A stretch of 64,000 nucleotides of DNA from assembly GCA_030710605.1 (NCBI GenBank), contig CP092863.1, positions 109,665,316 through 109,729,315 of the forward strand. The letters are read 5' to 3'. The notes below the pieces were generated by a model. The model was not told where the DNA came from and searched no databases. It saw only the letters and a list, made by a program, of their open reading frames with translations. Origin of the DNA: Cordylochernes scorpioides. Taxonomy: Eukaryota > Arthropoda > Arachnida > Pseudoscorpiones > Chernetidae. Shown here piece after piece: positions 1-64,000 of the stretch (its first letter is position 1; the number at the start of each line of letters is the position of its first letter). The position numbers and the translations under genes were made by a program.

Positions 1-1786
1 TTTTAATGTAGAAAGTTTTGTCATTAATGAATTCATTAAATAAATTGGTTATTTTATTATTTAGATCTCTTAAATTTATTTTAGAATATAGGTCCTCAAA
101 GTCAAATGTGTGTACTGTTTCAATGTTTGTCCAATTGTTCATTAAATAATTAATGATTTTTTCATTTGAGTCGATAAATTTATAATTATATTTATTAGTT
201 AATTTATTTATAATAAATTGTAGTGTTGAGGCTAATTGTATATCAATATTTTTTATGACTGAATTTATACCAGATGTGATTGTTCTGAAAGAAATAGGTT
301 TTTTGTGTAGTTTAGGAATTATATAGAACTTTGGTATGTTTGGATTTTTGTGGTTATTATAAATTTTTAGTGAATTTTCAACATTTTTGATGTCTTTTTT
401 GATTTTTGTGCCTGTAGTTCTAGCAAAAGTATATTTATGATTATTATCAATTTCCTTTTTTAGTATATCGTGGTATAGATTTTTACAAATTAAAGATAAA
501 TTATTGGAACATTTATCTATAGGAGTGATAATATAGTCCTTCTGTAAATTAATTATATTTTCTTTAAAAGAAGGAATGTCTGAATTGGGTTTTGTGTATT
601 TAAGTGTATTATTATAATAATTTATAATTTCCTTTTTAATATTATGTTTCCATTCCAGAAAAGTAAATTCTGGAATACTGTATCTTATACTAGTTTTATT
701 TATGAAAATATCCATATCTTTTAATATAGATTTAATTGTATTATTATAATTGTGTTTAATTTGAGGTATATATTTATACCCTTTATTTAAAATTTCTTGA
801 TATTCTGGATTTAAAAAAGAAAAGTTGCTAGTTAATATATGACCTGAGAACTTATATTTATCAATATAGTTGTTGCAATTACATTTAATTTTTTTAAAAT
901 TTGCCAAATTATTAATAAATTGGTTATAATTGCAAACTAAATTACCTATATTTTTATTGTATCTCCAGATTGTTTTAAAATTTAAATTTTTTATAGGGAA
1001 AAGATTATTGATGATTTGGTTATTAAATATATCATTAAATTTAATATGATTAAATAAATTGTTATTAAATTTAATGATAATATTAATGTTATTAGTATTT
1101 TGTTTAATTTTTCTGTATTTAAAGATGTCGTGTGTGATATCTATTAATCTGTTAGTCAGATTATGAATTTTAATATATTCTATGAGTTTGATAAATTTAT
1201 TATTATTTAGTTTAAATAATGTTTTAATAAATTTATCGACGAAGTTGTTAGTGTACATTTGTTTTGGGTCCAGTAATTCTTCAAATTCAATGTAACCTAA
1301 TTTATTTGTAGTTTTACCTCTAGTTTTATTAGGTTTAGTTTTAAATTCATTTTTATATTTGCAACTGATTTCATAAGTTGAAATTTCTTCTGTTTGTGGT
1401 TTGTATGTGTAGTTTAATTCGTCGTTAAGTCCATAAGGGAATAATGTGTTGTGTTTATAAATGTAGTTGTTTTCTAATAATAGTCGTTGTTTTTTGTTTT
1501 GACATATGTCTAGTATTTCTATCTTAAAGTTGTTAAAAGTATGTAATTGATTGTGTTCTTTCATATATATATTACCAATTGATTTTTTAGCGTGGTTTCT
1601 ATGTAGGTTTATTCGTATATTTAATGGATTACAAGTTTGTCCTATATATGATAGTTGACAAATTTGGCATGTTAATTTATAAATAGTATTCACTAATTTA
1701 CAACTAGTTGTTTGAAAAGTGTCATGGTTCTTAAGAGAGGGACAAGTTTGACAATTTTTTCTTAGGCAATTCTTAGCGAGTTTAAA
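1..1786 (-). CDS. GIY-YIG endonuclease plus reverse transcriptase, Naiad-like PLE (partial, open to edge)
   Basis: The minus frame is open from 1786 to the window edge, about 595 codons. In order it shows a Cys-rich segment with CxxC pairs, a GIY-YIG-like core (KLTCQICQLSYIGQT near 1670-1630), then RT fingers (IPKLHKKP, SFRTITSG) and RT motif A (HTFDFEDLYSKI near 60-110). Placing GIY-YIG before RT is the order of the Naiad/Chlamys group of PLEs, in contrast to classical Penelope/Neptune elements. The first in-frame ATG (1564) lies after the GIY-YIG core, so the full protein needs a non-AUG start, an upstream spliced exon or a lost start. The product would nick DNA and prime reverse transcription. 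Motifs B and C lie outside the window in this copy. Confidence 0.82.
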
Positions 1787-2177
1787 TTAACATAAAAGAG
1801 GTGCTAACACTAATATGTTTGTAGTTTTTTTTAGTTCTTTTAGTTTGTTATTCTTATGAATTTTTTAAATATATTTTACTTAATTGTTTTTGTGGTGATA
1901 AAATTTGTAATAAATTGAATAATTAATCTATAAATATATAGATATTACTGTTTGTTATCTGTTATATTTTTAAGAATAACTAATAAAAAAAACATCTTTA
2001 AACTAACAAAAACACTGAAAAAAAACAAAAGTTCTGAAATTATTTTTTTTTCCTAGAATTACTTTTATAATTTAATTTTTAATAATCAAACAATGAAAGA
2101 TAATTAAAATTTGTATGAAGATTTATTTATATTAGAATATCTAATATAATTTAATTTGTATATTATGTTATATATAA
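1..2177 (-). mobile_element. Penelope-like element, inverted copy C (cut by window edge)
   Basis: Minus-strand copy of the same PLE found in direct orientation at 2178 and 6458. It is a near-perfect reverse complement of 2203-4378, so copies C and A meet head to head. The window starts inside the reverse-transcriptase domain, so the 3' half is missing. Tandem and inverted partial copies are typical of PLEs, whose terminal repeats arise during target-primed reverse transcription. This copy lacks the single-base deletions that break copies A and B, so it looks the least damaged of the three. Confidence 0.9.
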
Positions 2178-2218
2178 AGCTTGCTCTATGATATATTTTT
2201 TTATATATAACATAATAT
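2163..2218. repeat. Palindromic junction between inverted PLE copies C and A
   Basis: Arms reading ATTTGTATATTATGTTATAT and its complement flank a spacer of about 25 bp (2178-2202) that starts AGCTTGCTC. The pairing continues outward for more than 2 kb on each side, through the two PLE copies. The same AGCTTGCTC start recurs at 6458, which marks the 5' boundary of each direct copy. Confidence 0.85.
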
Positions 2219-2593
2219 ACAAATTAAATTATATTAGATATTCTAATATAAATAAATCTTCATACAAATTTTAATTATCTTTCATTGTTTGATTATTAAA
2301 AATTAAATTATAAAAGTAATTCTAGGAAAAAAAAAAATAATTTCAGAACTTTTGTTTTTTTTCAGTGTTTTTGTTAGTTTAAAGATGTTTTTTTTATTAG
2401 TTATTCTTAAAAATATAACAGATAACAAACAGTAATATCTATATATTTATAGATTAATTATTCAATTTATTACAAATTTTATCACCACAAAAACAATTAA
2501 GTAAAATATATTTAAAAAATTCATAAGAATAACAAACTAAAAAAACTAAAAAAAACTACAAACATATTAGTGTTAGCACCTCTTTTATGTTAA

Positions 2594-5065
2594 TTTAAAC
2601 TCGCTAAGAATTGCCTAAGAAAAAATTGTCAAACTTGTCCCTCTCTTAAGAACCATGACACTTTTCAAACAACTAGTTGTAAATTAGTGAATACTATTAT
2701 AAATTAACATGCCAAATTTGTCAACTATCATATATAGGACAAACTTGTAATCCATTAAATATACGAATAAACCTACATAGAAACCACGCTAAAAAATCAA
2801 TTGGTAATATATATATGAAAGAACACAATCAATTACATACTTTTAACAACTTTAAGATAGAAATACTAGACATATGTCAAAACAAAAAACAACGACTATT
2901 ATTAGAAAACAACTACATTTATAAACACAACACATTATTCCCTTATGGACTTAACGACGAATTAAACTACACATACAAACCACAAACAGAAGAAATTTCA
3001 ACTTATGAAATCAGTTGCAAATATAAAAATGAATTTAAAACTAAACCTAATAAAACTAGAGGTAAAACTACAAATAAATTAGGTTACATTGAATTTGAAG
3101 AATTACTGGACCCAAAACAAATGTACACTAACAACTTCGTCGATAAATTTATTAAAACATTATTTAAACTAAATAATAATAAATTTATCAAACTCATAGA
3201 ATATATTAAAATTCATAATCTGACTAACAGATTAATAGATATCACACACGACATCTTTAAATACAGAAAAATTAAACAAAATACTAATAACATTAATATT
3301 ATCATTAAATTTAATAACAATTTATTTAATCATATTAAATTTAATGATATATTAATAACCAAATCATCAATAATCTTTTCCCTATAAAATATTTAAATTT
3401 TAAAACAATCTGGAGATACAATAAAAATATAGGTAATTTAGTTTGCAATTATAACCAATTTATTAATAATTTGGCAAATTTTAAAAAAATTAAATGTAAT
3501 TGCAACAACTATATTGATAAATATAAGTTCTCAGGTCATATATTAACTAGCAACTTTTCTTTTTTAAATCCAGAATATCAAGAAATTTTAAATAAAGGGT
3601 ATAAATATATACCTCAAATTAAACACAATTATAATAATACAATTAAATCTATATTAAAAGATATAGATATTTTCATAAATAAAACTAGTATAAGATACAG
3701 TATTCCAGAATTTACTTTTCTGGAATGGAAACATAATATTAAAAAGGAAATTATAAATTATTATAATAATACACTTAAATACACAAAACCCAATTCAGAC
3801 ATTCCTTCTTTTAAAGAAAATATAATTAATTTACAGAAGGACTATATTATCACTCCTATAGATAAATGTTCCAATAATTTATCTTTAATTTGTAAAAATC
3901 TATACCACGATATACTAAAAAAGGAAATTGATAATAATCATAAATATACTTTTGCTAGAACTACAGGCACAAAAATCAAAAAAGACATCAAAAATGTTGA
4001 AAATTCACTAAAAATTTATAATAACCACAAAAATCCAAACATACCAAAGTTCTATATAATTCCTAAACTACACAAAAAACCTATTTCTTTCAGAACAATC
4101 ACATCTGGTATAAATTCAGTCATAAAAAATATTGATATACAATTAGCCTCAACACTACAATTTATTATAAATAAATTAACTAATAAATATAATTATAAAT
4201 TTATCGACTCAAATAAAAAAATCATTAATTATTTAATGAACAATTGGACAAACATTGAAACAGTACACACATTTGACTTTGAGGACCTATATTCTAAAAT
4301 AAATTTAAGAGATCTAAATAATAAAATAACCAATTTATTTAATGAATTCATTAATGACAAAACTTTCTACATTAAAATTATTCATAACAGATATAAAACA
4401 TTTAAATTAGATATTAAAACAGCAAAAACTCTACTGGAAACATTTTTAAATTTTAACTATATAGAATTTAAAATAAAATATATATTCAATCAGAAGGCGT
4501 TCCCATGGGTACCTCTTCTAGTCCGTTATTAGCAAATTTAATATTGTTCTGGTACGAAAGAGAATACTTTCTACAAAATAATATTAATTGGCAAATATTC
4601 CGATATGTAGATGACATAATAATATTTAATAATCCACTGTTTAAAAAATTAATACCTGAAATATATCCTAAATACTTGAAACTTAAGAACAATGAAAAAA
4701 TTTATAGAAACAAAAAAGTTAACTTTTTAGACTTGAATATAGACCTTACAAATAGTGCTGTTAGAGTTTATAACAAAAAGAGTAATTATAATTTCAATAT
4801 TATAAAATACTGTAATATGAATTCTAATATATCATTAAATTGCTGTAAAGGTATATATTATGGTCAGTTTCTAAGATTTTATAGAATAAATAATATTTTA
4901 GATAATGTAATAGAAGATGTTAAAAATTTAAACATGGAATTTATTAAAAACAAATTTAGTATCAAACAAGTAAAATATTTCAACAGTATATCAATTATAA
5001 AATATTTAAAAAAAAATAAATGGAAATATCCATTTATGAATTCAACTTTCTATAATTTCTATTAA
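2594..5065 (+). pseudogene. Frameshifted GIY-YIG/RT gene of PLE copy A
   Basis: Same protein as copy C, broken by one-base losses relative to the other copies: near 2696 (shortened T run before the GIY-YIG core), near 3352 (TATTAATAAC against TATTTAATAAC) and near 4470 (one A lost). Readable pieces are 2815-3387, 3471-4532 and 4505-5065. RT motifs are present: HTFDFEDLYSKI (A), the GTSSSPLLANLILFWYE segment after 4505 (B), FRYVDDIIIF near 4600 (C) and VNFLDLNIDL (downstream RT motif). With the frame restored the protein would be about 820 residues. All breaks sit in or beside homopolymers, so sequencing or assembly error is as likely as decay. Confidence 0.85.
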
Positions 5066-5612
5066 TATTAACTAATACAAATTTATAATCTTTAACAGTT
5101 AATTAAACTTTGATTAAATAACTGATTAAAAGATTTTTTCACAAGATTTTTAAAGTGTTAAAGTATATAGTTCATTTTTGTTTAATCTCCAATTTCTGGG
5201 GAGGAAAATGGAAGTTAAATAAAGTTGAATTTACACAATTAATAGCTTTATTAAACTATTATAATTTGCCTTTTTAAAGGAATATTAAAAGATGAATAAG
5301 TGTTAAATCAGTTATTTTGATATAACTAGCTGTAAAGATTATGAAATTTAGCTTTCTTCCCTTAACTATTTTTCCTTTCTTCTTTAATTTTCTTGTTGTT
5401 CAAAGGAATTCTAAATAAATGGTCTAAATTTGAAATGTGGGGGGACATTCCCCTCCCGCGACATGTGTTAGCCAGAAATAGATATTCACAATGGAGGACT
5501 CCACGGCAGAGGTAGGTTTACAGTTTGAATTTGTTAACATTTGTATCTACTATATATGTTCATTTAAATATTTCACTGAAACAACTTAATATTAACACAT
5601 AAAATCCGGTTT

Positions 5613-5697
5613 AAAAGAGATCTATGACATAATAAAGAAGGGGTTGAAATGTCGCTGGAATTTTATCTGATGATCCCCGTTCCAGCAGATCTCTTTT
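5613..5697 (+). ncRNA. Structured RNA in PLE 3' region with hammerhead-type core in unusual strand order
   Basis: Pairings visible: outer stem 5613-5623 with 5687-5697 (11 bp); GACAT 5626-5630 with ATGTC 5649-5653; GCTGGAA 5654-5660 with TTCCAGC 5680-5686. Between the two inner hairpin loops, ATAAA 5632-5636 pairs with TTTAT 5662-5666 and GGGG 5640-5643 with CCCC 5675-5678. The hammerhead core elements are CTGATGA 5667-5673, GAAA 5646-5649 and U5630-A5631 as the UH cleavage position. The three helices abut the core as stems III, I and II, apart from a UU/U mismatch at the base of stem II. The strand order is UH, GAAA, CUGANGA, unlike type I-III hammerheads. Self-cleavage is inferred, not shown. 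Confidence 0.65.
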
Positions 5698-6871
5698 TCC
5701 AATTTATTTCAATTTAAAGTTTTTTGTGTATGTCTGGTCTACCATTAGGGTTTCAAAACATAATATCCAAACTTATAACAAATGTTAATTCATACTATAG
5801 ATATATTACTAAATACAACTATTTATAATCATATTATAAAATAAAAAAACCTTTAAAAATCTTTCTAAAAAAAAAAAAAAAAAGGATAAAATATAAAATC
5901 ATAAAAAAAAATATATATATATACTAACAATCTTATCTACCTTCTTTATAAAACTCTTTTTTTTTCCTTATTATTAGTTTGATTAAAAGTGCATGGTTCT
6001 GTCTTTCTCTCTTTTTTCTAACTATTATATATATTATCTCTTCGATTATTCTATATATAGGATTAGAGTATGTCTGAATGACGTGTAAAAGCCGATGTAA
6101 TAGACGTTACTTTGTTAATTTTTTTATTGTTATTAATTATAAATATATAATTAACTTGAGGATGTAATAGAAGTAAAGGATTTTTTTTTCTCTCTCTATC
6201 TACAAATTAATAACATTTTACAAATTTTATAATTTGTATTTAAATGATCATAATAGTGAAGATAATCTTAATACAAAACTGGACTATAAAATTAAATAAC
6301 TATTTATTGTTATAATTAATTTAGATTTAGCTTGCTAATCTAATCAAATCTAACTGATATAAGTTATCATTATTATCAGTTTGCTCCTTAAGTTTTTAAA
6401 ATTAGAATCACTGTTATAATTTTGTTATATAGTTTCTACACTATATTAATTCATATGAGCTTGCTCTATGATATATTTTTTTATATATAACATAATATAC
6501 AAATTAAATTATATTAGATATTCTAATATAAATAAATCTTCATACAAATTTTAATTATCTTTCATTGTTTGATTATTAAAAATTAAATTATAAAAGTAAT
6601 TCTAGGAAAAAAAAAATAATTCAGAACTTTTGTTTTTTTTCAGTGTTTTTGTTAGTTTAAAGATGTTTTTTTATTAGTTATTCTTAAAAATATAACAGAT
6701 AACAAACAGTAATATCTATATATTTATAGATTAATTATTCAATTTATTACAAATTTTATCACCACAAAAACAATTAAATAAAATATATTTAAAAAATTCA
6801 TAAGAATAACAAACTAAAAAAACTAAAAAAAAAACTACAAACATATTAGTGTTAGCACCTCTTTTATGTTA

Positions 6872-9348
6872 ATTTAAACTCGCTAAGAATTGCCTAAGAA
6901 AAAATTGTCAAACTTGTCCCTCTCTTAAGAACCATGACACTTTTCAAACAACTAGTTGTAAATTAGTGAATACTATTTATAAATTAACATGCCAAATTTG
7001 TCAACTATCATATATAGGACAAACTTGTAATCCATTAAATATACGAATAAACCTACATAGAAACCACGCTAAAAATCAATTGGTAATATATATATGAAAG
7101 AACACAATCAATTACATACTTTTAACAACTTTAAGATAGAAATACTAGACATATGTCAAAACAAAAAACAACGACTATTATTAGAAAACAACTACATTTA
7201 TAAACACAACACATTATTCCCTTATGGACTTAACGACGAATTAAACTACACATACAAACCACAAACAGAAGAAATTTCAACTTATGAAATCAGTTGCAAA
7301 TATAAAAATGAATTTAAAACTAAACCTAATAAAACTAGAGGTAAAACTACAAATAAATTAGGTTACATTGAATTTGAAGAATTACTGGACCCAAAACAAA
7401 TGTACACTAACAACTTCGTCGATAAATTTATTAAAACATTATTTAAACTAAATAATAATAAATTTATCAAACTCATAGAATATATTAAAATTCATAATCT
7501 GACTAACAGATTAATAGATATCACACACGACATCTTTAAATACAGAAAAATTAAACAAAATACTAATAACATTAATATTATCATTAAATTTAATAACAAT
7601 TTATTTAATCATATTAAATTTAATGATATATTTAATAACCAAATCATCAATAATCTTTTCCCTATAAAAAATTTAAATTTTAAAACAATCTGGAGATACA
7701 ATAAAAATATAGGTAATTTAGTTTGCAATTATAACCAATTTATTAATAATTTGGCAAATTTTAAAAAAATTAAATGTAATTGCAACAACTATATTGATAA
7801 ATATAAGTTCTCAGGTCATATATTAACTAGCAACTTTTCTTTTTTAAATCCAGAATATCAAGAAATTTTAAATAAAGGGTATAAATATATACCTCAAATT
7901 AAACACAATTATAATAATACAATTAAATCTATATTAAAAGATATAGATATTTTCATAAATAAAACTAGTATAAGATACAGTATTCCAGAATTTACTTTTC
8001 TGGAATGGAAACATAATATTAAAAAGGAAATTATAAATTATTATAATAATACACTTAAATACACAAACCCAATTCAGACATTCCTTCTTTTAAAGAAAAT
8101 ATAATTAATTTACAGAAGGACTATATTATCACTCCTATAGATAAATGTTCCAATAATTTATCTTTAATTTGTAAAAATCTATACCACGATATACTAAAAA
8201 AGGAAATTGATAATAATCATAAATATACTTTTGCTAGAACTACAGGCACAAAAATCAAAAAAGACATCAAAAATGTTAAAAATTCACTAAAAATTTATAA
8301 TAACCACAAAAATCCAAACATACCAAAGTTCTATATAATTCCTAAACTACACAAAAAACCTATTTCTTTCAGAACAATCACATCTGGTATAAATTCAGTC
8401 ATAAAAAATATTGATATACAATTAGCCTCAACACTACAATTTATTATAAATAAATTAACTAATAAATATAATTATAAATTTATCGACTCAAATAAAAAAA
8501 TCATTAATTATTTAATGAACAATTGGACAAACATTGAAACAGTACACACATTTGACTTTGAGGACCTATATTCTAAAATAAATTTAAGAGATCTAAATAA
8601 TAAAATAACCAATTTATTTAATGAATTCATTAATGACAAAACTTTCTACATTAAAATTATTCATAACAGATATAAAACATTTAAATTAGATCTTAAAACA
8701 GCAAAAACTCTACTGGAAACATTTTTAAATTTTAACTATATAGAATTTAAAAATAAAATATATATTCAATCAGAAGGCGTTCCCATGGGTACCTCTTCTA
8801 GTCCGTTATTAGCAAATTTAATATTGTTCTGGTACGAAAGAGAATACTTTCTACAAAATAATATTAATTGGCAAATATTCCGATATGTAGATGACATAAT
8901 AATATTTAATAATCCACTGTTTAAAAAATTAATACCTGAAATATATCCTAAATACTTGAAACTTAAGAACAATGAAAAAATTTATAGAAACAAAAAAGTT
9001 AACTTTTTAGACTTGAATATAGACCTTACAAATAGTGCTGTTAGAGTTTATAACAAAAAGAGTAATTATAATTTCAATATTATAAAATACTGTAATATGA
9101 ATTCTAATATATCATTAAATTGCTGTAAAGGTATATATTATGGTCAGTTTCTAAGATTTTATAGAATAAATAATATATTAGATAATTTCATAGAAGATGT
9201 TAAAAATTTAAACATGGAATTTATTAAAAACAAATTTAGTATCAAACAAGTAAAATATTTCAACAGTATATCAATTATAAAATATTTACAAAAAAATAAA
9301 TGGAAATATCCATTTATGAAATCAACTTTCTATAATTTCTCTTATTAA
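6872..9348 (+). pseudogene. Frameshifted GIY-YIG/RT gene of PLE copy B
   Basis: The GIY-YIG core reads in one frame to about 7070, where an A run is one base shorter than in copies A and C. The frame 7094-8104 carries the GIY-YIG C-terminal part and the connector. Another single A is lost near 8067, and the RT continues at 8515-9348 with FDFEDLYSKI (A), EGVPMGTSSSPLLANLIL (B) and FRYVDDIIIF (C). The region from 4468 that is broken in copy A is intact here. Copies A, B and C therefore complement each other: each break is private to one copy and lies in a homopolymer. Confidence 0.85.
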
Positions 9349-9817
9349 TAACTAATACAAATTTATAATCTTTAACAGTTAATTAAACTTCGATTAAATA
9401 ACTGATTAAAAGATTTTTTCACAAGATTTTTAAAGTGTTATAGTATATAGTTCATTTTGTTTAATCTCCAATTTCTGGGGAGGAAAATGGAAGTTAAATA
9501 AATGTTGAATAAGTGTTGAATCAGTTATTTTGATATAACTAGCTGTAAAGATTATGAAATTCAACTTTCTTCCCTTAACTATTTTTCCTTTCTTCTTTAA
9601 TTTTCTTGTTGTTCAAAATAATTCTGAATAAATGGTCTAAATTTGAAATGTCCCCCCCTCCCGCAACATGTGTCAGCCAGAAATAGATATTCACAATGGA
9701 GGACGCCGCGGTCGAGGTAGGTTTACAGTTTGAATTTGTTAACACTTGTATCTGTTATATATGTTCATTTAAATATTTCACTGAAACAACTTAATATTAA
9801 CACATAAAATCCGGTTT

Positions 9818-9901
9818 AAAAGAGATCTATGACATAATAAAGAAGGGGTGAAATGTCGTTGGACTTTTATCTGAAGATCCCCGGTCCAGCAGATCTCTTT
9901 T
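9818..9901 (+). ncRNA. Second copy of the PLE structured RNA
   Basis: Homologue of 5613-5697 with the same folds: outer stem 9818-9828 with 9891-9901, GACAT 9831-9835 with ATGTC 9853-9857, ATAAA 9837-9841 with TTTAT 9866-9870, GGGG 9845-9848 with CCCC 9879-9882. The arm GTTGGAC 9858-9864 pairs with GTCCAGC 9884-9890. Against copy A this helix has changed A-U to C-G (both sides altered) and C-G to U-G, which are pairing-preserving changes. The core is CTGAAGA 9871-9877, allowed by the CUGANGA consensus, plus GAAA 9850-9853 and U9835-A9836. Only one unpaired T lies between GGGG and GAAA, a cleaner fit than copy A. Confidence 0.65.
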
Positions 9902-10757
9902 TCCAATTTATTTCAATTTAAAGTTTTTTGTGTATGTCTGGTCTACCATTAGGGTTTCAAAACATAATATCCAAACTTATAACAAATGTTAATTCATACT
10001 ATAGATATATTACTAAATACAACTATTTATAATCATATTATAAAATAAAAAAACCTTTAAAAATCTTTAAAAAAAAAAAAGGATAAAATATAAAATTATA
10101 AAAATATATATATATATACTAACAATCTTATCTACCTTCTTTACAAAACTTTTTTTTTTCCTTATTATTAGTTTGATTAAAAGTGCATGGTTCTGTCTTT
10201 CTCTCTTTTTTCTAACTATTATATATATTCTCTCTTCGATTATTCTATATATAGGATTAGAGTATGTCTAAATGACGTGTAAAAGCCGATGTAATAGACG
10301 TTACGTTGTTAATTTTTATTGTTATTAAAAAATAAATATATAATTAACTTGAGGATGCATTAGAAGTAAAGGATTTTTTTTTCTCTCTCTATCTACAAAT
10401 TAATAACATTTTACAAATTTTATAATTTGAATTTAAATGATCATAATAGTGAAGATAATCTTAATACAAAACTGGACTATAAAATTAAATAACTATTTAT
10501 TATTATAATTAATTTAGATTTAGCTTGCTAATCTAATCAAATCTAATTGATATAAGTTATCATTATTATCAGTTTGCTCCTTAAGTTTTAAAATTAGAAT
10601 CACTGTTATAATTTTGTTATATAGTTTCTACACTATATATATATATTTTAACATTAAAAAGCGTCAGTCAAGGTAGACACTTGTAGAACCAGTAGAACAC
10701 GAGTTACATAAATAGGTACTCTCTTTACATATTATCTACATAAATGTATATATAAGA

Positions 10758-11080
10758 GGGGTCGGTGGAAGGATGGTCTAAACCGTTGGTTTTAGACCCC
10801 TACGACCCGGGTTCAATTCCCGCATTTGGCACTTTTTTTCTGATAATAATAATAATAATAATAAAGCTCCAATGGTCCCCGATTCTTGCACAAGTCCAAT
10901 TCCACCAGAAAGTGCAAGTAATCCAAACGGGGCATTTGCACATTTGTAAGTGAAAAGTCGAACTGCTTTTCACATGTGTAGACATGTGGTGCACTTACAG
11001 TAAAAGCAGTCGCCAACTTTCTATCTACAATGATTATCATGGCCTGTACCACGTGTACTAGGGATAAGCAAAAAAACATA
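10758..11080 (+). mobile_element. tRNA-derived SINE, copy 1
   Basis: A tRNA-like head with pol III boxes (A-box-like GGTGGAAGGATGG, B box GGGTTCAATTCCCGC near 10808) is followed by a T run, (TAA)n and a conserved body (GATTCTTGCA, CTGCTTTTCACATGTGTAG). It ends near GTACCACGTGTACTAGGGAT. The same body occurs at 21036, 22628(-), 23235(-) and 24225. SINEs are non-coding and depend on a LINE for mobility. No clear target duplication was found for this copy. Confidence 0.82.
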
Positions 11081-11364
11081 AATGTTATGAGAGATTAAAG
11101 ATTATTCAACCAATTTTACCGACAACAATAGATATATGAAAATATTTGTATATTTACAATACAGTAAATAGAGTTAAATTAAGAACTTATAGACATTAGA
11201 TAGAACACACACACAATGACACAAATATTAGTCAACAACAACAACAAAACAGCTTTATTAGGGCATCTTGCCCTGTACAGATTCGCCTTTGAATTACTGA
11301 CAATATTCAACACAAGAGAAAAAGGAGAGATGGAGTATTTACAATTAAAGTATGGCAAATATTT

Positions 11365-12035
11365 TTATTGTGCCCCTGTTCTTCTCTCTTCCACGAGTGC
11401 AATTTTATTTACAACCGAATTTTGGTAGTTGAACAGTTCTATTGCCCAACTTTTCTTATCTGAAACAGTTTTTATTGTCTTTAATGAGTTCAAATGTGGT
11501 CTAGGAAGACTTTTCAGGATCTTTTTTCTCTCACCTTCCAGATCTCCGCACTCGGCAGTAAAATGGTATATCTCATCGGTTATCTGACCTCCGCATAACT
11601 TACAGTACAAATCTTCTTTCTTAATTACGTAGATATGATTTTCTTTGATCAATGTTGATATTATCCTGATCTGTGCAATAAAACTCACTAAAGCTGAGGA
11701 CAGATTGCATGAAAAATAATGTTCTGGAATGAATGAATCATAAAGTAACCTATAGTTTGAGTATGTTTTCGTAAGAGATAATTTTGCCAGATCTTGCTGC
11801 AATAGCTGTTCAATTTTTATTTTTAGTATATTCGGTAGTTCGATCTGTATGTCATCATAATTTAACCTAAGGTTTAGCCGTGTGAGTCCACAATGATTGA
11901 TGATATCCATGATATTTTTACAGAATCCTATAGGTTTTTTTGTCATTAAGGAAATTTCCTTCAATCTATTCCAGCATAGCTTAGGTAGTCTATTTTCTTC
12001 CATTTCCTGTAATCTAATGAAATATTTCATAATTA
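11365..12035 (-). pseudogene. LINE ORF2 C-terminal region with zinc-knuckle-like motif
   Basis: Open minus frame ending at 11365. It carries a Cys/His cluster (CKLCGG, then YHFTAEC) of the kind found at the C terminus of many LINE ORF2 proteins, where it helps bind template RNA or target DNA. It is the continuation of 12665-13211 across the foldback insertion: removing the insert and one target-duplication copy gives a continuous frame near IMKYFIRLQ. The first residues of the longer open frame (to 12156) come from foldback DNA and are not LINE protein. Confidence 0.72.
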
Positions 12036-12079
12036 ATAACGAGTTTACAAAGTGGGAAGAGGAGCTTCTTTTTATTAGC

Positions 12080-12120
12080 ATGCACACAAGCTTTCGGACA
12101 TATCGTCCTTCATCAGGTAA
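12080..12120 (-). ncRNA. Hammerhead-like motif, left arm of foldback
   Basis: Read on the minus strand: CTGATGA (complement of 12110-12116), a GGAC/GTCC hairpin, GAAA (complement of 12092-12095), then GC...GC followed by TA. This is the type I order with a short stem III. Stem I next to the core is weak (first pair A-C), so activity is uncertain. Confidence 0.42.
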
Positions 12121-12550
12121 GAGTAATAAACGCGCTGAGGATCCATATATACACAAAGCTGAAAAGAAAATTTACATAACTGCAAAAGATAAAAGTATTT
12201 AAAGATAAAAATAAGAACCAAATATGCTAAAAAGATTATAGGAATTAAATGCTAATAAATCTGGACTAAGTACATATGCACTGTGAATGGTGTTAATCAA
12301 GGGCAGGTAAATGCAACCTATGCAGCCATAGGTTGCATTTACCTGCCCTTGATTAACACCATTTACCTGCCCTTGATTAACACCATTCACAGTGCATATG
12401 TACTTAGTCCAGATTTATTAGCATTTAATTCCTATAATCTTTTTAGCATATTTGGTTCTTATTTTTATCTTTAAATACTTTTATCTTTTGCAGTTATGTA
12501 AATTTTCTTTTCAGCTTTGTGTATATATGGATCCTCAGCGCGTTTATTAC

Positions 12551-12600
12551 TCTTACCTGATGAAGGACGATATGTCCGAAAGTTTGTGTGCATGCTAATA
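12551..12600 (+). ncRNA. Hammerhead-like motif, right arm of foldback
   Basis: CTGATGA 12557-12563, stem II GGAC 12565-12568 with GTCC 12574-12577, GAAA 12578-12581, then a GC...GC short stem III and TAA. Mirror of the left-arm motif with one difference (AGTTT against AGCTT), which weakens stem III here. Similar blocks occur in the foldback at 28336 and beyond the PLE at 15462. Confidence 0.42.
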
Positions 12601-12664
12601 AAAAGAAGCTCCTCTTCCCACTTTGTAAACTCGTTATTAACCTTCAGTGAAGAGCAGTTCTACT

Positions 12665-13211
12665 TATTTCATAATTAGTTTGATCGTTGTAAAAGTCAGA
12701 GATAATCTGCCTGTTTCCAACCTTACAATATACCCCGGTATATATCTTGGCAGATTCAGAAAGTTTTTGATAAACGTATTCTGTATTTGGTCTATAATAT
12801 CGGTATTGTCCCAAGCCCACACAGGGGCCGCATAGAGAAGTATTGATTTAATAACTGAGTCAAATAAATTCAGTGCAACTTTTAATGAATTAATTTTTTC
12901 CCTTTTTATCAGTCTAATAGTTGCATTTATTGCCGTATTTGCTTTGGCTTTATAAAAGAGGGCTACCTTTTTGCTATTATTAGTGGTAGTGAATGGAAAT
13001 CCCAAATACATAATATTGGACGCAACAGTCAGTGGGATGTCCCCCCAGTACCAGTTTTCGTGTCTTGCCGGTCTTCCTCCATTTCTAAATACCATCACCT
13101 TGGACTTATTTACATTTAAAACTAATTTGTTATTGTCCAGATAAGACTTTAGTAAATTGATTTTAGTTTGTAGGTTAATTTTAGATTCTCCAATTATGGC
13201 TATGTCATCCC
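12665..13211 (-). pseudogene. LINE reverse transcriptase, region after motif C
   Basis: The minus frame begins at a degenerate catalytic box (WDDIAIIGES in place of YADD) exactly at the 5' truncation. It continues through NKLVLNVNKSKVMVF (motif D/E region), IMYLGFPFTT and YAAPVWAWDN, a typical LINE thumb and connection. RT motifs A and B and the endonuclease are absent. It cannot be active alone. Confidence 0.82.
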
Positions 13212-13570
13212 ACAAATATTAGTCTTTTTTTATTTATCTCCGGCAAAAACTCCTATATTAAATTTAAATAGTTTTGTAAATTTATTCTTAAGAATTCCTA
13301 AGAAACTGAAAAAAAAAAAGTTTACATATTGTAGCAGATTATTTATTATTCTATGAAAATATTTTTAATTTCGTATTTGTATTTTGATACACTGTAAAAT
13401 TTTCTCATTGCTTCTCTGCTATTTTTATCAGTTTTAATTTGGTTTTACATTAAATAAATTGCCGTGTCATTCTGAACTTTGTCTTTCCTAATTTTTTATG
13501 TTACAATATAGTTATATCACCGTTTGCTTTGTGAATGGAATAAATACCCAAATATGGCCATTTCTCATAA

Positions 13571-13641
13571 CCATCGGTGGTTCAGTGGTAGAATGCTCGC
13601 CTGCCACGTGGGCGGCCCGGGTTCGATTCCTGGCCGATGCA
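13571..13641 (+). tRNA. tRNA-Gly (anticodon GCC)
   Basis: Matches the metazoan tRNA-Gly(GCC) pattern: D-arm GGTTCAGTGGTAGAATG, anticodon loop CTGCCAC with GCC at 13603-13605, T-arm GGGTTCGATTCC, discriminator A, followed by a run of nine T that can end pol III transcription. No intron. The first acceptor pair is C-C instead of G-C, and one base change each in the anticodon and T stems leaves G-U wobbles. It is either a functional diverged gene or a recent pseudogene. Confidence 0.85.
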
Positions 13642-13744
13642 TTTTTTTTTTAACAATTTTTAAAATTCATTTATATATTATACAAGAATGACATCCACGG
13701 CGCCAATTTATAATTGTAACGAATAGTATTTGAATAAAAGCATT

Positions 13745-13795
13745 TAATCGGGTAAAACCCGGGCGTTGCCCGGGTCATTCGGCTAGTGTACACAT
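13745..13795 (-). repeat. Dispersed hairpin repeat (CTAGC...ACCCGATTAAA family)
   Basis: Contains a perfect GC hairpin, CCCGGGC-GTT-GCCCGGG. On the minus strand it reads CTAGCCGAATGACCC and ends CCCGATTAAA. A diverged copy lies on the plus strand at 50826-50872 (ACTAGCGGATGTACCC...). It looks like the conserved end of a dispersed repeat; I cannot name the family. Confidence 0.6.
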
Positions 13796-13894
13796 ATGGA
13801 TGAAATTTAAGATTTAGATCTAAGATTTTAGATTTATTCTTATACATTTGGCAAAATCATAAAGATACAATTAATAGGCTAATCCCTTAATAGA

Positions 13895-15258
13895 ATGTTT
13901 TTCTCTTCTCCAACAGCCCCCCCTTTCCAGATTTTTAGCCAATTTTCTAAAACCGTTCGTCCGATTGCAAAATACTCCATTCCCCATATCCAACGCTCAA
14001 ACCTTTGTGGGAGAAGTCCTAAAAATCAACCTGAATCTGACCGCAACATAGTGTCTTTTGACGTACAATTCTTATACCCCAGCCTTCCACATGCTCTGAT
14101 CATAAGGTATACAGAAGAACTGCTGCAAGAACATCATATTGATACAGATATTACCCAAAAAATCACACAACTTATTTTCTTATGTCTAAATAACTGCATA
14201 TTTTCATATAACTCCAAATCATACAGGCAGGCAAAAGGGTCCCCAATGGGAAGCCCTCTATCTACTACAATAGCAGAGATCTCAATGCGCGCAATAGACC
14301 GATGGATCACCGCCAAGTTCCCCCGGGACATATTCTTTTGGCGCAGGTATATCGATGATATTTTTTGCATCTGCACCACCACCCAAACCGAAAACATCCT
14401 CAACAGTCTAAACAATTATCACCCTGATCTCCACTTCACCGTTGAAAAAGAGAACAATAATATCCTTCCGTTTCTTGACATAAAAATTATCCGTGACCAG
14501 CATGAATTCCACACCACCGTTTATTATAAACCAACTTTCCGCCCTAATTACGTTCAATACTCGTCCTTCTGCCCAATCAGTCACAAGATCAATACAGTCA
14601 TTGCACTTTCAAAACGAATACATACCCACTGCTCCCTCCAGAAGTACAAGACCCTTGAAACACAAAACATAATAGCTAACCTCAAAAACTGTGCATACCC
14701 AATGTCCTTTATATTACGACACTTTTACGATTCATCCAAAAAGATACAGCCTCCAGTATACAGATCAATTTGCAGTATGCCATATTCACCTTTAGCATCC
14801 ACCATTGCCAGATTCTTGTTAAAATTCGGAATTAAAACCTACTTCACCTGCGCACCTACCTCAGGATCCCTTCCCCGAAACCAAATAATGAAACTCAATT
14901 ATAATGAACCTCACAGTACGGCACGTAACGTTATTTACTTAATAGAATGTTCAAATTGCCCAAGAATCTACGTGGGTGAAACTGGAAGACAGGTCAATAT
15001 CAGAATTCATGAACACAAAAGAAATATTGATAACCGAGACCATAGATCCTTAATAGTTCAGCATATCAACGAAACTGCCATTCCTTCAACATTACATCAC
15101 CCAAAATTAATTATTCCAATATCTCCAGCAAACATCAAAGACTAGTCATCGAATCCCTCCTGTCAAGCAAATTCCACAGCCTTAATAGAAAAATTGATCT
15201 ACCGGAAATTTACAATGTATTATTCCCTGCAGCCACCAAACCTCCCACCGTACCATGA
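13895..15258 (+). pseudogene. Penelope-like element with C-terminal GIY-YIG, 5' truncated
   Basis: Reads RT motif A as VSFDVQFLYPSLPH, motif B as AKGSPMGSPLSTTIAEI, motif C as RRYIDDIFCI, then LPFLDIKI and the linker TTVYYKPTFRPNYVQYS. It ends in a GIY-YIG nuclease (YLIECSNCPRIYVGETGRQ, IRIHEHKRN). A frameshift near 15135 puts the catalytic-Glu segment (RLVIESLL) in another frame that closes at 15258. The fingers before motif A are missing or scrambled. RT-then-nuclease order is that of classical Penelope/Neptune/Poseidon elements, unlike the PLE at 1-10640. Confidence 0.86.
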
Positions 15259-15407
15259 ACTCTGAGACCGCAAATTCAATAGTTAGTCTGTCCTGTGTTT
15301 CCAAAATATGCCGTAATCTTTGTCTTATTCCATACCAGTTCATATTGTAGACATTCAAATTCTCTCTATATGTATACTTTTTGCATAACTGTAGTATATT
15401 TTCGGCT

Positions 15408-15500
15408 TCTTCGTGTGTATATATATGGATTAGATCCGAAAACGTCAGTAGCGTAATTTTCCTGTCGAAGGGCGGTTGAGCCAGAAAGCTCTAAATAAAT
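15408..15500 (+). other. PLE 3' flank with degenerate hammerhead-like block
   Basis: CTGTCGA 15462-15468, a GGC/GCC hairpin and GAAA 15484-15487 followed by GCTCTAAATAAA. This resembles the CTGATGA-hairpin-GAAAGC blocks of the foldbacks, but A6 of the hammerhead core is replaced by T. A second GAAA after GGATTAGATCC lies at 15431-15440. PLE termini are known to carry hammerhead motifs; this one looks decayed. Confidence 0.35.
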
Positions 15501-15529
15501 TTATTTGCTAAAGATACTCATCCCTCAAG

Positions 15530-16040
15530 TGTTCACACCTTAGCCAATATTCCTTTGATCACTGATTATATGGAATCTAGAATTATAGGTTATGAGTTGA
15601 ATAATTTATCAACAGAAGATAAACAATTTTATGATTTGTATATTCCAGGTATACTCAAAGATTTCATTATTTCAAGGATTAATTTACTGAAAAAGAATAC
15701 TAATCAAACATTTCAAAGTTTCTTTCCTTATGCAATTCCGAAATATTTTCGACCAAACTATTATAATTCACAATTTATAACAAACCATGGAAATTTTAAG
15801 GGATTTTTATCAAAAATTGGCGCGAGTGAAGATTCTAGCTGTCATTGTGGCAACGAATTCCAGGACTCGAGACACCTACTGCTGGAATGTCCACTCTTCT
15901 TCACCGCTAGACAACAGACAATAAATAATGTTGTAGATCTATATCAATTTGTAAATAGCAGAGAGAATTATCATAAGTTTAATTATTTTTGTAAATATAT
16001 TCATGATTTTCTTTCAAACATGAAAGGTTCAGGTTCCTAA
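15530..16040 (+). pseudogene. LINE ORF2 C terminus with CHC zinc motif
   Basis: About 170 residues remain. The motif TNHGNFKGFLSKIG followed by CHCGNEFQDSRHLLLECP is the conserved C-terminal end of R1/Jockey/I-like LINE proteins. RT and endonuclease are absent through 5' truncation. No stop interrupts the remnant, so the insertion may be young. Confidence 0.82.
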
Positions 16041-16191
16041 TATATATATATATTTTTTTTTCTCTTTTTATTTCGATTACTTTTTTTTTTGTAAAAATTT
16101 TATAGCTGTTTCTGTTTAAAAAATGTAAATCGACGCAATTATACCTAGCCGGGATATCGCGTTTGTGTGTTAAAATGAAATAAATAAATAA
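15530..16191 (+). mobile_element. 5'-truncated LINE with ATCCCTCAAG target duplication
   Basis: ATCCCTCAAG occurs at 15520-15529 and 16192-16201. The insert holds the end of an ORF2 protein (to 16040), a T-rich 3' UTR and a (TAAA)n tail. These are hallmarks of target-primed reverse transcription. It sits in the sequence that follows the PLE 3' end. Confidence 0.9.
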
Positions 16192-16201
16192 ATCCCTCAA
16201 G

Positions 16202-16499
16202 CTTATTGATTTTTTAACATAATAAAGATACAATGTTAGAAATATTAAAGGAATTAAATAAACATCACAGAATAATCTATGAGCGCTCGATTCTAAAGGA
16301 GATAATATGAGTAAGATATATATTCTATGGAATGTCATTCTAAAGGATTGTTTATTTGTATAAATTTTCTAAAATCTAATTTGCATTTCTAATTATTCAA
16401 TGTATATTTATATAAAGATATTTGTTATTTAAATATTGTCACAGAGCTTATATAAATATATTATAAGTTACGTAGATTTAAAACTATCTTATTCTTCTT
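16202..16499. other. AT-rich DNA, nothing recognised
   Basis: No coding, RNA or clear repeat signal seen. It starts at the second target-duplication copy of the LINE at 15530. Confidence 0.5.
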
Positions 16500-16712
16500 T
16501 CTTATCTCCACTCAATCATATTAGAGTATCAAGCTTGTAAAGCTTGAGACTTTTGATTGTGTCTGCCGGGGAAGAGTAGAGCTCATCAATGGATTGTCAA
16601 TACAGTCAATAATGGGTTTTGGGGTTGCAGGTTGACACTTAGTACATAGTGGGAAAACCTTGCAACCATTCTGTCATTGTCCGTAGATGACCAGTCTGGT
16701 GAGTCTGTGAAT
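16500..16712 (-). pseudogene. Jockey-like LINE C-terminal remnant
   Basis: The minus translation contains FPLCTKCQPATPKPIIDCID after a degenerate TRL-VIYG segment. It resembles the C-terminal Cys cluster of the LINE remnants at 46927-47130 and 55736-56037. Stop codons are present. Short and old. Confidence 0.6.
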
Positions 16713-17280
16713 ATATAAAGGAAGGTTTTCAATTAAATATTTCATAAAAAATACATAAAAATGAAATACAAAATTTAAAAAAACGATATAACTTTAGTGA
16801 AACTTAATTATGATATACACAATTGTTTTTAGCTATATTTTTTTAACACGAGAAAATCAATTTAAACAACCATTTGAATTTTATATAAAAAAAACTCCTC
16901 TTTGATGTTCAAAGGGAAATTCTAGTGTAAATTAGATTATTGAAAACTGTTAAAAATTCTCAGAATTGATTCTATATCTGGCTAATTAGTAACTTTGTTT
17001 CTCGAGAATTTTGTTTTTATCACACCGAGTTGGCGTTTGATGACCACTTTCTATAGAAGACAAAAAAAAAAGCAAGTTTTTTTTTTAACTTAAAAAAATC
17101 CGTCGATAAATTTGAATGAAAGTTCCTATGAACGTTCAAAAATACGATTTCATTTACTAATATAGAAGCATAGGGCGCCTCTCCCGTCAAAATAAACGTC
17201 AAAACCTGACGCCATCTATTGACCGTCGCCGAAACTAGCGGCCTCGGGTCGGTAACAAAGCCACAACACCAGCTTTGGCA
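16713..17280. other. AT-rich spacer leading to repeat shared with 51030-51100
   Basis: Mostly featureless. The segment 17150-17220 (GGCGCCTCTCCCGTCAAAAT and neighbours) is the reverse complement of a related stretch at about 51020-51065, so it belongs to a dispersed repeat of unknown type. Confidence 0.5.
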
Positions 17281-17285
17281 AACTG

Positions 17286-17343
17286 AGAAGTGTCCAACTA
17301 GAGACCATGGTTTCGGGCTAATGGCCTTCGTCAGTCTGCTTCT
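17286..17343 (-). ncRNA. Type I hammerhead ribozyme candidate with minimal stem III
   Basis: On the minus strand: outer stem I AGAAG/CTTCT (17339-17343 with 17286-17290), inner stem I AGA/TCT (17335-17337 with 17300-17302), CTGACGA (17328-17334), stem II GGC/GCC with loop CATTA, GAAA (17311-17314), then CCATGG as a tiny stem III and UC giving a GUC cleavage triplet. CUGANGA permits C at position 7. A self-complementary stem III of two or three pairs fits the dimer-forming minimal hammerheads described in PLEs and retrozymes. Activity is inferred. Confidence 0.55.
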
Positions 17344-17574
17344 ATGGATAAATTTCCTCCCGGCAAATTTTACATCTATATTTACTATTATGTAGTTTGA
17401 TTTTTGTCTTAATTTGCTAAAAGTGGTGTTATGGCTCATTCATTATTATCACAGTAAAGGTTTTTTACTGGTGCGATAAACATAATGCATTGTTCTGATG
17501 CATAGTTAAAGAGAGATGTGCTTCTTTTGGTACATGAATATCATCTTCCCGTAACTTTATGTTGTATTATAGCC

Positions 17575-17820
17575 TTATAAATTGCTGACAGTGTTGGAGG
17601 GAAAGCTCCGGGGGAAGAGATCGAGAGGAAGGAGGCGACAGAGATACACAGACAGTCTAAAAAAATGGACTGGACGACACACCTACGAGGAGATGAATGG
17701 GATAGCGGAGGGAGATATGGAGAGACCATGTGGTCCACCCTCAGTAGAGGAAGGCCCTGGAGGAGGGAGATATGGAGAGACCATGTGGCCCACCCTCAGT
17801 AGAGGAAGGCATTGAAGGAG
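17575..17820 (+). pseudogene. LINE ORF2 C-terminal remnant
   Basis: The translation LEGKLRGKRSRGRRRQRY followed by TDSLKKWTGRHTYEEMNGIA is the basic C-terminal tail found on many endonuclease-RT LINE proteins. It is 5' truncated. Its end grades into the 55-bp minisatellite, whose unit derives from the last codons and 3' UTR. Confidence 0.7.
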
Positions 17821-18150
17821 GGAGATACAGAGAGACCATGTGGCCCACCCTCTGTAGATGAAGACATTGAAGGAGGGAGATATGGAGAGTCCATGTGGCC
17901 CATCCTCAGTAGAGGAAGGCATTGAAGGAGGGAGATACAGAGAGACCATGTGGCCCACCCTCAGTAGAGGAAGACATTGAAGGAGGGAGATACAGAGAGA
18001 CCATGTGGCCCACCCTCTGTAGATGAAGACATTGAAGGAGGGAGATATGGAGAGACCATGTGCCCCACCATCAGTAGAGGAAGACATTGAAGGCGGGAGA
18101 TATGGAGAGACCATGTGGCCCACCCTCAGTAGAGAAAAGCACTGAAGGAA
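17708..18150 (+). repeat. 55-bp minisatellite derived from a LINE 3' end
   Basis: About eight head-to-tail units containing AGAGACCATGTGGCCCACCC, with small substitutions between units (CTCAGTAGAGGAAG against CTCTGTAGATGAAG). The first unit is continuous with the LINE C-terminal coding remnant. Confidence 0.9.
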
Positions 18151-18425
18151 GAGGATAGCCTGAATATTATAACTCCTATCGTAGGATGTTATGAAATCGA
18201 GCCGCCTCTGTACTGATGAGTGCCATAGCCCGAAACAATTGTCGCGAAAAGTGGCGCAGTGCCCAGGCTCTATCTTGTCTGGACACCCAAATTCTAATGT
18301 CCTGGGCAGGAGTACCTATCTCAAGGAAGTCTTCAAGATAAACTCCCGTTGTCTCCTGCAAGTATCTCCGGCGTCCTCTCAAGTAACAGCCAATAATGAT
18401 GCGAGGCTAACCAGAGACTGAACGG
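18151..18425. other. Unassigned sequence with a weak hammerhead-like block
   Basis: At 18215-18250 the order CTGATGA, short imperfect hairpin, GAAA, CAATTG, TC resembles a type I hammerhead with a minimal palindromic stem III, as at 17286. I find no stem I pairing next to the core, so this is weak. No coding evidence. Confidence 0.3.
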
Positions 18426-18556
18426 AGGGAGGTGGTTGTTTACTTGGGGAGGTGGTTGTTTACTTGAGAAGGTGGTTGTTTACTTGAGAAGGTGATTGTT
18501 TACTTAGGGAGGTGGTTGTTTGCTTGAGAAGGTGATTGTTTACTTAGGGAGGTGGT
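18426..18556 (+). repeat. 20-bp minisatellite, array 1
   Basis: About six units of GGAGGTGGTTGTTTACTTGG with variants. The same unit forms a second array at 20090-20376, about 1.5 kb away in the same orientation. Confidence 0.92.
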
Positions 18557-18637
18557 TGGATTTCGTTCAAAATATCTTTTTTTTTCAAAGTTCCTTTCCA
18601 ATACCGGATATAAAAAGTAAAACAATGCAATGTTAGA

Positions 18638-18740
18638 GCGGTATGGTAGATTGATCTGGAGAAACCGCTGAAAGGGTTCACCACTGATGAGCAGGCCCTT
18701 ACAATTTTTATTATTTTTGCAGTAAGGGCAGTACGAAATT
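18638..18740 (+). ncRNA. Ribozyme-like MITE core, copy R1
   Basis: GCGGT 18638-18642 pairs with ACCGC 18664-18668 (stem III); A18643 is the UH cleavage position; TGGT 18644-18647 pairs with ACCA 18680-18683 (stem I); GAAA 18661-18664; CTGATGA 18684-18690. Stem II is damaged in this copy (GCAG against CTGGA). AAGGG pairs with CCCTT on either side of the CTGATGA strand. Same strand order as the PLE RNA. Confidence 0.55.
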
Positions 18741-18854
18741 GTTTTATTCGATTTACAAGTATTAAGTTTACTTGTATTTTAAAAAGAAACTGACGCTTTA
18801 TAAATGACTTATATTTTCAAATACAGATAGCCCACTCTCTCTCTCTCTCTCTTA

Positions 18855-19165
18855 AACACTCATGGACAAAACTTAATGAAGTTGTACCTTTTAGCATGTA
18901 TATCGGGATTCAGATAATAACTCTGAAAGATACACTCATGGACAAAACTTAAGGAAGTTGTACCTTTCAGTATGTATATTCGGGATTCAGATAATAAACC
19001 TGAAAGATACACTAATGGACAAAATTTAAGGAAGTTGAACCTTTTAGCATGTATATCGGGATTCAGACAATAACTCTGAACCAAGTACGAACAGAACTGC
19101 CTCTGACTAAAAAAAAAAAAAAAAAACGACGACTGGTGGCATCAAATACTTTCTATTTCCTAAAG
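18855..19165. mobile_element. MITE with internal tandem copies (CACTCATGGACAAA ends)
   Basis: Three repeats of about 78 bp, each starting CACTCATGGACAAAACTTAA or a variant, then a unique tail with a diverged inverted end near 19155-19175. A single-unit relative lies at 20422-20644. Terminal sequence and TA flanks suggest a non-autonomous Tc1/mariner-type element. Confidence 0.6.
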
Positions 19166-19324
19166 TTTCGTACAAATGATTGGAAGGAGAGAGGAGAGAA
19201 GGGATAGATTTCAGTTTAGCTGGCACTGCAACAATATCGGTCTGGTCAACGGTGACGTCAAAGTAGAAGAGGCGAGGCAGATTGTACGGTTTCACATCGT
19301 CGAATATCAAGAAACTAATTCGGT

Positions 19325-19490
19325 CCAAAATCACTTTATTAGGCACCGCTCAACAAGAGCAACCTAGTTTATGATATTTGAAACAATGAATGATATGTGA
19401 AGGTTATTCATATATTAAACAAAATGTTTACGTGGTATTTAATCCCGGTTCATGGCTGTCGGGAATCGAGGGTGTTACCCACTCGTCCCT
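19325..19490. repeat. Segment repeated in inverted orientation at 20990-21485
   Basis: 19325-19412 (CAACAAGAGCAACCTAGTTT and flanks) is the reverse complement of about 21390-21485, and 19446-19490 (GGCTGTCGGGAATCGAGGG) is the reverse complement of about 20990-21035. The second pair includes a degenerate tRNA-like head. It looks like an inverted duplication of one repeat assembly. Confidence 0.65.
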
Positions 19491-20089
19491 GTTTTGTGAG
19501 AAACTAATCAAACGAACAAAGACTCCAGACACAGAGAAACAATATACCGCACTGTTAACTTGGTATGATTCTACACTCCAGTACGACGTGTAGGCTTATA
19601 CGAAAATTATTCGGTACTACCAAGTTACCCAGAAAAGTTATCTAATTTGATCTATGAAATCAAACCTTTAGGAGGAACGAGAAGACGCCGAAGAACCAAG
19701 TACATTGTCTTAAGAATGAAATCATACTACAGACAACTTGACAAGAGCACCAAGACGTAGACGTCACTGAAGCACTGGTACAGCAATGATCATTCAATCT
19801 GTGAAGCCATAGCTCTCTATAAGGTAGGAGCAATTTAATTAATTTATATCTTAATTAATTATTTTATATTCTATTACTGCATGAAGGTAAACATTGTATG
19901 ATGGAGAAAACATCTATAGTCACCGCCTCTTTGCTATTGGAAATTAATTTAATTATCTTTTTAGATTTTTATCTTGGATTTCTTAAAAAAACCTTATTTT
20001 ATCATATAGATAAGGTTATCTTGTTTAATTAAATTACCATACAATATATAAAGTGGTTCTCCGGGAATCCGGGTTACATCAGGAGAGAT
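19491..20089. other. No gene recognised
   Basis: AT-rich DNA between two repeat arrays. The only frames are short and lack any family signature. Confidence 0.5.
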
Positions 20090-20376
20090 TGTTTACTTGG
20101 GGAGGTGGTTGTTTACTTAGGGAGGCGGTTGTTTACTTGGGGAGGTGGTTGTTTACTAGGGAGGGGTTTTTTTACTTGGGGAGGTGGTTGTTTACTTGGG
20201 GAGGTGGTTGTTTACATATGGAGGTGGTTGTTTACTTGGGGAGGTGATTGTTTACTTGGGAGGTGGTTGTTTACTCAGAGAGGTGGTTGTTTACTCAGAG
20301 AGGTGGTTGTTTACTTAGGGAGGTGGTTGTTTACTTGGGGAGGTGGTTGTTTACTTGGGGAGGTGGTTGTTCACTT
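20090..20376 (+). repeat. 20-bp minisatellite, array 2
   Basis: About fourteen units of the GGAGGTGGTTGTTTACTTGG type. Frames through it encode only repeated WLFTWGGGCL-like residues and are not genes. Confidence 0.93.
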
Positions 20377-20421
20377 GTTTACAAAAGGAAATTAGTTAAT
20401 AATATACTAAAATGATAATTA

Positions 20422-20644
20422 TACATCATCCTGGACAAAACTTAAGGAAGTTGTACCTTTCAGCATGTATAACGGGATTCAGACAATAACCTTGAAATAT
20501 ATTACAGTGATCTTTTCATTGAAGACACGAGATAACAAAGTGTGAACTAAATTGCCTCTGTCTCCTTAAAAATATATATATACATACACACGACCGGCGA
20601 CATCAAAGACTTTCCAATTACTTAAGTTTGTGTCCATGAGTGTA
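20422..20644. mobile_element. MITE with CACTCATGGACAAA-type inverted ends
   Basis: The left end CTGGACAAAACTTAAGGAAG and right end CTTAAGTTTGTGTCCATGAG are inverted repeats. Length about 220 bp, no coding capacity. Related to the tandemly expanded element at 18855-19165. Confidence 0.75.
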
Positions 20645-21035
20645 GAATGAACTCTTAAAATATAGTATCGTATTTTTCCTGCAGAAAGGCTTTCATGTCC
20701 AAAAGCTAGAAGATCTGAAAATTTATATAAAAAAAAAACTTATCCCTGGAAGCCTGATTTTTTTCCACCTGAACAATATACCTCGTATTTGTATTTCTCA
20801 GCGATAGATGGCGCTGAAATTGAACATGCTATTTAATTCAAAGGTATTCCATATTGTGAGTTTCACAATAAAGAGTTGTACCTCGAAAGCTTTTCAGTTT
20901 TGAAAATAATAAAAAAATTTGAGGGAAAAGTACTTTTATATATTTTATTTTATTATTATGAGATGCATTAGCACAAACTCTTCTATTTGGACGAGTGAGT
21001 AAAACCCTTGATTCCCGACAGCCATGAACCGGGAT

Positions 21036-21345
21036 CGGGGGGTCGGTGGAAGGATGGTCTAAACCCCATTGGTTTTCGACCGCTACGACCCGGGTTCGAT
21101 TCCCGCATTGGGCAATTTTTTTCTGATAAAAAATGCTCCAATGGACCTCGATTCTTGCAAAAGTCCAACACTACCAGCGAGTGCAAGTAACCAAACGGGG
21201 CTCTGGCACATTTATAAGTGCAAAGTCGAACTGCTTTTCACGTGTGTAGACATGTGGTGCACTTACAGTAAAAGCAGTCGCCTACTTCTACCCACCATTA
21301 TTATCATGGCCTGTACCACGTGTACTAGGGATAACCAAAAAAAAA
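21036..21345 (+). mobile_element. tRNA-derived SINE, copy 2
   Basis: Closest relative of the copy at 10758: the head GGTCGGTGGAAGGATGGTCT, B box GGGTTCGATTCCCGC near 21090, body and end GTACCACGTGTACTAGGGAT are all present, followed by an A run. The B box matches the pol III consensus better here. Upstream 20990-21035 is another tRNA-like head. Confidence 0.85.
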
Positions 21346-21527
21346 AAAAGAACCTGGATTGAATCCCGCGTTGGACATTTTTTAAATATGTGAATAACCT
21401 TCACACATATTATTCATTGTTTCAATTATCATAAACTAGGTTGCTCTTGTTGAGTGGTTCCTAGTAAAGTTATTTTGGAATAAGGTAAACTCTCTAATTT
21501 GTTATAATAAATATAAATTACTTTCGA

Positions 21528-21720
21528 CGTTTATGATTCTTTTTGAATTAAAAACAATTTCTACTGTGCTCTTATTACAATGATACAATACCGTTGTAGT
21601 AGATTAAACTGGCGAAACCGCTGTGAGGATTCACCACTGATGAGCCAGGCCTTCACATTATTCTATTATTGCAGTAAGGGCATTAGAAAATTGTTTTAAT
21701 TCAAAAATAATCATACGTAT
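21528..21720 (+). mobile_element. Palindromic MITE carrying the ribozyme-like core, copy R2
   Basis: The ends TTTTGAATTAAAAACAATTT and (complement) AAATTGTTTTAATTCAAAA form terminal inverted repeats around a central structured RNA. The RNA has CTGGC 21609-21613 pairing with GCCAG 21644-21648 (perfect stem II with the canonical G10.1-C11.1 pair), GAAA 21614-21617 and CTGATGA 21637-21643. The stem III and stem I strands at 21590-21600 are partly mismatched in this copy. Confidence 0.6.
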
Positions 21721-22627
21721 CAAAAACAGTTTATATTTCTCTTATAATAATGTGTATTCGCATTATAAATAAATTTTATTTTATAGATAAAAGAGAATAT
21801 ATTAAAAATATTGTCACTGAATAATTATTTTAAATATTCTGTTGTTTATCATCATAAATATTTGCATAGTCATCACCCCTTACCATGCTTGTAAATTACC
21901 ACTTGAAAAATCCGTTGATACATTTAGTAATATATATGTTTAATTAATTAATAAATTATTTTTAATTAAGCTTTTGGAATACTTGTCTTCTCTACCGTGA
22001 CAATATTATAAGAATGTATTTTCAAAAAATCACCTAAAATTAGCTGTCTACACTTATTATTTCTATATCAAACGAAATAATATCGTTTTGCATTAAAATA
22101 AATAATTACTTTTATAGGAAATTCAATAATGTACCTAAAAAAAATCATACCATTATAGAAAAAAAGAATAGTTTCATAAATAATTTTATTTTCGACATTA
22201 AATAATAAATGTCCTAGTTTTTGACATCATCAATCCAATGTTTAAATGGAAATGGAAAAAAAAAAAGATGGAAAAAGATTTAACGACATTTTGGCGGGAA
22301 CTAATAGGGTAACTTGTCGTCTGTATAGAAATTGGTCTTTTGGCTTCTTTAAATATTAAAATGGCGTCGTTCACCTGCTCCCAACGACATTCATTTTAAT
22401 TATTCCTTTCAATTTCTATCATTTCTTTTAAAAAGGAATATGTAAATTATATTTTTGTTTCTCTAATTTGATTGTTATATTTTGATAAATTTTATTGTTT
22501 ATGGTGTCCATATCCTATATATTTTATATTATTAGCAATGTTTCATGCTCATATTTTTTTATTATCCCAAGTATATGTGATACAAGCTATGAAAATCATA
22601 ATAGGTAGTTTGCGAATACTTTTACTG
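21721..22627. other. AT-rich DNA, nothing recognised
   Basis: No coding, tRNA or clear repeat signal over about 900 bp apart from poly-A and poly-T runs. Confidence 0.5.
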
Positions 22628-22808
22628 TAAGTGCATCATATGTCTCTACACATGTAGAAAGTGGTTCGACTTTTGTACTTACAAGTGTGACAGAGCTCCG
22701 TTTGGTTACTTGCACTCACTGGTGGGGTTGAACTTTTACCAAAATCGAAGGTCATTGAGGTAATATTTTTATTAAGGAAAAAAAAGTGTCCAATGCGGGA
22801 TTCGAATA
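22628..22808 (-). mobile_element. tRNA-derived SINE, copy 3 (partial)
   Basis: Reverse-complement body of the SINE family (CACATGTAGAAAGTGGTTCGA, GGTTACTTGCACTCACTGGT) ending at a T-rich stretch and the remnant GTCCAATGCGGGATTCGAAT of the B-box region. The A-box part of the head is missing. Confidence 0.75.
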
Positions 22809-22879
22809 ATGTATGCATATTTTATGCAAATATTATTATAAGAGAAATATAAACTATTTTTGATACGTATGGTTATTTT

Positions 22880-22995
22880 TGAATTAAAACAAATTTCTAC
22901 TGTCTTTACTGAAATGATAGAATAATGGGAGTGCCTAGCTCATCAGTGGTGAACCCGCCTAGCCGTTTCGCCAGTTTAATCTACTATAACGGTAT
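22880..22995 (-). ncRNA. Ribozyme-like MITE core, copy R3
   Basis: On the minus strand: CTGATGA (22940-22946), GAAA (22966-22969), stem II GCTAG with CTGGC (one U-G), and stem III CCGU with ACGG. Compared with copies R1 and R4 (GCGGU/ACCGC), a G-C pair in stem III has become C-G. Stem I is weakened by a G-to-A change. The inverted-repeat end TTTTTGAATTAAAACAAATT lies at 22880. Confidence 0.58.
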
Positions 22996-23234
22996 TCTAG
23001 TATTCACACTTATTTATTTTCTCCATAATATAAATTTATATATCAATATTTTTCTCCCCGTTGAATATAAACAAAAATTATTTTAAAACTTAATTCTATT
23101 GATGTTATGTGGCTCTGAGTTTGTTGTTGACACACATTAAATATGTTATAATACCTTGATAAAGGTTGGCGTTCAGCCAACTGAAATATTGATAAAATAA
23201 ATGATATTTTGATCCAATATATTCCTTTTTATTT

Positions 23235-23402
23235 AAACACTTATTAGTGTGATAGAGCTCCATTTGGTTACTTGCACTCACTGGTGGGGTTGAACTTTTG
23301 CAAAATTCGGAGCTCATTGAGGTAATATTTTTATTGAGAAAAAAAAGTGTTCAATGTGGGGTTCGAGCCCGGGTCGTGGGAATGGAGAATCTACGGTTTA
23401 TA
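23235..23402 (-). mobile_element. tRNA-derived SINE, copy 4 (partial)
   Basis: Minus-strand copy with a different head: A-box-like GACGAGTGGTATAA and B box GGGCTCGAACCCC near 23360, then GAACAC and a T run and the shared body. The 3' part is truncated near 23235. The altered head may reflect a related subfamily with another tRNA ancestor. Confidence 0.72.
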
Positions 23403-24155
23403 CCACTCGTCTATCAATTACTCGTTTATTTTTAATTATACCAAAATATTAACCAAAACAGGTCGACAACATTCATTTACTCTATCGCCAATTGCTTTTA
23501 ACAATTTTTTTCAACCTGATTCCAGTATACAGATATACTTTAGTATTATTTTACAAATATATATATTTTTAAAGAGTTAACCAAAAATATATTTATAAAC
23601 TACCCAAAGAAAATACCATCAATTTTATCTTTAAAAAAGGTTATATATTTATGTTACTGTTTTATCAACGAAGTAGATAAAATCGTATTTTTTAAAAAAT
23701 GTAACTGAAATATCGTCTGCATTTAAATTCATAACAAAAAATGGAATTTGTACAAATGGTCTTCATTTATTTCTTTTATTGTTTTACAGATAAATGATAA
23801 AGTATATAATTCAGTTTTTCATACAATATTTCAAGTCATCTTTTTCATATAACAGATTTTTATTTGTTTTTGGCTTTTTTAAAGATAAAAAATGATAATT
23901 GAAGCTACCAATAACTATGGTGGTTTGTGGATGAGTGTTATATAAACCTTCGATTATTGATATCTAAGACCAGTTCAGCTAATCAGAATAATGTCCGAGA
24001 AAAATATATAGCGATATAATTGTTTAACTTTCATAAAGCGTTAGAGAACAAGGTGATTTCTAAGAACTAAAATTACAGAACAATTTCCATCCATAGTTAT
24101 GTTGAATACTTTGATTTCCTTTTCCCTTCTCTCCTTTGTTTACGTTTTTTTTCTT
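23403..24155. other. AT-rich DNA, nothing recognised
   Basis: Short frames only; no family signature found. Confidence 0.45.
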
Positions 24156-24159
24156 TTTA

Positions 24160-24222
24160 TCCATGAAAATGATGTATGGCGAGTCCTTACAGGATGGAAA
24201 TGTCCTAATAAAGCTGTTGTTG
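24160..24222 (+). mobile_element. LINE 3' end fragment with (GTT)n tail
   Basis: GGATGGAAATGTCCTAATAA then AGC and (TGT)n. This resembles the AATAAAGCTG(TTG)n end of the LINE at 11234(-). Too short to classify. Confidence 0.4.
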
Positions 24223-24224
24223 TT

Positions 24225-24465
24225 GTTATCCAAGATCTACGGTATCGAATCCCGCATTGGACACTTTTTTTCTTTCTGAAATGAAAAACTTCAATGGGTC
24301 CCCCCGATTCTTGCAAAATTCCAATATCACCAGTGAGTTTAAGTAATCAAAGTGGTTCTGACTGCTTTCTACATGTGTGGACATGTGTTGAACATACAGT
24401 GAAATCAGTCGCTATATATCCACCATGATTATCATCGCCTGTACCACGTGTACTAGGGAGAATAA
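24225..24465 (+). mobile_element. tRNA-derived SINE, copy 5 (5' truncated)
   Basis: Begins inside the tRNA head at a B-box remnant (CGAATCCCGCATTGGACAC), then the T run and the full body to GTACCACGTGTACTAGGGAG. Confidence 0.75.
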
Positions 24466-24945
24466 TAGAGTAGAACATACTCTAAAAGAGAGGACACTCG
24501 CGCTAGAAGACACCTCTCTACAAAAGATGCAGTTTTCATTGGTAAAATGACCATTTTTAATTTTTAGCAACTCTCCGATAAGAGGACACCTCTCTGCAAG
24601 AAACACAGTTTTCATTGACAAAATTACCATTTTTACTTTTTAGCATATCTCCGGTAAGAGGACACCTCTCTACAAAGGATAAAGTTTTCATTGGCAAAAA
24701 TTACCATTTTTACTTTTTAGCAACTCTCTAGAAAGGATACAGTTTTCATAGGCAAAATTTCCATTTTTACTTATTAGCAATTCTCCGATAAGAGGACACC
24801 TCTACAAAGGACACAAGTGTTTTCATTGACAAAATTACCATTTTCTGTTTTTAGCAATTCTCCGGTAAGAAGACACCTCTTACTAAAGGACACTTTGGTT
24901 CTTCAACTAGGAGTTGTCCATTACAGAGAGGTAGTTCTACTGTAT
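24466..24945. mobile_element. MITE with internal about 78-bp tandem repeats
   Basis: The outer ends AGAGTAGAAC and (complement) ACAGTAGAACTACCTCTC are inverted and flanked by TA. Inside are about five units of AAGAGGACACCTCTCTACAAA...ATTACCATTTTTACTTTTAG. End sequence and TA flank suggest a non-autonomous pogo/Tc1-type element. Confidence 0.6.
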
Positions 24946-25877
24946 TATATAAAAAAAGCCATCACTATAACATAGTACTTAAGAGATGGATATTTTGTCG
25001 GGGGGAGGAAATTGATGAGAAAAATGAAAAGTCACCACTTTATTGTCATACTAAATCCATAGTGATGTACGAAAAGGGAATTGTATATAAAATTTAAGTT
25101 TTAAATAGATCAGCATGATTATAATATTGTCAAAATTGAATATGGACCAAATGAAAATACTTACAGATTGTTAAGTAATTCAAGCGAGAGTAAACCATGC
25201 AAAAATACATGGAAATTATTTTGAGAAAATATATAAATATTTTAATTATATATAGAACATTTTTCATATTTTAAAATATCTAATTATACATATATATAAA
25301 AAGAAATAATAATTTAAAAATACCAAAAATTAGTGGAATATAGCAAAAATATTTAAAACGGTGAAAAGGTATTCAATTAAATGAAGCATTATTTTTATCA
25401 AAAGAAAAAAAAAAAGGAATGTAATTATAGTCATATTTTAAAATAGAATTAAATTACAGAAGAGATTAGTTATATTTTTTAATCCGAGACACAAAGTGTA
25501 ATTTAAAAATAAAAATAACACGTTTAATATTTCATTTAAAAAAAATAAATAAATGAATTATGAGTTTTTATTTTTTACTTATAAATAAAATATTTGTAAT
25601 TATTCAACCGTTGGCATAAAAAGCCGGTATTTTATCCTATTTTGAAATATACATGAATATATTTTAAAATTAAAATATAAAATGAATATCTCTGATATTG
25701 AAGTTAAATCAATTTACCTCAGAAGAGCGTTCATAAAATAGCGCAAATAATTAAGTATAAAACTTTATATATTAAAACCTATTTGGAAATGACAAATTTT
25801 ATAAATAGCCGGCGAATATAACCGGTCGAGTGAAAGTTTTGTATATTATATTTAAAGTTTATTTAATAAATTATTCC

Positions 25878-25880
<3 letters not shown>
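24946..25880. other. AT-rich DNA, nothing recognised
   Basis: Long AT-rich stretch without coding signal; it ends at a GA microsatellite. Confidence 0.5.

Positions 25881-25914
<34 letters not shown>
25881..25914 (+). repeat. (AG)17 microsatellite
   Basis: A perfect AG dinucleotide run. Read on the minus strand it is (CT)n and lies immediately beyond the 3' end of the LINE at 25919-27720. Confidence 0.97.
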
Positions 25915-25917
<3 letters not shown>

Positions 25918-25918
25918 A

Positions 25919-27720
25919 TTGACAATTGAAACACTTTTATTGACGTCTAGTCAATTTTTACAAAATGATTATGATAAAAGTAATGAATAAATAATGGGAA
26001 TTTACAATGATTTTAGGAGCTAGGGAGGCTCCACCACCTTGACAAGGTTCTCCTCCAGACAAGGAGGGGGTCTTCTTGGACTCCCCGCATCTCCAGGCCC
26101 AGGAAGTGCTTGTAGATGCGGGTCTTGGCGGACGCCATGATGGCCAGGGCGTCGTCCTCCAGGTCATGTCCGAAGATCCAACTTTGCAGGTCAGGAGGCC
26201 GTTGGAGGATGGTGAAGGCCTCCAGGATGACAGGCCTGATCCGACTACAGGACCAGTAGCGGTGGGCCAGTGACAGGTCTCCGGACCCACAGGCGATGCA
26301 GGACTCCCGGGCTGAAGCCGGATGTGCTGGATGGGGAAGGGCGTGCAGGGCCAGCCGCACGGCAACGTCAGCATTGTGCCCCGAGAAGGCGCAACGCCGG
26401 AGGGAAGACCAGCTGATGGAGATGGGGATGCTGACGTGGGGGAACCACCGTCCGAACAGCTGGGTAATGGGCAGCGTAGCCAAGCGCGGACGCTCAAGCA
26501 AACGGCGGGCTGTGCGGGTGGTTAGGCGCTGGAAGGCGGTGGTCGTCCCGCGCACCACGATTGCGTCCGCCAGGCTGTCGACGCGATAACGTCCCCGGGC
26601 ATTCTGGGTTATCAGGCGTGTGCAGAAGCTCCCCAGAGCAGCGACGTCCGTGAGGGCGCCACGCGTAGCGATGGTGATGTTTGGAGCAGGCCCGGTCAGT
26701 TCACCGATGCGCCAGCCCAGCCATCTTGTAGGAGCCAGGAGCTCAGGAGGCCGCAGGAAACGGCAGTCGCCCACGACCCGAAGAGCCCGGAGAAGTGCAG
26801 GTTGTAAGATCCGGTGGTTTAGATCTAGGATCTCCGCGGCAGGCTCGAAGAGGTGAAGACTCCGACGACGCCGCGGGGGAAGCCAGATGCCAGGAGTGGA
26901 CGCAGGAGTCAGCCACATCCCGCTCTCAGCGAGCCAAGAGTGAGCGTTACGGCCTCCACGCAGTGCTGCCTGGACACCCTTAAGGCACGACAGCCGGAGC
27001 TGAGTGCCCACGTCGAGAAGTCCCATGCCTCCCACAGAGATCGGCCGCGCCAGGATGCTACTGGGAAGCCATGAGGTTCGATCGTGCCCCCACACGAATC
27101 GAGCCAATCTTGCCTGCAGTCTTCCGATGGTGGTCTCGCTGGGAAGGTAGGCCTGGAGATGATAGTAGATGGCCGAGAGCACCAGGCTATTGGCCGCTTT
27201 TGCTCGACCAGCAAGTGAGAGACCGCGGACAAAGGGGGACCACCTAGCAATGGCTCGCTCCAGCAACTCTTGCAGGTGTTGATCTTGAGCCGAAGTTCCC
27301 ATTCCAGGAGTCACTAAGGTCCCTAGAATATTGATTTTCTCCCTGTTCCAGGAGATTGCCGACGGGGAGTCAGTGCGGTTCCTCCATCTCCCGCACCAGA
27401 GACCCTGGCTCTTGCCGAAGTTGACTCTTATTCCTGACGCACGCCTGAAGTCCTCGAAGATCTTCCTGACGACCTCCAGCTGCCCATCCTCGCGGATAAG
27501 CAGGACGATGTCGTCGGCGTACGCCAGGACATTATCCCGGCCAAGTAGCTGTTCCAGGCGTAGCAGGAGGGGCCCGGTGGAGATGGTAAAGAACGCTGCG
27601 CTGGCAGCGCATCCCTGCCTCACTCCGTTGAGCATGTGGAACAGAGGAGTTCTCCCAATCCCCTCAATCCTCGCCGCAGCCTCGGCCCCAGCGTAGAGCA
27701 GAAGAACCCACCCCACGAAG
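25919..27720 (-). mobile_element. GC-rich, 5'-truncated LINE ending at a (TC)n tract
   Basis: Base composition is markedly GC-rich against very AT-rich flanks on both sides. The 3' end (low coordinate) has an AATAAAAG signal and then CAATTGTCAATTG followed by (TC)n. The 5' end is cut within the RT near 27720. It may be microsatellite-targeted or carry a (TC)n tail; no target duplication was seen. Confidence 0.8.
26013..27716 (-). CDS. LINE reverse transcriptase, C-terminal two-thirds (L1/Tx1- or R1-like)
   Basis: A 567-residue uninterrupted frame. It shows RT motif B as MLNGVRQGCAASAAFFTI, motif C as LAYADDIVLLI, then INILGTLVTPGMG, a thumb (LAGRAKAANSLVLSAIYYH) and VWGHDRTSWLPSSILARPIS. A C-terminal CIACGSGDLSLAHRYWSC forms a Cys-Cys-His-Cys knuckle. 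Motif A and the endonuclease are missing, so this is a truncated protein despite the long open frame. Codon use is strongly G/C-ending. It could belong to the same broad GC-rich LINE group as 56038-63486, but the two do not overlap in content, so I cannot tell. Confidence 0.82.
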   Translation of the reverse strand: MGWVLLLYAGAEAAARIEGIGRTPLFHMLNGVRQGCAASAAFFTISTGPLLLRLEQLLGRDNVLAYADDIVLLIREDGQLEVVRKIFEDFRRASGIRVNFGKSQGLWCGRWRNRTDSPSAISWNREKINILGTLVTPGMGTSAQDQHLQELLERAIARWSPFVRGLSLAGRAKAANSLVLSAIYYHLQAYLPSETTIGRLQARLARFVWGHDRTSWLPSSILARPISVGGMGLLDVGTQLRLSCLKGVQAALRGGRNAHSWLAESGMWLTPASTPGIWLPPRRRRSLHLFEPAAEILDLNHRILQPALLRALRVVGDCRFLRPPELLAPTRWLGWRIGELTGPAPNITIATRGALTDVAALGSFCTRLITQNARGRYRVDSLADAIVVRGTTTAFQRLTTRTARRLLERPRLATLPITQLFGRWFPHVSIPISISWSSLRRCAFSGHNADVAVRLALHALPHPAHPASARESCIACGSGDLSLAHRYWSCSRIRPVILEAFTILQRPPDLQSWIFGHDLEDDALAIMASAKTRIYKHFLGLEMRGVQEDPLLVWRRTLSRWWSLPSS

Positions 27721-27844
27721 ACGTTTTGTTGTTGACGTGTAATTTTGGATTTTACATCTACTACTGTGTAATATAATAAAAGTTATTTAAATAAATAAGG
27801 CCTAACATCTATTTAAACTTTTTAATCAACCTAAATATACCACA

Positions 27845-28025
27845 ATGTTGTTGTTGTCGTGTCCAATGAAGAGCCTCAGATGTCCCCATGCATCTCTATC
27901 ACAGCAGCAGAAATGTCCACTATCTTGGGTTTGTAAAGCTGCTGCTCTGGGTCCATGTCAATTTTATACAAGACTGCGGCCATTGCTGGACATGAGAATA
28001 TGTGGGTAGGTGTTAGTTCCACACC
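27845..28025 (-). pseudogene. LINE C-terminal remnant, downstream half (split by BEL element)
   Basis: Minus translation: VELTPTHIFSCPAMAAVL followed by YKPKIVDISAAVIEMHGDI and a (AAC)n tail. It is the continuation of the remnant at 46927-47130; the BEL/Pao element and its AGGAC duplication lie between them. Confidence 0.75.
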
Positions 28026-28030
28026 AGGAC

Positions 28031-28175
28031 TGTTCGTGTTCGTTTAAAAAAAAAATAAATGGTGATCGATTGAAAGGAAAAACAATGGGGGAAATAAATG
28101 CACACTTACACAGTATAATAAAAGGTTTTATTTAAAAATTAAAAGGGCTATAAAAACTATTATACTTATATATAT
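28031..28175 (-). repeat. BEL-1 left (3') LTR, outer part
   Basis: Identical in arrangement to the start of the right LTR at 46092, with a few substitutions (AATGCAC against AATACAC, AAATTAAAAG against AAATTGAAAG). It stops at ATAT, the target of the nested Gypsy elements. Confidence 0.9.
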
Positions 28176-29044
28176 TGTTGCGCTGGTAGCCTGATGTACT
28201 GGGAAGAAACATTCGTGAAGTCTTTTTAACGTTTAAATAATCTTTAATTAGAAAGTATAATAATTGAACGATAGGAAATTATAGTAAATAATTATACAAG
28301 ACTAAATGATGTAAAAATAATTATACATGAAATTTTATTAAATAAAAACAAACAAACGATAGCAATGCGTCTCTTTATACATAAAATTTTTTAATATGCT
28401 AGCTTTCGGATCTTATCGATCCTTCAACAGGCCAAGCTGTAAATTGAGAGAAAGAATATATATATAAATGTAAAATATTATTTATATACACCATCGAAGA
28501 TAGAGAATAAAATATAAAATAAAATAAATATAAACACATTTCACGAGTTCACGTTTTCTCGTGGCCAGGCTGCTGTTGTTTCATCTCTGTCCAAAGCTCA
28601 GTTTGTTTTCTTTTATAGTCAATTGGTCCTTTTATTCTAATGGCTGGGCTGTTTTTTGAATGAGTGGTACTGAGATGGTAGTTCTATACGTTTTATTCTC
28701 TATCTTCGTTGGTGTATATAAATAATATTTTACATTTATATATATATTCTTTCTCTCAATTTACAGCTTGGCCTGTTGAAGGATCGATAAGATCCGAAAG
28801 CTAGCATATTAAAAAATTTTATGTATAAAGAGACGCATTGCTATCGTTTGTTTGTTTTTATTTAATAAAATTTCATGTATAATTATTTTTACATCATTTA
28901 GTCTTGTATAATTATTTATGAAATTTGAAATAAGTTTTAGAAAAGTGATCGTTAAGTCCACGGGAAAAGATGTAGCCAAAACAAAAAGGTTTTGAACAGT
29001 GACACGTGAGCACCCGCCTCGAGCCGCGCTCCTCTCTCCTAACA
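28176..29044 (-). repeat. Gypsy-1 3' LTR, interrupted by a foldback
   Basis: Subtracting the 582-bp insert and its 9-bp duplication leaves 278 bp, equal to the other LTR. The polypurine tract (minus AAGAGGGGGAGTAA) lies immediately inside at 29045-29058 and overlaps the end of pol. Confidence 0.9.
28336..28917. mobile_element. Foldback element in the Gypsy-1 LTR, with inverted copy of target flank
   Basis: ATGAAATTT is duplicated at 28327-28335 and 28918-28926. Element arms (left from TATTAAATAAAAAC, right ending GTTTTTATTTAATA) flank a unique centre of about 28519-28695. The last 50 bp of the insert (28868-28917) is the reverse complement of the LTR flank 28286-28335, target duplication included. 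The uninterrupted LTR at 33668 confirms the pre-insertion sequence. Each arm has a hammerhead-like CTGTTGA-hairpin-GAAA block (28404-28430 minus, 28773-28799 plus) with A6 of the core changed to T. Confidence 0.87.
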
Positions 29045-30358
29045 TTACTCCCCCTCTTGAAAAAGACTTGTCCTCAAGTCTGGTGATCTATATGGCTTCA
29101 TTCTTGTCACATGTACTATTTGTCTCTTTTTCCTTTTTCCCTCTGCAATTTCGATGACTTCGTAGTTTACTGGTGATGTTTGTCGCAGTATTTGGTAAGG
29201 ACCGATGTATCTTCTTTGTAGTTTGTCCGCTCTTCCTACTTTCCTTATTGGTGTCCAAATCAGTACCAGATCATTGATGGCATATTTAACTTCTCTGTGA
29301 GTTTTATCATATAACTGTTTGGATTTATTCTGTCTGGCTATTGTTTTAGAGGTGGATATTTCTTTTGCATCTTCTATTATTTCTAATAGGTTCGATACAT
29401 ATTCGTCATAGTCTTTGTGCTTAGAGAGCTCTGGCATATCAAAAGTCGAATCTAAGAAGGTCAATGGCTCTCGTCCGTGGATTAGGAAGTATGGTGAATA
29501 GCCGGTAGTATCCTGTATGGACGAGTTATAGGCGAAAGTTACGAATGGAAGTATCTCGTCCCAATTCTGATGTCTCTCGTCGATATACATGGCCATCATA
29601 TCAGCGAGTGTACGGTTCATTCTCTCCGTTTGGCCGTTAGTCTGGGGATGATAACTCGTCGTTTTCTTATGGAGCGTATTGCATATCTTTAGAACTTCTT
29701 TGAATAGTTTGCTCAAGAAGCAACTACCCCGATCAGATATAACTGTTTTGGGTGCGCCGTGTCGTAATACCACCTTTTGCAAGAAAAAGTCTGCAATTTC
29801 TTCCGCCGTCCCGCGGGGTAATGCCGCTGTCTCGATATATCTGGAGTAATAGTCTGTGCATACCAGGATCCAACTATTTCCTCTTCCAGATTTCGGGAAT
29901 CTCCCCATCAAATCTATTCCCATTTTCTCAAAAGGTCTTGAAGCTGGTGGAATCGGCTGCAACAGTCCTTGAGGCAATTGGGAAGGTGTCTTGCGAAACT
30001 GGCATTCAGGACAACTCGATACATATTCTTCCACAGTTTTAAGCATTGAGGGCCAGAAATATTTGCTCTTTAAACGATTGTAAGTTCTTTTAATGCCCAT
30101 ATGACCTGATGTTGGATGGTCGTGCATATTTTCTAAGAGCTCTTTCTGTTTGTTTTTCGGGACTATCAACAACCAAGGATCGCCAGTCACAGAAGGATTT
30201 TTCTTGAATAATTTCTCTTTAAATTTTGTGAAGTTCTCTCCATAGCTGTTTGGATTCTGATTTACCAAATTATCGATCTTTTTTATATAAGAATCATAAT
30301 CATGTTCCTCATAATTAATTGTGGAAATAATTCTTTCCGGGATAGGACATCGTGACAA
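29045..30358 (-). CDS. Gypsy-1 integrase
   Basis: A 437-residue frame. The HHCC zinc domain (GHMGIKRTYNRLKSKYFWP, then CPECQFRK) precedes the catalytic core GIDLMGRFPKSG, a VISDRGSCF segment for the second Asp, and SYHPQTNGQTERMNRTL containing the catalytic Glu. A C-terminal GPYQILRQTSPVNYEV segment and basic tail follow. It inserts the cDNA into the host chromosome. The stop codon sits directly at the LTR boundary. It was part of a single Pol protein; a deletion just upstream (about 30410) cut it from RT-RNase H. Confidence 0.92.
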   Translation of the reverse strand: MSRCPIPERIISTINYEEHDYDSYIKKIDNLVNQNPNSYGENFTKFKEKLFKKNPSVTGDPWLLIVPKNKQKELLENMHDHPTSGHMGIKRTYNRLKSKYFWPSMLKTVEEYVSSCPECQFRKTPSQLPQGLLQPIPPASRPFEKMGIDLMGRFPKSGRGNSWILVCTDYYSRYIETAALPRGTAEEIADFFLQKVVLRHGAPKTVISDRGSCFLSKLFKEVLKICNTLHKKTTSYHPQTNGQTERMNRTLADMMAMYIDERHQNWDEILPFVTFAYNSSIQDTTGYSPYFLIHGREPLTFLDSTFDMPELSKHKDYDEYVSNLLEIIEDAKEISTSKTIARQNKSKQLYDKTHREVKYAINDLVLIWTPIRKVGRADKLQRRYIGPYQILRQTSPVNYEVIEIAEGKRKKRQIVHVTRMKPYRSPDLRTSLFQEGE

Positions 30359-30407
30359 TCCATCTGCATCTAGATGAGTTTTTCCAGACTTGTATTTAAT
30401 GGCAAAA

Positions 30408-32087
30408 TCATAGTGACCACCTCGCTAATCGCCCTGCAGGGTTTTTCATTTTTGCCATCCAGCACAGACTATGGTGATCGGTATATATAGTGAATTTTCT
30501 TCCGTAAAGATATGGTCTAAATTTTTTAATCGCCCATATGATAGCTAGGCATTCTTTTTCTGTTGTAGAGTAGTTGGTTTCTGCTTTCTGTAATGTCCTG
30601 CTTGCATAAGAAATTGGACGCTCTTTAGTGTTTTCGTTTAAATGAACAAGCACTGCTCCAAGTCCTTGGTCGCTTGCGTCTGTGTGGAGGCCTATAGGCT
30701 TATTTGGATCGTAATGCGTTAATACTTCAGGAGAGATGAGTTTGTTTTTCAATGAATTAAATGACAACTCTTGTTCTTTACCCCATGCAAACGAATGGTT
30801 TTTGCGGGTCAAAATCTGTAAAGGCAATGCAACTTTTGAAAATTCTCTTATAAATCTTCTATAGTATGAACAAAGTCCAAGAAAAGCTCGCACATCTTTA
30901 ACGGTTCTGGGCGTTGGAAATTTTCTTATACTTATAATTTTTTCTGGGTCTGGCGCGATTCCTTCATTTGAAACGACATGTCCCAAAATAAGAAGCTCGG
31001 TATATGCAAATCGGCATTTCGAGGCATTGAGTGTCAATCCTGCTGTTTTCAAACATTCTAAGATTGTCTTCAATCTGTTCAAATGGGAATGTAGATCTTC
31101 TGAGAATATGATGACGTCGTCGAGGTAACAGAGGCATATTTTCCACTTATGGGTAATAAGAACAGTATCCATTAATCTCTCGAAAGTTGCTGGCCCGTTG
31201 CACAATCCAAAAGGTAGAACATTAAATTGATAAAGTCCATCAGGAGTGATAATGGCTGTTTTTTCACGGTCCTGTTCTTCCACCTCTACTTGCCAGTAGC
31301 CTGAGCAAAGGTCGAGTGAAGTAAAGTACCTGGCGCCATGAAGGGAATCGAAGCAGTCATCTATGCGCGGTAGTGGATATTGGTCTTTTACTGTGACTGA
31401 GTTCAGATTTCTATAATCCACGCAAAATCTAAATGTTCCATTCTTTTTCTTCACTAGAATTATAGGGGATGCCCATGGACTTGAGGAATGTGAAATAATT
31501 CCATTTTTTAACATACTGTTTACTTGATCAATAATTATATTCCGTTCTTTTAAAGATACTCTGTAAGGATTTTTCCTGATGGGGATATCGCTCGTTGTTT
31601 TAATTTTGTGTTTAACGAGATGTGTTCTACCCTTATATTCATCCGGCGCAGTGAACATCTCGCCATATCCACTAAGGAGGGTCAAAACCTGGCTGCGTTC
31701 TTCCGGACATAACCCAGGATTTATATCAAAATCAGTTCTAATAGAGGCTACTCTTTGGTTCCCCGTCTGGTACAGTCTGTCTACCTCCGAAAGTATTCCT
31801 ATCTTCGTGTTCCGGAAAAGTTTTACAGGTTTGTTCGTACCGTTTAAAATCCATATGGTCAAATATTTCTTCGTATTATTCAATAGGGATCTGGTTGTTA
31901 TAAGATTATATTTGGTTGTCAGAGAAGGAATATTCTCAATTAGTATTTCTCTGCCTGTAATGCTAGTCTTACTATATCCTTTTACTAAACATAAACAATA
32001 TTCAGGAATTATTTTATCCTCAGCTATATGAGCATATCTTAAATTTGATTCATTTTGGTCAAATATATTTGGGGATTCCACCCACAA
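30408..32087 (-). CDS. Gypsy-1 reverse transcriptase and RNase H
   Basis: A 559-residue frame with RT motifs PLPRIDDCFDSLHGARYF, FTSLDLCSGYWQV (A), LPFGLCNGPATFERLM (B) and CYLDDVIIFSED (C), followed by RNase H TDASDQGLGAVL, TTEKECLAIIWAI and YTDHHSLCWMAK. It ends after PAGRLARWSL, where about eleven bases seem lost and the frame jumps toward the HYDFAIKYKSGKTH linker. All catalytic Asp residues of RT are present. Confidence 0.93.
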   Translation of the reverse strand: MWVESPNIFDQNESNLRYAHIAEDKIIPEYCLCLVKGYSKTSITGREILIENIPSLTTKYNLITTRSLLNNTKKYLTIWILNGTNKPVKLFRNTKIGILSEVDRLYQTGNQRVASIRTDFDINPGLCPEERSQVLTLLSGYGEMFTAPDEYKGRTHLVKHKIKTTSDIPIRKNPYRVSLKERNIIIDQVNSMLKNGIISHSSSPWASPIILVKKKNGTFRFCVDYRNLNSVTVKDQYPLPRIDDCFDSLHGARYFTSLDLCSGYWQVEVEEQDREKTAIITPDGLYQFNVLPFGLCNGPATFERLMDTVLITHKWKICLCYLDDVIIFSEDLHSHLNRLKTILECLKTAGLTLNASKCRFAYTELLILGHVVSNEGIAPDPEKIISIRKFPTPRTVKDVRAFLGLCSYYRRFIREFSKVALPLQILTRKNHSFAWGKEQELSFNSLKNKLISPEVLTHYDPNKPIGLHTDASDQGLGAVLVHLNENTKERPISYASRTLQKAETNYSTTEKECLAIIWAIKKFRPYLYGRKFTIYTDHHSLCWMAKMKNPAGRLARWSL

Positions 32088-32133
32088 AGTATTATTTTGA
32101 CAATTTATTAGTGCTTTATTTTGACTTAAAAAG

Positions 32134-32373
32134 TCATCTCCAAGGATTATTACAGGGTTGCATTTTTTTTAAGATAATCATTTCTATTTCATATTCTTTC
32201 TTATTGATTTTAAATTTAACTCTTGACTTCCCTATTGCATTGAGTTTTTGATTATCTGCTGATTTTAATTTTAGATTTTTATCGGGTATGAATTTTAATT
32301 CGAGCTTCTTAACAAGTTCCTCATCAATGCAACTGACCATTGCTCCGGTGTCTATCAGTCCTTCTATTGGCAT
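32134..32373 (-). pseudogene. Gypsy-1 aspartic protease fragment
   Basis: Contains the retropepsin active-site motif GLIDTGAMVSCID. The frame breaks at a run of about nine T (32160-32170), where one base added or lost would rejoin it with the RT frame. It processes the Gag-Pol polyprotein in intact elements. Confidence 0.85.
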
Positions 32374-32465
32374 TCCTTTTATTACAATACGAATGGTTTT
32401 GTTTTTCTGAAGATTTAAAATTAAATTTATTCTATCACCGGAGAGTTGCGATCCTTTTGACTTAA

Positions 32466-33704
32466 TTAGTTTTTTGAAGCTACCCCTAGAGTAGGGAAGT
32501 CTTCCTCACTATGAATGTCGAAATCTGGATCCTCTCGCTCCCTATCCTCGATGCCTCTACAATTCTTTAGGTATTCCTCATGTGGTGAATTTGGTTCGTC
32601 TATAGACCTCGTATATTGTCTTCGGATAGGTCTGATATTGTAGTTTTGGTGTTGGGGCTTATACGGGCAATACCTCGAAATATGTCCTTGTTCCGAGCAG
32701 TTCCAACAGATTCTTTTGTCAACCTGATACTGTCTTCGATAATAAGTATTAGGACGTGTGGATCTTTGCTCGTTGTTGCGATTTTGTTGAGGTGGGGGTG
32801 AATTTCGCAGATTAACGCCACTTGTTCCTGCTCTAGTTTCAATTATTCTTTTTCCCTCGAATTTACTCGGAATTATATTTTGCCTTCCATAGTCAGTTGG
32901 GCGCTCGTTCGATATTTGGGGTTTCTCGTTTGAAGGTCGTGCTGGACCTCTATAGTTGTTATAATTATATTTTCTTGTTTGAAATGGTTGGATAGGATTA
33001 GATCTTTGTCTGCAGCTTCTTCTCTGTTCGAAGTCAACCAGATGTTGATCAATGCGTCTTGCTAGTTCCAAGAATTCTTTAACTGTACTGCAAGGTGTCA
33101 TTAATACGACGAGCGAGAGATATTTGTTCAGACCAGTTTTCATATAATAAAGTTTATCCTCAGCGGACATTTTAGAGTTTACCTTGTTGCACAAGTTGAG
33201 TACATCTTCAGCGTATCTTAGAGTAGATTCATTATATCCTTGTACTCTATTCTGGAGCTCCATGATTAATTTAAATTTTGTCGTATCTGCAATCTTAAAG
33301 TCTTGCATCAGTGTTTTCTTAAAGGTTGTCCAATTTGAAAATATTTGGGGGGTGTTTAGCTTTGCCCATTTTTTTGCAGGACCTTTCAGGTAACTTCTGG
33401 CATATGCCAGCATCACGTCCTCGGGCCATCGCTGCTGTCTTGCTAAAAGCTCGAGTTCTTCCAGCCACTCTGCTGGGTCCTCTTCAGAATACCCTCCGAA
33501 AAATTCTAGGCTTGGAGGTGGTGGCTGACAGAAAAAGACGTTGTTATTCCACGAGGCGGCATCTTCAGGATCAATGCGTCTTGTTGGCGAGGCGCTAAAA
33601 GATCTAACTGGTGGCAGGCCTTGTGTTCGCCTGCTTCTTCTTGGGTTGGAAACAGCATCTCCACCAGTGTTGCGCTGGTGGCCTGATGTACTGGGAAGAA
33701 ACAT
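32466..33704 (-). CDS. Gypsy-1 Gag, starting inside the LTR
   Basis: A 412-residue frame with a retrotransposon-gag capsid region (PEDVMLAYARSYLKGPAKKW, then WTTFKKTLMQDF) and one CCHC zinc knuckle (CWNCSEQGHISRYC). The ATG at 33704 lies within the 5' LTR (33668-33945). The reading frame crosses the LTR end and the adjacent primer-binding region, so the first dozen residues are LTR-encoded. It forms the particle that packages element RNA. Confidence 0.9.
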   Translation of the reverse strand: MFLPSTSGHQRNTGGDAVSNPRRSRRTQGLPPVRSFSASPTRRIDPEDAASWNNNVFFCQPPPPSLEFFGGYSEEDPAEWLEELELLARQQRWPEDVMLAYARSYLKGPAKKWAKLNTPQIFSNWTTFKKTLMQDFKIADTTKFKLIMELQNRVQGYNESTLRYAEDVLNLCNKVNSKMSAEDKLYYMKTGLNKYLSLVVLMTPCSTVKEFLELARRIDQHLVDFEQRRSCRQRSNPIQPFQTRKYNYNNYRGPARPSNEKPQISNERPTDYGRQNIIPSKFEGKRIIETRAGTSGVNLRNSPPPQQNRNNEQRSTRPNTYYRRQYQVDKRICWNCSEQGHISRYCPYKPQHQNYNIRPIRRQYTRSIDEPNSPHEEYLKNCRGIEDREREDPDFDIHSEEDFPTLGVASKN

Positions 33705-33945
33705 TCGTGAAGTCTTTTTAACGTTTAAATAATCTTTAATTAGAAAGTATAATAATTGAACGATAGGAAATTATAGTAAATAATTATACAAGACTAAATG
33801 ATGTAAAAATAATTATACATGAAATTTGAAATAAGTTTTAGAAAAGTGATCGTTAAGTCCACGGGAAAAGATGTAGCCAAAACAAAAAGGTTTTGAACAG
33901 TGACACGTGAGCACCCGCCTCGAGCCGCGCTCCTCTCTCCTAACA
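33668..33945 (-). repeat. Gypsy-1 5' LTR
   Basis: Uninterrupted 278-bp LTR, TG...CA ends, followed at 33946 by the ATAT target duplication shared with Gypsy-2. Confidence 0.92.
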
Positions 33946-33949
33946 ATAT

Positions 33950-34418
33950 TGTGGCATGCATGGCGTTAGAAAATAGTTCTAAAAGTGGCCAATAGGTGGC
34001 GCCATGGATTTATGCGGCGTTTCTCTGCTCTGACTCTGTTGTTAGTCCTGTTCCTTCGTCATCCCCTGTAATAAATGGTTCTGTGCATGATTCCTCCTCC
34101 GGCCTCATCCTGCCACCTGTATTATGTAAAGTACTTGTTATATGATATTGCGACCATTTATAATGTAGATAAAGTGTTTTAATAAATCCCTTTTGTTCTT
34201 CGGCGTTGTGCGGTCGTGACTCTCTTTCCGACAACACATCGCTGCGCCTCTGGTCAGTCCTGACTGTCCCCCCACCCGTGGTAAGGCTGACGGATACTGC
34301 TAGAGGTTAGGGGAGTTTCACGTGGTGGCGTGGCTCTCAAGTGGTAGTGTAGGGAAGGCCAACGGTCCAAAGGGTCAGCCACAGTAAGGAAGCGTTAAGA
34401 GGGGTAGAGCACGTAACA
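33950..34418 (+). repeat. Gypsy-2 5' LTR
   Basis: About 469 bp, TG...CA. It contains AATAAATGG and AATAAATCCC, possible polyadenylation signals, near 34070 and 34180. Confidence 0.92.
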
Positions 34419-34438
34419 TTTGGTGTCAGAAGTGGGAT
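34419..34438 (+). promoter_or_regulatory. Gypsy-2 primer-binding site
   Basis: TTTGGTGTCAGAAGTGGGAT directly follows the 5' LTR. This is the position and typical wording of a Gypsy tRNA primer site (TGGTGTCAGAAGTGGG). Confidence 0.8.
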
Positions 34439-34482
34439 CCTTATTAGTGGACTGACCGGCAGTATCTGGTGGAGAGTCGGGG

Positions 34483-35766
34483 TTGAGGCTCTGGAAGGAA
34501 CCAGATAGTTGGCACCTTGTTTGTATGCCTGTGGAGACCAGAGGACAGAAAATGGCCTCAGAGGAACTTTTGAAGCAGTTCATGGGCCTTATGAGGCAAG
34601 AAAGGGAGCAAGAAAAGGAGGAGGAAGAGCGGAGACGAGAACAAGAAAAGGAGGAGGAAGAGCGGAGACGAGAACAAGAAAAGGAGGAGGAAGAACGGAG
34701 ACGAGAACAAGAAAAGGAAGAGAAGCTGAAGCGAAGAGAAGAAAAAGAGGAGAAGCTGAAGCGTGAAAAGGAGGAGGAAGAGCGGAGACGAGAACAAGAA
34801 AAGGAAGAGAAGCTGAAGCGAAGAGAGGAAAAAGAGGAGAAATGGGCCAAAATGCTGTCGGGGATAAGGGTGGAGCTCAAGGAGGAACTGGCTGCCCTGG
34901 ACAGCAAGATGGGAGAGATAAATATCGCTTTGGAGAGCGAAGTAGATGAGAGGAGGGGAGAGTTTAAGAGGCTTGAGGATGAGCTGGCTCGTCTAAAGAG
35001 TAATGGAGGTTTTGTGGCTGGGACTGCCTCTGCAGTATTAAAAATTACTCCACCAACCTTCGACGGACAGAGTTCCTTCGGGAATTATATGAGACAATTT
35101 GAGGCAGTTTCCCTCAACAATGGATGGGGAGAGGCCGAAAGGGCAATAAATCTCATTGTGGCTCTACGGGGACCAGCATTGGACCTGCTTCAGACAATCC
35201 CGGAGCAGGACCAACGGAGTTACGTAAGTTTGGTAAGTGCTCTAGAATTGAGATTTGGGGATCAGCACTCAAGACACGTATTCCAATCTCAACTAAAGCT
35301 GAGAAGGCAGAAGATGGGGGAAAGCCTACAGGAATTCGAGGCCGACCTGAAGAGACTTTGTCTGATGGCATACCCCAGCGCTCCGATAGATTTCATCGAT
35401 CAATGGGTGGCTCAGACTTTTATCGAGGGTATTCGGAATGTCGAGGTGCAGAAGACATTGAGACTGACCTCCTTCAACACGTCAAGGGAGGCGCTGATTC
35501 GCGCGCTAGAAATAGACGCGGCATTTAAGATCAGCGACTCAGGGCCACCCAGGGTTCGTAAATCTGAGTTGACAGAGGAAGACGGTGCCGTTGGGGGCTC
35601 TAGAGATTCTGGGATTGAAGAAATAATCAAAAGACTGGACAAGTTGGAAGAAGCTGCTAAACATCGCAGAAGACCGGTTGGACCTTGTTTCCGCTGTGGT
35701 AAAATGGGCCACCTGAAAAGTCAATGCACTTCCAGGTTGTCCACCGAACAGCAGCAGGAAAACTAA
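34483..35766 (+). CDS. Gypsy-2 Gag with charged coiled-coil repeats
   Basis: 427 residues. After the start (the second ATG, at 34552, is also possible) residues about 40-125 are tandem Glu/Arg/Lys-rich repeats (EEERRREQEKEEKLKRREEK type), encoded by about 30-bp DNA repeats and predicted to form a long coiled coil. A retrotransposon-gag region follows (ITPPTFDGQSSFGNYMRQFE, then LQEFEADLKRLCLMAYP), with one CCHC knuckle at the end (CFRCGKMGHLKSQC). The 3' end overlaps pol in another frame. Confidence 0.92.
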   Translation: MRLWKEPDSWHLVCMPVETRGQKMASEELLKQFMGLMRQEREQEKEEEERRREQEKEEEERRREQEKEEEERRREQEKEEKLKRREEKEEKLKREKEEEERRREQEKEEKLKRREEKEEKWAKMLSGIRVELKEELAALDSKMGEINIALESEVDERRGEFKRLEDELARLKSNGGFVAGTASAVLKITPPTFDGQSSFGNYMRQFEAVSLNNGWGEAERAINLIVALRGPALDLLQTIPEQDQRSYVSLVSALELRFGDQHSRHVFQSQLKLRRQKMGESLQEFEADLKRLCLMAYPSAPIDFIDQWVAQTFIEGIRNVEVQKTLRLTSFNTSREALIRALEIDAAFKISDSGPPRVRKSELTEEDGAVGGSRDSGIEEIIKRLDKLEEAAKHRRRPVGPCFRCGKMGHLKSQCTSRLSTEQQQEN

Positions 35767-38700
35767 AATCTGCCAGAGCTAAGGGGCGACCGTTGGCAGG
35801 AGTGGACGCAGTCCTTAAGATCGTCTCTATCCAAAGAATGAGGAGGGCGTGGGACACGCTGATGATAGAGATTATTGTAAACTCGAAAAAAATTAAAGCA
35901 ACTGTTGACACCGGAGCGATGGTCTCCTTGATAAGAAAGGATGCGCTGAGAACTGCGCCGAGGCCGTTGCATCGAAAAATGATGCTGAGGACCGTCACGG
36001 GGGATACTGCACCAATTGAAGGAGAGCTTGATGTGGATATCCGTTTGGGGGGGACCCGTTTCGATCATAGAGTACTGGTGGCAGATATCGAGGATGAGTT
36101 TATTCTTGGCATGGACATCATCCGGGAGCATGGCTTCACGTTCGACCCAACACAGGGTATCCTAAGGTTAGGCGACGAAAGCTTCGTGTTGTCAACAGAG
36201 GGTGAGAAGTGTGAAGGCGTCCGACTCTTCGCCTGTGAAAATGGGTGTGTCAGTGGAAACTGCGAAGGGGTTATCATGACGGTTGCCGAGGCACCCCTTG
36301 GGAGTGGTGTTGGCTTGATTGAGCCAACTTGTGACGCAAGGCAGAACCTTTTGGTGGCCAGGGCTAATGTCAAGACCGCCGACAAGAAAGTTCCAGTTAG
36401 ACTGGCCAACGTTTTTCCGAGTGGAATCAGCATCAGGAAGGGAGACTTTCTGGCAGTTTGCTCGCCAATCTCGAGGATCGCCACGACAGAAGGAACTAAC
36501 TGCCAAAGTAGAGTAAACAGGGTGGGGCAGACAAAATTGGAGATAGACCTGAAAGACCTGACAGAGGATGAAGCTCGGATGGCTCGTGCATTTATAAAGA
36601 AAAATCAGGATGCCTTTTCTACTGGTAATGGGAAGTTGGGAAGGACAGACTTGGTCCAACACAAGATTTATACCGGAAATGCTCGGCCAGTCCGGCAACC
36701 TCCTAGACGGGTGCCAATGGCAAAACGAGACGAGGTAGTAGGGCTGTTGCATAAATTGAAGCAGGATGGAGTCATAGAAGAATCCAACAGTCCGTGGTCT
36801 TCACCCGTGGTTCTGGTAACAAAAAAAGATGGGTCTACAAGATTTTGTGTGGATTATCGAAAGCTGAACGAGGTTACCAAGAAGGACAGTTACCCTCTAC
36901 CCCGGATCGATGACACTCTGACAACATTGGCGGGGTCATCTTGGTTCTCTACATTGGATCTAAAGAGTGGATACTGGCAGGTAGGCGTACATCCGGCTGA
37001 CAGGGAGAAAACGGCATTCAGTACCGGGAATGGGCTCTATCAATTCACAGTGATGCCTTTCGGGTTGTGTAACGCGCCGGCTACTTTTGAAAGGCTGATG
37101 GAGCTCGTACTTAGGGGACTAACCTGGAAAACTTGCTTGGTCTACCTCGATGATGTAATGGTTATGGGCAGGACGTTCGGGGAACATCTTAAAAATTTGC
37201 AAGAGATCTTCAATAGATTCAAGGCGGCGAATTTGGGGTTGAATCCTAGGAAGTGCCAGCTGTTCCAGAAGAAGGTAGAGTTTTTGGGCCATACAGTGTC
37301 TGCGAAGGGGATCCAGACAAGCGAGAGCAAGATCCTTGCTATCAGGGATTGGCCCAAACCAAAGGACAAGCACGAACTGCGAAGTTTCCTTGGACTCTGC
37401 ACATACTACAGACGGTTCGTAGAGGGATTTGCAGACATTGCTGCCCCGTTGCACAGATTGACAGAGGCGAAATCGACCTTTCACTGGAATCAGGATTGTG
37501 AGAGCGCATTCGTGACCTTGAAAGGCGGCCTATGCTCCAGTCCAGTTCTGGTGTATCCCCAACCTGGGATGAGATTTGTACTGGACACAGATGCCAGTAA
37601 CAGCGGTATTGGAGCCGTTCTGTCTCAGGTTCAAGATGGAGAAGAGCGAGTGATCGAATATTACAGCAAAATCCTAACCAAACCTGAGCGAAACTACTGC
37701 GCTACAAGAAGGGAGCTCTTGGCCATAGTCAGATCAGTGGAACATTTCCACAGGTATCTATATGGGCAAGATTTCTTGGTTAGGACCGATCATGCCGCAC
37801 TCACATGGCTACTACAGATGAAAAATCCTGAAGGCCAGGTGGCGAGATGGTTGGAAAAGCTGCAGCAATACCATTTTCAAATTAGACACCGGCCTGGGAA
37901 AAGACATCACAATGCGGATGCGCTGTCCAGAAGACCTTGCGGAAGTTGCAAGCATTGCGAAAAAATTGATAAAAATGAGAGCGAGGCGACATCGAGAGGG
38001 ACGACTGTGGTACCGAGCGACGAGTGGACCCCTGCAAGCTGCAGAGCCAGCCAGCAACAAGACTTGAATATCGGTCCAATTTTGGAATTAAAGGAAAACG
38101 GAAACCTAAGACCTAGCTGGGAGATCATATCGGATAAGAGCCCAGCACTTAAGGCATTATGGGCACAGTGGGACTCCTTGAGGGTTGAGAACGGACTGCT
38201 GAAGAGAGTGTGGGAAAGTGCTGATGGGAGGAGCACAAAAATGCAGCTAGTGGTCCCGGAGGTTAAAATTCCTGGTGTCCTGCGGGAGGTGCACAGCGGA
38301 GCCTCGGGATCTCACTTTGGCGTGACGAAAACCTTGAGAAAGGTTAGAGAGAGGTTCTACTGGGTATATTGCCGGGAGGACGTGGAAAATTGGTGCAGGC
38401 GATGTACCACATGTGCTGCCAGCAAAGGCCCACAAACTAGGTCCAGAGGAAAAATGAGAGAATACAACGTGGGAGCGCCTTTCGAAAGGATCGCGATTGA
38501 TGTGGCTGGCCCATTTCCAGTCACAGAGGATGGAAACAAATACCTCTTGGTCGCTATGGACTACTTTACGAAGTGGCCCGAGGTCTACGCGATTCCTAAT
38601 CAGGAGGCTGCTACGGTCGCAAGGGTTCTTGTAGACAACCTTATCTGCCGATTTGGTGTGCCATTAGAACTGCACTCAGATCAGGGGCGGAACTTTGAAT

Positions 38701-39338
38701 CGAAAATATTCCGAGAATTGTGCCAGGTATTGGGAATCTGGAAAACAAGGACTACTCCCCTGCATCCACAGTCGGATGGAATGGTGGAAAGGTTCAACAA
38801 GACCATGGTGGAGCACCTATCCAAGGTTGTGGAGCAGAATCAAAGGGACTGGGACCGTGGACTGCCACTGTTCCTCATGGCGTACCGGGCGGCCATTCAC
38901 GAAACAACGGGTCAAACACCGGCCAAGGTTATGTTCGGACGAGAGCTACGACTCCCTTGTGACTTAGAATTTGGCACCCCTGGAGGACCACCAGTAGAGG
39001 TGACCAGTTATGTGGGCGAACTGAGAGGTGTGCTGTCGGAAACTCATAAATTGGTTAGGAAAAAAATCCAGCTAGCAAGTCACCGGATGAAGACTCACTA
39101 CGATCTAAAAGCAAACCATGAAGGATTCAAAGAGAATGATCTGGTATGGATGTTTAATCCAAAGAGAAAGAGAGGGCTCTCCCCAAAGTTAACACCAATG
39201 TGGGAAGGACCCTACAGGGTCGTCAAGAGAATCAACGACTTGGTCTACTGCATCCAGCGAAGTTCGAAAGCAAAACCAAGGGTCGTCCATTTGAGCCGGT
39301 TGGCACTCTTCCAGGGAGAGCAATCAGAGTGGGCCTGA
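35724..39338 (+). CDS. Gypsy-2 Pol (protease, RT, RNase H, integrase)
   Basis: 1204 residues without interruption. Protease ATVDTGAMVSLI; RT WFSTLDLKSGYWQV (A), MPFGLCNAPATFERLM (B), LVYLDDVMVMG (C); RNase H LDTDASNSGIGAVLS and RTDHAALTWL; integrase zinc domain (HSGASGSHFGVTKTL, CRRCTTCAASK), core DVAGPFPVTEDG, LHSDQGRNFES, TPLHPQSDGMVERFN, and a C-terminal GPYRVVKRINDLVY. The frame is -1 relative to gag and open from about 35703, so expression probably uses a -1 ribosomal frameshift in the overlap of about 64 nt. No chromodomain seen. Confidence 0.95.
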   Translation: MHFQVVHRTAAGKLKSARAKGRPLAGVDAVLKIVSIQRMRRAWDTLMIEIIVNSKKIKATVDTGAMVSLIRKDALRTAPRPLHRKMMLRTVTGDTAPIEGELDVDIRLGGTRFDHRVLVADIEDEFILGMDIIREHGFTFDPTQGILRLGDESFVLSTEGEKCEGVRLFACENGCVSGNCEGVIMTVAEAPLGSGVGLIEPTCDARQNLLVARANVKTADKKVPVRLANVFPSGISIRKGDFLAVCSPISRIATTEGTNCQSRVNRVGQTKLEIDLKDLTEDEARMARAFIKKNQDAFSTGNGKLGRTDLVQHKIYTGNARPVRQPPRRVPMAKRDEVVGLLHKLKQDGVIEESNSPWSSPVVLVTKKDGSTRFCVDYRKLNEVTKKDSYPLPRIDDTLTTLAGSSWFSTLDLKSGYWQVGVHPADREKTAFSTGNGLYQFTVMPFGLCNAPATFERLMELVLRGLTWKTCLVYLDDVMVMGRTFGEHLKNLQEIFNRFKAANLGLNPRKCQLFQKKVEFLGHTVSAKGIQTSESKILAIRDWPKPKDKHELRSFLGLCTYYRRFVEGFADIAAPLHRLTEAKSTFHWNQDCESAFVTLKGGLCSSPVLVYPQPGMRFVLDTDASNSGIGAVLSQVQDGEERVIEYYSKILTKPERNYCATRRELLAIVRSVEHFHRYLYGQDFLVRTDHAALTWLLQMKNPEGQVARWLEKLQQYHFQIRHRPGKRHHNADALSRRPCGSCKHCEKIDKNESEATSRGTTVVPSDEWTPASCRASQQQDLNIGPILELKENGNLRPSWEIISDKSPALKALWAQWDSLRVENGLLKRVWESADGRSTKMQLVVPEVKIPGVLREVHSGASGSHFGVTKTLRKVRERFYWVYCREDVENWCRRCTTCAASKGPQTRSRGKMREYNVGAPFERIAIDVAGPFPVTEDGNKYLLVAMDYFTKWPEVYAIPNQEAATVARVLVDNLICRFGVPLELHSDQGRNFESKIFRELCQVLGIWKTRTTPLHPQSDGMVERFNKTMVEHLSKVVEQNQRDWDRGLPLFLMAYRAAIHETTGQTPAKVMFGRELRLPCDLEFGTPGGPPVEVTSYVGELRGVLSETHKLVRKKIQLASHRMKTHYDLKANHEGFKENDLVWMFNPKRKRGLSPKLTPMWEGPYRVVKRINDLVYCIQRSSKAKPRVVHLSRLALFQGEQSEWA

Positions 39339-39367
39339 TCGGGACGATCAGGTATGATTGGGGGGCA

Positions 39368-39837
39368 GTGTGGCATGCATGGCGTTAGAAAATAGTTCTA
39401 AAAGTGGCCAATAGGTGGCGCCATGGATTTATGCGGCGTTTCTCTGCTCTGACTCTGTTGTTAGTCCTGTTCCTTCGTCATCCCCTGTAATAAATGGTTC
39501 TGTGCATGATTCCTCCTCCGGCCTCATCCTGCCACCTGTATTATGTAAAGTACTTGTTATATGATATTGCGACCATTTATAATGTAGATAAAGTGTTTTA
39601 ATAAATCCCTTTTGTTCTTCGGCGTTGTGCGGTCGTGACTCTCTTTCCGACAACACATCGCTGCGCCTCTGGTCAGTCCTGACTGTCCCCCCACCCGTGG
39701 TAAGGCTGACGGATACTGTTAGAGGTTAGGGGAGTTTCACGTGGTGGCGTGGCTCTCAAGTGGTAGTGTAGGGAAGGCCAACGGTTCAAAGGGTCAGCCA
39801 CAGTAAGGAAGCGTTAAGAGGGGTAGAGCACGTAACA
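39368..39837 (+). repeat. Gypsy-2 3' LTR
   Basis: Nearly identical to 33950-34418. It is followed by ATAT (39838-39841) and then the interrupted BEL-1 LTR. Confidence 0.92.
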
Positions 39838-40637
39838 ATATAAATAATTATGCATAAAAAACAAGAAAGAAGGTTAAGCAAAATTATACTTATATATAAA
39901 GAATTATGCATAAAAAAACAAGAAACAAGGTTAAGCAAAAAAAAAAAAGGTAAAATTAACTAATCTTAGGGAAGGGAGATAAAAATAAGTGACAGGGGGG
40001 TGTCGAGTTTTGTGTTCACACAGTACCTCGGGTGGCAACACCGTCGCTCGCTTGGCTTAGCTTCCTCTTGTCGCGGCTCGTGCGATGTCCAAGGCGTCCT
40101 TTCCGTCCTCAAGTTGCCGCTTGAGGGATACTCCAAGACGTCCTTTCCGTCCACGAGACTCTGCTTGTGGGATACTCCAAGACGTCCTTTCCGTCCACAA
40201 AACGCTGCTTGTAGGATACTTCTCAGACGTCTTTCCGTCCACAAGACGCTGCTTGTAGGATACTTCTCAGACGTCTTTCCGTCCACAAGACGCTGCTTGT
40301 AGGATACTTCTCAGACGTCTTTCCGTCCACAAGACGCTGCTTGTAGGATATTTCTCAGGCGCGTCTGCTCCGCCTGGTCCGCTGCTTCCAACTAAAAAAA
40401 GAAGATGACGCCACATGGCCCGCACGGGGCTCGTAGAACAACCTAAACACATTCCAGACGTCCACTTGACTTTTCCTCCCCGGGCATCGATCGACCTTTG
40501 TCCTGGGGCTCGCAGCTGGGAGTTTCCCCGACCATGTAGATGTTCTGACCCTTTCTTTCAACTTTCCCCCTCGTCTCCCTTCACCTAAGTCTTTCATTCT
40601 ATGTACAAAAGTAAGGCTCGGTAAAATAGTTTTAACA
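39838..40637 (-). repeat. BEL-1 left (3') LTR, inner part
   Basis: Continuation of 28031-28175. It has a local duplication of about 60 bp (AATTATGCATAAAAAACAAG twice) that the right LTR lacks, and four tandem units of about 44 bp (CGTCTTTCCGTCCACAAGAC type, 40190-40350) where the right LTR has about three. The polypurine tract (minus GTGGGAGAA) borders it at 40638. Confidence 0.88.
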
Positions 40638-40802
40638 TTCTCCCACAAAATTTTGCTCTGAAAGAAGTCAAAATTAAGTATAAGACAAAAGAGCATATAA
40701 ATACACAATACACACAAGAGTAGATATGCCTATTACGTTACATAAAATACACATAAAAGAATACACATATTACACTTTTTTTTTCTCATACAGGTACTTT
40801 CA

Positions 40803-42011
40803 CTAGTCCTTCGAGTCGTACCTTGCAGGCTTTCTGATTACCCTACCATATCTATTTCTAGAGTCCCTGGATTCAATATTGGGCCTATTTCCTAAAAATG
40901 CATCAGATTGGGGTTCGGTATTTGAATTGTCCATTTGAATCGTCTTAACATTCGAGGATATTTCAAGAGGGTGTAAGCGTTGTAGAGCCCTGATCAAGGT
41001 TCCTGTGGATGTTTTAACATGGGCCACTCTCACTATTCCATCTTTACCTGGTATGAGATTTACTATTCGCCCTTTAGGCCAAAACATTCTTTTAAGATTT
41101 TCTTGCCCGATCAGTACAACGTCTCCTACTTTCAACTGTCTTCTATCAATATTTTCGGATTTCTGAATCAGCGCGCCTAAATATTCCTTTAAGAATCTCT
41201 GCTTCAATTCTCTCTTCAGTTGACCTAACTCTCTGTATCTAGTGTGCAACATTTCTGGCTTTAAATTTTCAAATTCAGGAAAGCTAGACTCTGGACCATT
41301 TTGTAAAAACTCATTAGGAGTTAACGGTTTTAGATCATTGTCGTCTTCAGAGACATAAGTGAGGGGTCGATTATTAATGATAGATTCGATTTCACAAAGG
41401 GCAGTCAGCAGTTGTACATATTTCAGCTTCCTGTGACCTAGCATCTTTATCAACATTTCCTTTATTGTCCTAACCATTCTTTCCCAAAATCCTCCCCACC
41501 AAGGAGCAGAAGGAGGGATAAAAATCCATTGTATCCTTTTAATTGAGGTTTCCCTTTCAATTCTAGTCCAATCCAATCTCTTGAATATTCTATTAAGTTT
41601 TGCGAAATTGGTGCCATTGTCGCTATATATTTTCTCGGGGCGCCCTCTCCGACAAATAAACCTATGGAGGGCCATCATGAAGACTCCTGTCTCTAAACTC
41701 TTCACCAACTCCAGATGAATAGCGCGATAGACGGCGCAAGTAAAGGCGGCTACCCACACTTTCCCACCTTCTTTCAAATGAAGAGGGCCTAATAAATCAA
41801 CTCCTGTAATTTGGAAGGGTTTGCCCAGTCCAATTCTGTTTTCTGGCAAAGCTGCCATTGGTCTTTGCAGAGACTTTTCTTTAAGTCTCTTGCAAGCAAT
41901 GCACTTACTGATAATTTTCTTTATCGTTTTCCTTCCCCTGATTATCCAAAATTTCTCTCTCAGCTTTGATAAAATGAATTGCACGCCTACATGTCCATTC
42001 TTCAGGTGCAC
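40803..42011 (-). CDS. BEL-1 integrase region
   Basis: 402 residues. Zinc-binding segment (HVGVQFILSKLREKFW then CIACKRLKEK) and the BEL/Pao integrase core: VDLLGPLHLKEGGKVW, CAVYRAIHLELVKSLE, KIYSDNGTNFAKL, FIPPSAPWWGGFWERMV. The family DUF5641-type C terminus follows (VGDVVLIGQENLKRMFWPKG). It was joined to the RT frame upstream; the join is broken at poly-T runs near 42130 and 42265. Confidence 0.92.
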   Translation of the reverse strand: MHLKNGHVGVQFILSKLREKFWIIRGRKTIKKIISKCIACKRLKEKSLQRPMAALPENRIGLGKPFQITGVDLLGPLHLKEGGKVWVAAFTCAVYRAIHLELVKSLETGVFMMALHRFICRRGRPEKIYSDNGTNFAKLNRIFKRLDWTRIERETSIKRIQWIFIPPSAPWWGGFWERMVRTIKEMLIKMLGHRKLKYVQLLTALCEIESIINNRPLTYVSEDDNDLKPLTPNEFLQNGPESSFPEFENLKPEMLHTRYRELGQLKRELKQRFLKEYLGALIQKSENIDRRQLKVGDVVLIGQENLKRMFWPKGRIVNLIPGKDGIVRVAHVKTSTGTLIRALQRLHPLEISSNVKTIQMDNSNTEPQSDAFLGNRPNIESRDSRNRYGRVIRKPARYDSKD

Positions 42012-42251
42012 TTCCCATATAAGTTGCTCTACGAAGGGATGGTCGCCTGGTAGAATGATAGGAGTTTTAAATTCTTCTGGGACCTGTCCATGTAAAAGTT
42101 TGCTTTCTACACACCAAAGTCCGTCAGTGTTTTTTTTAATATTTTAAAACTCTTGGTTGCATTCGATTTCTCTATGGAGACTTTCTCCTGAATCATTCGG
42201 ATAAGCTTTTTTTCTGCCAAGTCTAATTCTGAAACTTTCAAAGGTCCTGTT

Positions 42252-45200
42252 TCAGTTGACTGTTTTTTTAAGTTTCCCTAAAAATCTTAAAACATAGGAC
42301 ATTACCCTGATGTTGAGAGAGTAATTAGACCTCCTTGTCAGTATCCAGTCTTTATAATCGATGTTCAAATTAATGTTGGTTTTCATAATGTTTTCTTCAA
42401 CATTTATTTCTTTTGGATTTATCGAGAACTCTGAATTGGGCCAGAATTCTTTAGGTTTTTTCAACCATTCGGGGCCCTCCCACCATCTGCTTTGCACAAA
42501 CTGGCTTGGAGGGCAACCTCGAGACAGAAGATCGGCCGGGTTCAACTGACTAGGAACGAACCTCCAATCGTTCAAATTGGTAGTGGCCTGTATTTCTCTG
42601 ACTCGGTTTCTCACAAAAACTCTCCACTCAATTTCTCTCTTTATCCAACTTAGCGCGGTAGTAGAGTCAGACCAAAGAGTTGTTTCACATTTTCTCTTCA
42701 AGGCAGCTTGGATTGCATTGGCTAGTCTAGCTCCTAGTACCATGGCCATTAATTCCAAGCGAGGGATCGTAATACTCTTCATAGGAGCTAATCTGACTTT
42801 GCTCCAAATCAAAGTTAGAGTATTTTCTCGTCCCGTTTCGCTCCTTAAATAGGCTACAGCTCCATAGCCTATTTGACTAGCGTCACAAAAGATATGAACT
42901 TCTGTAGGGAAAATGAGATCATTCCACATATATCTCGGTATCTTTATTAACTCTATTAATTTTATTTGACCCAACCAGGTTCGAAATTCCTGGGCCATAC
43001 TTTCGGGTAGAGGTGTATCCCAACCTAGTTTCAGCCCCCATGATCGCTGCAGTAACAACTTTGGTGGCAAGAATACTGGAGCGCAAAATCCAAGTGGATC
43101 AAATATCCGCTGAACCATGGACAGTACCAGCCTTTTCGTTAATTTGGGTTGAAGACTCAAATTGTCAGGGAGTTCGCATTTTAATGAATCTTCCATTTTA
43201 TTCCAAACAACACCCAATATTTTTGTACAAGTCCCCTTTTCAGGGTTTTCCTCCAGAGAATATTCCCACTCTCGTAAGTCCATTTTAGCCCTGTCCATAA
43301 TTTCAATTGCGGCCTTTTGAAATTCCTGCACTTCCTGCTTTGTTTCCAGCGAGGTAATACAATTGTCCATGTAGAAGGATTGAGCTAAAATCTTTGCCCA
43401 ATGAACAAGTGGGTCTCTTATTGATTGAAGATGGTATTCTATTACGGCGTTCAGCACAAAAGGACTACAGTTTAAGCCAAATACAAGTCTCTTATGCCTG
43501 TAAGCTATTAGTTCTCTATCGCTCTCCTTTTCCCACCAAAGGAATCTAAGGTAGTTCCGTTCAGATTCTTCAATCGCCACCATCTGGAATGCTTTTCTTA
43601 TATCTGCCGTGACTCCAAATTTATTTTCCCGAAATCTTATCATCATTTCAGGGATTCTTTCCAATAAATTCGGTCCCTTTTCTAAACATTGATTCAAAGA
43701 TAGTCCATTATGACCTAGACAAGAAGCATCGAAAACCGGACGTATGGGCGTCGTTTTAGATTCCATCTTGTACACAGGGCGGTGAGGTAAATAGTAGCCT
43801 CTTCTCTCGAGAGGATTTTCCTCGACTCTTTCAATGAGTCCTTCAGTCAGCCAGTCTCTAAAGATCTGACTATATTCGGTCAACTTATTCTGTGAGGTCA
43901 TTTTCTTAGTGCTTATATCTAACCTTTTTATCGCTATGTCAAGATTGCTGGGGATTGACTCCTTTTCTACCTTCCAAGGTAGACCTACAGAATATCTCTG
44001 ATCACTTTGTCTTTGAATTTTTGTTATAAACTTTTCTTTTATTTCCTGGTATCTGGTCTCTTTGGAGCAAGTTTCAACAGGATCCCTAATGCCTAGTACT
44101 TCTAGATCCCACAAATCCTTTAAATCGCATCGCGTTGTTAGCAGATTCAAAGTCTGCTGCACATTGTCATTGCTATCAATAATTGGCGAATTGCCCATTA
44201 GTGTCCAACCTAATTTCGTTTCCACCGCAGTTAAATCTGCTTCAACTTGAACTATTTTTCCTGTCAAAATCATACCTAGATAGTTAGCGCCAATCAATAT
44301 GTCAATCTCTTGTCCTTTAAAATTGTCCTGAGACAATATTATGCCCTTAATCTTCAATTTTTCTAACCAGTCTCCTTTTGGCAAAGGTGGTATGGCGTCG
44401 CAAATTTTACGTTGATCCAGCGCCTCAATATGGATCACATCTCTTTTATTACCTAAATTCTCTAATTCTAACATAAATTTACCATGCTTTTCTTCACCAA
44501 TCTTATTACCTCCAAAAAGACTTTTAGCTATAGTTATTTCGCCTTTTCTTTCTATTCCTATACTCCAGACTAACGACTGTTTGATATACGAAAACTGACT
44601 TCCACTGTCGAGGAGAATTCTAACCCTTCTAGAGGCATTTGGGCCTCTTAACAGTGCTACCGTGGTCATCAGCAAGACCTGACCTGTGCAGGCTTGACTA
44701 GAAAGCGATGCAATGGGTTCAGGTGCATTTTCCTTTAGATTTTCTCTTCCTGGTTTCGTTAACCGGTTAGAAGAATTTCCTTCACATAAAACTTCCAAGT
44801 GGTTTCTCCCACAGTTTTTGCACTCCAATTGTTCTCGGCACTGACTCTGTATGTGTCCCTTTCTTAAGCATTTGAAACATAGATGGGCACTACGTATTTT
44901 ATCATTTCTCTCTCTCGGAGACATTTTCATTATGGAGCGGCATTGATGACTCGCATGATTTGTTCTTTCACAAAAGAAGCATTTTATATTAGTTCGCCCT
45001 CCGAACAGACTAGACACAGTGGCGGGTCTGAAATTGCTCCTTGTTCTGGTCCCATCATTGTAAGACCTTTTATAGGGTTCCTCCTGCTTAAAGCCTTTTT
45101 CCACAAATTTCAGCCGTTGAGCACTCCTTACTTCGGCTTTTAGAAAGTCCAATAATAACCTGAGCCTTTCTTGAGCTCCTCCAACCCCTTTATCTGACTC

Positions 45201-46055
45201 TTCCCGTTTTGTTAACTCCATACCATAACCCGAAGAAGGATGCCTGTGCCATATTTTCAAAATATCCGAAGGTAATGAAGACTCGACAAGAGGGTATAAA
45301 AAAATACCCGACAACTGGGGATCAATGCCCAATGTCTCTAACGACCGGAGGTGACTGCTCAGTTCGTCGTACAGACTGCTTAAATTTCTATTTTCTTTCT
45401 TTACATTAGATATAACCGAATTCAATAGACGTCTGACATATAGTTCTGTCAGTATATTCGGGTCACCGAATCGCTCCTGTAGGGCTTGTACCGCCAAAGC
45501 ATAGTTGGCGCCTGTAACGGGATAGCTTGCTACAACACGATAGGCTTCTGAATTTGGTACAATTGCTTGACGCAAATATAAAAACCGGTCGCTATCGGAT
45601 AAATTCTTATTTTCGTGAATTTTCGAAAACTGCGCCCACCAAGGCAACCAACCTTCCAGAGAGCCATCATAGCTTTTTAGGGCTAACTCTGGTAATTTCA
45701 CATTTATTACAGTGTCCTCGCTAGCAATCGGGATTGTTTCTTCTTTATCGGGATTCCGTAATACACTGACTTTCTGTTGAATATCAAACTTTTCCTCTTC
45801 ATATTTATCGCATTCTTGCCATTCCCTATCAATACTTTCCTCTGTAATCCCTTCTTTCACTACCAATAAAGCCTGATATTTTTCGTTTAGATCTACAAGT
45901 TTCGTGTAATAAGACTCTAGTCTATTAAACTTAGAATAAATATCATTCCTATCAATTTGAGACTTTTCAAATTCCCCATTTATTTCATTAATAATTCTAG
46001 TGAAAGTACCTCTTATGGCTTTTCTGCGCTTTTTAATTGCATCCATTTCCTCCAT
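42252..46055 (-). CDS. BEL-1 Gag, protease, RT and RNase H
   Basis: 1267 residues. Gag with coiled-coil N terminus and DUF1759-like region (LKSYDGSLEGWLPWWAQF), zinc knuckles (CFFCERTNHASHQC, CFKCLRKGHIQSQC), Pao-type A17 protease (RILLDSGSQFSYIK), RT (FGVTADIRKAFQMVAI motif A, VFGLNCSPFVLNAVI motif B, SFYMDNCITSL motif C with MDN in place of VDD) and RNase H (FCDASQIGYGAVAYL, TTLWSDSTTALSW). It ends at a T7 run that shifts the frame before the integrase. The first ATG lies just inside the LTR and primer-binding region, as expected for the family. Confidence 0.94.
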   Translation of the reverse strand: MEEMDAIKKRRKAIRGTFTRIINEINGEFEKSQIDRNDIYSKFNRLESYYTKLVDLNEKYQALLVVKEGITEESIDREWQECDKYEEEKFDIQQKVSVLRNPDKEETIPIASEDTVINVKLPELALKSYDGSLEGWLPWWAQFSKIHENKNLSDSDRFLYLRQAIVPNSEAYRVVASYPVTGANYALAVQALQERFGDPNILTELYVRRLLNSVISNVKKENRNLSSLYDELSSHLRSLETLGIDPQLSGIFLYPLVESSLPSDILKIWHRHPSSGYGMELTKREESDKGVGGAQERLRLLLDFLKAEVRSAQRLKFVEKGFKQEEPYKRSYNDGTRTRSNFRPATVSSLFGGRTNIKCFFCERTNHASHQCRSIMKMSPRERNDKIRSAHLCFKCLRKGHIQSQCREQLECKNCGRNHLEVLCEGNSSNRLTKPGRENLKENAPEPIASLSSQACTGQVLLMTTVALLRGPNASRRVRILLDSGSQFSYIKQSLVWSIGIERKGEITIAKSLFGGNKIGEEKHGKFMLELENLGNKRDVIHIEALDQRKICDAIPPLPKGDWLEKLKIKGIILSQDNFKGQEIDILIGANYLGMILTGKIVQVEADLTAVETKLGWTLMGNSPIIDSNDNVQQTLNLLTTRCDLKDLWDLEVLGIRDPVETCSKETRYQEIKEKFITKIQRQSDQRYSVGLPWKVEKESIPSNLDIAIKRLDISTKKMTSQNKLTEYSQIFRDWLTEGLIERVEENPLERRGYYLPHRPVYKMESKTTPIRPVFDASCLGHNGLSLNQCLEKGPNLLERIPEMMIRFRENKFGVTADIRKAFQMVAIEESERNYLRFLWWEKESDRELIAYRHKRLVFGLNCSPFVLNAVIEYHLQSIRDPLVHWAKILAQSFYMDNCITSLETKQEVQEFQKAAIEIMDRAKMDLREWEYSLEENPEKGTCTKILGVVWNKMEDSLKCELPDNLSLQPKLTKRLVLSMVQRIFDPLGFCAPVFLPPKLLLQRSWGLKLGWDTPLPESMAQEFRTWLGQIKLIELIKIPRYMWNDLIFPTEVHIFCDASQIGYGAVAYLRSETGRENTLTLIWSKVRLAPMKSITIPRLELMAMVLGARLANAIQAALKRKCETTLWSDSTTALSWIKREIEWRVFVRNRVREIQATTNLNDWRFVPSQLNPADLLSRGCPPSQFVQSRWWEGPEWLKKPKEFWPNSEFSINPKEINVEENIMKTNINLNIDYKDWILTRRSNYSLNIRVMSYVLRFLGKLKKTVN

Positions 46056-46074
46056 ATCTCCTTTAAATCGATCA

Positions 46075-46091
46075 CGTCCGGCTCACCAAAA
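46075..46091 (-). promoter_or_regulatory. BEL-1 primer-binding region
   Basis: On the minus strand, TTTTGGTGAGCCGGACG immediately follows the 5' LTR. A TTTGG... start right after the LTR is typical of BEL/Pao primer sites; the primer tRNA was not identified. Confidence 0.6.
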
Positions 46092-46926
46092 TGTTCGTGT
46101 TCGTTTAAAAAAAAAATAAATGGTGATCGATTGAAAGGAAAAACAATGGGGGAAATAAATACACACTTACACAGTATAATAAAAGGTTTTATTTAAAAAT
46201 TGAAAGGGCTAAAAACTATTATACTTATATATATAAAGAATTATGCATGAAAAAACAAGAAACAAGGTTAAGCAAAAAAAAAGGTAAAATTAACTAATCT
46301 TAGGGAAGGGAGATAAAAATAAGTGACAGGGGGGTGTCGAGTTTTGTGTTCACACAGTACCTCGGGTGGCAACACCGTCGCTCGCTTGGCTTAGCTTCCT
46401 CTTGTCGCGGCTCGTGCGATGTCCAAGGCGTCCTTTCCGTCCTCAAGTTGCCGCTTGAGGGATACTCCAAGACGTCCTTTCCGTCCACGAGACTCTGCTT
46501 GTGGGATACTCCAAGACGTCCTTTCCGTCCACAAGACGCTGCTTGTAGGATACTTCTCAGACGTCTTTCCGTCCACAAGACGCTGCTTGTAGGATACTTC
46601 TCAGACGTCTTTCCGTCCACAAGACGCTGCTTGTAGGATATTTCTCAGGCGCGTCTGCTCCGCCTGGTCCGCTGCTTCCAACTAAAAAAAGAAGATGACG
46701 CCACATGGCCCGCACGGGGCTCGCAGAACAACCAAACACATTCCAGACGTCCACTTGACTTTTCCTCCCCGGGCATCGATCGACCTTTGTCCTGGGGCTC
46801 GCAGCTGGGAGTTTCCCCGACCATGTAGATGTTCTGACCCTTTCTTTCAACTTTTCCCCTCGTCTCCCTTCACCTAAGTCTTTCATTCTATGTACAAAAG
46901 TAAGGCTCGGTAAAATAGTTTTAACA
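46092..46926 (-). repeat. BEL-1 5' LTR (right copy, uninterrupted)
   Basis: 835 bp, TG...CA. Contains about three tandem 44-bp units near 46525-46650. Flanked by AGGAC at 46927-46931. Confidence 0.92.
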
Positions 46927-47130
46927 AGGACAGTTGTTGCATGTCCTATAGGTTCTTGTGCCATCTGGGTGTATTGTAATTCCTTTATAGTGTTTTGTTT
47001 TGAGTCTTGTTATAGTTTTTGTCATTTTTCTCTCAGAGTTTATTTCGCATATTAATACATCACAATAATGTTTGATTAATATTCTTAGAATCAGTTTCTT
47101 CAAAAGGTCTAAGTCAACAGAAATTTTGCC
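46927..47130 (-). pseudogene. LINE C-terminal remnant, upstream half (split by BEL-1)
   Basis: The minus frame contains ITRLKTKHYKGITIHPDG and then TYRTCNNC, the start of the C-terminal Cys cluster of Jockey-like arthropod LINEs. It continues at 27845-28025 on the far side of BEL-1. Before that insertion the remnant was a contiguous 3' LINE end with an (AAC)n tail. Confidence 0.75.
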
Positions 47131-47578
47131 TAACGAGCATTATTAATAAAGAATGAAATCTTATCAGTAGTAACTATAAATATCATAATATATCAATGTC
47201 ATCTTTCTATCACTAAACATATTAATTTGTTAGTTATTGACTTAATTTGAATAATATTATATTTCAGACTATCCTCATCTATTTACATACTTGTTAAATT
47301 TATGAATTTTTGTTGACTTTATTCAGACTTTTTATAGATACTGATTCTAACAAGATTGATCAAACATTATCTTTGTGTGAAAAAAATAATGGAAAAAATA
47401 AAATAATAAAAAGGTCAGGTCTTGATATTAAAAATAAGGAAAGCATATCCTGACCACGAGCACATGTGCTTTTCAGAAGGCAGAGCGCCATCTAGTGAAA
47501 CAGAAATCAACTAAACATAATACTTATTATTAAGTATTATTAGTCAGTTTAAATATTAGTTACGAACGGAGAAATACG
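47131..47578. other. AT-rich DNA with a repeat shared with 50915-50975
   Basis: 47443-47500 (GCATATCCTGACCACGAGCA, CAGAGCGCCATCTAGTG) matches the reverse complement of 50915-50975. Otherwise nothing recognised. Confidence 0.5.
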
Positions 47579-47651
47579 TCCAGGATAGCCTAGTGGACAT
47601 GGCACCTGCCCGGTTAGCAGAAGGTTGTGGGTTCGATTCCCGCTCCTGGAC
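47579..47651 (+). tRNA. tRNA-like sequence, Arg-tRNA-related (possible SINE head)
   Basis: A complete cloverleaf can be drawn: acceptor TCCAGGA/TCCTGGA, D-arm GCCTAGTGGACATGGC, anticodon stem CTGC/GCAG, T-arm GTGGG/CCCGC. The body AGAAGGTTGTGGGTTCGATT resembles arthropod tRNA-Arg. The anticodon loop reads CCGGTTA, giving GGT and C instead of the universal T at position 33, so decoding is doubtful. A T run follows, and the GGACACTTTT junction resembles that of the SINE family. Probably a tRNA-derived element or pseudogene. Confidence 0.6.
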
Positions 47652-48094
47652 ACTTTTATTTTTCCGTTCGCCATTACTCTTCATATTTTTCACCCTCCAT
47701 ACGTCATCCATTCATATATAGACCATCACTCTTCATATATTCAACCTTTTCATACGTCATCCAAAAGTTAGAAATATTAAATTATTTCTCTTTGAAATTA
47801 AAAATGATTTTTCATAAATAAAAAGAAACTTATGCGGTTAAACTGGTTGTATAGCTTTATATTTAATGCTTGATTAAAACGGATATAAAATGTTTAAAAT
47901 AGACTATTTTCGATTAAAATGAAAGTATTTTGATAAAACTGAAAAATATATAGCAAAATTGTTAGAATACTTTTTAAAAAATCGAAAAAATTGAAAAAGA
48001 ATAAAATGTTGCTAAAGTATAAAATTAATACAAATCAATAACACGCCATCTATATATAACAAATGAAAACATTAAGATTCAAATGTTTCTTTTC
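47652..48094. other. AT-rich DNA, nothing recognised
   Basis: No coding or RNA signal. A short motif GCCATCTATATATAACAAAT at 48045 recurs at 48410. Confidence 0.5.
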
Positions 48095-48215
48095 ACAAAT
48101 GAATCAAACTTCTACTGTCCTTACTTGCTATGAAAAAATATTGTGAGGGCTTGGCTCATCAGTGGTGAACCCTTCCAGCGGTTTCGCCAATTTAATCTAC
48201 CAGACCGCTTATTTA
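48095..48215 (-). ncRNA. Ribozyme-like MITE core, copy R4 (best preserved)
   Basis: On the minus strand: GCGGU (48204-48208) pairs with ACCGC, then C as the cleavage nucleotide (a GUC triplet), TGGT (48199-48202) pairs with ACCA, TTGGC pairs with GCCAA (stem II), GAAA (48182-48185), CTGATGA (48156-48162), and AGGG pairs with CCCT around the CTGATGA strand. All three hammerhead helices are intact next to the core. Stem II GCCAA/TTGGC against GCCAG/CTGGC in copy R2 is a compensatory A-U for G-C exchange. The flank ACAGTAGAAGTTTG is the inverted-repeat end of the MITE. Confidence 0.66.
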
Positions 48216-48611
48216 GAGCTCTAATACTGTATTAGATCATTCTGATTTTATATGCTACACTGAAAGGTGGAATCTCAGAAATGACATTTAAGCAAACTAT
48301 GGACATAAGTTTTTAAGACAGTAGAATTATATATAAATATTTGCATCGAGAAATGCTCTTCCGCAAACAATAAGTAAAAGTAAGGCATATCTTAATACAA
48401 AGCAACAACGCGCCATCTATATATAACAAATGGACACATTATAAGACGCGTATACATATAACAAATGAAAACAATAAGACGCGAAAAATGTTGTTATACA
48501 AATAAAAACTGTTGTTACAAAAGTGTAAAATGTCATATTAAAGTGTAAAAGGTTGTCTTAAAATTGCAAAAAATTAGTTTAAACTTTTATAACAGATGGC
48601 GAATGGTTATT

Positions 48612-48715
48612 TTTTAAATTAAAAAAATTCTACTGCCTTTACACTTCAATGATAAATCAATGGGAGGGCTACAGTAGAAATTGTTTTAACAGAATCATAC
48701 GTGTCAAAATAAATT
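48612..48715. mobile_element. Palindromic MITE copy R5 without the ribozyme core
   Basis: Both inverted ends (AATTCTACTGCCTTTACACTT and TACAGTAGAAATTGTTTTAA) are present but lie only about 30 bp apart. The GAAA/CTGATGA centre is deleted. Confidence 0.55.
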
Positions 48716-49057
48716 AAACATTTTTCATATTTATATAAATGAATTGACTTCGCGCGCCTTGTATTAACATTTAAGTGTGAAAAATATGTTAATATATAAA
48801 TAATTCTCTTAAATGACATTCTGAGAATTATTTAAATACAAAAGATTTAATGAACGTATCTAAAAAAAAACAATGGTTGCCTGTAAAGTCGGTTTTACGG
48901 GCGAAGATTTTACGTGACAACGGTAGAATATTTATTGATATGAATATAATTAAATTGCACAATAGGAACAAGGAATTGAATGAAAATAAGAATTGCACAA
49001 ATTTTAACTATAGAAATATATTTTGTTTACTAAAACATTGTACATGTAAACTTAAAC
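48716..49057. other. AT-rich DNA, no convincing gene
   Basis: One frame of 71 codons (48850-49065) has no recognisable motif and is most likely random. Confidence 0.45.
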
Positions 49058-49605
49058 TTAACTAATTCCTATTTGAGTGATTTTGTTGAGGATAGGACGA
49101 TGATAGGAGAAATATGAAATGAAAGGAAGTGTTTCTGCTGTAATGTGTCTTGCGAAAGTCAAGTCGATAGTTGTTCCTTTTAACGTAGTTGACTTAGAAA
49201 CGTTTGATACGCAATCAAGATTATACGTATTTTTCATGATATTAAGAAACGAGTTGTCAGGCTTTACGTTTTTGTTAAAATCACCACACAGAAGAATCGG
49301 TATACTAGAATCAACTTGCACGAACGGTGGCACGTACTGGCTGTTGTGAATGTACGGACCGAGTCCTTGCCATAGTAACATTCCAATATCCTGCATACTA
49401 GCTCCTGGATGAATATATACAGCACCGAGTATAAACTTGAAGCTAGTATTAGCGGCGAAGCAAGTAACTTCAGTCATGCACATGTCACCCTTGGTTTTAA
49501 TGACACGAGTTACGTCTGTAATCGCAACTTGGAACACTTCCGCCGTAGATGTCGATGATAATTTACGATAGATCGCCACTCCACCAGCCGCGTTGGTATT
49601 TGAAA
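49058..49605 (-). pseudogene. Endonuclease/exonuclease/phosphatase-like domain, Helitron-associated type
   Basis: The minus frame extends from about 49605 (NAAGGVAIYRK) through ILLCGDFNKNVKPD (the metal-binding GDFN box), KGTTIDLTFARHI and ISYFSYHRPIL (the Asp-His box, with Tyr in place of Asp). GTTID...SYFSYHKP wording is characteristic of the nuclease domain that accompanies PIF1/Helitron helicases in arthropod genomes. No helicase or Rep domain is present nearby. The loss of the Asp before His could inactivate it. Family assignment is from memory. Confidence 0.62.
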
Positions 49606-49890
49606 ATCAAAACACTTATTCAGATCGAAGGTTCAAATTTTTGCTAAATAAATTTGAAATTAAATAAAATTTGTAATTGTAAATGATGAAGTTGAAAATT
49701 AAAACATTTACTTAAATTAGATGTTAAAATTCTTGCTCAACACAGTTTAAATAAAGTTTTCTTATATCTGCCACTTTTTCTTAATATTTGTAATTTTAAA
49801 GAATCAATTCGAAAATCAAAACATTTATTCAGATCGAAGGTTCAAATTTTTGCTAAATAAATTTGAAACTATTTAAAATTTGTAAAATAA
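49606..49890. repeat. Direct repeat of about 75 bp
   Basis: AAAATCAAAACACTTATTCA...GATCGAAGGTTCAAATTTTT occurs at about 49605-49680 and again at about 49810-49885, with few differences. Confidence 0.75.
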
Positions 49891-50257
49891 TAATTAATTA
49901 ATTAATTAATTTTAAACTAATAATTTACTTAACACTATCAACATTTATCAATAGTATGACATAACCTATAAACTCAGTTTCTCAACTTTTGTGTCAATCT
50001 AACAATTAATCAATCAATCATAGTTTACGATAATGAAATATCAGTGTACAATTATTTACCTTTATTGTTGTAGTTGTTGTAAATGACGAATCTAAGCACT
50101 CCACATTTTCACTACAGACACAGCTGACGATACTTTAACCACACGTGTGAACTTGTATTATGACGCTTTCTTGTTTTTCCAACGCCAAGAACGTTCGAGA
50201 AAGACAAAGACAGAGACAAGCATGCGCCGATTCAATGCGCCTAATTCTCTAGCGCTG

Positions 50258-50282
50258 CGCGCGCAGCTGCGCGCGCAGCACT
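50258..50282. repeat. Perfect GC palindrome
   Basis: GCTGCGCGCG, CAGCT, then GCGCGCAGC: an almost perfect palindrome in AT-rich DNA, upstream of the nuclease relic. It could be part of a Helitron or promoter; the role is unknown. Confidence 0.5.
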
Positions 50283-50825
50283 CTCGTTCGGTGACTCATC
50301 GTAACGTTACCGGGCGTTACACTTTTTCATAAGTGACTCCCAGCCGCAACCTAATTTAAGACGTTGTCACGTCAAAACAACCAGTCCTTAACCTTATTAA
50401 CGTTTTATATTTTAAAAAGATTTTCACACATTATCCTTATATTGTATTATTATCATTTAAATCTTCACATCTATATAGAAGTTTCCCCCAACAGATAATG
50501 TGTGTTAGATTAGTTTATAACACAAAAGGTATAAACCTTTACATATACATTTGCTAGTCTATAGACAAAGCCTCATCAGAATAGGCTAAGACAATCTTGA
50601 GAAGTTAAAAGGTAATTTATTATTTTTATTATCACAATCATTATTAGTCATCATATTATTTATCATCATTATGAACGTCTAACTTATTAGGAATTAATAA
50701 CTGATTAGTACTTTTTTTTATGTTAACATTTTACCTCTTCACTCAATATACGATGATCGTCCTTTCGCCGCCTTTATTTGGACTTATAAATCTATTCGAG
50801 GATGGCTTTTCTTGATTTATCAAGA
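50283..50825. other. AT-rich DNA, nothing recognised
   Basis: No coding signal. On the minus strand a CTGATGA occurs at 50570-50576 without a GAAA partner. Confidence 0.4.
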
Positions 50826-50872
50826 AACTAGCGGATGTACCCGGCTTCGCCCGTGTTTTACCCGAGTAAAGG
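50826..50872 (+). repeat. Dispersed hairpin repeat, second copy
   Basis: ACTAGCGGATGTACCCGGCT followed by TCGCCCGTGTTTTACCCGAG. Diverged homologue of 13745-13795(-). Confidence 0.6.
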
Positions 50873-51111
50873 TTTGTCTAACGAATCTCTCGATAAAGTG
50901 AACATTTCTTCCCGGCGCTCTACCATCTAAAAAGCACATGTACTTTCGGTCAGGATATGCCTTCATTATTATTATATTTATAAATCTATTTGTTCAATGG
51001 TTGTAGCTGAAGTTGTAGCGTCTAGGTTTGACGTTTATTTTGACTGGAGAGGCGCCCTATACTTTTTTAGATCAATTTCCTCTCGGCAAAATTTACATAT
51101 ACAGGGTGATC

Positions 51112-53004
51112 CAAAAGTCCCGCACTATTTTAAAAATTAATAACTCCGCGAATATTCGCGCTAGAGCAATGCGGTAAACACCATTGTGTTCAGGATGCAA
51201 TGGGAATTTTTATGGCAAATAATGAAAAATTTGAAATTGATTTTAGTTGCAATTTTATTCGCTAGATGGCGCTCTACCAGAATCAGAGATTAAGCGGTCA
51301 AATTGTTTGATAAATTGAAAAATATAAATGGTCGACACGTATTTTTACTTTTTTAATCAAGGAAAGGACCCTAATAATATCAAATGATAAATAATAAAAC
51401 AGCATTTCGCCAAAAGTATAATAATTGGATAACAATTTTTAAACGCAATTCGATATATGTAAAATAGGTAAATGCAAATTAAAACATGTAGCAAAAATAT
51501 TTATATTTTAGATGGGGTTTTTTGAAATAGATTGAATGTTTGAAAAACACTGCTGATATCAATACACGATTTTTTGAAATGTTAACATAGTACCAAAAAC
51601 TATGATGGCACTACTAATAGGATTTCTTGCTTTAAGGAATGTGTACTTTCTTGACTGATGGCGACACCCGACTATTTAACTGGATATTAGTCATGATCCA
51701 ACAAATGAAATATAGAGGAGAGTGACAAAATATATTCGTCGTACTTTATTCCAAATATCATATGGGCTTGTCAAATGTTATCATTGCTTATTATACTGTA
51801 CACAATTTTTAAAATGTTTCCCCTCAAATAAAAATCATTTTTAGATCGACCTTTTGCGTTGAAAAACGTGGTAGTAAATTCATTTTGTATTATATTTTTG
51901 CACAAAATTTTTAAAGTTATTGGTCTACAGAAAATATTCCTTATGCTATTTCTTCTAATGAGCGAAAATCGAAAAACTAAACATAAAGGGTAAATTTGTG
52001 TATACCAGTGTTATTCGAGAAGTTATAACACTTTGGTCTGCACGACATAATATGTGAGCAAATGACAAATAAAAAATTACTGTTACAAAAAAAAAAAGAG
52101 TCAAGATGTGAGGACAGCATTTATTATCCCCATAACCCAACACAAAGAGCTGCAAAATATTGGTAGATAATATAATACATGGCAGCTTATATAACACATG
52201 AGGTAACTTGCCATCTCTCTTGTATTAGGTCACAATCCTTGCTCAATGTTACGCTCTTCATTCTCAAACACCGCCTGCAGATTGGACAACATTAAATAAC
52301 ATATCTGTTGAAATTGATAAAACGTGCCATCTGATAGAAGCCTTCAACATGGCCAATGTGGTAGACCAGCATCGATAAACACCCGATTTAATGTACCCCC
52401 ATAACCAAAAATCGCAAGGCGTCAATACTGGTGATCTTGGAGGCTACTGGTATATAAATTGGCGGCTTATCACACGATTTTCACCGGACGTATCCTTCAG
52501 CAATTGTTTGGCACCGCGGGAAATATGAGGAGGTCCTCCATCTTTCATGAATGTTATTTCGCTTAGTGCTTGTCTGCCCTGCAATATGGGAATACCCTTT
52601 TCTCTCAAAAGTTGAACATAACGTTCACCAGTCACAAAAACGGTTTTAAAAGGTCTTCCATTGATTTTTCAAAGAAAAATGGCCCAATAATAAAAGAAGA
52701 AGTGAACCCACACAAAACTGTAACTCTAGGCTGATAAAGTGGCATTTCTGTAAAATTCCTAGAGTATTCTGTTGCCCAAATGCAGCTGTTTTGAATGTTA
52801 AATTCTCCGTTTAGAGAAAAGTGAGCATCATCTGTCCACAGAACATTCGACAGCCAGTTTTCATCAATATCAATTTTCCGGAAAACCCATCCAGCGAATT
52901 CTTGACGCATCTCAAAATCGCCAATTTTCAGCTCGTGAAATCTTTGAATTTTGTATGGGTACACACAATAGAGACATTAAGTGAAGCGTCTTAGGATATC
53001 ACAA
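51112..53004 (-). mobile_element. Tc1/mariner-like element remnant
   Basis: The left boundary ACAGGGTGATCCAAAAGTCC (51112) resembles the terminal inverted repeats of mariner-group elements, and the minus-strand transposase lies at 52225-53004. The right terminus is missing: a Jockey-like LINE starts at about 53005. Confidence 0.6.
52225..53004 (-). pseudogene. Mariner-like transposase (DDE), degenerate
   Basis: Minus translation: YPYKIQRFHELKIGDFEMRQ, then SNVLWTDDAHFSLNG (first catalytic Asp), IWATEYSRNF, PRVTVLCGFTSSFIIGPFFF, TGERYVQLLREKG, FMKDGGPPHI (second Asp). The third box reads PPRSPVLTPCDFWLWGY with a stop in place of the Trp before it and Val in place of the catalytic Asp. Several stops and frame breaks; the N-terminal HTH is absent. 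Inactive. Confidence 0.78.
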
Positions 53005-53375
53005 TCATACTCGGCGATTTTAACGCCAAAAGTTCAACTTGGGGATCACCTGTCCAGGATAACAAAGGTCAGCAGGTTGAGGACATGCTAACTGACCTCG
53101 ACCTTATACCGTTAAATAAGGGAGAGAACACCTATCTATCCAAGTCCACAGGCACAGAATCCGCAATAGACATCACAGCGATAAATTACAACATCGCACC
53201 CACAACACAATGGAAAATCCTGAGAGGTGCAATCAGTGACCACAGACCAATTTTAACAACCTTAAACTTCAAAATTGAGAATGTCCAACAGAATAAAAGA
53301 ACATGGAACTTTAGGAAAGCCGACTTGAAAAAAAATTCACAGAAAAGCTTGAAGAACTGTGCTACGAAGAATTGA
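53005..53375 (+). pseudogene. Jockey-like LINE endonuclease fragment
   Basis: LGDFNAKSSTWGS and AIDITAINYN through to RGAISDHRPILTTLNF are the final metal-binding and Asp-His boxes of an apurinic-like LINE endonuclease. The N-terminal half is missing, replaced by mariner DNA. Confidence 0.8.
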
Positions 53376-53929
53376 ATTACAGAACGCTTAATAAAAATTC
53401 TCTTCGAACATATCCAAAGCTGCTAAAGCATCGATACCTAGAAGGAGACGTAAAGACCTATGGATACCTTACTGGAAGGACCACAACATCGAGACAATGA
53501 TTTCAGAGAGAGAAATAATATCAATGAACTTCTTAAAACAAATAAAACAGAAGAAAACAGAAAGGAACTCATTGAAATTAGTCACAAAATAGAACAAGGA
53601 ATTTGGATATGCAAACAAGAAAAATGGCAGAATTCTGCGAAAAAATGGATTCAAGAAAGGACTGCCAACACTGGAATATGATTAGAGTGTTAGAAAACAA
53701 TCAAAATAACACTAATCCTCCAATACTCTAACCGATATGAATAGAACAGCGAGAAAAAACGAACAAAAAGATGGCTAATATAATTGCTGAATATCTTTCA
53801 AGCACTTCCATACTCAACTATACGAATGAAGACAGGACTCTAAAAATAATATAAACAATTTATTTAAACAAGCAAGAAGCTACCATCAACAAGATATTTT
53901 TTCGAGAGACTTTACACTGAATGAGCTAA

Positions 53930-54836
53930 ACTCATCAATAGAAAAATCCAAGAAGTCACCAGGAGATGATCTAATCTTTGGTCAAATGATTAAACACTTT
54001 GGAGACAAAGCTAGAAATCAACTCCTACGAATACTGAAAATTTCATGGCAAACTGGTAAACTACCAAAGAATTGGAAGATATCAATGATATAGGAATCCA
54101 AGAACTATCGGCCAATTGCTCTCACCAGCATACTTTGTAAAATAACAGAACGAATTATCCACTCTAGGCTCATATTTTGGCTCACTAACAATAATAAAAT
54201 AAACTTCTAACAAACTACCTATAGATCCAGACACTGTACTACTGATCAACTGTTCTACTTCTGCCAATCAATAATAGATTCTTTCCAGGAAAAACCGCCA
54301 AAGAAGACAACGGCCGTATTCCTGGATATGACCTCAGTTTTTGTTCGAGTGTGGAGGGAGAAGTTACTTGAAAGGCTGCACAACAACGGAGTAAGAGGAA
54401 AAATCTTAATCTGGATTACAGACTTCTTAAGGGGAAGAAGGTTAAAGGTTCGGGTCAATGGAGAATTTTCCGAGGACCGAAGAACATGGGCTGGTGTACC
54501 TCAGGGATCTGTGCTCAGTCCTCTACTCTATCTGCTATATATTAACGACATCCATCCTTACCTCACTAAAGACACAAAGGTTGCCTGTTATGCAGATGAT
54601 ATAGCCATATGGCACACAAGTAGCAGTATAGGAAAATCAGAAAAAATACTGAACACATCAATGAGAGGACTGGAGAAGTCGGCAATGGAACGCCAAATGA
54701 CCATAAACCCAAAAAACCCAAATATATGCGTCTTCTCCACTGGCAGAAAAAAAAGGCATACATATAACCCCAAAATGAGCATAAACAACCAAATAATTTA
54801 TAAAATTAGAAATCCAAAATACCTAGGTGTGATACT
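53930..54836 (+). pseudogene. Jockey-like LINE reverse transcriptase
   Basis: SPGDDLIFGQMIKHFG, then ESKNYRPIALTSILCK, a degenerate motif A (AVFLDMTSVF, where the second Asp-like position is lost), motif B GVPQGSVLSPLLYLLYIND and motif C VACYADDIAIWHTS, ending at RNPKYLGVIL. Stops precede motif A; 54328-54846 is the longest open piece. Confidence 0.85.
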
Positions 54837-55103
54837 GCAGTCCTGAATCTTTCCAGTTGGTCTAGAGGACCACTATCACCATCTCCTCAGCGGCGAAGTA
54901 CGCGATCTACGTATTCATCTTAGATAGCAAAATGCGTGGTGTCGCTGCAGACCCACTGGCGATTCTCCACCAAACTCTGCAGCGCTGGCAGAGGCGCCAT
55001 ATTCATTGCACATAGTGCATATAATGCATATTATCTTTTTAAAATAGTGCAGACAGTGCACTTTGCATGTATTGACAAGATGTCAATAAAATTATTTTAA
55101 TTG
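54837..55103. other. Unidentified insert in the LINE RT
   Basis: About 265 bp between KYLGVIL and DEELRFSEQI, which are adjacent in this LINE family. Contains GGTGTCGCTGCAGACCCACT and CTCTGCAGCGCTGGCAGAGG, a short inverted pair. No target duplication or terminal repeat is obvious. Confidence 0.5.
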
Positions 55104-55420
55104 TCATTGATGAGGAATTGCGATTTTCAGAACAAATAATTAGCACCTCAAATAGAGCTACCAGAAAACTAAACATTCTGAGAAGGCTATGTGGAACAAA
55201 TGGGGAAGCAAAACCCAGAATTCTCAGAATAACATATACCACCTTAATAAGGCCGATAATGGAATATGCAACACTCGTCTGGGCTCCCTCAAGCTCATCA
55301 CTAAAAGGAAGACTAGACAGTGTTCAAGCAAAAGCGGCCAAAATAATCACTGGTGCTGTTTCATCCACCAACTCGCTCGAAAGCAGAAGACAAAATAAAA
55401 ACAATAAAATTCACCAATAG
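55104..55420 (+). pseudogene. Jockey-like LINE thumb/connection fragment
   Basis: Resumes with DEELRFSEQIISTSNRAT then LNILRRLCGTN, YTTLIRPIMEYATLVWAP and LDSVQAKAAKIITGA, the standard post-RT region of Jockey LINEs. Confidence 0.82.
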
Positions 55421-55714
55421 CTTAAAAAGTAAAGAAACCTAACACATATCCCATAGAACCTATTTAAACTGGACACAAGAAGAAAGACTCAAAAGATCTT
55501 CAACACTTCAGTACGACAACAATAATAGAAAGGACATAAATATGAAACACAATGACTTTCAAATTCAAGAAGAACCAATATTTCCTACCCCTGTGCCATA
55601 AAATGTAATCATTAATCTTAACTTGAATGAACCCTGCACAAATGAAAAAAAAAAGAACAAAAACATACTTAAAAAGAAAGGACTTGACACAATTGGTTTA
55701 AACGATCAGAGAAA

Positions 55715-56037
55715 TTATTATTTGTTGTTGTTTTTTTATCCCCTCTCTCTTGTGTAAATTTCCATGAATTCCATGAGTTCATCCTCCTTGATCTGTTTTA
55801 TGATAAGCAGCGGCCTCTCCCAAAGGTCCTGTTTAGTGCATCTGATACAAGCCACAATGTCTTCTGGAGCTGCAGGTGCCAAGCTACATTTTGGGCAAGT
55901 GGGGTAGATTTTGTTGTTATTTTCTATCTTCAATGGCTTGAGATGGCCTATTCTAAATCTTGTAAGTGTCGTTTGATGCTGTCTATTTCTGATGTTCAGA
56001 GCACCTCCTGGGTACACTTCACTGTGCTTGGCCCGGG
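55715..56037 (-). pseudogene. LINE C-terminal fragment with (AAC)n tail
   Basis: The minus frame TTLTRFRIGHLKPLKI, then YPTCPKCSLAPAAPEDIVACI, is a Jockey-like C-terminal Cys cluster. An (AAC)n tail lies at 55715-55735. It abuts the GC-rich LINE leader at about 56038. Confidence 0.75.
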
Positions 56038-56720
56038 GCCCTAGTTCTGAGCATGGAGAGTGGGTAGGACTATGTGCCTGGCATCTGCAGCCCTCGGCAC
56101 CCGACTCGCGGGTAGTAGCGGTCTGAACCTGGCTGCCTGAAAGAGGGTGGTAGGGGCTAACTGATCACGACAGACCATTGTGGAACTCAGTGGAAGAGTT
56201 AGCGATACTAATAGGGGTCTGTGACAGGAGTGACGTCCAGTTGCAGATTACGCAAAGTAGAGAGGCTTGACGGCTACCTACATATGCTGATCAGCACCTT
56301 CCCGTGGTGCGTCCTGAGCACGTTTCTAACAAGAACGTTGCCAACGCTGACAGCTCGTCTGACAAGTCTGGAAAGACGGATATGCCCAGTTCAGCCTTGA
56401 GTGACATGGTGGCGTTCTGGTGTCATTATAATACAGGTCACCCCCCCAATAATACCAATACAAAATATAAAGATTGACATTGCCAATGAGACTCAGGTAG
56501 CGCCTGAGAACGGGTGGGAGGCAGATCCCTCTTGCCGTGGAGTGAACGACCTAGTCAGAGCTGATGGGCCAGCTCGACATATTGGGTCTAGTAACTTCTC
56601 ATTTATCCCTCTTGAAAAAAACTCCTGAAGACATGGATAAGCCCGAGGACGCTCAAATTCCCTCGGTCTCCGAGCGATAATTTCCCTGCTGCGCCCACTA
56701 ATGGCCCAGGGAAGTTCCCT

Positions 56721-57147
56721 ATGGAAGCAGGCACCCTCCGCACAGCGAGAGTCGACACGACTCGAGAGGATAGGCAGGGTGCTCACTTGAGTCCGCGAAA
56801 AGCGACGCGGCCGCCTGGGGATTTGAGCTCAGGTGCCTTCCGGAAGCTAGCTCTGGATACCGAGAGCGAGAGGATAGGAAGGATCGTCCATCCCCCCCCT
56901 TCCCCCCTGATATCCGCTCAACAGAATCATCAACATGAAGATTCCTGTTGATCCTTTCCTGTTGATTGACCCTTCGTCTGAGGCGAGAATCGGCTCAATA
57001 GTCGAGGAGTCGGGGGCTGCGATGGATGTCACCAAGGCAGGGTACCTCAATGACCTGAATGAAATGAATGAGTTTCTAAATCAGGCATTGACACCCCAGA
57101 AGAAGTGCACGAAGCTTAAGGAGCTTTCCGAGGCGTTCCAGGACTCC
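56721..57147 (+). pseudogene. LINE ORF1, N-terminal part
   Basis: Two overlapping frames: 56721-56951 and 56935-57147 (DVTKAGYLNDLNEMNEFLNQ region). The switch falls beside C runs (56885-56910), so a single frameshift probably separates them. The second continues in frame after BEL-2 at 61828. Function by family: an RNA-binding Gag-like protein. Confidence 0.6.
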
Positions 57148-57543
57148 TGTTGCGACTGCGCAAGTGGTCAACTTTGTTTTGTGCAAATGTGTTTTCGAAC
57201 TGGGATAAAAAGTATGCAAATCTTTTTGGTATACAAATTGTTATGTAAATATTGTTATTGTATAAATTTTCTTAAATGTATAAATTTACCGTGTTTTTAA
57301 TAAAATATAGTTCTGAATAGGAGAAAGGACGTGTGGTGGACTATTTTTTTTCTACTTAGGCCTCGTCATCCACCGTTGTGACTCAACTTCTAACGATCTC
57401 TGCGGCAAAGATACTGATTTATCCATTTATAATTTTCGGGACAGTATCCAGCATTACTGTAAAGCTAGGAACTTTTAGTTCAGGTCAAGCTATCAGGACT
57501 TTGCATTGTCTTTATTTTTTTCCAGATTTAAGAAAAGACAATA
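57148..57543 (+). repeat. BEL-2 5' LTR
   Basis: 396 bp. Contains AATAAAATATAG near 57300, a possible polyadenylation signal. The primer-binding region TTTTTTGGCGCAGCCGACAG follows at 57544, the usual BEL/Pao wording. Confidence 0.92.
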
Positions 57544-57628
57544 TTTTTTGGCGCAGCCGACAGGATAAAGATTGAAGAATTACTGATTACGCAAATGTGC
57601 AACTGTGAACCAGTGATTACTTCTCAGG

Positions 57629-60600
57629 ATGGCTGACCAACCAGTTAGTAGTGCTGAACTGAAAAAGCTTAGGACGCCAGTGCGTGCAATGTTCACCAAG
57701 GCGTTCAATGAGCTCGAAACAGAGATCAAGAAGAAGGAAGTCAAGAAAGCAGATGTAGAGAAAATCCTCCGCCGACTCCAGACCCACCATGAAAAGCTTT
57801 TAATATTGAACATGAGGATGGAAGAAGCTCTGCTACGAGAATCAGCGTCTGAAGACATTTTCACTGCTGAGTACGAATCCGTTTGTGAGTACGAAGATAA
57901 TTTCAGTAACATTATGACTGATTACGAGGCTCTTGCGAAAAAGGATGACGATAGTACAATCAGCGGCACAGCAGCAATGAACTATCGACTACCGAAGCTG
58001 GAGTTCAAGAAGTTTGGGGGAGAACCAAGGGAATGGATTACATTCTGGAGTCAGTTCAGCACGATTGACCGGGATCCACAGATGCCTCCAGAAACTAAGT
58101 TTCAGTATCTCTTTCAAGCCACCGCCGAAAACTCCGAGGCAAGAGAAGCAGTCGAAAGTTTTCCACCGAGTGCCGACAACTACCCTAAAGTCATCGAGTA
58201 TATCAAATCACGTTTTGGAGAGGATGAAATGCTTGTTGAGATTTATGTACGTGACCTGCTTCAGAATGTGCTTCAGAATGTGAGAGCCGAAGGTAAGATG
58301 TCTGTAGTGAAGCTTTACGATAGACTGGAGGCACAACTGCGAGCATTAGAAACATTGGGCGTCGCTCGTGACAAGTTTGCGGCTATGCTGTACCCACTCG
58401 TCGAATCGGCGCTACCAGAGGACACCCTGAGAGTATGGGAGCGAAGTCAACATACGGTGAGCGGAAGAGGAGTACAGGATAAGTTGACACAACTCATGAC
58501 GTTTTTGAAGACAGAAGTGAAGGGCGAGAGTCGAGTGAATATGGCCAAAGCAGCGTTCAAGATCGACAACAATCAAGATGTGAAGGATGATCGATCAAAC
58601 AGGAAATCTCTTTCTAAGAAGAATACTGGAAGTAAAATGCCGACGGCTACTGACCTCGCCAACACCACTCAGATGCGAAACAACTGCATCTTTTGTGGGA
58701 AGGGTCACCCGAGTCAAGAATGCTACAGTGGACAGCGGATGCATCTACCAGAGAAGAAAGATAGGGCTAAAGGGAAGAATGTTTGTTTTTGGTGCCTGCT
58801 TCCTGGCCACGGATTCAAGAAATGCCGGATTAAGCCACGTTGCCCTGTCTGCGGAGGAAAGCATTACCCCATTATGTGTCCTACTTTGGAAGCCCAGAAG
58901 ACTTCTCATCTCCAAAAAGCGGAACTAAAGGTTTCAAGGGAAAGTCCTGCAACAGAGCAAGAGACCGCCAATCAACTCACGTCAACAACTGTAAACAACG
59001 CTACCGTGGGAGGAGTCTATCTACAAACTCTGATAGTCAAGATAAGCGGACCAAAGGGGAGGCATAATGTTCGAGTGTTGCTTGACTGTGGATCCCAGCG
59101 GTCCTATATTTCAAAGAGAATGGTGGACGCACTGGGCCTAAAGAGAGTGCAGCAAGTTACACTTACCCACAATCTGTTTGGAGGCGGAGAAATTCGTCAA
59201 AAGAAGCACAATGTGTACAAAGTAAATGTTTCCAGCCTCAACAGCGAATACATGGATGATCTCAAATTCTTGGATCAGGAAGTAATTTGCGGACACATCA
59301 GTCAAGTACGGGATGATACTATACTCAATGAGTTAAAAGCTCGAGGGATCAACTTGACTGACATATGCCAAGGTGAAGAGATATCAATCCACATGTTGAT
59401 TGGTTCAGACTTGCTTAGCGGCATTCTGACAGGCAGAATGCAGATATTGCAAAGTGGAGTTGTGGCGACAGAAACCAAGCTGGGGTGGACAGTAATGGGA
59501 CCAGCAATAGGGAAAGACATGGAAGATTCATGCCTGATCGTGACTTCACTTCACGTTAACAGTTTCGTTTCCAACCGTGTCAAGGAGATCACAACACCTA
59601 CGAAGAGTGAAGATTGGAACCATGTCGCAGGAGAACACAATCCAGCGGATCTCCCATCCCGTGGTGAATCCCCATCGAAATTCACAAAATCCGGATGGTG
59701 GGAGGGACCAAAATGGCTTCAGGAAAAGAAAGAAGACTGGCCAGTATCAAAAGTACAGTATGATCTGGAAGCCATTGAAGAAGAGAGGAGGAAGACTGTG
59801 GTGACTGGATTTGTAGCCAAAAAGCCCGAGGAGAATCCATGGTATCTGAATCTATACGAGGGAAAACGTGAAGTGACTCTACCACAAATACTGAGAGTAA
59901 TCGCGTGGATGCTACGTTTCAAGCCCTCTGAATACAAAGGAGATATCATCTCACAAGAGGAGCTAGACAGTGCTGAAAAGTCCCTAGTTAAGATAATACA
60001 GAGTGAATCGATCGGTGAGGAAGATCCCAAGATGAAGCAGCTACACGCGTTCCAAGATAAAGAAGGATTATGGAGAGTGAAAACGAGGATAGTGAATGAC
60101 GATGAACTGTTCCGATTGCCAATTTTGATCCCAACAAATCATCCGGTCACAGAGCTAATAGTGAAATCAGTCCACGAGAAAATGTACCACTGTGGAGCCC
60201 AGACGCTGCGATCAGTACTTAGAGAGAAGTTCTGGATTCCAAAAGCTCGACAACTAGTTCGTCATGTAATTCATAAATGTCCTCGCTGTCGACGATTTGA
60301 AACCAAGCGAGTCGACGTACCAGAAGCATCGTTGCCTCAACATCGTGTACGAGATGTTGTGGTCTTTGAAGTGACAGGAATTGACCTCGGAGGACCTTTA
60401 TATCTGGAAGATGGACAGAAGGTTTGGTTCGTCATCTTCACCTGTGGCGTATACCGTGCGGTCCACCTCGAACTGGTGACTTCCTTATCGACGGAAGCTT
60501 TGGTGGGAGCAGCAGAGAGGTTCGTAGCAAGACGAGGTTGCCCTGCAGTCATCTACTCAGATAATGGGACGAATCTAGTTGGACTCCGGAACGAACTTTA

Positions 60601-61273
60601 TCGGGTTAATTTTGGAGTGAAATGGAAGCTCAATCCTCCGGCAGCACCATGGTGGGGAGGTTGGATCGAGAGAATTGTTGGACTCTCCAAAAAGCTGCTT
60701 CGAGGATTGCTGGGAAAACGTGTTGTCAACTACGAAGAAATGGTGACGATCCTCGGAAACTGTGAACGAGTTATCAATGCGCGACCACTCACCTACATTG
60801 CTGAGGACAATGATGACCTTGTGCCATTAACCCCAGAGATGTTCCTTCGAGAACCAAGAACTGAAGGAGAGATTGATCTAAATGAATTCAGGTGCAACTT
60901 TGGGAAGAGCTATGAGAAACGCAAACGACTCCTGAAGGAATTCCGTAAGAGGTTCAGAAGCGAGTACCTAGGATTGTTGGTGCATCACGACAATCGCAGA
61001 AAACAACGACAGTTAAAAGTTGGAGATATCGTCCTTGTGGAGGTTGAAAACAGGAAACAAATAAACTGGCCTATGGGAAAGATTACGAGGGTGTTTCCTG
61101 GAACTGACAATGTGCGAAGACTTGTGGAAGTTAAGACTAAGTCTGGATTCATGAAGCGTGCAGTTCAACGATTGTTCCCGCTGGAAGTACCATCTGAGGA
61201 CGTAGAGCAAGGCGACCGGGAGCTTAAGCCAGCGGAGGATGAGATCGTTAGGGGGAAAACACCCGGTGTGTAG
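57629..61273 (+). CDS. BEL-2 Gag-protease-integrase protein lacking reverse transcriptase
   Basis: 1214 residues without a stop. Gag with coiled-coil N terminus and DUF1759-like region (LEFKKFGGEPREWITFWSQF); three zinc knuckles near residues 350-420 (CIFCGKGHPSQEC, CFWCLLPGHGFKKC, CPVCGGKHYPIMC); A17-type protease VRVLLDCGSQRSYIS (Asp-Cys-Gly-Ser). After ATETKLGWTVMGPA it jumps near residue 640 to SEDWNHVAGEHNPADLPSRG, which belongs to the end of RNase H. RT and most of RNase H are absent, yet the frame is kept. Integrase is complete: CPRCRRFETK, TGIDLGGPLYLEDGQ, YRAVHLELVTSL, IYSDNGTNLVG, PPAAPWWGGWIERIVG. It can only move with RT supplied in trans. Confidence 0.95.
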   Translation: MADQPVSSAELKKLRTPVRAMFTKAFNELETEIKKKEVKKADVEKILRRLQTHHEKLLILNMRMEEALLRESASEDIFTAEYESVCEYEDNFSNIMTDYEALAKKDDDSTISGTAAMNYRLPKLEFKKFGGEPREWITFWSQFSTIDRDPQMPPETKFQYLFQATAENSEAREAVESFPPSADNYPKVIEYIKSRFGEDEMLVEIYVRDLLQNVLQNVRAEGKMSVVKLYDRLEAQLRALETLGVARDKFAAMLYPLVESALPEDTLRVWERSQHTVSGRGVQDKLTQLMTFLKTEVKGESRVNMAKAAFKIDNNQDVKDDRSNRKSLSKKNTGSKMPTATDLANTTQMRNNCIFCGKGHPSQECYSGQRMHLPEKKDRAKGKNVCFWCLLPGHGFKKCRIKPRCPVCGGKHYPIMCPTLEAQKTSHLQKAELKVSRESPATEQETANQLTSTTVNNATVGGVYLQTLIVKISGPKGRHNVRVLLDCGSQRSYISKRMVDALGLKRVQQVTLTHNLFGGGEIRQKKHNVYKVNVSSLNSEYMDDLKFLDQEVICGHISQVRDDTILNELKARGINLTDICQGEEISIHMLIGSDLLSGILTGRMQILQSGVVATETKLGWTVMGPAIGKDMEDSCLIVTSLHVNSFVSNRVKEITTPTKSEDWNHVAGEHNPADLPSRGESPSKFTKSGWWEGPKWLQEKKEDWPVSKVQYDLEAIEEERRKTVVTGFVAKKPEENPWYLNLYEGKREVTLPQILRVIAWMLRFKPSEYKGDIISQEELDSAEKSLVKIIQSESIGEEDPKMKQLHAFQDKEGLWRVKTRIVNDDELFRLPILIPTNHPVTELIVKSVHEKMYHCGAQTLRSVLREKFWIPKARQLVRHVIHKCPRCRRFETKRVDVPEASLPQHRVRDVVVFEVTGIDLGGPLYLEDGQKVWFVIFTCGVYRAVHLELVTSLSTEALVGAAERFVARRGCPAVIYSDNGTNLVGLRNELYRVNFGVKWKLNPPAAPWWGGWIERIVGLSKKLLRGLLGKRVVNYEEMVTILGNCERVINARPLTYIAEDNDDLVPLTPEMFLREPRTEGEIDLNEFRCNFGKSYEKRKRLLKEFRKRFRSEYLGLLVHHDNRRKQRQLKVGDIVLVEVENRKQINWPMGKITRVFPGTDNVRRLVEVKTKSGFMKRAVQRLFPLEVPSEDVEQGDRELKPAEDEIVRGKTPGV

Positions 61274-61429
61274 TCCGTGTCAGTGCAAGAGAAAACTACT
61301 CCAGTAAAAGTAGGGAAAGTTTACACGCGTTCTGGAAGAAGAGTCAAGTTACCGATTAGGTTTAATTGAAGTTTGTTTTTTAATTAATATTGACCTTTTA
61401 GAAAAGTTCAAAAGGTCAAGGTGGGAGTG

Positions 61430-61822
61430 TGTTGCGACTGCGCAAGTGGTCAACTTAGTTTTGTGCAAATGTGTTTTTGAACTGGGATAAAAAGTATGCA
61501 AATCTTTTTGGTATACAAATTGTTATGTAAATATTGTTATTGTATAAATTTTCTTAAATGTATAAATTTACCGTGTTTTTAATAAAATATAGTTCTGAAT
61601 AGGAGAAAGGACGTGTGGTGGACTATTTTTTCTACTTAGGCCTCGTCATCCACCGTTGTGACTCAACTTCTAACGATCTCTGCGGCAAAGATACTGATTT
61701 ATCCATTTATAATTTTCGGGACAGTATCCAGCATTACTGTAAAGCTAGGAACTTTTAGTTCAGGTCAAGCTATCAGGACTTTGCATTGTCTTTATTTTTT
61801 CCAGATTTAAGAAAAGACAACA
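61430..61822 (+). repeat. BEL-2 3' LTR
   Basis: 393 bp, preceded by the polypurine tract AAGGTGGGAG. Confidence 0.92.
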
Positions 61823-61827
61823 ACTCC

Positions 61828-62320
61828 CTAGACATCATACATCGAGGGAGGAAGATTGGTAATGTTCACCCGAACATCCTCGAGCAATGCTTCGATAAGC
61901 TCCTCAAGAAACATAGGTCGGCTCTTGAAGAGCTCCAGCTCCTGCGGGTGGAGAAGCGGAACCTGGAGGAAATGATCCTCAGTCCGACCACCCTTCAGTA
62001 TGGCATAGAGAGGGGAGTGGCAGCGGCTCTTTTAGAGTCGCTGAAACTAGCTGAGGTCGAGGTATGTCCTCCCAATGACGTTTCCCCAGTCCTCCCTAGG
62101 CGAGAGACGCCCCGAAACGAGAAGACGGAGGAGCCCGCAAGGGCCGGGAGTTACTGCCCTGAAGTAGAGGGAGACCTGGTCCAAATACCAACTAGAGACG
62201 AGAAAGCTGTTCAGCCATCTCCCCCAAAACAACCTGTTCACACTAGGAACAGCGAGATGGCGGAAAAGATGAGAAAGAGAAAGAAGAAGAAAAGGGTTAA
62301 GAAGCCTTCACCAAAAGAGT
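61828..62320 (+). pseudogene. LINE ORF1, middle part
   Basis: Continues the frame of 56935-57147: a coiled-coil-like segment (LEELQLLRVEKRNLEEMILS), an acidic linker and a Lys-rich end (MRKRKKKKRVKKPSPKE). The open frame that starts earlier (61786) uses LTR codons. It stops at 62320, and further ORF1 pieces follow in other frames. Confidence 0.6.
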
Positions 62321-62489
62321 AAGAGAGTAGGACTGAGGTGTGACAGCCGGATCAAAAAAGGACCCATCGAGAGCGACGCCTACAGAGGAGGTGAAAGAAC
62401 CTCCTCCCCCGAAGAAGATCAGGGCTAAAGAGGTTAAGGATCCCCCAAAGGCGGCCAAGACTACCAAGCCAGAACCTGGTAGTTGAGTG

Positions 62490-63185
62490 GAGTGAGGATG
62501 CGGGGTCTGGGTTAATGCTCGCGGTGCTGAAAAGCATCGCTGGTAGCATTCCTGGGCACCGCTATGACCTCAAAATGATTCGGGTTAGGGGAGCTGTGGC
62601 TCTCATATTGAAGAAACTCAGGACAAGAAACTGGCCGTGGCGGCTATAGAGAGGGAGTCTGCACTGAGGCTAGGAGGCCTCAAAAGAGCCAGGAGGGAGC
62701 TGATTCTCTCCGGTGTCAACTCTGAAATCAAAGAGGAGACGCTAAGAGAAATGGTGGTGCTCAAAAATTCGGGGTGTGGGGACTTCTTGGAAGGATACAT
62801 GGGATTGTATCCAAAGAGTACAAGGAGGCCCTACGCAACGAATTGGGTCATTTCAGGCCTAAAGGAGGCCACCATGAAATCCCTCCTGGGCAAGAAGAGG
62901 TTGTAAATAGGTGCCAGGATAGTACCTATCAGGGTGAATGAGGCAGTGTCAACTTGCTTCAGGTGCCTCAGGCCCGGTCATATCGCAAGGACCTGCGAAC
63001 ATCCAAAGAGGTGTGGGAGGTGCGAGGGCGTGCACTCCCAAGAACAGGGATGCGATATGAAGCCGGGTTGTTGGCTCTGTTTAGAGGATAACAAGAGGTA
63101 CAGCAGGAAATATGACTCTAATCATCGCCCCCGGAGTACGCAGTGCTCGGTGAAGGCCTGGTACGTGAACGGGAGGCGATGGTAG
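62490..63185 (+). pseudogene. LINE ORF1, C-terminal part with zinc knuckles
   Basis: Frame 62637-62906 (LRLGGLKRARRELILSGVNS) and frame 62934-63185 with CFRCLRPGHIARTC, CGRCEGVHSQEQGC and CWLCLEDN, a CCHC array typical of ORF1 in R1/I/Jockey-like LINEs. At least two frameshifts separate the pieces. Confidence 0.68.
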
Positions 63186-63412
63186 AGGGGCCAAATAAGG
63201 AGGTGTGGAGGTTCATGCAGCTAAATTGCGCTCGTTCGAGGAGGAGCTCCGAGGAGCTAGACCAGATCATTAAAAGTGATCGCTCTCATGTTATCCTGGT
63301 GCAGGAGATGTACCTGGAGGATGATGGGAGGATGGGTCTAGATACTCGTTACAGTTTTTTCTCTAGAGAGTGCAACAAGGGCGGTCTCTGGGAAGATAAG
63401 GTACTCCGCTAA
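63186..63412 (+). pseudogene. LINE ORF2 endonuclease, N-terminal fragment
   Basis: VWRFMQLNCARSRRSSEELD followed by HVILVQEMYLED is the start of an apurinic-like LINE endonuclease: the N residue of the first box and the VQE metal-binding Glu are present. It ends at a stop shortly before the gap. Confidence 0.68.
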
Positions 63413-63486
63413 CTTGAGGCTACTTGAAGGGGAAGATGGGTTCAAGACCCGGGACCTGAAGGAGACCCTGGACCTCATCTTGGATC

Positions 63487-63586
63487 NNNNNNNNNNNNNN
63501 NNNNNNNNNNNNNNNNNNNNNNNNNNNNNNNNNNNNNNNNNNNNNNNNNNNNNNNNNNNNNNNNNNNNNNNNNNNNNNNNNNNNNN
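63487..63586. other. Assembly gap (100 N)
   Basis: A run of exactly 100 N, the usual placeholder for a scaffold gap of unknown size. Sequences on either side need not be adjacent; composition changes from GC-rich LINE to AT-rich. Confidence 0.99.
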
Positions 63587-63671
63587 ATACAATATTATAA
63601 AAGTTTTAAAATCATTCAAAGGACAATCGTGAATTTAAATGTTGGTTTGATTGTGTCATCATTTGAGCATC

Positions 63672-64000
63672 TTATAGATTGATGTTGGTTTGAACTTGAA
63701 CTTGATTGGTTGAATTCTCGCTCTTGTTGAGAGTGACGTTTACCTGGGTGTTGACTTGTTGAATTCTTGTTTGTTCAGTTTCTATAATGGTTGTTTGAGA
63801 CACTTGCTGAGGTTGATTTTTACCATATACAATATTCACTTGGGTTTGGATGCTTAGGTTCATTTTCTGTGGCGTAGCTATTGTGCCGTTAGGTTCGTTC
63901 ACTTTTTCTTCAGTCTGGATTATTTCCTGGATGCTTAGGTTCATTTTCTGTGGCGTAGCTATTGTGCCGTTAGGTTTTTCTTCAGTCTGGATTATTTCCT
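63672..64000 (-). CDS. N/Q/T-rich repeat protein, partial, unknown
   Basis: The minus frame is open from the window edge to a stop at 63672, about 109 codons. It contains two imperfect repeats of 26-29 residues (EIIQTEEK...NEPNGTIATPQKMNLSIQ), then a region rich in Gln, Asn, Thr and Val (TQVNIVYG, TRIQQVNTQVNVTLNKSE). It is hydrophilic, with no Cys or membrane segment seen. I do not recognise the family. It could be the last exon of a low-complexity secreted or structural protein, or translated tandem repeats without function. The DNA repeat itself is clear (about 87 and 78 bp). Confidence 0.4.
   Translation of the reverse strand, partial: EIIQTEEKPNGTIATPQKMNLSIQEIIQTEEKVNEPNGTIATPQKMNLSIQTQVNIVYGKNQPQQVSQTTIIETEQTRIQQVNTQVNVTLNKSENSTNQVQVQTNINL

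Follow-up and report, generated by a model that had tools for sequence, protein, structure and literature searches.

A type-SGC hammerhead motif in an abundant, short, retrozyme-like element of the pseudoscorpion Cordylochernes scorpioides

We analyzed a 64,000-nucleotide stretch of contig CP092863.1 of Cordylochernes scorpioides (hereafter the window) in which a short repeat copy, R4, holds the parts of a hammerhead ribozyme in the opposite of the ordinary order. This locus raises the question of whether the motif is a genuine ribozyme fold or a chance match, and of what kind of element carries it. Direct reading of the minus strand from 48209 to 48142 gave a hammerhead motif with the block order cleavage site, GAAA, CUGANGA, and its letters agreed exactly with the original prediction. 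Strands of stems and helix arms were assigned from the motif letters and the alignment of copies, the CUGAUGA core from the motif letters, and the whole motif from the letters and a strict descriptor.

48142 to 48209, minus strand: type-SGC hammerhead ribozyme, whole motif
48204 to 48209, minus strand: stem III 5′ strand AGCGGU (block S); GCGGU (48208-48204) pairs with ACCGC (48182-48178), and A48209 with U48177
48202 to 48203, minus strand: predicted cleavage site, between C17 (48203, the H17 letter) and U1.1 (48202), placed by structural analogy with published motifs (PMC10085705); junctions occur here in other copies
48199 to 48202, minus strand: stem I 3′ strand UGGU, pairing with ACCA (48166-48163)
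48182 to 48190, minus strand: block G, the stem II 3′ strand UUGGC (48190-48186) followed by GAAA (48185-48182); UUGGC pairs with GCCAA (48155-48151), including the G10.1-C11.1 pair
48177 to 48182, minus strand: stem III 3′ strand ACCGCU
48170 to 48176, minus strand: stem I-II helix 5′ arm GGAAGGG, with two mismatches in R4
48163 to 48166, minus strand: stem I 5′ strand ACCA
48156 to 48162, minus strand: CUGAUGA core (block C)
48151 to 48155, minus strand: stem II 5′ strand GCCAA
48143 to 48149, minus strand: stem I-II helix 3′ arm CCCUCAC

Stems I, II and III of R4 all adjoin the core, and the core letters NUH, GAAA and CUGANGA are present in R4 and in the consensus. A linker of 8 nt separates the 3′ strands of stems I and II, and UUC lies between the 5′ arm of the stem I-II helix and the stem I 5′ strand. 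The further helix that had been predicted around the CUGANGA strand was recovered as AGGG/CCCU in R4; it joins stems I and II, reaches 8 bp in the family consensus, and is the stem I-II helix of type SGC. The R4 motif is real and is a type-SGC, non-circularly permuted hammerhead.

This hammerhead type was published in 2023 as the HRIMA-1 motif and its variants (Eckert et al., PMC10085705). The sections of that paper used here describe 583 predicted type-SGC sequences, five candidates that cut in vitro at the predicted site, and one candidate in which loss and compensatory rescue were obtained for stems I, II and III and the I-II helix. Those motifs came almost exclusively from metatranscriptomes, and the same sections assign no type-SGC example to the genome of any known organism. 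R4 shares with them the block order, the CUGANGA/GAAA/NUH core, stems I-III, the I-II helix and the predicted cut, and its short link from stem III to the I-II helix is inside the range of 0-44 nt given there. The linker from stem I to stem II differs, being 8 nt in the R family and typically three in the published motifs as described in those sections.

We evaluated how often such a motif arises by chance. Using the strict descriptor, with all six block orders allowed and stems summing to at least 12 bp, R4 was the sole site in the window, and the other five orders gave none. In dinucleotide-shuffled windows, SGC matches of at least 15 bp appeared 29 times in 6388 shuffles, and matches in any order 178 times. 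For one window alone, chance is unlikely, at about 0.005 for the SGC order and about 0.03 (0.028) for any order. The earlier judgement that chance was unlikely stands in this numerical sense; the window alone is suggestive and not conclusive, and conservation across copies decides against chance. When the strict descriptor was run on the window together with 58 fetched loci (205,823 bases), it gave 38 matches, all SGC and none in the five other orders; this number counts R4 twice (in the window and in locus L001) and comes from loci fetched for holding the family.

Rfam covariance models at gathering cut-offs over the whole window returned two tRNAs (13571-13641 and 47579-47651) and zero hammerhead matches. 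At relaxed thresholds, no hammerhead match was obtained for R4, for the motif of a Penelope-like element (PLE) described below, or for region 12000-18400, and two patterns searched against viral_contigs gave 0 matches. Other hammerhead-like letters occur in the window. The sequence CTGATGAAGGACGATATGTCCGAAAG is found at 12116 (minus) and 12557 (plus), where Rfam has no hammerhead match; it looks similar to the ordinary, minimal type I hammerheads found in Penelope-like elements. These sites fall in an inverted repeat whose 281-nt arms match perfectly across a spacer of 46 nt (12033-12640), which has a sub-threshold mir-3479-like match near its centre. CTGACGA..GAAACCATGGTC at 17334 (minus) and CTGATGA..GAAACAATTGTC at 18213 (plus) are hammerhead-like and follow the canonical order; their stem III is very short.

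A relaxed descriptor, which tolerated as many as two unpaired letters next to stem II and required at least 14 bp, gave four matches in the window, all of them SGC. On shuffled windows it gave 389 SGC matches in 4978 shuffles (0.08 per window) and 1977 for the six orders together (0.40 per window). Besides R4, the four were the following.

5612 to 5700, plus strand: PLE type-SGC-like hammerhead, copy 1, with U opposite UU at 10.1/11.1
9816 to 9904, plus strand: PLE type-SGC-like hammerhead, copy 2, with U opposite U; one I-II helix pair is changed from A-U to C-G relative to copy 1
18624 to 18748, plus strand: R1, a truncated copy of the R family with an intact S block and a damaged stem II (A at 11.1 and a 1-nt deletion)

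The PLE occupies 1-10638 as a tandem pair of units, each about 4.2-4.3 kb long, and one inverted copy, with GIY-YIG upstream of reverse transcriptase. By eye, its motif has a stem III of 5 bp (GACAU/AUGUC), a stem I of 6 bp and an I-II helix of 7 bp, and its stem II GGGG/CCCC sits behind the 10.1/11.1 mismatch adjoining the core. The claim that an unrelated PLE has the same strand order was borne out by the relaxed descriptor, with that mismatch beside the PLE core. The two RNAs had also been said to share no sequence outside the core, and comparison of the R unit with 1-11000 agreed, as nothing significant was found and the only match was 15 nt long (E 0.14). A genome search with 5560-5800, around copy 1, gave 899 candidates; 40 of them were scored, and 40/40 were identical. 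Some PLE copies lie in arrays about 4285 bp apart, and from these two observations the PLE looks recently active. A protein search with the PLE ORF gave 7 weak matches, the best at 28% identity.

Next to these single sites we set the abundance of the R family in the genome (2.62 Gb scanned, 24 contigs). The exact pattern from block G to block C, GAAACCGC N8 TTCACCACTGANGA, had 28,583 + 28,378 = 56,961 matches, and the same pattern read backwards had 0. The idea that the architecture may be general in this genome therefore held, in that it is frequent. The first genome searches returned 2694 candidates for R4 and 4174 for R1, with 40 of each scored.

To compare copies, we used the 58 fetched loci and the window, in which 95 profile matches were reduced to 85 with a whole core (10 partial ones were dropped) and then to 79 distinct copies; this set is biased, since it consists mostly of the best matches to the queries. 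The copies formed subfamily A (35 copies, U-A as the outer stem II pair) and subfamily B (40 copies, C-G). The core was identical between the two consensuses at 65/68 positions, and the flanks at 60/100 and 70/100 columns. The three core differences were H17 (A or C, both allowed) and both partners of the outer stem II pair, and all of them appear neutral for the ribozyme. The difference in the outer pair is trivial, since the subfamilies were grouped by it, and the scarcity of other differences is not.

Among the 79 copies, 92.1% of cells were paired, and the covariation score was 0.117, compared with at most 0.059 for slid partners. Cells changed on both sides numbered 51, against at most 11 for slid partners, and 35 of these 51 represent one shared event. 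Pairs with a change on both sides numbered 7, a value reached in 30/500 shuffles and exceeded by a slide of +1, which gives 11; the count of further pair types was reached in 181/500 shuffles, and by neither count does the structure rise above its controls. Besides the outer stem II pair, two pairs of the I-II helix covaried clearly, and stems I and III had only 1-2 doubly changed cells per pair. In the seven pairs of the I-II helix 88.6% of cells were paired, including a compensatory A-U for G-C in some copies. Catalytic letters were intact in 59/79 copies; 36/79 combined them with stem III of at least 5, stem I of 4 and stem II of 5 pairs, and 29/79 also had at least seven I-II pairs. A11.1 stood opposite G10.1 in 11/79 copies.

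We also scored the first 100 listed genome-wide matches, all on one contig (C1), outside the letters fixed by the pattern. These copies were not selected for the outer stem II pair, which was C-G in 49, U-A in 48, U-G in 1 and broken in 2. The remaining stem II pairs were paired in 92-100%, seven I-II pairs in 91-95%, and the outermost I-II pair in 72%. The S block was intact in 58 copies, stem II was complete (5/5) in 83, and at least 7 of 8 I-II pairs formed in 91, scored as the best of three registers; all three held in 48. In a third variant, seen in L102, L105 and L160, the 5′ arm of the I-II helix carries A in place of G, and L105 and L160 have the matching U.

These data bear on the possibility that the motif is a chance match amplified along with an unrelated repeat. 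A single founding match is conceivable at the rates found in shuffled windows (about 0.005 for SGC and 0.028 for any order). Against it stand a core kept at 65/68 between subfamilies whose flanks are 60-70% identical, the differences being a neutral change at H17 and a single compensatory pair; the occurrence of that pair as C-G or U-A in 97/100 copies; and the same topology in the unrelated PLE. We consider this explanation very unlikely.

Folding was predicted without pseudoknots. The intact copies L037 and L021 folded into a stem III hairpin next to an I-II hairpin (z -2.23 and -2.65); the two loops would then be in contact through stems I and II. The PLE motif gave the same two hairpins inside an outer helix (z -3.28), and R1 gave them weakly (z -0.77). 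The predicted minimum-energy fold of R4 differed from the two-hairpin form (z -1.43), which would be in keeping with slight decay and its two I-II helix mismatches.

We then examined the element around the motif by self-comparison and unit annotation, using the doubled unit references UA (367 bp, from R4) and UB (371 bp, from L029), both with 34% GC. The R-family features of the window other than R1 are as follows.

48025 to 48441, minus strand: R4, 417 nt or 1.14 units of 367 bp, a copy of the retrozyme-like element
48392 to 48441, minus strand: R4 terminal direct repeat, upstream copy (pLTR-like), 50 nt, 90% identical to 48025-48074 at a spacing of 367
48025 to 48074, minus strand: R4 terminal direct repeat, downstream copy; the element 3′ end is at 48025
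21497 to 21732, both strands: R2 (21583-21732, plus) with an inverted partner arm (21497-21582, minus, 74%); H17 is G and stem III is broken, so R2 is not expected to cut
22851 to 22999, minus strand: R3, a degraded copy that matches R2 at 88% across 173 nt, with stem III broken
48598 to 48669, minus strand: short fragment of the R4 family

Arrays of a 20-bp minisatellite lie near R1 (18387-18605 and 20040-20416). BEL/Pao elements (Peptidase_A17) were also detected and point to an animal host. At 33950-39668 the window contains a retrotransposon with a 1211-codon ORF whose 300-nt stretches 33950-34249 and 39369-39668 are 100% identical, probably a recent insertion.

Self-comparison gave direct repeats 366-374 nt apart in L001, L002, L004, L008, L021, L029 and L037, and deviating spacings of 335 in L006 and 515 in L024. 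The R-family unit of 367-371 bp, with low GC and spacings mostly of 366-376, is within the retrozyme range of 150-450 bp, and the tandems are partial. The longest copies were 487-526 nt (1.3-1.4 units). Among 118 aligned segments, the 3′ ends clustered at unit positions 180-189 (36) and 150-159 (29), and a 3′ end at 178-196 was present in 36/58 loci; the R-element 3′ end carries GATGGCGCG. The 5′ starts of these segments were scattered across the unit, with bunching at 60-79 (16), 240-249 (8) and 350-369 (19). Because these ends were set by local alignment, part of the pattern may reflect divergence. The long copies L004, L006, L008, L021 and L024 start at unit 64-75, directly 3′ of the ribozyme and not at the cut. 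L017, L036 and L035 carry target-site duplications (TSDs) of 15, 12 and 12 nt, and none was clear in the other 17 of the 20 elements examined.

The original prediction had called R4 a palindromic MITE, that is, a derivative of a DNA transposon; on that reading the hammerhead would be incidental. Inverted arms do occur around R2 and in many loci, which are inverted pairs with their 3′ ends outward. These arms are present in part of the copies, however, and two defined ends with terminal inverted repeats were not found. In the first 100 listed genome-wide matches, all eight opposite-strand pairs less than 300 bp apart were minus-then-plus, joined at their 5′ ends, and the palindromes are thus attributable to head-to-head inverted pairs. 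The spread of 5′ starts against clustered 3′ ends, the partial direct tandem units of about 370 bp, the TSDs of 12-15 nt in three elements, and the copies L017, L020 and L022 without an inverted partner speak against a palindromic MITE, and we regard a DNA-transposon origin as scarcely credible. The R4 element is a partly tandem, 5′-truncated retroelement of about 370 bp and 34% GC. The original interpretation was therefore partly supported: the opposite order, the extra helix and the abundance were right, and the MITE label was wrong.

A further possibility is that, in tandem transcripts, blocks from adjacent units come together as an ordinary circularly permuted hammerhead (for example S1-C1-G2), leaving the SGC fold unused. 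Two same-strand ribozymes are indeed 243-515 nt apart in L021, L024 and L036 and 615 nt apart in L034, and three same-strand pairs 371-376 nt apart were present among the 100 listed matches. However, no such close same-strand pair was seen in the other fetched loci. The I-II helix closes within a single unit, seven of its eight pairs are 91-95% paired, and the published ribozyme tested for this helix needs it, according to the sections used here (PMC10085705). Assembly across units accordingly has very little probability in our view.

We searched the copies for junctions at the predicted cleavage site. In the sample of 100, 50 copies break off inside the compared stretch; 2 of these have U1.1 as their first letter (position 0), and 7 break at +1, where a preceding A is indistinguishable from flank. 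By eye, about 20 true junctions lie within -12 to +11, and 7-8 of these are at 0/+1. In L158 and the palindrome L170/L171, the two arms join as ACCA|TGGT, precisely at the cut. With junctions spread evenly over 24 positions, the probability of such an excess at 0/+1 would be 1e-4 to 6e-4, in a test that was post hoc and used junctions judged by eye. Breakpoints are more numerous at +20 to +23 (16), where most of them resemble sequence divergence. In other loci, retrieved with queries extending upstream of the cut, a break at 0/+1 was found in 0/57 copies. Truncated copies starting at the predicted cut may be a hint, as a post hoc trace, of cleavage in vivo.

The fold could instead be a structured signal for reverse transcriptase or packaging, a former ribozyme that is kept for its shape and does not cut. 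The joint integrity of S block, stem II and I-II helix in 48/100 sampled copies would suit such a signal, and one PLE hammerhead is reported, in the part of the source used here, to cleave only with protein (PMC11167929). Retention of the catalytic letters and of H17 as A or C, both allowed, in the consensuses speaks against a non-cutting fold, as do the 7-8 junctions at the predicted cut, and we judge it improbable.

Taken together, these results lead us to propose, with a probability of about 0.78, that R4 is a copy of an abundant, short, non-coding, retrozyme-like retroelement that relies on Penelope-type machinery for its movement and on a type-SGC hammerhead for its processing; we infer the cleavage, the circles and the mobilising enzyme. 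In the proposed mechanism, the loops of the stem III and I-II hairpins would be held together via stems I and II, the CUGANGA strand would dock from the 3′ side and rebuild the hammerhead core, and the RNA would cut itself after H17. Both subfamily consensuses have a TATAAAAG box 32-43 nt upstream of stem III, and as a TATA box it may start transcription close to the ribozyme. Cleavage would then yield unit-length RNAs of about 370 nt, which would probably be ligated to circles, and circles or multimers may serve as templates, as described for animal retrozymes in the sections of PMC7229834 used here. Penelope-type target-primed reverse transcription would begin inside the unit, giving 3′ ends near 155 and 185, and would run back at most about 1.4 units. 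Internal initiation of this type would explain the clustered 3′ ends, spread 5′ starts, pLTR-like repeats, inverted pairs and short TSDs.

The proposed element resembles two known systems in part. Metazoan non-LTR retrozymes (Cervera and de la Pena 2020, PMC7229834), which are expressed as unit-length linear and circular RNA, likewise have short (partial) tandem units, low GC, a hammerhead and high copy number, and TSDs longer than 4 nt are common to them and to the R family where found (15, 12 and 12 nt; 3/20). Their hammerhead is type I, whereas that of the R family is type SGC, and R insertions of at most about 1.4 units, often in inverted pairs, are unlike the retrozymes as described in the sections used. 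Internal initiation of reverse transcription and pLTRs have been described in a PLE, in the part of PMC11167929 used here, and the 3′ ends inside the R unit are as such initiation would leave. PAc, described in that source, shares with the R family partial tandem copies with pLTRs, an internal reverse-transcription start and AT-rich targets. PAc differs in being autonomous, with a hammerhead of canonical stem I/stem II layout, whereas the R element is about 370 bp with no ORF assigned.

The architecture itself was already known as type SGC. Our searches of openly licensed PMC papers listed no type-SGC hammerhead from any genome or retroelement, and as far as those searches go, its setting in a retrozyme-like family with tens of thousands of chromosomal copies is new. 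The motifs of PMC10085705, as presented in the sections used, were mostly metatranscriptomic, whereas those of the R family are in chromosomal DNA, at very high copy number and inside retroelements. We lean slightly towards the broader proposal that the R family, with more than 56,000 ribozyme blocks, and the unrelated PLE both process their RNA in vivo by the non-circularly permuted hammerhead, and that copies starting at the cut record this cleavage. If this is true, the type-SGC fold would be an established ribozyme of retrotransposons, beyond environmental RNA. Chromosomal, high-copy elements with a tractable life cycle give the fold a testable role in the processing of retroelement RNA and supply thousands of natural variants for structure-function work, and the R family makes it possible to examine whether permuted hammerheads have multiple origins.
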